A stretch of DNA of 31,485 nucleotides from a virus, in IMG/VR virus record IMGVR_UViG_3300028610_002224, positions 1 to 31,485 of that record; one strand, 5' to 3'. Both the position numbers and the translations under genes were made by a program. Position 1 is the first letter of the stretch, and the number at the start of each line of letters is the position of its first letter. The notes beneath the pieces are model-generated. The model searched no databases. It worked only from the letters and a program-made list of their open reading frames with translations, and had not been told where the DNA came from. This document shows, in pieces, positions 1 to 31,485 of the stretch.

Positions 1-180
1 AAGCCTAATCCCTTTATACCCATCGATACAATTACCTTTCTTTATATCAAGTGCTTCATATATCTGATCAACCTCATCTTTGTTTAGAATAATTTTATCA
101 ATTACCTTTTTTCTTGCTACAGCTTTCTCAATTTCCTCATCAATCTTCTCAAGAATTGTTTTCTTATAAATTATTTTCAT
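1..180 (-). CDS. Hypothetical protein, 3' part outside window
   Basis: An open frame of 60 codons runs off the left edge. Its ATG at 180-178 overlaps the stop of the upstream gene as TCATGA, which supports translational coupling. The visible protein is charged and helical (MKIIYKKTILEKIDEEIEKAV...), with a predicted amphipathic Lys/Glu-rich first half and a final segment containing GNCIDGYKGIRL. I recognise no family. It continues the row of tiny genes at this end. Since the stop is not in view, its full length is unknown. Confidence 0.6.
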   Translation of the reverse strand, partial: MKIIYKKTILEKIDEEIEKAVARKKVIDKIILNKDEVDQIYEALDIKKGNCIDGYKGIRL

Positions 181-356
181 GATTCGTCTTTCTCCTTTTC
201 CTCAATACATTCGTGGCACATATGCTTATTATCATGCCAAGTCCCACAATCTCCCCAACAGAAAACTCGGCCACATTCATCACAAACACCTGATCTATCT
301 ACATCACAAGCATCGCTACAAATACAACATTCACCTACATAACAAAAATCTTCCAT
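177..356 (-). CDS. Small Cys-rich double zinc-finger protein
   Basis: This 59-residue protein has nine cysteines and two histidines in CxxC-type pairs: CCIC, CDEC, CWGDC and CHEC. The arrangement would suit a two-zinc treble-clef or RING-like fold. I start it at the ATG at 356-354, one base after the stop of the upstream gene, giving MEDFCYVGE. An upstream in-frame ATG would add 13 residues that overlap the neighbour without a better ribosome site. The tail is acidic and lysine-rich (EEKEKDES). Function is unknown. Small zinc-binding proteins of this kind in phages often bind host proteins or nucleic acid, which is inference here. Confidence 0.6.
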   Translation of the reverse strand: MEDFCYVGECCICSDACDVDRSGVCDECGRVFCWGDCGTWHDNKHMCHECIEEKEKDES

Positions 357-357
357 A

Positions 358-819
358 TTAATCATTTTCCCCACTTTGATAACCACATTTTTCACACGGA
401 TGAGTTACGTGAGCTGCACAACCTGGATGATCGCATGGCTCAAAATTATGAGGTATAATGTCTTTATTTTTAATAGGTTGATGTGGAATGGACACTAAAG
501 TATTACATTCATCACAATAACCAGCGATAGCCCAATCCTTATCCGTTGATTCTTTTATAGTGGTTATTACTGTTTTTACACATTTATGGCAAATAGCCTT
601 AGATTTATCACCAATTTTAAATATTCTTCTTTTAATTATAATAGGCTCATCAAGAATAACTTTCTCAGGCTCAGAAATATTCTCATCTTCCCAAGCACTA
701 ATTAATTTCATTAAAACATCAACCGATGGTGGCTGAAACCCCCCGTCAGGTGGCAACATGTCAACCAAAAAGTCTGTTAATTTGACTAAACTGTTGTATT
801 CTTCTTCTGTTATTTTCAT
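358..819 (-). CDS. Zinc-ribbon protein with KVxLDEP linker motif
   Basis: This 153-residue protein has an N-terminal helical part (MKITEEEYNSLVKLTDFLVDML), then the peptide EKVILDEPI near residue 52. Two Cys clusters follow: CHKC...CDEC (about residues 77-105) and CDHPGC...CEKC near the C-terminus. The first cluster resembles the paired CxxC zinc ribbon seen at the start of YgiT/MqsA-type proteins, but the DNA-binding half of that family is absent. The KVxLDEP peptide also occurs just before Cys modules in the proteins at 1705-2847 and 7602-9056. The start overlaps the preceding stop by four bases (ATGA). Role unknown; protein or nucleic acid binding through zinc is the plausible type. Confidence 0.6.
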   Translation of the reverse strand: MKITEEEYNSLVKLTDFLVDMLPPDGGFQPPSVDVLMKLISAWEDENISEPEKVILDEPIIIKRRIFKIGDKSKAICHKCVKTVITTIKESTDKDWAIAGYCDECNTLVSIPHQPIKNKDIIPHNFEPCDHPGCAAHVTHPCEKCGYQSGEND

Positions 820-1157
820 TCGTCTTCCTTTATGTCAACCCAAACAGTTTCACCAACTCTCTCTACCTGTTTTTTATCACAAATAGGACAATGCCTTGTC
901 GTTGGTGGAAAATAAGTATCCCAATAATTAACATTTACAGTGTATGTAGAGAAATAATATTTATTACTCGTATCATTCCACATATGACCATATACCTTAC
1001 AAATATCACCAATCTTACCCCAATACTTAATAGTTTTTTTATTAGCGGGATGTACATTGTCCTTACAACTCACATCAAAATGTAAAATTGCATATACAGG
1101 GCTACTAAATACAGACATTAAAATAACAATAAATAATATTAAGCTAATTTTTTTCAT
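816..1157 (-). CDS. Secreted small protein with a C-terminal CxxC pair
   Basis: This 113-residue protein begins with a clear Sec signal peptide: MKK, a hydrophobic core LILFIVILMSVFSS, and a likely cut after VYA at about residue 23. The mature part has aromatic-rich beta-like sequence (YWGKIGDICKVYGHMW, VNVNYWDTYF) and a late CPIC pair with one further Cys upstream. It would act in the periplasm or outside the cell. Its stop overlaps the next gene's start. It belongs to a group of exported small proteins (also 4575-4913 and the lipoproteins) that may alter the infected cell surface, but that is inference. Confidence 0.6.
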   Translation of the reverse strand: MKKISLILFIVILMSVFSSPVYAILHFDVSCKDNVHPANKKTIKYWGKIGDICKVYGHMWNDTSNKYYFSTYTVNVNYWDTYFPPTTRHCPICDKKQVERVGETVWVDIKEDE

Positions 1158-1162
1158 TTATT

Positions 1163-1300
1163 TTAGTCCTTATTTTTTAAATATAATCTTATCTTTGAAT
1201 CCCTTAGCCACAGCAGAAGTAACACGACAAACAATAATTTCTTAATATTTGAGACTTTCTTTTTGGCTTTTTGTATTTCTTTTAAACTTGCGTTACTCAT
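1163..1300 (-). CDS. Small single-span membrane protein
   Basis: This 45-residue gene starts at 1300, inside the end of the TerS-like gene, overlapping it by eight bases. A strong GGGGGG-containing Shine-Dalgarno lies just upstream of ATG. The protein has a basic N-terminal helix (MSNASLKEIQKAKKKVSNIKK), one hydrophobic span (LLFVVLLLLWL, about residues 22-32) and a charged tail. The span is short, so membrane insertion is likely but not certain. Such short membrane proteins in phages can be holin-like or host-directed; nothing here decides it. The stop lies five bases before the next gene, in keeping with a real coding unit. Confidence 0.5.
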   Translation of the reverse strand: MSNASLKEIQKAKKKVSNIKKLLFVVLLLLWLRDSKIRLYLKNKD

Positions 1301-1712
1301 TACCAGTCCCCCCTTCCATTTTTGCTTTTAACATATTCTTAACAGTCTCAACCAATTCAGGCTCCATACCCATAAATAATTCATTTAAATTTAAACCTGT
1401 TACGGCTATTTCTGATTTTGGTGAGAATTCTTTTTTGACTTTGCGTTCGAGGTATTTTAAGGCAAGTGATTCATTTTGCTCAAGACCTCTGACAACAGTC
1501 TTTCTTGCCCTAAACACAGGCGTATTCTTGAGAAGCCTCTTTCTATCCACAAATTTAGGATTCTCATTCTGGTAATTATATAATGTAGAGGTACTGATAT
1601 CAGCGTTTAAACAGGCTTCTCCATCTGTACAATCCATTTTAAAAGCTTCTTCCAATTTCTGGATAGCTGCGGGTGTCATAATGGTCTTTCTGCCTGCATT
1701 ACTTTTAGTCAA
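1293..1712 (-). CDS. Terminase small subunit-like protein
   Basis: This 139-residue protein has the look of phage small terminases that bind the packaging site. It has an N-terminal GRKTIMTPAAIQKLEEAF, then a helix-turn-helix region TDGEACLNADISTSTLYNYQNENPKF (about residues 30-55), then the typical RKRLLKNTPVFRARKTVVRGL and ALKYLERKVKKEFS helices. In the family the HTH recognises pac or cos DNA and the helices form a ring that recruits the large terminase. The large subunit is not in view and may lie beyond the left edge. The start overlaps the upstream gene by eight bases. The alternative is another HTH regulator with the same architecture, which I think less likely. Confidence 0.7.
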   Translation of the reverse strand: MTKSNAGRKTIMTPAAIQKLEEAFKMDCTDGEACLNADISTSTLYNYQNENPKFVDRKRLLKNTPVFRARKTVVRGLEQNESLALKYLERKVKKEFSPKSEIAVTGLNLNELFMGMEPELVETVKNMLKAKMEGGTGNE

Positions 1713-2847
1713 TCTCAGGCTCCCAATCAGAAAGGTCTAAACAACCATCACACTGAGAAGGTTCAAAAAAACCTCTCTCACAATTCTCACACTCTCTCTG
1801 AATAAAACCACTATAATTATTACAATCTATCAGACAAAAGCCAGTAGGGTTATGATTGAAACAATCAGGGCATTTTGTTGATTCTTGAATTTTCTTATCT
1901 ATATTGATAACTGGTGGTATCCATGCTGAGAAATTAGCACAGTCAATACCGCAAAAATCCTCACGTTTGGTATGTCCACAATTATTACAGTCACGAGGGA
2001 CAAGATTATTATATGCCTCTTCTGTCACTATCCCCGCCTCACCTGCTATTGTTGTATAATGCTGATAATCAGTACATGGGATTCTACAATCATTATCATG
2101 TGTACAACCTTCACAACTATCGCGATCTTCAAATTTTTCTTTAGCTTTTTCAGATACCTTAGAAACTTGAGATATTGGTATCCAATCTGAAGAACTTGTA
2201 CATGAAGATTGGATTAATTCACAAAATCTATGAGCTTTATGTGGTAATCGTCCACAATTCTTACAAGATTTTTCAATCATTTTCCAATTTTTGCAGAATT
2301 GATAACGATCACTATTTCTACAATTCTTAGCATCACCATTTTTATTTGTTTCACAGTTACCACAAGTTTTTATAGTCCTATTCTCATCAACTGGCTCATC
2401 AAGAGGAACTTTTTTAATTGGTTTGGATTTATTCTCACTTCCACCCATTTTTTTAAGAACTTCAATATAATTTTCTTTGATATATTCCATAGTCCTGATA
2501 ATATTATGTATTTCTTCGGGGATTTCATCTTTTGTCGTATGGCGACATTCTGCTAAACAGGTAATTCGTGCCATAAACAATTCACAACATTCATGAAACG
2601 CTATATCCTTGACTTTTTTTATAGAATAGTCTTCTTTATCCATAAATTTAGATAGGGTGATCGTCGCACATCTGCCAATAAGAGTGGCTGAACAACTTCC
2701 AAAGGCTATATCAGACTCTCTGAGGTAAAAATATAACTTCCATCCTTTTAACCCGAAGATATCAACCCATTTCATGAATTCTTTTTTGTAGATTTCGAGA
2801 TCTACATTTGTTAATTCGTGATTTTCTTCTTTGTTTTCATCAGTCAT
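1705..2847 (-). CDS. Zincin-like protein with six tandem Cys4 modules
   Basis: This 380-residue protein has two parts. Residues 1-130 look like the phage metallopeptidase/SprT-like zincin fold: GLKGWKLYFYL, a beta strand ATITLSKF, then DIAFHECCELFMARI and EEIHNIIRTMEYI. The usual HExxH is HECCE here, so the third zinc ligand is changed. A linker with KKVPLDEPVDE follows. Residues about 160-375 hold six repeats of CxxC...C...C followed by an aromatic residue, for example CNNCGHTKREDFCGIDCANFSAW. Each could bind one zinc or iron. The start has an AGGGGGAA ribosome site. Function is unknown; substrate binding by the Cys modules is inference. Confidence 0.65.
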   Translation of the reverse strand: MTDENKEENHELTNVDLEIYKKEFMKWVDIFGLKGWKLYFYLRESDIAFGSCSATLIGRCATITLSKFMDKEDYSIKKVKDIAFHECCELFMARITCLAECRHTTKDEIPEEIHNIIRTMEYIKENYIEVLKKMGGSENKSKPIKKVPLDEPVDENRTIKTCGNCETNKNGDAKNCRNSDRYQFCKNWKMIEKSCKNCGRLPHKAHRFCELIQSSCTSSSDWIPISQVSKVSEKAKEKFEDRDSCEGCTHDNDCRIPCTDYQHYTTIAGEAGIVTEEAYNNLVPRDCNNCGHTKREDFCGIDCANFSAWIPPVINIDKKIQESTKCPDCFNHNPTGFCLIDCNNYSGFIQRECENCERGFFEPSQCDGCLDLSDWEPEID

Positions 2848-2904
2848 TGTTTTAATTCCCCCTGGTTCGTCTTATATTATTTAATTATTTCATTACAATA
2901 TTTC

Positions 2905-3264
2905 TTAATCCAATTCAAAGAAAAACCTCACAATCCAATATCCTTGAGCTTCATCGACCTTCCTAACTTTTATGTATAATCCTTCTATATCTTCGATTAT
3001 TACAATATCATTTTTTTGGAAGAAGAACATGCTGTTAGGATTAAGGAAGACAGGTATTCCGTTTCTATCTTCGAAAATAATATCTTCTATTGGAGCTATA
3101 GTTCCATCAGAATAATAACCATAGCAATTTTGTATTACTGTCCCTATGCTATCGATAGTTATTATTTTTTGTTTTTTACTGCCATCACTCCCACAGGAAA
3201 CTAATGTAAATATTAATATTATTGAAATTAAGATAGCCGACTTGATAGTTGTTAATTTTTTCAT
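2905..3264 (-). CDS. Predicted lipoprotein
   Basis: This 119-residue protein has a type II signal peptide: MKKLTTIKSA, hydrophobic ILISIILIFT and the lipobox LVSC, with Cys at residue 24. The mature part starts GSDGSKKQK and is about 95 residues of mixed beta-like sequence (IIEDIEGLYIKVRKVDEAQGYWIVRFFFELD). It should be anchored in a membrane after lipidation. Phage lipoproteins are often superinfection-exclusion or receptor-blocking factors; that role is a guess here. A leader containing AAGACGAACCAGGGAGAA lies directly upstream and is nearly repeated before the gene at 1705-2847. Confidence 0.65.
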   Translation of the reverse strand: MKKLTTIKSAILISIILIFTLVSCGSDGSKKQKIITIDSIGTVIQNCYGYYSDGTIAPIEDIIFEDRNGIPVFLNPNSMFFFQKNDIVIIEDIEGLYIKVRKVDEAQGYWIVRFFFELD

Positions 3265-3313
3265 GTTTTTTTCTCCCTGGTTCGTCTTGCGTTAAGTTAT
3301 TTTTTTTGCTTTC

Positions 3314-3664
3314 TTACCCCTGAAAATATGCTATTGCTGCTGATGCTGCTAATAATGCTGATACACCCATACTTGGCAATATTTTTTTAATAAGCATAGT
3401 TATTAACATTTTTTTACGCTTATTCCATTTTTCTTTTTTCTTATTCTCTTTTTCGATGAAGAAATTCATCGCTTCAATAGCTTTTGAATTCTCCTTACAT
3501 GGTAGATTGTTAAAGCGCAAACTGCCTTTGTTGAATTCTTCTTTAACATTTTGAAAACCTAAATTAACAGTTTCTTTCAAATCTGCAACAGCTTGAATAA
3601 TTTTTCCCTCTTTAACCCCTTCTTCTTTGGCTCTCTGCTCTCGTTCAGTTTGGGAATTCGTCAT
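3314..3664 (-). CDS. Coiled-coil protein with C-terminal membrane span
   Basis: This 116-residue protein has a charged helical N-terminus (EREQRAKEEGVKEGKIIQAVADLKETVNLGFQ) and a strongly basic patch KKEKWNKRKK. A hydrophobic C-terminal segment follows, from MLITMLIKKILPSMGVSALLAASAAIAYFQG. The layout of cytoplasmic coiled coil plus C-terminal membrane anchor resembles several small phage lysis or membrane proteins. It sits directly after the holin-like gene, and its ATG overlaps that gene's TAA by one base, so the two are probably co-translated. A holin partner or antiholin is possible. I see no motif that fixes the function. Confidence 0.55.
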   Translation of the reverse strand: MTNSQTEREQRAKEEGVKEGKIIQAVADLKETVNLGFQNVKEEFNKGSLRFNNLPCKENSKAIEAMNFFIEKENKKKEKWNKRKKMLITMLIKKILPSMGVSALLAASAAIAYFQG

Positions 3665-3912
3665 TAGCTGTTACCTTTTTTAGATTCTGCTGGTTTAATA
3701 ATTTCAGCTTTTTTAGATCCGATTGAAAATCTGGATGTTATGGCTTCAATTTTCGCTAATTTTGAGTTGGTTATAACGCTTGGCATGATTTGATTGATAA
3801 GTGTTAATACTCCAACGATAGCACTTAATAGTGTACCGATTGCAAAAACGATTGAATCACCGTTTGCAATTATTAATTTGATAATTTCTAAGAATGAGTT
3901 TGGATTGTCCAT
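3664..3912 (-). CDS. Holin-like small membrane protein
   Basis: I take the ATG at 3912, with the ribosome site CAGGGGGAATC just upstream. The longer open frame would run into the tRNA gene. The 82-residue product (MDNPNSFLEIIKLIIANGDS...) has one hydrophobic span, SIVFAIGTLLSAIVGVLTLI (about residues 19-38), then a basic cytoplasmic tail rich in Lys (KAEIIKPAESKKGNS). Size, single span and charged tail fit a class III-like holin or a small membrane accessory protein. It lies apart from the endolysin gene (5644-6111) but in the same late-gene stretch. The holin call is moderate because small membrane proteins are hard to tell apart. Confidence 0.5.
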   Translation of the reverse strand: MDNPNSFLEIIKLIIANGDSIVFAIGTLLSAIVGVLTLINQIMPSVITNSKLAKIEAITSRFSIGSKKAEIIKPAESKKGNS

Positions 3913-3934
3913 GATTCCCCCTGTTGAATTGAAA

Positions 3935-4011
3935 TGGTCGGAATGGTAGGATTTGAACCTACAACCTCTTCGCCCCAAACGAAGCCTTCAACCAAATTGA
4001 ATTACATTCCG
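3935..4011 (-). tRNA. tRNA-Pro (anticodon UGG) with encoded CCA
   Basis: On the minus strand this 77-nt segment folds as a tRNA. The acceptor arm CGGAATG pairs perfectly with CATTCCG, followed by discriminator A and an encoded CCA end. The anticodon stem CTTCG/CGAAG encloses a seven-base loop TTTGGGG, giving anticodon UGG and G37. The T arm reads GTAGGTTCAAATCCTAC. C1-G72 and A73 match bacterial proline tRNAs. It lies in the short gap before the holin-like gene. UGG reads CCA and, by wobble, other CCN codons, which would suit an AT-rich genome. Confidence 0.92.
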
Positions 4012-4071
4012 ATAAAAAAGTTCTATAACAATTCTATACTATTCTAATTTTGGGTTTTGGTCAATGATTTG

Positions 4072-4479
4072 TTAATTTTCTATAAGTTTAGACCCAAAAA
4101 GAAATAATTCTTTAGTTGAAGAGTTATAAAACTTTTCTAACCATTCTTTATCTGAAATAGGATATTTCTTGGAACCCATATATTTAGTATTAATAAATTG
4201 GATATAATCTCCCTGAATGTCCAACACTAAGTATCTTACATAGCAACCTTCCTTTTCCTCATCTATAAAAGGATCTTTACCATTACAACGAAGATATTTA
4301 TATTCCCATATTTGCCCTCTTTCTAAAATTGGTGTTGCTCCTTTTATCTCGGTAACTGTTTTTGAATTTTTATAAGTTTTATTAAGAGCAAAAGTCATTA
4401 ATAATAAACTGATAACACTTGCTAAAATAAATATTGCTAATGGTCCGATTTTAAAGTTTTTACTTTTTAAGTTTTTCAT
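4072..4479 (-). CDS. Membrane-anchored protein
   Basis: This 135-residue protein starts with a basic stretch (MKNLKSKNFKIG), then a hydrophobic span PLAIFILASVISLLLMTFAL (about residues 13-32). There is no lipobox or clear cleavage site, so it is probably a signal anchor. The rest is predicted to face the periplasm (ERGQIWEYKYLRCNGKDPFIDEEKEGCYVRYLVLDIQGDYIQFINT), with two Cys that could form a disulfide. The region from the leader into the first codons (ACCATGAAAAACTTAAAAA) is identical to that of the lipoprotein at 6151-6573, hinting at shared ancestry of the export signals. Function unknown. Confidence 0.6.
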   Translation of the reverse strand: MKNLKSKNFKIGPLAIFILASVISLLLMTFALNKTYKNSKTVTEIKGATPILERGQIWEYKYLRCNGKDPFIDEEKEGCYVRYLVLDIQGDYIQFINTKYMGSKKYPISDKEWLEKFYNSSTKELFLFGSKLIEN

Positions 4480-4498
4480 GGTTCGTCTTTCCCTTTTT

Positions 4499-4540
4499 TA
4501 AAAAACGCTACAGGAAAGAAAGTGTAGCCTGTAGCGTTTA
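4499..4540 (-). terminator. Hairpin terminator after the 4575-4913 gene
   Basis: A perfect 12-bp stem (AAACGCTACAGG at 4503-4514 with CCTGTAGCGTTT at 4528-4539) has a 13-nt loop. On the minus strand the second arm runs into six U residues, giving an intrinsic terminator. It separates the secreted-protein gene from the membrane-protein gene downstream. Confidence 0.75.
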
Positions 4541-4574
4541 ATATTTATACTTAGTTTTTTTATTTTATTTCCAA

Positions 4575-4913
4575 TTATACCACTTTGTCTTCATTAGAAG
4601 GCGATCTCTGCCGAGGCTCCGGTAAATTCATTTTTGTGTGGCATCCACCACCATTAGCATTATTATAAGTATTTTTCATTATTTTCAGTTTTGAAAGCTG
4701 CCAACCAGGATTATAGATTCCGTATCGGATATAATCCACGCCGAAATCATCAGTACTAATTCCAACCCAAATTTGTTCACCTTCCAGCATAACCCCATCC
4801 CCGATCACTCGAACGCCAAGAGGAAATGTACCATCCCTTGCATAACTCGAAGGGGTAATGATCAATACCATTGCCAATGTCATTATAAAACATAGTAAAA
4901 TTTTTCTTGCCAC
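4575..4913 (-). CDS. Secreted hypothetical protein
   Basis: This 112-residue protein starts with GTG at 4913, preceded by AAGGAGA. It has a Sec signal peptide (MARKILLCFIMTLAMVLIITPSSYA, cut likely after YA at residue 25-26). The mature part (DGTFPLGVRVIGDGVMLEGEQIWVGISTDDFGVDYIRYGIYNPGWQ) looks beta-rich. The end has GGGCHTKMNLPEPRQRSPSNEDKVV with a lone Cys. It would be exported by the host Sec system. It has its own terminator downstream and a candidate promoter (TTGACA near 4950) upstream, so it may be an independently transcribed accessory gene. I recognise no family. Confidence 0.55.
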   Translation of the reverse strand: MARKILLCFIMTLAMVLIITPSSYARDGTFPLGVRVIGDGVMLEGEQIWVGISTDDFGVDYIRYGIYNPGWQLSKLKIMKNTYNNANGGGCHTKMNLPEPRQRSPSNEDKVV

Positions 4914-5011
4914 TTTTTTCTCCTTATTTTTCTACGTGTTAATAAAATGTCAACCCATTGCTGACATATATGGAAAACTATTATTTATTATTTGTTTGTT
5001 ATTATTTATTA

Positions 5012-5149
5012 TTAAAATTTAATATTATTTCTGGCTAATCCTGCTCTTGCTAATTTATCTTTATTATATTTTTTTTGCAATTTATAAAATTCAAATATTA
5101 TAAATATTATTATTGAGATTATTTCTAATATGAATTCAAGTTTTCTCAT
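5012..5149 (-). CDS. Small single-span membrane protein
   Basis: The 45-codon frame begins at ATG 5149, inside the last codons of the upstream gene (14-base overlap), and ends at TAA 5014-5012. The product has one long hydrophobic helix (FILEIISIIIFIIFEFY, about residues 6-22) and a basic tail (KLQKKYNKDKLARAGLARNNIKF). No clear Shine-Dalgarno is visible, so translation would depend on coupling to the upstream gene. Its place three genes after the endolysin makes a lysis accessory role conceivable. The evidence is position, membrane span and tight overlap only. Confidence 0.4.
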   Translation of the reverse strand: MRKLEFILEIISIIIFIIFEFYKLQKKYNKDKLARAGLARNNIKF

Positions 5150-5420
5150 TTATAATTATCTGTAATGGTTTTTCATTATCTTTGAAAATATGAGTTTGAA
5201 TAAGAGCTTTATTAGTGTATTCTCCCCTTCCGATGTTTAATAATGCCTGACCTTTGATCTCTGCTGTTTCAGATTTTTTAAACTCTAATTCCTTAGAACA
5301 TTCTTTAGAGCTTTTTTCATTCGGATTTACTTTAATTTTAGATAGATCAATGGTCGTTGTATATTCGAATATTTCATAAACTTTTATGGTTATTTTGTTG
5401 GGTTTTTTAGGATTAGTCAT
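5136..5420 (-). CDS. Hypothetical protein, beta-rich
   Basis: This 94-residue protein has no signal peptide, span or motif I recognise. The sequence alternates beta-like stretches (NKITIKVYEIFEYTTTIDLSKIKV, KALIQTHIFKDNEKPLQIIINEKT) with a charged middle (EKSSKECSKELEFKKSETAEI). The start overlaps the upstream 54-residue gene as ATGA. Together with that gene and the next one it forms a tight three-gene run after the endolysin. Function unknown. Confidence 0.5.
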   Translation of the reverse strand: MTNPKKPNKITIKVYEIFEYTTTIDLSKIKVNPNEKSSKECSKELEFKKSETAEIKGQALLNIGRGEYTNKALIQTHIFKDNEKPLQIIINEKT

Positions 5421-5581
5421 AATATTTCACCATGAAGAAAGTATGGAAATTTAATCCTAATCCATTTAAATCTTCTTAGCCATCTTTCTGTTGATTCTGT
5501 TACAACCCCTGAAGATATTAAAAAGGGGTTTTGCCTTAGTGGACTTCTTTTTTCTATTTCTTGTAATTTTTTTAAAAACAT
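5417..5581 (-). CDS. Small basic hypothetical protein
   Basis: A 54-residue frame starts at ATG 5581 behind a good ribosome site (GCGAGGGC, five bases away). It ends in TGA overlapping the next gene's ATG. The protein is basic and rich in Arg/Trp/aromatics (MFLKKLQEIEKRSPLRQNPFLISSGVVTESTERWLRRFKWIRIKFPYF). The pattern WLRRFKWIRIKF could be amphipathic and membrane-active, but this is only an impression. Upstream on the minus strand TTGTAT-17 nt-TATAAT (about 5599-5640) gives a possible promoter with a perfect -10 but weak -35. Confidence 0.5.
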   Translation of the reverse strand: MFLKKLQEIEKRSPLRQNPFLISSGVVTESTERWLRRFKWIRIKFPYFLHGEIL

Positions 5582-5643
5582 AATAAGCCCTCGCTTTTTT
5601 AGTTTTTATATTTTTACTGGTTGTGATTATATACTATAATTAT

Positions 5644-6111
5644 TTATAATACAAACCTTTCAAAATTATTTATAAATTGCTCAGTGGTTCCTTTACCCAT
5701 CCAAGTATTATAATATTTTTTCCAGTATTGAGCTAAAGCATTTAAATCATCATACTTTGGTAGTCGTTCTTTTACTCTGCGATAGTGAAGGCGGCACATG
5801 ATAATTGCATATTTTAAATTATATTCAAGCATATCGCTATCTGAAAAATCCGTTTTAGCTGAATTGTAAATATTATTTATTGTGCTTCTGCTGATATATT
5901 TTAGATAATTATCCCATATGTCATCGTGGGTAGCTGGTTCCATTTGGAAAATGCCAACTGCTGGACCTTGAAGTTGTTTGATATATTTCCCCATATGAGA
6001 CTCCTGTGCTGCAGTCCCTAATAATAAATTAACTGCTGAAGGAGAACATAGTTTGATTTCCATTAATGTGTTTATTATTAATTGCTCTAATTGGTTTTTA
6101 TTAATTCCCAT
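5644..6111 (-). CDS. SLT-type endolysin (lytic transglycosylase-like)
   Basis: This 155-residue protein has the lysozyme-like transglycosylase core. It has LLLGTAAQESHMGKY with the catalytic Glu at residue 37, GPAVGIFQMEPATHDDIWDNYL (about residues 49-70) matching the G-x-x-Q-M substrate-binding segment, and a later helix with AQYWKKYYNTWMGKGT. It would cleave the MurNAc-GlcNAc bond of peptidoglycan. There is no signal peptide, so release would need a holin or another membrane lesion. Small membrane-protein genes lie downstream in the same stretch. A virion-associated muralytic role is possible, but the size and position favour an endolysin. Confidence 0.75.
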   Translation of the reverse strand: MGINKNQLEQLIINTLMEIKLCSPSAVNLLLGTAAQESHMGKYIKQLQGPAVGIFQMEPATHDDIWDNYLKYISRSTINNIYNSAKTDFSDSDMLEYNLKYAIIMCRLHYRRVKERLPKYDDLNALAQYWKKYYNTWMGKGTTEQFINNFERFVL

Positions 6112-6150
6112 TTTTTTTATTCCCTATCAACAACTATTACATTAACGTTC

Positions 6151-6573
6151 TTAAAATACAATCTTAGAAATACCTAAAAAATAACAATGATAAAGAAAAC
6201 CTGACGTTGTTACCACCATCACAGCATTTTGTTTAATACCGATATTAACATAAATGAGATTAACAGCTTCTTCAAGAAAACCAGCTTCTATTAATTTATA
6301 TTTTAAAGTAGCTACGAAGTCTGAGTCATCACCCGTTAAATTATCATCTGGCATAATGAGGAAGTTATCTGTATCTTCTAATTTTCGGTAATTGAAATTA
6401 TCGTAAAGAGAATAAAAAATAACCTCAAGGTGTCTTTCTGATCCTATTTTGTATTCATTTGGATTATTTGAATTCCCGGAATTACTACCACAAGAAAATA
6501 ATGTGATGGAAAGTGAAAGGGTTAATGCGATGATTAAGATTGTTGTTGATATTGCGTTTTTTAAGTTTTTCAT
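6151..6573 (-). CDS. Lipoprotein with transglutaminase-like (BTLCP-like) pattern, catalytic residues lost
   Basis: This 140-residue protein has a lipoprotein signal (hydrophobic core to residue 25, then LFSC with Cys at 28 and a Ser/Asn-rich linker). The mature part contains LTGDDSDFVATLKYKLIEAGF and, later, NAVMVVTTSGFLY. The spacing recalls bacterial transglutaminase-like cysteine peptidases (GDC-D-[FY]-A..K...L...G ... HAV.VV), but the catalytic Cys is not in place and His is Asn. If related, it would be an inactive binding form on the cell surface. Its ribosome site is CACGGAGAAAAAACC. The family link is a pattern match by eye. Confidence 0.55.
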   Translation of the reverse strand: MKNLKNAISTTILIIALTLSLSITLFSCGSNSGNSNNPNEYKIGSERHLEVIFYSLYDNFNYRKLEDTDNFLIMPDDNLTGDDSDFVATLKYKLIEAGFLEEAVNLIYVNIGIKQNAVMVVTTSGFLYHCYFLGISKIVF

Positions 6574-6624
6574 GGTTTTTTCTCCGTGTTTATTAGTTTA
6601 TAGTACTTTTAAAAAAAATATTAA

Positions 6625-7146
6625 TTAATAATCAAGAAAACTTTTAGAACCAACTGTTCCTATTTGTCCTTGATATTTACCTTTGTAATTAATTGTATTT
6701 CCAACTGATTTATAAAAAAGAAGTTGACCTATTTTAACACCAGCTTTTAATTTAATTGCATTAGGAGAATGGTTATACATCTCAAGTGTTATATTACCTG
6801 AAAATCCAGAATCAATATGACCAGCAGTAATATGCACAGAAAGACCCATTCTTCCAATAGAAGACCTACCAGTAACACTACAACACACACCAAGAGGTAT
6901 ATTAACTTTTTCAAATGTAGTGCTGAGACAAAAGCAACCAGAATATAATATGTATTCATCTTCTGGTATTTCTGTGTATTCAATTTTTTGATCAAAATTT
7001 ATTGGTTTATTAATTCTTTGTTGGATTAAGAAACCACTACCTAAATGAATATCAATAGAATTTGATTGGATGTGTTTAGGGTAAAACGGCTCAATCATAT
7101 TATTTTCTAAACACATTTTTTTAATTTCTTCATTACCTAAAATCAT
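6625..7146 (-). CDS. dcd: dCTP deaminase
   Basis: This 173-residue protein has the trimeric dUTPase/dCTP-deaminase fold. The key segments are IQSNSIDIHLGSGF (about residues 26-39), TGRSSIGRMGLSVHITAGHIDSGFSGNITLEMYN (92-125) and KAGVKIGQLLFYK. The Ser-Ser...Arg of GRSSIGR and Glu122 in LEMYN correspond to the deaminase active-site residues. It should convert dCTP to dUTP, and possibly on to dUMP if bifunctional, feeding dTMP synthesis for an AT-rich genome. The start overlaps the upstream stop as ATGA. It lies in the operon behind the promoter at 7554-7583. Confidence 0.85.
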   Translation of the reverse strand: MILGNEEIKKMCLENNMIEPFYPKHIQSNSIDIHLGSGFLIQQRINKPINFDQKIEYTEIPEDEYILYSGCFCLSTTFEKVNIPLGVCCSVTGRSSIGRMGLSVHITAGHIDSGFSGNITLEMYNHSPNAIKLKAGVKIGQLLFYKSVGNTINYKGKYQGQIGTVGSKSFLDY

Positions 7147-7367
7147 AATTTTATTTTTCCTTTATTAATTTTTAATATTCTCACCCTCTCACATTCTGCA
7201 TAAAAATCAGTAGCAATAAGGATAAAGTCAGATTGTGTTAAACCAGAATTTTTTGAATTTAATATGATTTTATCCTTTTCTGGTTGAGTAAATCTCGCAC
7301 CATTGAGGAGATGTTTTCTTTTTCTTCCTGTTTTGGGACGACCTGATTTTTTTTGTTTCTTTTCCAT
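7143..7367 (-). CDS. Basic RHH-like DNA-binding protein
   Basis: This 74-residue protein has a very basic N-terminus (MEKKQKKSGRPKTGRKRKHLL) with an AT-hook-like GRPK. A segment RFTQPEKDKIILNSKNSGLTQSDFILIATDFYA follows. It matches the ribbon-helix-helix pattern of short beta strand, helix, GLT/S turn and helix seen in MobC/Arc-type proteins. It is the first gene behind the leader with competing hairpins at 7403-7459 and could be an autoregulator of it; that is inference. It is coupled to the dCTP deaminase gene by an ATGA overlap. Confidence 0.55.
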   Translation of the reverse strand: MEKKQKKSGRPKTGRKRKHLLNGARFTQPEKDKIILNSKNSGLTQSDFILIATDFYAECERVRILKINKGKIKL

Positions 7368-7402
7368 ATTTAAAATAAATCCTTTAAAATTAAAATCTTG
7401 CT

Positions 7403-7450
7403 GTTACCACTAAAGCCTTGAAAAAAATAGAACGTTCAGTTAGTGGTAAC
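7403..7450 (-). promoter_or_regulatory. Long leader hairpin with a competing hairpin
   Basis: GTTACCACTAA at 7403-7413 pairs perfectly with TTAGTGGTAAC at 7440-7450 (11 bp, 26-nt loop). A second hairpin (6 bp: arms 7438-7443 and 7454-7459) shares bases 7440-7443 with it, so both cannot form at once. A U7 run on the minus strand (7427-7421) lies in the loop of the first. The gene at 7143-7367 begins 36 bases further on. Confidence 0.55.
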
Positions 7451-7459
7451 GACCTAACT

Positions 7460-7477
7460 TTAATAAAGTACAATCAT
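7460..7477 (-). CDS. Five-codon leader cistron (possible)
   Basis: On the minus strand a strong ribosome site CCGGGAGGAT is followed at good spacing by ATG ATT GTA CTT TAT TAA, encoding MIVLY. The stop abuts the first of two overlapping hairpins. No longer reading frame follows this start. It may be a leader peptide for attenuation-like control, or the ribosome site may be a relic. Confidence 0.4.
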   Translation of the reverse strand: MIVLY

Positions 7478-7553
7478 GATATCCTCCCGGTTTATTTATT
7501 GTTTAATAACTTGATCTATAATTAAAACTATAATAAAAAAAACTTACTTACCT

Positions 7554-7583
7554 ATAGTATATACACTTATTAATTAATGTCAA
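7554..7583 (-). promoter_or_regulatory. Sigma70-like promoter
   Basis: On the minus strand TTGACA (7583-7578) is followed after 16 bases by TATACT, or after 18 bases by TACTAT. It lies just after the primase gene and would drive the leader and the RHH, dcd, lipoprotein and lysis genes. The -35 is a perfect consensus match. The remaining bases of this 234-bp gap are AT-rich. Confidence 0.65.
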
Positions 7584-7601
7584 CGCCTTTTATTATTTTT
7601 A

Positions 7602-9056
7602 TTAATATTTTTTATTATTTAATCTCGGCTCTATTATTATTTGCTCAATAGTCCTTGTCGAATCAACCCATCGTTTCCATCTTGGGGGAGAATTGGCACA
7701 AATTTCCATATCATGAATTGACGTTTTAGATAATAAACAATTTCCATCTTGAAGTCTTCCACAAAATCCTGTGTTATAACAATCTCGATCTTGCATTTTT
7801 TTCTCACGAATTTTCTCAATAGGATTTTTAATAGAATTCTCAGGAATTTTTAAGGGCAACTCATCAAGAGAAACTTTCTCGATTGGCTCTTTTATTTTCT
7901 CAAGACAATTATTAATAATTTCCACGACAGGTTTCTGTGTTGGTTCGTGGGGTTTTATTTTATTCTCACGAATTTTCTCAGGAATAATTATATCATCAAT
8001 TTGTGTAGTATTTTCTTGAGAATTCTCAAAAGGAGTGTCGTCAGGATTTAATTGTTGAATAATAAATTCTCTGATATTTAAACCTCGTGAGCTCGCGTGT
8101 GACACATCTTCTCCTATTGAGGTATGTATAGGTATGGCTGAATACTGTTTTTCGTACCACGAATTCATTTTCGAGCCCGCTTCGTCATTATCACCCCACA
8201 CATAAACCTGAGAACAATCTTTTATTCTCCCATCTGAAATAATACACGGATAATTATTTGATGACCCTGAAGCAATTACATTAATTAAATCAGAACATTC
8301 TTGCCATAAAAGCCAACCATCAAGTTCAGCTTCAACTATCACTACAGGTTTTAATCCCAACGGTTCCCAATTTGGATAAATGAAAAACGTTGAAGAAGAA
8401 CCTGTTTGCATTAAATATCTGCCAAATCCCGGTGATGGATTTTCCTGTCTCACCCGATTTCTAATTAATTGCTCATTAAGGAAATACGGAATTACGATTC
8501 CTAGTGCTATCCATACCGTGTTTTTATCATCTGGAATTTCTGGCAATCCAAATATTTGTTTAATAAATTTCATACCTGAAGGATTGAATCCTAATCTTGC
8601 TTTTTGAATTGTTTGGATTGTGAGGGATTTTTCTTTTGTGAGAAAATCACGGTATTGTTTACCTGGTGCTGATAATAGATTTTTGTAAAAAGCGAATGTT
8701 AAGTCCGTTGATTTTTTCTGCCAAGTTGGTGGGGGATTAGGAATTTCTTTTGGTTCGTGGGGTTTATTTTGTTTATCTAATAAGTCTCTTGAGGTTTGGT
8801 ATGTTAATTTTGGTTTGATATTTAACTCAGCACAAGCCTCGAAGTAGCTCATTCCTCTGAAATCTCTTAAGTATTTTATCTTATCCCCTGCGAAGTCGCA
8901 TTGATTACAGATATATGAACCACCGTAAGAGTCGTTTGGTGTGACTGTAAATCTATCATCACCACCACACATAGGGCATGGGCCCTTGTAGACTCCACCC
9001 TTACCGGAAGAAACTTTTTCAAAAATAAATCCGTCTTGCTTTAATAATTCTAACAT
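7602..9056 (-). CDS. DNA primase (CHC2 zinc finger and TOPRIM)
   Basis: This 484-residue protein begins with a CHC2-like zinc finger: CPMC (27-30) and CNQC (50-53). A TOPRIM domain follows, with PVVIVEAELDGW (catalytic Glu242) and VYVWGDNDEAGSKM (Asp pair near 289-291). It would make RNA primers at the fork and probably works with the D5-type helicase encoded upstream. After about residue 340 comes a low-complexity Lys/Ile/Glu/Pro linker with internally repeated DNA and the peptide IEKVSLDELP. The protein ends in a Cys module (CYNTGFCGRLQDGNCLL...EIC) and a WKRW patch. The C-terminal part is unlike ordinary primases and may be a protein-docking tail. Confidence 0.85.
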   Translation of the reverse strand: MLELLKQDGFIFEKVSSGKGGVYKGPCPMCGGDDRFTVTPNDSYGGSYICNQCDFAGDKIKYLRDFRGMSYFEACAELNIKPKLTYQTSRDLLDKQNKPHEPKEIPNPPPTWQKKSTDLTFAFYKNLLSAPGKQYRDFLTKEKSLTIQTIQKARLGFNPSGMKFIKQIFGLPEIPDDKNTVWIALGIVIPYFLNEQLIRNRVRQENPSPGFGRYLMQTGSSSTFFIYPNWEPLGLKPVVIVEAELDGWLLWQECSDLINVIASGSSNNYPCIISDGRIKDCSQVYVWGDNDEAGSKMNSWYEKQYSAIPIHTSIGEDVSHASSRGLNIREFIIQQLNPDDTPFENSQENTTQIDDIIIPEKIRENKIKPHEPTQKPVVEIINNCLEKIKEPIEKVSLDELPLKIPENSIKNPIEKIREKKMQDRDCYNTGFCGRLQDGNCLLSKTSIHDMEICANSPPRWKRWVDSTRTIEQIIIEPRLNNKKY

Positions 9057-9456
9057 TTTTAATTTCCCATTTTAAAACTGTCATTTCAAGAACCCCTGAT
9101 ATCAACGCTCTGACAAAACTGTCATTTTCAAATTTCAATTCTGCATTTAATTATATTTAATACTTTTAATTAGTTATAAAAGATCCTGACAGAATGACAC
9201 TTTATTTTTCAACTCTTATATTTAGTTTCCTCTTATCTCTCTATAGAGGCTTATTATATACTGTGTATATATTATATATACTATATTATTATGTCATTTT
9301 GTAATAATAATAATATATAGTATTGGTATTAGTGGTTATAGGTCTGGTCAAAACCAGTGACACTTTTTTAAAAGTTATGTCAAAAAAAATTAAGTTGTTG
9401 AATTTATTGGATATTTTAAATTTCAAAAGTGTCAACCTATTGTTTTTATTGGTTTA
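9057..9456. promoter_or_regulatory. AT-rich region with repeated TGAC/GTCA motifs; candidate origin
   Basis: This 400-bp stretch without a gene lies between the primase gene and the helicase cluster. It holds ten TGAC/GTCA tetramers, with direct repeats of AAAACTGTCATTT at 9074 and 9115. It also has ACTTTT/AAAAGT and CTGGT-TTTG-ACCAG inverted repeats (about 9345-9377), and a TA-rich run near 9250-9320 that should melt easily. The layout is iteron-like plus unwinding-element-like. It could equally be an operator/promoter region for the primase gene. Confidence 0.4.
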
Positions 9457-9678
9457 TTAATCTATAAACATATCGTTAGTTATAGGTATATTATATTCTT
9501 TTTGGCTATTTTCTTGAGAATTCTTGAGAAAAAGCTTTAAAGCTTTAGAAATATCGTTGATATCTATGCTCTCTTTTTCACAAAATTTAGATAATTTATC
9601 CATAATCGCAGAAAAATATTCCATTTCATGAATACCACCTTCGATTTGGTCTTGCATTTTTTGTTCCATTATCGACAT
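9457..9678 (-). CDS. Small acidic helical protein
   Basis: I use ATG 9678 (MSIMEQKMQDQ...), with GGGG upstream, rather than a GTG 15 bases earlier that lacks a ribosome site. The 73-residue protein is helical (QIEGGIHEMEYFSAIMDKLSKFCEKESIDINDISKALKLFL) and ends ITNDMFID. The segment KNSQENSQ is encoded by an 18-bp sequence (9507-9524) also found in the primase linker (8009-8026). The gene follows the methyltransferase-like gene with a small gap and precedes the candidate origin region. Function unknown. Confidence 0.5.
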   Translation of the reverse strand: MSIMEQKMQDQIEGGIHEMEYFSAIMDKLSKFCEKESIDINDISKALKLFLKNSQENSQKEYNIPITNDMFID

Positions 9679-9683
9679 TTTTT

Positions 9684-10289
9684 TTAACCCCACTGTTCAG
9701 CCATTACTTTTGCTATTCCCGGATAAGTTTTTGACCTTAAAATTTGATTTTTTCTATTATTTGTTGATGGGTTTTTATAATGTGTTTTTGAATATCTTTT
9801 ACCAGATTTTTTACAAATTATCCATTCAGGTTTAACTATATTTGTAGGTTTTATAAGAGGTAAATTTTTTAACCACAAACCTGTCGCTTTTGAATCCACA
9901 TGCCCGTGTTCGTATGGTTGAATATATTGGTCTGGTTTTCTTATATGAGAAGATAAAACACCTTTTGGATTTTCTATACAAATTTTTTCAATATTAGCCC
10001 TCATTAATTCCCATACAAATTTGACTGCATCAAGTCTTTGTTGCCATCTTTCGGGATTTGATAAAAAAGATCTATTCGCTGTCACAGTTAAATATGTACA
10101 AGGCGGGAAGGCTATCATCATATCCCAATAAAACTTACTTTTTATCAACGGTATAATATCTTGTTGTAAATGCCATTTAGGTTTTCCACCACTACAAGGT
10201 TCGACATCACATGAATAAGCCTCATGTCCTTTAGACCGAAAAGCCTTACAAACTTCTTGCGACTCTTCACATGCAACTAATATTTTCAT
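9684..10289 (-). CDS. Compact C5-cytosine methyltransferase-like protein, copy 1
   Basis: This 201-residue protein resembles short phage proteins annotated as DNA cytosine methyltransferase. It has an N-terminal MKILVACEESQEVCKAFRSKGHEAYSCDVEPC in the place of the AdoMet motif, AFPPCTYLTVTAN with Cys in a PPC motif (canonical PCQ), IENPKGV (canonical ENV), and a C-terminal YPGIAKVMAEQWG. It is much shorter than ordinary C5 methyltransferases and has no evident target-recognition domain. A paralogue lies at 17112-17735. It could methylate phage DNA against host restriction; whether it is active is unknown. Confidence 0.7.
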   Translation of the reverse strand: MKILVACEESQEVCKAFRSKGHEAYSCDVEPCSGGKPKWHLQQDIIPLIKSKFYWDMMIAFPPCTYLTVTANRSFLSNPERWQQRLDAVKFVWELMRANIEKICIENPKGVLSSHIRKPDQYIQPYEHGHVDSKATGLWLKNLPLIKPTNIVKPEWIICKKSGKRYSKTHYKNPSTNNRKNQILRSKTYPGIAKVMAEQWG

Positions 10290-10313
10290 CTTAAAATTCC
10301 CTTATTAAAAAAA

Positions 10314-11918
10314 CTATTGAATATCATCCAGTGATTTTTTATATAAACTTCGAAATCCGTAGCCAATAGATTCTTTAACAGGCTCTCCAAATCTCCTGGT
10401 TATATCTTCAAAAAAAGCCCCTTTACCTTTTTTATTATAACCAGACTCTTTCGCCCATTTAGTATATAAAACATACATCTCAGGCCTTAGGGCAAACCCT
10501 GTATTCTCCGCACAAGTATCGTAGTGGCTTTTAATAAATTCCCTTATTCTATCTTGCCCCTCCCTATATTGCTTAGTGGCCACAACAACCGCTTCAGGTA
10601 ATGGATATAAACCTTCAGCCTGATACAATAAACTACCCTGTACACACCACCTAATAATATCCGGAAGTATTTTTTGTAGTTTATCTTTCATATGGATATC
10701 AATTTTTCTTTCATGGTTTTTTTTAGGGTTTGAAACAAATGATAAGTTAAATGGAATAACCATACATCGTTGCCAAAAAGCCTCATCAGAAGAATCAACA
10801 TGGGCAAGTCTATTTGTAATCATATACATTATAAAAGTCGGTACGAAATGTATATTATGTTTCGCCCAATTACCCCTGGCTGATATTGTATCACCACCAG
10901 TAAAACCCTTAACCTTTGGCAAATCGATTTGATCACCCTTATCAATCTCTGAGCACCAAACAATTTTCTTACCCTGTAATCCGGTTGAAACAGAGTCCGC
11001 TGAACCATCTGCTTTCTGAGTTTTCTTTTTAATAAGAAAGTCGTTTGGGAGCTTATACATCTGTGTTCCTAATGCTTCCTTAAGAATTTCAAAAATAGTT
11101 GATTTTCCATTCCTACCGTGAATACCGTAAAAGATTGGGAATATATGACGCTCACAAGTTCCTAAAATCGAATAACCTATTAATTTTTGAATAAATATCA
11201 CAACCTCTTCATCACCATCTTGAGATGAGAGAAGAAAATCAGTCCATATTTTAATATTTTTTAAATTAGCTGTTTTATTTAATGTAACAGGGCAATGTGT
11301 TCTCATATAATCGGTAGGATTTCCATCTGTCGCTTTCCCGGTTGTTAAATCAATACAACCATTTTTAACTATAAGGATTTTATTTTTTAGATCCCAATTA
11401 TCACCAGGTATACCGAGAGAGCCTACCCCATTTGAAGCTGTCTCAATTACCCGTTTAAAATATGGGGATTCCCCGAGTTTATTTATTCGATCTGACAATA
11501 ATTTAATTCTTGTCTTTTGTTTTAACGCTTCATCCTGATCTTTTTGTTTTTTACCCTTTAAAGCTGAAGCCTCTGCGAATGAAGCTTGAAATCTTGCTGT
11601 TGAGTATATTTTTCTTAATTCACGGATTGCAGCAAATTTTTCACCTATAATATCCATACGCCAGAAATTAGTATTCCAGTAATACCAATCCTTTGATATG
11701 TGGTCATAACAAAATTTATTGCGGAAGAGGTCTATATATAGTTCTGCATCTCCACATTCACCTTCTGAGAGGAAAGCATCAATTTGTTTTTGTGAGTATT
11801 TTAGATTATTATCTTCTGGTTGTTGGTTTTTATTCTGGTTGGATATTAATTCGTTATGGGCTGATACCATATTTTCAGGAGTTATTTTTTCAGGTTTTTT
11901 AGTTTCAGATTTAGGCAT
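10314..11918 (-). CDS. D5-type SF3 helicase (primase-associated replication helicase)
   Basis: This 534-residue protein has a D5_N-like region (about 60-250) and an SF3/P4-type helicase core. The Walker A is GIHGRNGKST (265-274), the Walker B-like segment KKIVWCSEIDKGDQID follows, and then comes the SF3 motif C region TFIMYMITNRLAHVD, with DEAFWQRCMVIPF after it. A C-terminal winged-helix-like part has REFIKSHYDTCAEN...LYTKWAKESGYNKKGKGAFFEDITRRFG. There is no primase catalytic domain; the separate primase at 7602-9056 would supply it. The enzyme should unwind DNA at the origin in the 3'-5' direction as a hexamer. It ends SLDDIQ. Confidence 0.88.
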   Translation of the reverse strand: MPKSETKKPEKITPENMVSAHNELISNQNKNQQPEDNNLKYSQKQIDAFLSEGECGDAELYIDLFRNKFCYDHISKDWYYWNTNFWRMDIIGEKFAAIRELRKIYSTARFQASFAEASALKGKKQKDQDEALKQKTRIKLLSDRINKLGESPYFKRVIETASNGVGSLGIPGDNWDLKNKILIVKNGCIDLTTGKATDGNPTDYMRTHCPVTLNKTANLKNIKIWTDFLLSSQDGDEEVVIFIQKLIGYSILGTCERHIFPIFYGIHGRNGKSTIFEILKEALGTQMYKLPNDFLIKKKTQKADGSADSVSTGLQGKKIVWCSEIDKGDQIDLPKVKGFTGGDTISARGNWAKHNIHFVPTFIMYMITNRLAHVDSSDEAFWQRCMVIPFNLSFVSNPKKNHERKIDIHMKDKLQKILPDIIRWCVQGSLLYQAEGLYPLPEAVVVATKQYREGQDRIREFIKSHYDTCAENTGFALRPEMYVLYTKWAKESGYNKKGKGAFFEDITRRFGEPVKESIGYGFRSLYKKSLDDIQ

Positions 11919-11939
11919 TATAACTCTTCCCCTCTCTAT

Positions 11940-12188
11940 CTATTCTCTTAAAAAATTAAGACTTCCTGTTAAAAGTAAGGAGCCTAACGCATATCGATAC
12001 CACATAGCAGCTTTTTGTTTTAGTTGGTACATTTTATAATCAAGTGGTCTAAATCCGTTTATAGTTAAAACGCACTGAGCCTGACGTTTCATTATATTGT
12101 CAGTATAAAAATCAAAGGCTTCATCTTTTGTTAATAATGAGCCTTTATTTTTTATAGCTTCGCTAAGTCTTAAATATGATTTTTTCAT
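11940..12188 (-). CDS. Small hypothetical protein
   Basis: This 82-residue protein is basic and helical (MKKSYLRLSEAIKNKGSLLTKDEAFDFYTDNIMKRQAQCVLTINGF), with a C-terminal aromatic segment MWYRYALGSLLLTGSLNFLRE. I recognise no family. The gene is preceded by the 58-residue gene with a one-base gap between TAA and ATG and lies just before the D5 helicase gene. It might be a helper in replication, judged from neighbourhood alone. Confidence 0.5.
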   Translation of the reverse strand: MKKSYLRLSEAIKNKGSLLTKDEAFDFYTDNIMKRQAQCVLTINGFRPLDYKMYQLKQKAAMWYRYALGSLLLTGSLNFLRE

Positions 12189-12189
12189 T

Positions 12190-12366
12190 TTACAGTTCCC
12201 TCATAACATCATTAAGTTTCCGCTTAGTCTCTGTAATTTTTTTAGCTAATGGAATAATATTAATACTATCGGGATCGTGTATTTCTTTCGCCCACTCTAT
12301 AGAAGTTAATAAACGGGCCCTTATAGCTCTACGAAGTTTTTCTTTTAGCTCCGGGTTTAATTTCAT
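12190..12366 (-). CDS. Small basic helical protein
   Basis: This 58-residue gene runs from ATG 12366 to TAA 12190, filling the gap between two genes exactly. The protein is fully helical and charged (MKLNPELKEKLRRAIRARLLTSIEWAKEIHDPDSINIIPLAKKITETKRKLNDVMREL). A weak AGGAG site lies upstream, six bases from the preceding stop. The pattern suits a small coiled-coil or nucleic-acid-associated protein. Function unknown. Confidence 0.6.
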   Translation of the reverse strand: MKLNPELKEKLRRAIRARLLTSIEWAKEIHDPDSINIIPLAKKITETKRKLNDVMREL

Positions 12367-12371
12367 TTTTT

Positions 12372-13148
12372 TTATTCTCCTAAAATTAATTCGTTTTGTT
12401 TTTCATGAATTTTAATAAGAGATTTTATTTCACTAATTATATTGATAGATAAATAGTGAAATCTTTCAATTTCTTTTAAAGCTGAAATTCGACATTGTTC
12501 TCTTTGATTTATAAAAGTATCAATATCTTTCTCAAGATTTTCAATTGACAATTTTTTATTTTTAACATTGCTTTGAAGGTCTTTTATTCTTGTGCTATCC
12601 TGAACAACTCTTTTTTCAAGGGTTTTAACTTTTTCTTTGAGATTCTTAATAATAATTTCATGAGTTCTTAAATCTCTACCAAAAGATTCAATAACAGACA
12701 ACCCTTGATTCTTCTCGATCTCAATAAGTATATTTTTTTGAGATTCTTCGTCTAATTCTCTTTTTAATTGAGCGATTAAATTTTTTTGTTTAATGCGGGT
12801 TTCTTCGAGATGATTAATTAGTTTCCTACGATTCGCAAGTTCACTATCTTTTAAATCGAGCCCTTTGAGTTGGTTATCAACAACCCTATCATAAACATCA
12901 ATAATTTGTTTTTTACCTTCTTCATAATCCTCGATAATTTCACAAATTTCATCACTTAATTTATCAATCATCCTCAACCCGAAAATATCGAAAATATCAA
13001 TTTTTTTAATAATATTTCCCAGAAAAGTTTTTAATTTTTTCAATGGACCCCATGTATCTGTTTTATAGTCTAAATATCTAAAAAGAAGAATAGAAAAAAT
13101 AACAAGAAATACAACTAATGAGATAGCACTTATTTTATAAATATCCAC
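12372..13148 (-). CDS. Membrane-anchored coiled-coil protein
   Basis: This 258-residue protein has one N-terminal membrane span (ISAISLVVFLVIFSILLFRYL, about residues 6-26). A long coiled coil follows from about residue 65 to 235 (ELANRRKLINHLEETRIKQKN..., EKVKTLEKRVVQDSTRIKDLQSNVKNKKLSIENLEKDID). It would be held at the inner membrane with the coil in the cytoplasm. Proteins of this layout may act as membrane scaffolds for replication complexes or as Rz-like partners. Here the neighbours (helicase, small helical proteins) point to replication, but nothing in the sequence proves it. Confidence 0.6.
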   Translation of the reverse strand: MDIYKISAISLVVFLVIFSILLFRYLDYKTDTWGPLKKLKTFLGNIIKKIDIFDIFGLRMIDKLSDEICEIIEDYEEGKKQIIDVYDRVVDNQLKGLDLKDSELANRRKLINHLEETRIKQKNLIAQLKRELDEESQKNILIEIEKNQGLSVIESFGRDLRTHEIIIKNLKEKVKTLEKRVVQDSTRIKDLQSNVKNKKLSIENLEKDIDTFINQREQCRISALKEIERFHYLSINIISEIKSLIKIHEKQNELILGE

Positions 13149-13195
13149 AATAACACTCCTTATTTTTTAAAATATTAAATATAGTTAAAAACAAT

Positions 13196-13624
13196 TTATT
13201 TTTCAAACCTCCTAAACTCATTAATTAAGGCGGCTTTCTGAGTCATGCGATGCTCACACCCATATAAACTGTTATGCTTACACGTACCGAATTTACCAGC
13301 AGGATCGATGTATTGAAAATCACAATCATTTGGATTTTCAATATTACACTCAAATTTAATCTGTATGGGTGTTTTTTGTTGAGAATCAAGTTCGGAAGAG
13401 ATAGCAGGTGTAACCTCAATATCAAACATAATAAAATCATCATCAACTTCATCAATTGCAAATGTTTTTGTGATTTTATCCATGAATTGTTCTATATCGT
13501 TTGAGCAATCCTTATAGGCATCTGCGGAATAATTTTCTTTATGATCGCTGTAATTTTTACCCATCTTTAGCCAGTTTTCTTTTAATTCTTGTAATTCTTT
13601 TAGAAGTGTTGATTTGTTTATCAT
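13196..13624 (-). CDS. Cys-containing hypothetical protein
   Basis: This 142-residue protein has a helical N-terminus (MINKSTLLKELQELKENWLKMG) and a middle acidic part. A C-terminal Cys cluster follows: CNIENPNDCDFQYID, then FGTCKHNSLYGCEHR. The spacing D-C-D-F ... G-K-F-x-x-C ... C recurs in the 53-residue protein at 16356-16517, so the two share a small, probably zinc-binding module. The ribosome site CCAGGGAGAAAAAATC matches those of other accessory genes (3264, 21573). Function unknown. Confidence 0.55.
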   Translation of the reverse strand: MINKSTLLKELQELKENWLKMGKNYSDHKENYSADAYKDCSNDIEQFMDKITKTFAIDEVDDDFIMFDIEVTPAISSELDSQQKTPIQIKFECNIENPNDCDFQYIDPAGKFGTCKHNSLYGCEHRMTQKAALINEFRRFEK

Positions 13625-13668
13625 GATTTTTTCTCCCTGGTTTAGAAGTTTTAAAAATTAATTAATTA

Positions 13669-13974
13669 TTAAAGCATTGATTCTATCCATAATTCTTCAA
13701 GCTTCTCAAGTGCTACAATGCAACATTCTACCTTCGTTTTCCTTTCTATCGTAAAAGAGTCAATACAATAACCAAGCGGTAAATAAACCACAAGATCGCC
13801 ATTTTTAGAAAATATATGATTAAAGCATAGGCAATGAAATTCTAAGTCCTCAATAGCTTTACCTAAACTTTCAATATTAGAAAGGATCTTATTATCTCCT
13901 CTGAATTTAATAGCAGAATTAATACCTCTTTCGACTTCATCGTTTATTACTTTTTCTTCCATTTTATCTGACAT
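13669..13974 (-). CDS. Hypothetical protein
   Basis: This 101-residue soluble protein has no motif I know. It has several cysteines (FHCLCFNHIF, GYCID, VECCIV) that are not arranged as CxxC pairs. The first 25 residues are charged and the centre looks beta-rich (NGDLVVYLPLGYCIDSFTIERKTK), with a helical end (VALEKLEELWIESML). The start ATG overlaps the stop of the upstream lipoprotein gene by one base, so the two are co-translated. Confidence 0.5.
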   Translation of the reverse strand: MSDKMEEKVINDEVERGINSAIKFRGDNKILSNIESLGKAIEDLEFHCLCFNHIFSKNGDLVVYLPLGYCIDSFTIERKTKVECCIVALEKLEELWIESML

Positions 13975-14198
13975 TATTCACCACCTATAACAACCATCGA
14001 TTGATAACCTTTATAACCCTTATAGCTTTTATGAAATAATATCCGTTGGTGTTTATAAGTGAATTCACTCCATCCATTGCCGACATCCTGGATATTTATT
14101 GCGCCAACAGGAAGAACCGCTTTATTTGAACTTTGATTTGAACATCCAGAGACGATTAGAGATAAAAATAAAATTGTAATTAAAATAATTTTTTTCAT
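13974..14198 (-). CDS. Small lipoprotein
   Basis: This 74-residue protein has a classic lipoprotein signal: MKKIILITILFLSLIVSGC, with Cys at residue 19. The mature part (SNQSSNKAVLPVGAINIQDVGNGWSEFTYKHQRILFHKSYKGYKGYQSMVVIGGE) is about 55 residues. It would be held in the membrane facing the periplasm or outside. A superinfection-exclusion or surface-masking role is typical for phage lipoproteins of this size but unproven here. It overlaps the XRE regulator gene by four bases. Confidence 0.6.
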   Translation of the reverse strand: MKKIILITILFLSLIVSGCSNQSSNKAVLPVGAINIQDVGNGWSEFTYKHQRILFHKSYKGYKGYQSMVVIGGE

Positions 14199-14434
14199 AA
14201 TAACCCCATCCTTTTAGCTTTTTTTTCTGCAAATTTCAAAGCTTCAGTAGAAAATGTCATTAACAATATAAGCGATTTACTTGGTTTACGTTTGTTATTT
14301 TCGTAGCGATTGATAGATGTTTCAGTTGTCCCAAGTAAATCTGCGAAATTTTTCTGTGATAATGGTTTTTGCTTCTTTTTTTTAGGGTCTATAATATGAT
14401 CTTTTGATAATCGTATTTTTTTAAATTTATTCAT
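14195..14434 (-). CDS. XRE-family HTH regulator
   Basis: This 79-residue protein has a helix-turn-helix of the XRE/Cro type: LSQKNFADLLGTTETSINRYENNKRKPSKSLILLMTF (about residues 25-61), with the typical second and third helices around GTTETSINRYENNKRKPS. The N-terminus is strongly basic (KKKKQK). It should bind operator DNA. As it is the only clear repressor-like gene in the window and no integrase is seen, it may control the neighbouring lipoprotein gene or a phage switch located elsewhere. It is coupled to the lipoprotein gene by an ATGA overlap. Confidence 0.75.
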   Translation of the reverse strand: MNKFKKIRLSKDHIIDPKKKKQKPLSQKNFADLLGTTETSINRYENNKRKPSKSLILLMTFSTEALKFAEKKAKRMGLL

Positions 14435-14436
14435 TT

Positions 14437-15039
14437 TTATAAAGCTCCGACTTCATTAAATCTGTGAAATTCACTTTGTAATTTTTTAGCTATTTCGAAT
14501 ATTTTTTGTAAATCTTTATCTTTGTTTTCTGATAGAAAGTGTTTCATATTTGAGGCTGTATGATATATGTCTTGGATTATTTGTTTTCTATCTTTTTTAA
14601 TTTTTAAACCACCACAATGTAATGGTGTGCCCGACGAAAAATGGAGATTAGCGCCATGGAGATCAGCGTTACGGAGATCAGCGTTACGGAGATCAGCGTT
14701 ACGGAGATCAGCGCCATGGAGATTAGCGCCATGGAGATCAGCGTTACGGAGATTAGCGCCATGGAGATTAGCGCCATGGAGATCAGCGTTACGGAGATTA
14801 GCGCCATGGAGATTAGCGCCATGGAGATCAGCGTTACGGAGATTAGCGCCATGGAGATCAGCGTTACGGAGATCAGCGTTACGGAGATCAGCGCCATGGA
14901 GATCAGCGTTACGGAGATCAGCGTTACGGAGATCAGCGCCACTATTAATAATAACCTCAACACTTAATTTTAAAGATTTTTGTTCAATACTAAAAATAAT
15001 TTTTCCGTTAAATCTGTTTTTAATTTCAAAAAGTTTCAT
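14437..15039 (-). CDS. Pentapeptide-repeat protein
   Basis: I use ATG 15039, with AAGGAGA five bases upstream, rather than an earlier in-frame start. The 200-residue protein has a short N-terminal part (MKLFEIKNRFNGKIIFSIEQ...), then 20 perfect A-[DN]-L-[RH]-[NG] pentapeptides (about residues 34-133), then a helical tail (DRKQIIQDIYHTASNMKHFL...). Such repeats form a right-handed quadrilateral beta-helix. In Qnr/MfpA proteins it mimics DNA and shields gyrase; a phage protein could use it for that or as a scaffold. The coding DNA of the repeat is almost identical from unit to unit and is far richer in GC than its surroundings. Confidence 0.8.
   Translation of the reverse strand: MKLFEIKNRFNGKIIFSIEQKSLKLSVEVIINSGADLRNADLRNADLHGADLRNADLRNADLHGANLRNADLHGANLHGANLRNADLHGANLHGANLRNADLHGANLHGADLRNADLRNADLRNADLHGANLHFSSGTPLHCGGLKIKKDRKQIIQDIYHTASNMKHFLSENKDKDLQKIFEIAKKLQSEFHRFNEVGAL
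14641..14940. repeat. 15-bp tandem array, 20 units
   Basis: Exactly 20 units of 15 bp lie inside the pentapeptide gene. The plus-strand consensus is AYGGAGATYAGCGYY. Only three places vary (base 2, base 9, bases 14-15), all C/T. The CC or TT at the end of a unit always fits the next: CC before ATGG and TT before ACGG at all 19 junctions. A 45-bp higher-order repeat occurs three times in a row. Confidence 0.95.
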
Positions 15040-15163
15040 TTTTGTCTCCTTGGTTAAATTAAAATTTCTAAAAGGTTTTAAACTACAATAACACTTACCA
15101 TAGGTTAATACCATAGGTCAAGTGTTATTTTTAAAATAATTGAATTTTTATTTATTATTTTAT

Positions 15164-15430
15164 TTAATAAGAAAAATTTTTAGACGGTCTTTTAACTCTA
15201 AATCTCCATAGACGGTTACGGGGTAAGGGTTTATAATTTTTAGTAGAGAGAGTATTTTTATTATTTGTTTTTAAAGGAATTGGGAGTCGTTGTTGTTTTA
15301 AGTTTTGATAATATAATTTATTATTAACTAAAGTTAATAATAATCTCCCATATCGATGGAAAACTCCATAATCTATCATTTGTCTTTTAAAGAAAAATTT
15401 ACACTCTCCAATATCTAAGTTATAATTCAT
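15164..15430 (-). CDS. Small basic hypothetical protein
   Basis: This 88-residue protein is very basic at its end (PLPRNRLWRFRVKRPSKNFSY) and has aromatic, beta-like middle parts (ECKFFFKRQMIDYGVFHRYGRLLLTLVNNKLYY). The start lies two bases beyond the stop of the ERCC4 nuclease gene, and the two are probably co-translated. No family recognised. A nucleic-acid-binding helper of the nuclease is conceivable from charge and position alone. Confidence 0.45.
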   Translation of the reverse strand: MNYNLDIGECKFFFKRQMIDYGVFHRYGRLLLTLVNNKLYYQNLKQQRLPIPLKTNNKNTLSTKNYKPLPRNRLWRFRVKRPSKNFSY

Positions 15431-15432
15431 AA

Positions 15433-16098
15433 TTATATATCCTCATCAAGAAAAAATCTACCTGGCTTAAAGATCATAGTCTTACTGAATTCTCCTACCT
15501 GATCCTTATAAAATCTATCCAACATAATGAAAGCAGTCTTCTCAGCCATTGACCTATTTTTGCATGGCCAAACTTGAACACCATACCTCATAGAAAAAGC
15601 TATTAACGATCTAAATACTGCTTTAGGCGGCATTCTCGTATAATCGGGTGGGTTTTTAATTATAGTGTATAAATCAGCTTCTATGATAATCGCTTTTTGT
15701 GTGAATTTTTGCATACGAATTAATTCTCTTTCAAACCTTTCGCGACCCGAGCCGACTGTTCCATATAAATCTTCTAATGATTTTCTTTCCACACAAATTG
15801 TTTTTTCGTGTTTTTCTGGATCTGAGAAGCCTGTAATTGAATAGTCACCTGTCTTGAGCCCACCATTTACATATTTTAAATTCGGGAAGTTATCGTTGTT
15901 TAATTTGTCAAAAAACCAAGGACGATTTTCTCGACTGTCCACAATAATAGTAAAATCTTTATCCGGATGAATATTAAATTTTTCACATTTTTTTCTTATG
16001 GATGATAGGTTTATTTCATTCTTTAAGCAGAAGACATTTTGAGATTGTGCTTTTAATATTGAAGCGTTTTCGCATATTTGGCAGATGGGTTGGATCAT
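15433..16098 (-). CDS. ERCC4-type nuclease
   Basis: This 221-residue protein starts with a possible zinc site (CQIC, 6-9, with further Cys at 24 and 38). The ERCC4/XPF nuclease core follows: IIVDSRENRPW (51-61), GGLKTGDYSI (79-88) and CVERKSLEDLYGT (102-114). The V/ERK acid-lysine pair and the preceding GDY are the metal-binding catalytic residues of the family. It would cut branched DNA during replication or recombination. The last residues are FFLDEDI, a tip shared in type with three other proteins of this operon. The helix-hairpin-helix domain of XPF is missing. Confidence 0.8.
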   Translation of the reverse strand: MIQPICQICENASILKAQSQNVFCLKNEINLSSIRKKCEKFNIHPDKDFTIIVDSRENRPWFFDKLNNDNFPNLKYVNGGLKTGDYSITGFSDPEKHEKTICVERKSLEDLYGTVGSGRERFERELIRMQKFTQKAIIIEADLYTIIKNPPDYTRMPPKAVFRSLIAFSMRYGVQVWPCKNRSMAEKTAFIMLDRFYKDQVGEFSKTMIFKPGRFFLDEDI

Positions 16099-16113
16099 GG
16101 TTTTTCACCTCTA

Positions 16114-16356
16114 TTATAATTCGTCGTAAAGAGCAGTTGGTCCGGATTTTTCTACTTTTTTTTGTTTAAATTCTTCTATAATATCTTCTAAATTTTCGAC
16201 CTCGGAAGTTAAATTATCAATATCTGTTTCGAAATCTGCAACATCATCCTTAAGGTTATCAACAGTTTCCTCCAACTCTTCAATCCTCTCATCTTTTTTT
16301 ATTATAAGCTCTTCAAGTTCTTCGATTTTATCTTTATAATCTCTTCTCGTTTCCAT
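16114..16356 (-). CDS. Small coiled-coil protein
   Basis: This 80-residue protein is nearly all coiled coil (DKIEELEELIIKKDERIEELEETVDNLKDDVADFETDIDNLTSEVENLEDIIEEF), with heptad spacing of Leu/Ile/Val and acidic residues. The C-terminal end (KVEKSGPTALYDEL) breaks the helix. The ATG overlaps the upstream gene's stop as TAATG. It could act as a linker between partner proteins of the repair operon; no further evidence. Confidence 0.6.
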   Translation of the reverse strand: METRRDYKDKIEELEELIIKKDERIEELEETVDNLKDDVADFETDIDNLTSEVENLEDIIEEFKQKKVEKSGPTALYDEL

Positions 16357-16517
16357 TATTCACCATCCTTAATCTCAAAAGGACAAGTCTTAATCTGAAT
16401 ACACAACCTGAACCCTGGAGACTTATCTTTATGATTACATTTATGATAATCGCGACATTTGTCAAATTTACCTTTAAAATCACAATCAGGCATTTCTTCT
16501 TTAGTAGAATTTTTCAT
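16356..16517 (-). CDS. 53-residue Cys-rich protein
   Basis: This short gene runs from ATG 16517, inside the end of the AP2-like gene (17-base overlap), to TAA 16356, which overlaps the next gene's ATG by one base. The protein (MKNSTKEEMPDCDFKGKFDKCRDYHKCNHKDKS... LCIQIKTCPFEIKDGE) has five cysteines and two histidines that could bind zinc. Its D-C-D-F...G-K-F-x-x-C pattern matches the C-terminal part of the protein at 13196-13624. The tight overlaps on both sides support a real gene. Confidence 0.6.
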   Translation of the reverse strand: MKNSTKEEMPDCDFKGKFDKCRDYHKCNHKDKSPGFRLCIQIKTCPFEIKDGE

Positions 16518-17115
16518 TATGCTTTCTTTCCTCCCCCTCGTAAGGTCTTCCGCGTTTTGGTTGTGGTGCTTCTTTAAGATTTGAGATATTACGCCAATTT
16601 TTATTTATAAATTCCTGAGCGAGAGATTTTTTATTAAAACCTTCCTTAATCTCAATAGCCCGTCTATCCCACACAGCCATAAAAAGACTATTATAAGTCC
16701 CAATATAAATTTTAAAACTCCCCCTATAATACCAAGCTGTGTATCTACCTTTAAATTTAGTAGGATAAACACCGGGGAGGCCTGTTACACTTGACTTACT
16801 ATGGAAACCACCGTGAGAAAGCATTTTGCAATTCATTTTATATTTCAAGTGATTTCTTATAGCTACATTTGTTACATTAAATAATTTTCCAATTTCACCA
16901 GGAGTATAATCTTTATTCATAAATAAATCATAAGTCATTTCTGAAAAATATTGGTAATTTGTTTTATTTTCTTTGTTGAAATTTTCAATAGCGAGATATT
17001 TATCTTCTCTGAATTGTATTTTTATACTGTCTAATTCTTTGAAATTTAACCATTTACCGTTTGAGTAGACTTCTTTTGATGAATTTTTATTATTGTATGA
17101 TAATTGTTTTTTCAT
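16501..17115 (-). CDS. HTH plus AP2-like DNA-binding protein
   Basis: This 204-residue protein has a helix-turn-helix region with DYTPGEIGKLFNVTNVAIRNHLKYKM (about residues 71-96). An AP2-like domain follows (GLPGVYPTKFKGRYTAWYYRGSFKIYIGTYNSLFMAVWDRRAIEIKEGF), whose three-strand sheet plus helix pattern is known from phage HNH nucleases and from plant AP2 factors. No HNH motif is present, so it may be a stand-alone DNA-binding protein left from a homing-type nuclease, or a regulator. It starts at the end of the methyltransferase-like gene (ATGA overlap). The C-terminus is Lys/Arg/Pro-rich (PQPKRGRPYEG), like an AT hook. Confidence 0.65.
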   Translation of the reverse strand: MKKQLSYNNKNSSKEVYSNGKWLNFKELDSIKIQFREDKYLAIENFNKENKTNYQYFSEMTYDLFMNKDYTPGEIGKLFNVTNVAIRNHLKYKMNCKMLSHGGFHSKSSVTGLPGVYPTKFKGRYTAWYYRGSFKIYIGTYNSLFMAVWDRRAIEIKEGFNKKSLAQEFINKNWRNISNLKEAPQPKRGRPYEGEERKHNEKFY

Positions 17116-17735
17116 TCTTCCTTACCCCATTGTTCGGCCATAGCCTTTGCTATACCAGAAAATGTTTTCGATCTTAACCTTGCTCTCTCTTGGGGTGTTT
17201 TGGCTTTTGCTGCATCCATAAACCATTTTGCCTTTTTTTTACCGCTTTTATATACAACCATTTCCCCTCTATTAACAATTAATGTCGAGGTTAATTGGGG
17301 TAAACCTTTTATCCATAGTAATGTTTTTTTTTGAGCTTCGTGACCATATTCATAAGGTTGGATAATTTGTGTATGTTGTGGTAATTTATATATTTTACTT
17401 GGATAAGGGTTTTCAATAACTATTTTAGGTATATCCGCATTTAATAATTCCATAAAAAAAGACTTAGCCTCTATACCTTTTTTATACCTTTCTTTATTTA
17501 AAACCCCTTTTGGATATAACCAACGTGCGCCAGCATGACTTAAATATGTACATGGTGGGTGCGCTATCATCATATCCCAATTAAGTTTTAATGGTCCAAA
17601 AATATCTTCTTGAAAATGCCATTCAGGATGACCACCACTACAGGGTTCAATATCGCAAGAATAAGCCTCATGCCCCTTCGCTCGAAAAGCCTTGCAAATA
17701 GCCTGACTCTCTTCACATGCAATTAAAATTTTCAT
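17112..17735 (-). CDS. Compact C5-cytosine methyltransferase-like protein, copy 2
   Basis: This 207-residue paralogue of the protein at 9684-10289 shares MKILIACEESQAICKAFRAKGHEAYSCDIEPCSGG, HPPCTYLSHAG (PPC motif), IENPYPS and TFSGIAKAMAEQWG. The middle, which would contact the target base or flanks, differs strongly (RWLYPKGVLNKERY... versus NRSFLSNPERWQQ...). It may modify another site than copy 1. It is coupled on both sides by overlaps to the RecD2 helicase gene (TAATG) and the AP2-like gene. Activity and target are unknown. Confidence 0.7.
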   Translation of the reverse strand: MKILIACEESQAICKAFRAKGHEAYSCDIEPCSGGHPEWHFQEDIFGPLKLNWDMMIAHPPCTYLSHAGARWLYPKGVLNKERYKKGIEAKSFFMELLNADIPKIVIENPYPSKIYKLPQHTQIIQPYEYGHEAQKKTLLWIKGLPQLTSTLIVNRGEMVVYKSGKKKAKWFMDAAKAKTPQERARLRSKTFSGIAKAMAEQWGKEE

Positions 17736-19081
17736 TATATATCACCAAACTCCTCATAATCTTCAAAAACTACTTGATTAATCTCAACTGGCTTCTTATA
17801 TTCTTCAAAACATTTAATAATATTTTGTTCCAACATTGTTAATCTTTCAACGTTGTTCTGATAATTATTTAACATCCCACCAATAGTAGAAAAATCGCCA
17901 ACCGTGATACAGAGCGTTGTTGCTCTTGATAATCCAGTGTATAACCAATTCGAATTACAATGGTATGAAAAAGATCTTTCAAATGGTATTATTATGATTT
18001 TTTCCTGCGACCCTTGGAATTTGTGGCATGTTATTGCATAGGCTAAAATAAGTTTATTACTATTCACAGGAAGTTTAACAAATCTCTCAGGGTCAGAAAA
18101 TTTAACAATCATCTGTTTTCCTACAAATTCCTGAATAAAACCAATATCACCATTTACAATCACACAATCCTCATTATCAACGTCTTTCATCGATCCATTC
18201 TTTGTATTAATAATTTTATCATTAATCCGAAATTTTTGATTTTCAGGTTCGGGCTCTATTTCGCCTAAAAAATTCTTTACAGGAATATATGGGTTTAATT
18301 GTTCTTTTAATAATTGATTAATTGATTCACAGGATAACAAACCCTTCTTATTAACAGGGGAAATTACTTGGATATCATTTACCATATCAAAACCACGAAC
18401 ACCCATCCTTTCCACTAAATAGCCGATTGCTTTTAATGTTTTTTCTGGTGTTTCGCATTGCATATGAACCATATTAATAGGATTTTCAGCTTTTAAATCT
18501 AATTCTTTTGGTTTGTTTGGTGTGTAGACTTCGCCATTCCTGACTTTTGAGCAAGCTTCGACGATTTTTCCCGAATTACGATGGATAATATCAAGTTCAA
18601 TATGCGGTATTTTTCTTGATGAGATCATATCTCTTAATATCGCTCCAACCCCTACTGATGGTAACTGGCCGCTGTCTCCGATCAATAATAGGGTTGTTCT
18701 TTCCGGGTCAACAGCCATTATAAAATGATACATAAGGTTATTATCGATCATTGAAACTTCGTCAAGAATTATAAGATCTGCGAATATAGGATTTTTTTCA
18801 TTACAAATAAATTTAAAATTTCCATCTTCGTCAAAAGTCACTCCAAGAAGAGAATGGATTGTTGAGGCGAACATTCCACTGGTTTCTATAATTCTCTTAG
18901 CTGCTTTTCCTGTAGGTGCCGCTTGTCTTATTATCAGATTTAATTGCAATGCTTTTTTAAGTATATATTTAATCGTTGTGCTTTTTCCTGTACCCGCACC
19001 CCCTGTAAGAATCGAGACTTTATTATTAAAAACCATATCGATTGCTTTTAATTGTTGGGAGGTTAATTTAAATATTGTCAA
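17735..19081 (-). CDS. RecD2-like SF1B helicase, motor half of a split protein
   Basis: The product of about 448 residues carries the SF1 helicase motor. Walker A is ILTGGAGTGKSTT (about 24-36), motif Ia is AAPTGKAAKRI, Walker B is LIILDEVSMID (about 103-113), motif III is LLIGDSGQLPSVG, and the late motifs are YAITCHKFQGSQ and YTGLSRATTL. It should move 5'-3' on DNA. I prefer TTG 19081, which has AGGAGG six bases upstream. ATG 19087 and 19099 are possible but lack usable spacing. The OB/HhH N-terminal part of RecD2 is encoded separately just upstream. The C-terminus reads DYEEFGDI. Confidence 0.82.
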   Translation of the reverse strand: MTIFKLTSQQLKAIDMVFNNKVSILTGGAGTGKSTTIKYILKKALQLNLIIRQAAPTGKAAKRIIETSGMFASTIHSLLGVTFDEDGNFKFICNEKNPIFADLIILDEVSMIDNNLMYHFIMAVDPERTTLLLIGDSGQLPSVGVGAILRDMISSRKIPHIELDIIHRNSGKIVEACSKVRNGEVYTPNKPKELDLKAENPINMVHMQCETPEKTLKAIGYLVERMGVRGFDMVNDIQVISPVNKKGLLSCESINQLLKEQLNPYIPVKNFLGEIEPEPENQKFRINDKIINTKNGSMKDVDNEDCVIVNGDIGFIQEFVGKQMIVKFSDPERFVKLPVNSNKLILAYAITCHKFQGSQEKIIIIPFERSFSYHCNSNWLYTGLSRATTLCITVGDFSTIGGMLNNYQNNVERLTMLEQNIIKCFEEYKKPVEINQVVFEDYEEFGDI

Positions 19082-20102
19082 AATCATCCTCCTCATCATA
19101 GAATTTTATAATACCATCACCATCAATACCACTAAAATCAGATCTTTCAACCTTAATAGCAGTTTTCAACAACGACTCACCACTCATAATCTCTGCCAAT
19201 TTTTGAGCAATATTATTTTCTTTAGCAGCATCATCGACAAACGCATACCAACAAAATTTGTTGCCGGAAGTAACACAACTATGTTTTTTTGTTAAAATAT
19301 CCTCATCAAAAAGAGATTTAACACCTTCATCGCAACCCATAACACCGATTAATAAGGCTGTTTCCTGGATTAATTCACGTTCCTCCACCCATACGTTTCC
19401 ATTTGACATGCGCTCTTTAATAATGTGACAAGTGGCCGCTTTTTTTCTTTCTATGCTTCGTGGGTCCGTTCCTATATCGATTGCCACACGATCAGCCAGA
19501 ATAAAAGAAGTTCCATGGAAAGATGTTAATATGTATGGATTTTTCTTTACAATCTCTGCAGCGTTTGAGCCAAATTTTGTAATTAAGTCGGTTGGTAGAT
19601 TTTTTCTTAAACCCGGGATGTCAAGGAGTGTTCCTAATTCTACCATCACCGCTTCAGTTTTCTCATTATCAAGAAGAGTGGCTTGAATTTCCAAAGCTCG
19701 TTCGCGAGTTATTCCCTTGATGAGTGCTATTTTTTCAGGCTCGTTTTTCATGACGGTTAATGTGTCAGGACCGAAGGTATCAACTAACTCATTTCCGGTT
19801 TTATTTCCCACCCATTTACAAATCCTGGTAATATATTTAAAAATCCCATTTTCATCGCGGGGCAAGACTGTCTCGAAGGAAGAAAAATTTAATTGTTCAC
19901 CGTAGTTTCCGTTTTCTTCCATTTTCCCTGTTAGCTTGTAGGTTAATCCAGTTTGAAAGGAAACTATAGTCCCCTTGGCAGTAAACTCTTTTTTTGTTTC
20001 GGGATCTAAAAAAATGCCTATAACAAAAGAAGTTTCCTGTTTATAGAAAATGGTTTTTTGAAGAATCCCGGTTTTAGTTATTTGCTCTTTATCGTCTGAC
20101 AT
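19068..20102 (-). CDS. RecD2 N-terminal half (OB and HhH domains) as a separate gene
   Basis: This 344-residue protein matches the N-terminal part of RecD2. A beta-barrel segment (TGILQKTIFYKQETSFVIGIFLDPETKKEFTAKGTIV) is followed by helix-hairpin-helix-type segments (YITRICKWVGNKTGNELVDTFGPDTLTVMKNEPEKIALIKGITRERALEI and GLRKNLPTDLITKFGSNAAEIVKKNPYIL). A winged-helix-like region comes before the motor. It stops at 19068, overlapping the motor gene by a few codons in another frame, and ends with DEEDDFDNI. It would bind DNA and complement the motor in trans. Joining the two frames would need a +1 shift. Confidence 0.78.
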   Translation of the reverse strand: MSDDKEQITKTGILQKTIFYKQETSFVIGIFLDPETKKEFTAKGTIVSFQTGLTYKLTGKMEENGNYGEQLNFSSFETVLPRDENGIFKYITRICKWVGNKTGNELVDTFGPDTLTVMKNEPEKIALIKGITRERALEIQATLLDNEKTEAVMVELGTLLDIPGLRKNLPTDLITKFGSNAAEIVKKNPYILTSFHGTSFILADRVAIDIGTDPRSIERKKAATCHIIKERMSNGNVWVEERELIQETALLIGVMGCDEGVKSLFDEDILTKKHSCVTSGNKFCWYAFVDDAAKENNIAQKLAEIMSGESLLKTAIKVERSDFSGIDGDGIIKFYDEEDDFDNI

Positions 20103-20118
20103 TTTTAAGAATCCTTTA

Positions 20119-20475
20119 TTATTTAATTAAATTCAACTCTTTACAAGTATTAAATAAGCACTCAATAGGCTCCTCTAACCATACAACTTTTTTGTTGTGA
20201 GCAAAGGCGTAGAAAATTTCATCGCATGTTGACAGACCTACATACCCACCTGGATTGACCACAAAAATTTCATCAGACATGTCAATTTTCCTGAAATGCA
20301 TCTTATCAAGCATTTTCTTATGAGTCCCGTTCATATCTAAGCCAAACTCATGCCCAAACAAACCAACACTTATAACAATATTTCCTAAAAGAGTTAAATG
20401 TTTTTGGGCTTCCTCAAATTCTTTTCTAAATTTTGTTGAACCACATAATGTAATCACTTTAAATTGTTCAGACAC
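20119..20475 (-). CDS. Nucleoside 2-deoxyribosyltransferase-like protein
   Basis: I use GTG 20475 (GGAGG seven bases upstream). A longer frame to 20550 lacks such a site and overlaps the neighbour. The 118-residue product has VITLCGSTKFRKEFEEAQKHLTLLGNIVISVGLFGHE (about 7-43) and DMSDEIFVVNPGGYVGLSTCDEIFYAFAHNKKVVWLE (about 66-102). This is the pattern of the nucleoside 2-deoxyribosyltransferase fold, with the Glu of CDEI in the nucleophile position. It may transfer or hydrolyse deoxynucleosides or nucleotides, changing pools as dCTP deaminase does. The substrate is not clear. Confidence 0.65.
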   Translation of the reverse strand: MSEQFKVITLCGSTKFRKEFEEAQKHLTLLGNIVISVGLFGHEFGLDMNGTHKKMLDKMHFRKIDMSDEIFVVNPGGYVGLSTCDEIFYAFAHNKKVVWLEEPIECLFNTCKELNLIK

Positions 20476-20503
20476 CTTAAAACCTCCAATTTTTAAATTA
20501 TTT

Positions 20504-20791
20504 TCAAGCTCTACGATCTGCCCATATTTTACGTAAATATTTAATATCATAATCTTTTTTAATAATTTTCTCTTGCTGGTATGGTGAAAAAAAGTTGATA
20601 ACTGTCAACCTAAATCGTTTTTGAACTGCCTGTGCTGAATTAATATTATATTCTTCTGCTGCAGCTTCAAATGTCATACCGTGAAGAATATCATGTGTTA
20701 AATGTGCGTTTGTTCTTTCCCGGGTAGATAGGATAATTCTTTTTTTCTTTTTATATTTTCCACGAATTTTTTTAATAGTTTTTTTAATCAT
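20504..20791 (-). CDS. Small basic HTH protein
   Basis: This 95-residue protein has an extremely basic start (MIKKTIKKIRGKYKKKKR). A helix-turn-helix-like part follows: HDILHGMTFEAAAEEYNINSAQAVQKRFRLTVINFF (about residues 33-68). The pattern resembles sigma region 4 or small phage HTH proteins. It probably binds DNA; target unknown. Its start is coupled to the nuclease gene by an ATGA overlap. Confidence 0.6.
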   Translation of the reverse strand: MIKKTIKKIRGKYKKKKRIILSTRERTNAHLTHDILHGMTFEAAAEEYNINSAQAVQKRFRLTVINFFSPYQQEKIIKKDYDIKYLRKIWADRRA

Positions 20792-21573
20792 TTTAAAATA
20801 CCTTCATGCTTTAACAGAGTATCGATCTCGTAGGAATAATCTTCCACAGGAATAATTTCAAAATCAGTCAACCCAATATGAATTAAAGCACGACGATAAC
20901 CAGAAATTTTTGGAAAATATTTTTCACGAATAAGTATTTTTTGGTATAAAGATAGTTGAAGACTATACTTCGCAATCTTAGTATCGTCAAGATGATTTAT
21001 CGGTGAAAATGCTTTTCTGCTGGCTGGTTTTCTAATATCCTTATTAGTCTTCAAATCAAAAATAACAATTTCATTCAAAGCTTTAGACCACAATAACAAA
21101 TCTATCATCCCTGATTTACCAAGGGTTATTGAGAAAATAATAACTTCAGCCCCAATAAATAAATAATGTCGCTTAAGCTCAATAACAACCCTATCAACCT
21201 GTAAAAACATCAACCGGCATCTTTCTGTTAATGGTTTTGGAAGATCTTTTTCTAACCAATCAGACATTCGCCCTTCAAAATAGAGATGAACATTCGTTCC
21301 TTCCTGACTTGCTATCTCTCCATCAATAAGCCATTCGTGTTGTATATCTTTAGGTGTTCGCCCTACATATTTAGGGTTTCTACCCTTGCTACACATTTCT
21401 GAAACAGCTATGGCATCGAATTCTTCAAAATATTTTTTAACAAATGTAGTGCCGGATTCATAGAGTTTTCCATTGTTGTCTGTATAAGTGTGGGGGACTT
21501 CATCGAAAATAATTATTGACTTATTATCCGGGTGATGCGATGATACGACATTGCTTTTTAAGTTTTCCGACAT
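20788..21573 (-). CDS. PD-(D/E)XK nuclease, RecB-like
   Basis: I use ATG 21573 (AGGGAAG upstream) rather than a GTG 27 bases earlier that lies in a hairpin. The 261-residue protein has the RecB/Cas4-like catalytic core: GAEVIIFS (Glu143), GKSGMIDLLLW (Asp158), IVIFDLKTNK (Asp173-x-Lys175) and SLQLSLYQKIL, the QxxxY motif. It would be an exonuclease processing DNA ends together with the recombination proteins around it. A family member with the same N-terminal FDEVPHTYTDNNGKLYESGTTFV (an SxTT-like loop) is common in phages. Confidence 0.82.
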   Translation of the reverse strand: MSENLKSNVVSSHHPDNKSIIIFDEVPHTYTDNNGKLYESGTTFVKKYFEEFDAIAVSEMCSKGRNPKYVGRTPKDIQHEWLIDGEIASQEGTNVHLYFEGRMSDWLEKDLPKPLTERCRLMFLQVDRVVIELKRHYLFIGAEVIIFSITLGKSGMIDLLLWSKALNEIVIFDLKTNKDIRKPASRKAFSPINHLDDTKIAKYSLQLSLYQKILIREKYFPKISGYRRALIHIGLTDFEIIPVEDYSYEIDTLLKHEGILK

Positions 21574-21592
21574 TTTAAGTACTTCCCTGGTT

Positions 21593-21628
21593 AAAATCAC
21601 CCCTTTCTTTTATGATCGGGGTGATTTT
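21593..21628. terminator. Hairpin between the 21669-22382 and 20788-21573 genes
   Basis: An 11-bp stem (AAAATCACCCC at 21593-21603 with GGGGTGATTTT at 21618-21628) is followed by T-rich DNA on the plus strand. On the minus strand, which carries the genes, only four U follow. It may act as a weak terminator or mRNA processing/stability site within the operon. Confidence 0.55.
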
Positions 21629-21668
21629 TTTTGTTATTTTTTTCTTTGGAAATTAAGAAGATTGAAAA

Positions 21669-22382
21669 TTATATATCTTCAAATTCTTCTTCTGCAGGAT
21701 CGGTCTGAGTATCAGCATTTTCATTATAAGCTTCAAAACCATTAAAAAAGTCAATCTTGATCGTTTTCTTAATAAGTCCAGTGGCATCATCAATAATTGG
21801 TTTTTTAGTCTCCTTATCTTTCCAAATATCCCAATATTGACGGACAATGCACTTCTTACCCTCAACATTTCTCCAGTCCTTAACCACCATGTCTTTACCG
21901 ATAGGGAGAATCCCGATAGCATTGGCAATCTTAATTCTTCTGTTTTTTGTACCTTCTTTTTCATCTCCAGGGTTAGCAGGTATCAATCTAACTTCTGAGT
22001 TTAATGCCATTCCCTCATAAAAAACAAGTGCCGCAGCTTTCTCAGTCTCAGTTAAATTCCTAATTCTTGTTGCTGGCTCACCGTCTCTTTTTATCTGTTT
22101 ATTATCAGAGCCAATAACCGGCATATCAAGCCCTAATACATCAACTACCGTCATCCTTAACCCTACCTCAAAAGACATATACCCCTTTGAAGTGATTTCA
22201 CCAGCGTTGTTTTTAAAATCTTTTGTTATCTTATCACCGATGGTTGGTTCACCGAAAAGAACTACAAACCAACCCGGAACTCTCGTTGCAGTTGCCTTAT
22301 CAACATCAGCCTCAGTAATAGTTTCTTCAAAACCATCAGTATTGATTTCGTCCCAATTATAACCACCATTTTCTTCTGTCAT
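21669..22382 (-). CDS. Putative ssDNA-binding or recombination accessory protein
   Basis: This 237-residue protein has no motif that I can name with certainty. Between a helicase/nuclease set and the RDF-like gene, it shows a beta-rich body (RVPGWFVVLFGEPTIGDKITKDF, SFEVGLRMTVVDVLGLDMPVI, VRLIPANPGDEK...) and an acidic tail ending DPAEEEFEDI. That body-plus-acidic-tip layout is typical of single-strand DNA-binding proteins. If it is one, it would coat ssDNA and recruit the nuclease and RecD2. It lies between the RDF-like gene and the PD-(D/E)XK gene, a usual place for phage SSB or annealing proteins. Confidence 0.5.
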   Translation of the reverse strand: MTEENGGYNWDEINTDGFEETITEADVDKATATRVPGWFVVLFGEPTIGDKITKDFKNNAGEITSKGYMSFEVGLRMTVVDVLGLDMPVIGSDNKQIKRDGEPATRIRNLTETEKAAALVFYEGMALNSEVRLIPANPGDEKEGTKNRRIKIANAIGILPIGKDMVVKDWRNVEGKKCIVRQYWDIWKDKETKKPIIDDATGLIKKTIKIDFFNGFEAYNENADTQTDPAEEEFEDI

Positions 22383-22465
22383 AATAAAATTTCCTTTTTT
22401 TAAAAATTAAATTGCATTAAATAAGTTTTATTACACTTTTATTAAAAAATATTACAAAAAATCAA

Positions 22466-24385
22466 TTAAAATGGAACACCATTGATCATCATTTGAAGTA
22501 ATACTTTTAAAAAATCCCCCTGTTTTTGCGTCAAAAATTTAGCTGAAACAACATATTCACCCTTAAGATCTGTGAATTCACCAACAAGATCAAACCATTT
22601 CTCTTTATCGTCAAGATCAGAGATTTGTTTTTTTAACTTAATAATTTCAGTTATCGTAAGCCTTTCAACCTGAAATTCACCTTCAAGAGCAAAATAACGA
22701 GGATCTTTTTGAACGTCTTCAGCTTTTTCATCAAGTTCACCAGGCTCTTTATCTGGTTCAGTTTCAGTTTTAGTTTCCCCTCCCTGTGCAATCTCAGATT
22801 TTTTAACACTGGTATTAGGTTTTTCTTTCCCTTCATTCTCAAGCAATCTTTTAGCCTGAATGACCAGAAATTGAGAGTCTAAAGTCCTATTAAATGGTAT
22901 ATCAGGAAAGCGTTCAGCAGTAAGCCTGATTATTTCAACACGATCATCTGTTTTGGAGATGGCGATCATTAAAGGATCTGTGTTTACATCCTTCACTGCT
23001 TCAGATTCAGGGTTTTTTGCTTCCTGCCCGGGCTTTTGCTCATCAAGAGAAACTTTCTCAGTGGTATTGGTTTCAACAAACTTACCAGAAGTATAATCAG
23101 TAACAGCCTTTCTCCAAGATTCAGTGTTTGTGAAATTTTCAAACGCTGTTATTAATGAGGGTTTTTTAATTTTGTCACTCATCTCAGGAGCCACATTATA
23201 ACGCTTGAAGTATTTAATAAGATATTTTACATCATTCCTTTTCGCAAGGGCTATCGCTTTAACAGGATCTGATTGACCCTGAAGCCTCTCAAAAATTTCA
23301 ATCTTAGCTTTTTCCTTTTCATCAATTATCAGATCAGATTGAATATCACCAGTTTCTTCTTGATGAGCCTCTTCCCCTCCCTCCTCAATTCCAGACTCAT
23401 ATTTTTGACCCGCTGTTAATTCAGATTTTTTAACAACAGGCTCAAGTTTCTCAACAACTTCAGAAGATTCAACATCAATGATCTCACCACTACCAGCATC
23501 TTTATCAGGAAAATACTCAGAAACCATATCAGCTTCCTTGTCATCTTCATCAAAAAAAGAACCTTCACCAGCTTGCCTCGCAGATTCTTCAATCTGTTTC
23601 ATGTCGTTTGCAAACTCAGCATCTTTCTCGAAAAGTTCAATAGCCTGTTGACGCATTCTAAACATATCACCACGAAAGCATAGTCCAACGACAGGAATGG
23701 TTGTATTTATTCCTGTAGGTGTTTGTGTGGATAATTTATTAAAAGTCAACATAAGGGGTAGTCCTGCAATTCTTCCCTTAGTTAGTTTTTTTATAAGTTC
23801 TATAGTCGCAAGAATTCCTTTTATTGAATTCTCTCCGGTCGTAGTGAATTTAAAGACCTGACCAAACAAAGGTGAGGCCTCAATGATAAATGTTAATTTT
23901 GCATGAAGCTTACATTTATCGTTTTTGGAATATCCAAGACCAGCTTTATGACAAGGGCATTTCTGAGGTTTAGAGAAATTATCCATCATGGAATATGCTT
24001 CTTCGCCATTACCCTGACAGGCTAATTTTCCCCCGACATAACAAACTCTACGGACCGGCATATTCAAACTGGTATCGTCGAACATAAACATAACCGGGAT
24101 TCTGACAAGGCCACCAGCACTATTAACCATGCCACCATCGCTTTTAATAGTCTCAGTAAGTTCAACATTTTCAATTAAATTACCGTCTGGTCCTCGCTCA
24201 GTCGTTGTAATTTTAAAGTTATCGAACTTGATAGGTAATTGAAAATCATTACCTTTTTCCGATGTTTTTGTTTCACCTTTGCCGCCAATCTTAATATTTC
24301 CGGCTACGATGAATTTAGGGACAATTCCCACTACCGATGTGATTTGTTCTATCACAGCGACCTGTTTGTTTTTATCGTCTGTCAT
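22466..24385 (-). CDS. Gp3-like RDF/metal-binding protein with long acidic tail
   Basis: This 639-residue protein has an N-terminal domain (about 1-255) that looks like the phage Gp3-like family, often called recombination directionality factor-like or metal-binding. Its marks are CYVGGKLACQGNGEEAY, CPCHKAGLGYSKNDKCKLHAKLTFII, TTGENSIKGILATIELIKKLTKGRIAGLPLML. A long Glu/Lys/Ser-rich tail follows, with repeated helical segments (IEIFERLQGQSDPVKAIALAKRNDVKYLIKYF) and the peptide TEKVSLDEQ. The gene has a strong GGAGGAAAGGA site. Without an integrase nearby its role is probably in replication or recombination; a serine integrase elsewhere is the alternative. Confidence 0.65.
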   Translation of the reverse strand: MTDDKNKQVAVIEQITSVVGIVPKFIVAGNIKIGGKGETKTSEKGNDFQLPIKFDNFKITTTERGPDGNLIENVELTETIKSDGGMVNSAGGLVRIPVMFMFDDTSLNMPVRRVCYVGGKLACQGNGEEAYSMMDNFSKPQKCPCHKAGLGYSKNDKCKLHAKLTFIIEASPLFGQVFKFTTTGENSIKGILATIELIKKLTKGRIAGLPLMLTFNKLSTQTPTGINTTIPVVGLCFRGDMFRMRQQAIELFEKDAEFANDMKQIEESARQAGEGSFFDEDDKEADMVSEYFPDKDAGSGEIIDVESSEVVEKLEPVVKKSELTAGQKYESGIEEGGEEAHQEETGDIQSDLIIDEKEKAKIEIFERLQGQSDPVKAIALAKRNDVKYLIKYFKRYNVAPEMSDKIKKPSLITAFENFTNTESWRKAVTDYTSGKFVETNTTEKVSLDEQKPGQEAKNPESEAVKDVNTDPLMIAISKTDDRVEIIRLTAERFPDIPFNRTLDSQFLVIQAKRLLENEGKEKPNTSVKKSEIAQGGETKTETEPDKEPGELDEKAEDVQKDPRYFALEGEFQVERLTITEIIKLKKQISDLDDKEKWFDLVGEFTDLKGEYVVSAKFLTQKQGDFLKVLLQMMINGVPF

Positions 24386-24445
24386 TCTTTCCTTTCCTCC
24401 GTTTTATGTTCTGGAAAATAAAAATTAAAAAATAAAATTAAAAAA

Positions 24446-25108
24446 TTAAACTAAAGCTTCAATCAATCCAGCTTTTTGAGCCATGATAAATAAATCCCGG
24501 GTGATTTCGCAATCTTCTTCACAATATTGCCCGATAAAATCTTTTTCACCCATCAGCCAATATTGCCAAACGTCTTCACCGTCGATACCTTCAGTTTTCC
24601 CACGATCAAGAAATAACTTTGCAAAAGTATCAAGTTTTCCTTTGGCATAAGTTCCTTCACCGGCTAAAATTGGTCTTAAGTCGGTATGGTTTCCTTTATT
24701 ATATTTACTGGCATTAATTGTGACAGAAGGTCTTACACCATGACGCATACTATGAAGAAGTAGGCATCTAATATCGAAGTTGCGACTATTAAAGCCAACA
24801 AAATGATCGTAACCTTCGCAGATTTCCCAAAATTTAGTTAATAAATCTTTTTCAGATTCTTCATTTTCAAGAATAATACTGCCGACCTTTCCTTCTAAAT
24901 CAGCATAACCAGCGCAGCAAATAATATTAAGAAGAGGCTCTAGACCCATTTCTGCTTGCTGTTTTTTTGTTTTATTAGCAATATCAGCTTCAATTTTTAC
25001 AGGATCTTTTAAAGTTCCGTTGACCTTCACTGGTGGTAAAATGCTTATTAAACTTACATCTGGAATTGTTTCAAGATCGAAAATTAACGTTTTTGATGTT
25101 GAACTCAA
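24446..25108 (-). CDS. DEDDy 3'-5' exonuclease
   Basis: This 220-residue protein has the DnaQ/RNase T-like exonuclease fold of the PolB-exo type: TLIFDLETIPD (Asp11, Glu13), HFVGFNSRNFDIRCLL (Asp112), and the third motif QYCEEDCEITRDL (Tyr195, Asp199) of the DEDDy class. A conserved LDTFAKLF precedes it. It would degrade DNA 3'-5' and may proofread or trim ends in recombination. It is separate from any polymerase in this window. It precedes the RDF-like gene and follows the small HTH gene. Confidence 0.82.
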   Translation of the reverse strand: MSSTSKTLIFDLETIPDVSLISILPPVKVNGTLKDPVKIEADIANKTKKQQAEMGLEPLLNIICCAGYADLEGKVGSIILENEESEKDLLTKFWEICEGYDHFVGFNSRNFDIRCLLLHSMRHGVRPSVTINASKYNKGNHTDLRPILAGEGTYAKGKLDTFAKLFLDRGKTEGIDGEDVWQYWLMGEKDFIGQYCEEDCEITRDLFIMAQKAGLIEALV

Positions 25109-25120
25109 TTTAAACCTCCT

Positions 25121-25339
25121 TTAATCGTTTTTTTGTTTTGATGAGTTTTTTTCTTTTGCCCGATCAGAAGCATTTTTTAAAATTTCGGTAAGATCGTAAA
25201 GAGGCTTATTCCCCTTCATAGATGCAATTGGGTAATCATGGCTCTTAGCAGTGTTAAGACTAATACCAAGTTTCACGGCAAGCGCAGATAAGCTTAACAA
25301 ACTATTATACCACTTCAACTTATCTTTAGTTGTTTCCAA
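25121..25339 (-). CDS. Small HTH protein, first gene of the operon
   Basis: This 72-residue protein starts at TTG 25339 with AAGGAG eight bases upstream. It contains LSLSALAVKLGISLNTAKSHDYPIASMKGNKPLYDLTEILKNA, the pattern of an excisionase/MerR-like winged HTH. It is the first gene after the long regulatory gap, so it may be the operon's own regulator. The C-terminal part is basic and charged (DRAKEKNSSKQKND). Confidence 0.6.
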   Translation of the reverse strand: METTKDKLKWYNSLLSLSALAVKLGISLNTAKSHDYPIASMKGNKPLYDLTEILKNASDRAKEKNSSKQKND

Positions 25340-25410
25340 AATAATCTCCTTTTGTTTAAATTGTTATTGGTTATTTTTTTTTGATTTTAAGGAGAGATTA
25401 ACATCAGTTT

Positions 25411-25470
25411 TAATCAAAAGTCAATATCTTTTATCAATAAATGTCAAAAACTATCAAAGATTGTCAATAT
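25411..25470 (-). promoter_or_regulatory. Phased TTGA repeats upstream of the operon
   Basis: TTGA (TCAA on plus) occurs at 25434, 25444, 25454 and 25464, exactly ten bases apart, with one more at 25414 in the same phase and one at 25421. Some read TTGACA like a -35 box, but no good -10 lies at the right distance. It probably is a regulator-binding or promoter region for the 25339 operon. Confidence 0.45.
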
Positions 25471-25486
25471 TATTATAAAATTTTAA

Positions 25487-25531
25487 AAATAAAAAACCCG
25501 TATAACTTGATATTATTAGTTATACGGGTTT
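25487..25531 (-). terminator. Terminator of the fibre block
   Basis: A perfect 13-bp stem (AAACCCGTATAAC at 25494-25506 with GTTATACGGGTTT at 25519-25531) has a 12-nt loop. On the minus strand it runs into TTTTTTATTTTT. It lies 39 bases after the stop of the beta-helix gene. Confidence 0.85.
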
Positions 25532-25569
25532 AAGATAAAAATAAATAAATTCTTATCTATCCTCTCTAC

Positions 25570-26853
25570 TTAATTCAACTGCGCACCATCGAGCCCAATT
25601 CCTTCGGCTGTATATGATGCTGCGACTTCCGTTTCAAACTCGAAAGCCCCAATATCAAAAATACTGTTTTGCGGGCGTGATATACCTACAATATCATCAG
25701 TTATTCCTTCCGATGTTAAATCAACGCCGTCATCGATACCTGGAGATCCTTCTAATAAAGCATAGCTACCTGCAAATTGTGCATCCTCGTCATGCCCATT
25801 GGCTTCTTGCCCTGTGCCTTGAAATGCTGATAGTGATGAGTAATTAGACCCATCGTACCCAACAAAAATAGTCGTGTTCGAATACATATTATAATTTATA
25901 GTATGCCCCGTACCTGTACCACTCGCCATATAAAGGTCGTAATTACCGCTACTGTCTATTAGATTGTTCTCAAAAATCAACCCAGTTGCGGCAAAGTTTT
26001 CGATACCGTTTGTTGTACTTCCTACAATAGTGTTGTTATATATTTTTGTATTCCCCACGTGTGTAGAAGGTGGGAGGGAAGGGTGGTCGGCAAAAGAAAA
26101 GCCAGTAGCACCACTTGTGTGTATTAGATTGTTGCTGTATTCATTGTCCCTCTGGTATCTTGAGTAAATCCCCCTGTTCGTTCCAAATACCGTGTTGTGC
26201 TTTGCATTGTTCCCGTACCATAATATCTGGGGATCTCTTGAAGCGTCAGGCAAAAAATCAATGCCCGTGTGATCTGCGTCGAAAATTGTATTATACTCTA
26301 TTTCTGTATAATTACAGTCTTTTATTGTCACTCCGTTATAATTTCCGTATATCACATTATTATTGACTGAATTATAATCACCTTCTGCTATTAGTAATCC
26401 TGCGTAAATAGCTGGAGCAGTGTCGTATATCGTACAGTTTCGTATAATATTATAATCACCTTGAACTCTTACCCCTACGTTAGACCCTCCCGTCACATTC
26501 AACCCATCCCATATAATATAATCATGGTCAGATATCCAATCGACTACCGCCCATTGCCCTTGTGTTCTTCCATCTATAGTAACGACATCTGCCTGATAAT
26601 TTTTAAAAGTAATGGGGAATCCTGAAGTCCCCGATTGCGTCATACTTATAATATTTGCATTATAAGTACCTCCCAAAACATACGCTGTGTCCCCTGCGAC
26701 TAAAGTGCCGGTAGCTTTTCCAATTGTCAACCAAGGGAGTTCGAATGTTCCCGCATTTCCATCATTTCCCACTGTCGCAACATAATACTCAGCAGACTGT
26801 ACTGATTGGCACATAATTAAAAAGATAAATACTATTGATGTTAAAAATTTCAT
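25570..26853 (-). CDS. Parallel beta-helix protein with signal peptide
   Basis: This 427-residue protein has a signal peptide (MKFLTSIVFIFLIMCQSVQSA, cut likely after residue 21). The opening AEYYVATVGNDGNAGTFELPWLTIGKA is typical of DUF1565/pectate-lyase-like beta-helices. Repeated coils follow, such as NIIRNCTIYDTAPAIYAG, NSVNNNVIYGNYNGVTI and TEIEYNTIFDADHTGIDF. It could be a polysaccharide-binding or depolymerising tailspike. The C-terminal ASYTAEGIGLDGAQLN is nearly the same as the end of the protein encoded next to it (26867-27952), although the bodies are unrelated. Predicted export is odd for a virion protein. Confidence 0.75.
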   Translation of the reverse strand: MKFLTSIVFIFLIMCQSVQSAEYYVATVGNDGNAGTFELPWLTIGKATGTLVAGDTAYVLGGTYNANIISMTQSGTSGFPITFKNYQADVVTIDGRTQGQWAVVDWISDHDYIIWDGLNVTGGSNVGVRVQGDYNIIRNCTIYDTAPAIYAGLLIAEGDYNSVNNNVIYGNYNGVTIKDCNYTEIEYNTIFDADHTGIDFLPDASRDPQILWYGNNAKHNTVFGTNRGIYSRYQRDNEYSNNLIHTSGATGFSFADHPSLPPSTHVGNTKIYNNTIVGSTTNGIENFAATGLIFENNLIDSSGNYDLYMASGTGTGHTINYNMYSNTTIFVGYDGSNYSSLSAFQGTGQEANGHDEDAQFAGSYALLEGSPGIDDGVDLTSEGITDDIVGISRPQNSIFDIGAFEFETEVAASYTAEGIGLDGAQLN

Positions 26854-26866
26854 CCCGCCTCCCCAC

Positions 26867-27952
26867 TTAATTTAAAATTACACCATTTAAGCTGATTCCT
26901 TCGGCGGTATATGATATTGTTTCGCCAAAATTAAAAGAAAAACCAGCTTCTGGAATCCCTGATTCTGGAATAACAATCAAAAAGGCATTATCCCCAAAAC
27001 TACCTTGATTGACAGTAGCCGTTATTTCATTTGCCCCCCAAGTGACAGGTATTTGCATTTCAATATGGGTGCACGATGAATAAGTCGCGTTATCGCCCAC
27101 AACGACTCTAGCCCATGTTGTATCTATATAGATATCATCGTAATAATAAGTTGCTCCATAATTCGGGTTGCTATTGCCAGAGCATTCGAGATAATTCTCA
27201 AAATAAACAGCATTGATTAAATTGCCGGAATCATGTATTTGAACAGCGTCAAGATCTAAAGTACTTGATGCTGTCCCCGGTGTTCTTAGCCACGCCTTGT
27301 ATGCCCCATCAGCAACCCCGACACTCCCAAGCTCTATCTCTATGGTATACTGTGACCATACATCCTGATCGAGATAGTCTGCTGAAAAATAATTTGTTCC
27401 TGCGCTTCCGTTGTAATTTTGAATATACTGTGACCATGCATTAATTGCGAGTGTTCCTTTCCACGTAAAAAAAGCTAAATCAGGATATACCGGATCGCCA
27501 TCCACCTCAACCGCTGAGGGGGTTCGCCCTGCTTTAATCTGACATATAACATCAGTAGGCGACGGATTATTTGGCTTGAACCAATACGAGAAAAACAATT
27601 TTCCTGTTGCTGCTGAACCTATATTATTTGACCAAAAGTGAGCAGCCTTATTAGGGGTGCCTCTTGTCATTACTGCGCGAATATTACGCGTACTATTACT
27701 ACTCCGCTGGTTGGTGTCCGATATATCAGCCTGTTCGTTATTATCTCTTGAGGTCCAAAATGCATCCTCATCATCTATCCATTCTCCGACCGTATACCCT
27801 TCGCTATCTGTGTAGTTTGTCGGGGCTGCTGTCGCCTTTGTCCCAAAACCCGAGCCTGAAATAGTAAAAACCCCACCGTCTTGAGTTACGCTTGTTACTG
27901 TTGCGAATGATACAGCGGGTATAAGTAGTAATATTACTATTGATAACCTCAT
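26867..27952 (-). CDS. IPT/lectin-like beta-sandwich protein with signal peptide
   Basis: This 361-residue protein has a short signal peptide (MRLSIVILLLIPAVSFA). TVTSVTQDGGVFTISGSGFGTKA follows, resembling an IPT/TIG domain start. The middle (GKLFFSYWFKPNNPSPTDVICQIKAGR... WSQYTIEIELG... GAYKAWLRTPG) looks like a concanavalin-like lectin sandwich. The end is EITATVNQGSFGDNAFLIVI and then SYTAEGISLNGVILN. It would bind surface glycan or form part of a fibre. Its stop and the next gene's start are arranged in tandem with the beta-helix gene. Fold assignment is by pattern only. Confidence 0.65.
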   Translation of the reverse strand: MRLSIVILLLIPAVSFATVTSVTQDGGVFTISGSGFGTKATAAPTNYTDSEGYTVGEWIDDEDAFWTSRDNNEQADISDTNQRSSNSTRNIRAVMTRGTPNKAAHFWSNNIGSAATGKLFFSYWFKPNNPSPTDVICQIKAGRTPSAVEVDGDPVYPDLAFFTWKGTLAINAWSQYIQNYNGSAGTNYFSADYLDQDVWSQYTIEIELGSVGVADGAYKAWLRTPGTASSTLDLDAVQIHDSGNLINAVYFENYLECSGNSNPNYGATYYYDDIYIDTTWARVVVGDNATYSSCTHIEMQIPVTWGANEITATVNQGSFGDNAFLIVIPESGIPEAGFSFNFGETISYTAEGISLNGVILN

Positions 27953-28524
27953 TAGTGGGCCTCATAATTTGCTATTGACATTGTTAATTTCCGTGTTGTC
28001 AAGGTACTGTATGCGGTATTGCAATTGGGTGGGGAGGCTTCAAACCCGCCCTGATCCCCTCCGGGTTCATCGTAATAATAAGTCAAACTGCTTGAATTGT
28101 CTTGATAAAATTGTATTCTATAATTCCCTGCGGATAATGCTATGGGTACGGCCCATGTTACATGATTCCATTGTGGAGACATAGGGATTGATGCCGACTC
28201 AGTTGAACACGTACCTTGCTGTGTATCAGATGTATTATATATAGCCATATATATCGTTGATGTTCCACTACCAGAGTCAAGATACACATAACCATCCGAG
28301 ACTGTAATACCGCCAGCAGGGACGGTTATATCAAGGTATAGCCCCCCTTCGCTTGACCAGCTTGCGTCCGAGCTACCTATAGTTGTGTACCCAATTTCCA
28401 AGTCTTCCCCTCCACCAGCAATCCTCTTTCTCGCAATAACTGACTTGTGCATATCAGTTATTCCAGCAAAAGCAATACAAGGCAAAAGAAGAAATATAAT
28501 AAGTAATTTAATTAATTTTTTCAT
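27952..28524 (-). CDS. Small beta-rich secreted protein of the fibre block
   Basis: This 190-residue protein starts with a signal peptide (MKKLIKLLIIFLLLPCIAFAG). The mature part is beta-rich: GYTTIGSSDASWSSEGGLYLDITVPAGGITVSDGYVYLDSGSG... YRIQFYQDNSSSLTYYYDEPGG. The pattern suits a jelly-roll domain as found in fibre tips and carbohydrate-binding modules. Its stop overlaps the next gene's start by one base. I do not recognise a specific family. Confidence 0.6.
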   Translation of the reverse strand: MKKLIKLLIIFLLLPCIAFAGITDMHKSVIARKRIAGGGEDLEIGYTTIGSSDASWSSEGGLYLDITVPAGGITVSDGYVYLDSGSGTSTIYMAIYNTSDTQQGTCSTESASIPMSPQWNHVTWAVPIALSAGNYRIQFYQDNSSSLTYYYDEPGGDQGGFEASPPNCNTAYSTLTTRKLTMSIANYEAH

Positions 28525-28538
28525 AATTAGCTACCTCC

Positions 28539-31349
28539 TTATTCCGCTGTCCAACCATTTGTTGTAATTAGCCAATCATCAACCGTATAATACTGGTAGC
28601 ACGCAATATCACCAGATGTTGAAAGATTGGTTATATTCGCACCTTCTGCGCCCGTTACACCATCAAGGAGATAGCCATCCGCCGCGTTATTATCTGATAC
28701 AACTTCAATAGCCCCGCTTGTTATAATCGTGAAGTGCATATTTATTAGCATCGCAGGGATAACTAAATCACCAGTATCGGAAGTTACTACATATGTTCCA
28801 CCATATAAATTAGCTCCAGTAAATCCGGCTGCAAACGCAGTTGTTGAACCCGAAACCGGAGTTAGTGCTTTTGAGCTTCCTGTGGTTTTTGTGTAGTCTA
28901 CAGAGTTTGCAGCCATTTCAGCAAGTTCAATATCACCAGCTTGTAGTGTAGTGTTAATCTGAAATTTAACTTGATTATCCGAACCATCTACGATCATAAA
29001 ATCTGTCCATGCACCTGAAGCGTCACCACCATCTTTATATTGAAAAGTTATGTCTGAAACAACGGCTCCTGCTGTTACAGTAGTTGCGTTTGCAAATATA
29101 CGTGCAATGGTTTCATCAGCATCTAAGCTGTTAGAATCATCAAAGCTTAGTGTCGGTGTCGTTGTGGCTCCAGAAGCTAAACCGCTTGCAGCCGTAATCG
29201 TTCCCGTAACGGTTAAATTGTCCCCGTCAAAGGTCATATCAGCGTCCCCTTCCAGCGTCCCATCTCCGGTCCATACCCCAACTTGATCGTTTACAGGTGT
29301 GCCGACTTTGGTGACATCTCCTGAACCAGCGGGGGTTTGCCAAGAGCTTGTACCATCACCGTCTTCCCTAAGGTATTTAGTCCCTCCGACTTCTCCAGTT
29401 GATAGAACAGCGGTTCCCTCGGGTGGACCCTCATCACCTGTGTTAGTTCCCGAGGTATTTCCTATAACAACCGATTCAGCATCAGTAACATAATTGGTGT
29501 CTGCTGGTAGGTTAGTTCCATCAACTCTAATAAAAATATTGCTAAGAATATCCGTTGTTGTCGGGATAGAAAGTCGAGAAACTGTTGTGCCTTCCTGGTA
29601 AATGGCTACGGTTGCGCCGGAGCCACCACCAACATTTGCGAACAATTTTACGATTATTCGGTCAGTTGTTAATAAATCTGTATCACTCAGCGTATTGGCA
29701 TGTAGCTCAAACTCTGCCTTGGTAACTATCAACCCCGATGTTTCAGTTGTTATAATTAAAGTTTCAGTGCCACCAGAAGCCCTTTTGTAAACTTCGGCGT
29801 ATATATTTACATCACTATTACCCGCCGTTCTCTCGGCATGAAAATGAACGCTAAATATTCCAGATGGGATCACCAAAACTTCCGGCTCACCCAATAGGGT
29901 AGCATAATTATTGAGAGCCTGATCATTTGTGGATGAGGCTAACCCCACGGTTGTTATCGTGGATTCAACAGCACCAAGTCCAATATTTGTCATATCTGTA
30001 TAAATCCCACCAATATCAGAAGCGGTATCATTGAAAAAATAATCAATATCTATATCGGCAGTTGAGTCAAGATAGTTACGGTTAATAGCGTCTGTGCCTA
30101 ATGTCGGATCAGCTACAGAGGTTATTCTCTGACTTCCCATGTCAATTTCACCAGTGTCATTGATAGTTGGGGCTCTCCCCTGAATACGTCTACCTGACAC
30201 CCCATCAAACGCTACAATTGCATTATCCGTTGAACTTGCTGCACCCCTGACATTAGCGCCATTAATTTTCACGTCAAATGAGCCGTTATTTGCCGCCGTA
30301 AGAACCTTTCCTATCGACACAACAATATTGTCACCGGTCGGAGCGACATTCGTTAAAAAACCTACTGTTGAGGCACTTAAAAATATTTCCTCACCCGAGG
30401 CCCACGTTTCACCGTAGGGGCTTCCATCTGTGTCTACTCCGTTTATGGTGCCACCCCACGTTGCAACACCATTTTCATTATTAAGTATTTGATGGGTTGT
30501 GACTCCTAAAACCATGGATGTAGATCCAGAATCCGCTTGTGCCTCTGCGATTGTGGCCCTGTTCCCTACGGCACCAGTTTGATAAACTGGAACGAAATCA
30601 TTAATAGTACTCCCCGAGTCATTCCTTACCTTTGTCCATGATTCAGACCCAAGATTCAATTTTACATTGGATATAGAATTATAAAAAGACAACTCATCAT
30701 CGTCGGTGTCATAAAATAATAGACCTGCTGAATGAGCGGGGGCAGTTATTGCGGTAAAATCAGCCGAATTGATATCAGCCATATTATCTGAACCATCTAT
30801 TAAAATGCCAGAATTTTTGATTGTTTTCCCGCCCGATCCATCAAAGACTACGATTGCGGTATCTGTTGCACTCGCGGGACCATTTACATCACCCGAGCCT
30901 GAAGAAACTTGCCAAGAACTTGTACCGTCACCATCTTCTCTTAAAAACTTTACACCACCTACCTCACCAGTTGATAAAACATCTGTTCCTTCAGGTGTTC
31001 CGGTTGCAACAGAAACAAAGGGGTCACCCGCTGTTCCAGCCCCGGTAATCGTTACACCATCACCGACCTGATCACCTGTGTTTGTTCCAGTATCAGCTTC
31101 AGTAACCTTTGCTGTATTCGCAATAATAGCGTTGCTTTGACTTGTCGTTATCCCTGTCTTGGCATCATTTAGTGTAGTTCTGGTATCAAGATCATCATCA
31201 TTAGCTTGAATAGCTGGTCTTAATGTTGCATCCCAAAAACCTTCAGTTGGAATAGCTGTCTGTGCTGAATAAAGATTTCCTGCAAAGAAAACCACCAGCA
31301 TTAGGATAGTAAATGTTAATGTTCTTGCAAAAAACCTTAAGAATTTCAT
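28539..31349 (-). CDS. Large fibre-like protein with signal peptide and repeated module
   Basis: This 936-residue protein starts with a signal peptide (MKFLRFFARTLTFTILMLVVFFAGNLYSA, cut likely near residue 29). The mature part is Gly/Asp/Thr/Ser-rich with typical phage-fibre phrases (TGTNTGDQ, DFTAITAPAHSAGLLFYDTDDDELSFYNSISN, GSQRITSVADPTLGTDAINRNYLDS). A module GTDVLSTGEVGG...LREDGDGTSSWQ...GSGDV occurs at about residues 121-154 and again at 643-678. The end looks like a compact tip (GTYVVTSDTGDLVIPAMLINMHFTI...). It probably forms a trimeric fibre. The ribosome site is AAAGGAAAAGGA. Confidence 0.75.
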   Translation of the reverse strand: MKFLRFFARTLTFTILMLVVFFAGNLYSAQTAIPTEGFWDATLRPAIQANDDDLDTRTTLNDAKTGITTSQSNAIIANTAKVTEADTGTNTGDQVGDGVTITGAGTAGDPFVSVATGTPEGTDVLSTGEVGGVKFLREDGDGTSSWQVSSGSGDVNGPASATDTAIVVFDGSGGKTIKNSGILIDGSDNMADINSADFTAITAPAHSAGLLFYDTDDDELSFYNSISNVKLNLGSESWTKVRNDSGSTINDFVPVYQTGAVGNRATIAEAQADSGSTSMVLGVTTHQILNNENGVATWGGTINGVDTDGSPYGETWASGEEIFLSASTVGFLTNVAPTGDNIVVSIGKVLTAANNGSFDVKINGANVRGAASSTDNAIVAFDGVSGRRIQGRAPTINDTGEIDMGSQRITSVADPTLGTDAINRNYLDSTADIDIDYFFNDTASDIGGIYTDMTNIGLGAVESTITTVGLASSTNDQALNNYATLLGEPEVLVIPSGIFSVHFHAERTAGNSDVNIYAEVYKRASGGTETLIITTETSGLIVTKAEFELHANTLSDTDLLTTDRIIVKLFANVGGGSGATVAIYQEGTTVSRLSIPTTTDILSNIFIRVDGTNLPADTNYVTDAESVVIGNTSGTNTGDEGPPEGTAVLSTGEVGGTKYLREDGDGTSSWQTPAGSGDVTKVGTPVNDQVGVWTGDGTLEGDADMTFDGDNLTVTGTITAASGLASGATTTPTLSFDDSNSLDADETIARIFANATTVTAGAVVSDITFQYKDGGDASGAWTDFMIVDGSDNQVKFQINTTLQAGDIELAEMAANSVDYTKTTGSSKALTPVSGSTTAFAAGFTGANLYGGTYVVTSDTGDLVIPAMLINMHFTIITSGAIEVVSDNNAADGYLLDGVTGAEGANITNLSTSGDIACYQYYTVDDWLITTNGWTAE

Positions 31350-31407
31350 AATATAATCCTTTTCCTTTTATTGATTATTTACTTTTTTAAATTCAAATAC
31401 CCCAAAC

Positions 31408-31485
31408 CTATCTTGCTGATGAGTGTTTAGCTGAATATGCAAACTCAGCACTCGGGGTAAATTTTATTTTATTCAACATTGTCCC
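31408..31485 (-). CDS. C-terminal end of an upstream protein (partial)
   Basis: An open frame of 25 codons reads in from the right edge to TAG at 31410-31408 and ends KFTPSAEFAYSAKHSSAR. It would be the tail of the gene preceding the fibre gene. No start is in view and no family can be named. An imperfect inverted repeat lies within the same bases, so the coding call is cautious. Confidence 0.35.
   Translation of the reverse strand, partial: GTMLNKIKFTPSAEFAYSAKHSSAR

Follow-up and report, generated by a model that had tools for sequence, protein, structure and literature searches.

Recurrent phage gene cassettes of predicted exported fibre-like and beta-helix proteins and their possible action on host surface polysaccharide

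The window analysed here is the whole of one IMG/VR virus record, 31,485 bases in length. Its recognised genes lie on the minus strand and encode a primase, a D5-like helicase, an ERCC4-type nuclease, a RecD2-like helicase, an exonuclease, a Gp3-like protein and a PolB-exonuclease-like protein; capsid, portal and terminase were not recognised among the proteins scanned. Relatives of the primase were scattered, with 27-30% identity; for the Gp3-like protein, no phage match was obtained and a single-protein scan of viral contigs gave no relatives. In the order of transcription, a block of four genes comes first and the replication genes follow. The block encodes proteins of 936, 190, 361 and 427 aa, in that order, and "fibre block" is a fair description of the region (Table 1). 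Its genes are separated by gaps or overlaps of no more than 15 bases, and a terminator-like hairpin stands at the end. Tightly spaced and closed by the hairpin, the four genes look like one transcription unit. The GC content of the block is 42%, versus 32% in the rest of the window. At the right edge of the window, the tail end of an upstream open frame is visible over about 25 codons.

Table 1. Positions of the block genes, their predicted leaders and associated features in the window.
Feature	Position	Strand	Remarks
936-aa fibre-like protein, predicted exported	28539..31349	-	ORF and homology
Signal peptide of the 936-aa protein, MKFLRFFARTLTFTILMLVVFFAGNLYSA/Q	31263..31349	-	about 29 residues; least canonical site of the four
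190-aa small beta-rich protein, predicted exported	27952..28524	-	jelly-roll-like by eye only
Signal peptide of the 190-aa protein, MKKLIKLLIIFLLLPCIAFA/G, site AFA/G	28465..28524	-	leader rule
361-aa protein, predicted exported; IPT/TIG-like domain (~14-47 and 281-343) holding a ConA/PL14-like jelly roll (~43-280)	26867..27952	-	low-confidence model
Signal peptide of the 361-aa protein, MRLSIVILLLIPAVSFA/T, site SFA/T	27902..27952	-	leader rule
C-terminal 15-residue stretch of the 361-aa protein, SYTAEGISLNGVILN	26870..26914	-	alike to that of the beta-helix protein
427-aa right-handed beta-helix protein, predicted exported	25570..26853	-	PF13229, PF05048
Signal peptide of the beta-helix protein, MKFLTSIVFIFLIMCQSVQS/A, site V-Q-S/A	26794..26853	-	leader rule
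C-terminal 15-residue stretch of the beta-helix protein, SYTAEGIGLDGAQLN	25573..25617	-	alike to that of the 361-aa protein
Terminator-like hairpin, then T run	~25494-25531	-	-18.1 kcal/mol, z -5.6; closes the unit

The original prediction that all four block proteins begin with signal peptides was borne out. Leaders were called by rules for the n-region and h-region combined with an approximate cleavage matrix of the von Heijne type, and a Sec/SPase-I-type signal peptide was called at the start of each of the four. A positive n-region, a hydrophobic core and small residues at -3/-1 are present in all of them, the site of the fibre being weak. The best cleavage score was 8.2 for the fibre and 9.7, 10.7 and 11.5 for the other three proteins, which places the block in four of the top five positions among the 45 open reading frames of the window. 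Nine of these 45 frames were called exported, from which the chance of four given genes all being called is 8e-4. The false-call rate of the rule on shuffled N-termini was 0.4% (2.2% for those of the four block proteins); none of 94 internal Met starts and one of 32 spurious plus-strand frames were called. Predicted export of the four proteins is thus well supported by their sequences. The cleavage sites had also been described as A-x-A-like, a description that needs small corrections: the site of the beta-helix protein is V-Q-S/A, and that of the fibre is only roughly A-x-A-like, being read by eye as Y-S-A/Q or L-Y-S/A, and the matrix favours a position two residues further on. A lipoprotein reading of the beta-helix leader (LIMC) was rejected, as the Met before Cys misfits a lipobox.

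The 936-aa protein combines modules known from cytoplasmic tail fibres of other phages with a domain of another exported phage fibre. Its middle (approximately residues 200-360) is homologous to phage tail fibres, and it is the only block protein in which such modules were found. These central modules are common to leaderless fibres, including those of Pseudomonas phage Rollin and Roseobacter phage CRP-6. The C-terminal domain (803-924) is common to the exported fibre of a related contig, L094 (42% over 127 aa), and a short piece of the protein also occurs in the exported fibre of contig L090. In place of the N-terminal virion-docking domain of fibres made in the cytoplasm, the window fibre carries its signal peptide; homologous virion-type fibres start without one. 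A tblastn search against 50,697 phage records returned partial matches only. No relatives were found in the single-protein scan of viral contigs, no matches to a strict DNA pattern for a fibre motif, and no match to the C-terminal domain in 493 genomes of two phyla.

No family match was found for the 190-aa protein. The 361-aa protein had no Pfam hit, so that the PL14/PF14099 cut-off was not passed, and no relatives in the single-protein scan of viral contigs. Its structural model is poor (pLDDT 52). With that low confidence, it matched an IPT/TIG domain (Z 9.7 over 76 residues) and the ConA/PL14-like jelly roll of 5gmt (Z 7.5 over 163 residues, where a Z below 8 may reflect a common arrangement only); the fold matches of this tentative model include PL14 alginate lyase and lectins. 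An IPT/TIG domain interrupted by a ConA/PL14-like jelly roll is a consistent reading of the model. A strict DNA pattern for the C-terminal stretch that it shares with the beta-helix protein gave no matches.

The 427-aa protein scores above cut-off for PF13229 (E 3.2e-21) and PF05048 (E 7.8e-11). Its model (pLDDT 70) matches lacto-N-biosidases (GH136), the pectate lyase Pel9A (PL9) and a GH120 xylosidase. The TM-score to Pel9A (1ru4) was 0.65 at that model confidence, with a Pel9A-like Pfam score below cut-off, and sequence matches to 3vst and 5olq agree with the fold matches. A K-D-G motif, putatively catalytic and common in cellular beta-helix relatives, is absent from the phage protein, which may therefore be limited to binding. 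Two distant relatives were found in the single-protein scan of viral contigs.

A search for the same leaders in related viruses had been proposed; leaders, though of other sequence, were found there. The DNA pattern D-D-[IV]-Y-x-D-[ST]-[ST]-x-A-R-V, which lies near the C-terminus of the 361-aa protein and is blind to the N-terminus, led to eight IMG/VR contigs. In all six with an intact start (L090, L092, L093, L094, L095 and L096; five distinct, L095 being a near-copy of L090), the 361-aa homologue carries a leader of differing sequence, that of L094 being judged by eye. Exported neighbours accompany it: one protein in L096 (1259 aa) and one in L092 (150 aa), and two each in L090 (277 and 250 aa) and L094 (547 and 263 aa). 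In L093 the neighbours are a 356-aa protein, exported by eye, and a 198-aa protein with a hydrophobic and uncertain start. The 277-aa protein of L090 matches a tail-fibre PHROG (E 3.8e-5). Where a contig reaches far enough, terminase and portal genes follow the cassette, as in L096 and in L090 (phrog_38, E 4e-57; SU10 portal, E 1e-12); in L091 and L097, open frames of fitting size stand in this place. The downstream order thus differs, since the window block is followed by replication genes whereas the related cassettes are followed by packaging genes. A beta-helix motif scan added two more exported blocks, one in L010/L087, with three exported genes among genes that appear lysis-related by eye, and one in L014/L088, with terminase and portal on the same contig. 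Exported frames numbered 17 of 21 inside the related cassettes versus 1 of 87 outside, a comparison that is partly circular, the leaders having been in view when the cassettes were delimited, and that is not taken as proof. Separately, one phage (L003) was observed to carry leaderless versions of two such proteins, and a homologue in Marinobacter phage PS6, considered with a longer start, was still without a leader.

Relatives of two of the proteins also occur in cells, where they are themselves exported without any virion. For the beta-helix protein, 66 relatives were found in genome contigs, and export was called in 34 of the 46 scored, with several more by eye. Among sampled genomes, the 361-aa family turned up in 3 of 395 belonging to the phylum of a Desulfobacteraceae MAG, in 3 of 198 belonging to the phylum of a Nitrospirae MAG and, as partial matches, in 3 of 398 belonging to the phylum of Pleionea; none of 296 belonging to the phylum of a Bacteroidetes MAG had it, and it was absent from the genomes first reached through beta-helix loci. 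The cellular 361-aa homologues sit in exopolysaccharide (XrtA/PEP-CTERM) clusters: those of L110, L111, L112, L116, L117 and L118 lie among genes resembling those for glycosyltransferases, flippases and other polysaccharide functions. Flippase and glycosyltransferase scores back this context in L110, L111 and L112, and the neighbours in L111 include, by model score, PrsR, PrsK, an XrtA-type amidotransferase and a nucleotide-sugar dehydrogenase. Furthermore, the homologue in L113 passes PF14099 (Polysacc_lyase, E 3.9e-8), and that of L110 gives scores below cut-off to PL14 and PF14099.

On balance, we consider it somewhat probable that the products of the block are exported by the phage to act on polysaccharide of the host surface. 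The grounds are the leaders and their strength, the recurrence of the cassette beside packaging genes, the exported cellular relatives, the exopolysaccharide context of the homologues, the lyase-family and fold matches, and precedents in Lom, in exported prophage proteins of Porphyromonas and in WceF. Each block protein would be made, presumably late in infection, as a Sec precursor, and signal peptidase I would cut the precursors and release the products beyond the inner membrane, to the periplasm or the outside of what is probably a Gram-negative host. At that location, the beta-helix protein and the PL14-like jelly-roll protein may bind exopolysaccharide or, given a putative enzymatic activity, trim it, and the fibre and 190-aa proteins may be exported adhesins. 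The phage could benefit if progeny were freed from the matrix, and if receptors were masked or removed, so that progeny and rival phages would not adsorb to infected cells or debris. The original prediction had proposed export together with several possible roles. Export stands, and the suggestion of secreted depolymerases, or of action on host capsule or exopolysaccharide, gains independent support from the clusters around the 361-aa homologues, the lyase and glycosidase matches in sequence and fold, and the recurrence of the cassette. No evidence emerged for periplasmic assembly of virion fibres, another of the roles suggested there. Counted against the exopolysaccharide reading are the tail-fibre modules in the fibre and the position of related cassettes beside virion genes, both of which also fit virion parts, as well as the missing K-D-G motif of the beta-helix protein and the poor model of the 361-aa protein.

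Lysogenic conversion, in which a unit expressed from a prophage would coat or remodel the host surface so as to promote adhesion or exclude superinfecting phages, could draw on exported surface-type proteins; it has a precedent in Lom, and the higher GC content of the block is compatible with a separate origin. We regard it as unlikely, given that the window has no recognised integrase, no prophage copy of the cassette was found in the sampled bacterial genomes, and the related cassettes stand in line with late genes. Rather unlikely is the possibility that the exported proteins are virion parts, which would pass the inner membrane, reach their fold in the periplasm and join the tail during or after lysis, the fibres being added from outside. 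The homology of the fibre modules, the terminase and portal genes beside the related cassettes and the PHROG match of the L090 protein would all suit such parts; however, no tailed-phage precedent was found in the open-access literature searched, and bacteria use relatives of the beta-helix protein and of the 361-aa protein in exported form without any virion. The specific proposal that a tailed phage sends its fibre set out via host Sec and mounts it on the particle beyond the cytoplasm, as lysis proceeds or afterwards, is considered distinctly doubtful; if true, this would be a route undescribed for tailed phages in that literature. Finally, it is very improbable that the hydrophobic starts are docking helices, the refuting alternative named in the original prediction, or membrane anchors that stay uncleaved on virion proteins, a reading to which the poorly canonical cleavage site of the fibre lends itself, because the four leaders resemble each other in signal-peptide features only and differ in sequence, two of the proteins have cellular relatives that are exported, cellular and phage homologues keep leaders of differing sequence, and the cytoplasmic fibre homologues of other phages lack such a start.

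Tail fibres are regarded as virion components made in the cytoplasm, and annotation would label the block genes as tail fibres. The recurrence of an exported cassette by the terminase and portal genes of several uncultivated phages implies that some "fibre" genes are probably host-surface agents, such as secreted receptor blockers or matrix-acting proteins, and the cassette ties phage fibre modules to proteins of bacterial exopolysaccharide clusters. No multi-gene cassette of exported fibres next to packaging genes turned up in the literature searched, which is weak evidence of novelty since only open-access sources were covered.

Several known systems share single features with the block. Like lambda Lom and similar exported morons, the block is phage-encoded and predicted to be exported, and the Lom gene lies among tail genes (PMC12309495). 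However, Lom is a single outer-membrane beta-barrel, whereas the block combines four fibre-, lectin- and beta-helix-type proteins predicted to be exported together; the resemblance lies in the leaders and, in relatives, in gene location. Exported endolysins are also known (PMC6116005). In Porphyromonas gingivalis phages, genes with signal peptides are thought to alter the host surface, and the Sec leaders are shared with the block; in the parts of that source consulted, these are unknown proteins and no fibre cassette is described (PMC10367356). The tail fibres of Rollin and CRP-6, and likewise of Acinetobacter phage phiAC-1, share the central modules of the 936-aa fibre but, unlike it, have no signal peptides. 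Soluble and tailspike depolymerases of phages direct beta-helix and jelly-roll folds, as predicted in the block, at surface polysaccharide; tailspikes are leaderless and assemble in the cytoplasm, whereas the block proteins carry Sec leaders and have putative activity. WceF of Pantoea stewartii, an exported enzyme of an exopolysaccharide cluster, has a beta-helix like that of phage tailspikes and acts on exopolysaccharide, and the 361-aa homologues likewise sit in such clusters; it differs in being bacterial, Tat-exported and furnished with a P22-like head domain, whereas the phage proteins have Sec-type leaders and other sequences (PMC7949094).

Export by this phage appears to be common and not confined to the fibre block, as suggested by the five further small proteins with predicted N-terminal leaders that are encoded elsewhere in the window, three of which are lipoprotein-like. 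At 42%, the GC content of the block itself (25570-31349) exceeds the 32% measured across the remainder of the window. Within it, the 361-aa protein (putatively IPT/TIG-like plus jelly roll) and the beta-helix protein have similar C-terminal ends, with 36 of 51 bases identical, and the homologues on two IMG/VR contigs (L090 and L094) carry a similar end, RGTVPLGDMR. A strict pattern for the shared stretch gave no matches in viral contigs. These alike ends could possibly represent a shared docking tag or a recombination remnant.

Features in the fibre block and elsewhere in the window
Feature	Positions	Strand	Sequence
C-terminal stretch, 361-aa protein	26870-26914		SYTAEGISLNGVILN
C-terminal stretch, beta-helix protein	25573-25617		SYTAEGIGLDGAQLN
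Small predicted exported proteins (n=5)	816-1157, 2905-3264, 4575-4913, 6151-6573, 13974-14198		
tRNA-Pro, anticodon TGG	3935-4011	minus	
RecD2-like helicase, two overlapping frames	17735-20102		
Pair of similar genes, ~200 aa each	9684-10289 and 17112-17735		

The first RecD2-like helicase frame encodes the OB/HHH part and the second the ATPase part, with an overlap of 32 bases; this arrangement may reflect gene splitting, frameshifting or faulty assembly. In the pair of similar genes, the first product matches a DNA-methyltransferase PHROG, and the second, by its N-terminus, looks like the paralogue of the first.

Predicted exported proteins also adjoin relatives of the block genes on other contigs. 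In L096, the 361-aa homologue is adjoined by a 1259-aa protein (7458-11237) whose polysaccharide-deacetylase match is weak and below the cut-off. In L087, a related beta-helix gene adjoins one for a 117-aa protein (7632-7985) ending in YNF, which by eye resembles a small outer-membrane beta-barrel. Furthermore, phage L003 encodes adjacent jelly-roll-like and beta-helix proteins (5641-8762), both without leaders, and this pair provides a useful cytoplasmic counterpart for comparison with the exported proteins.
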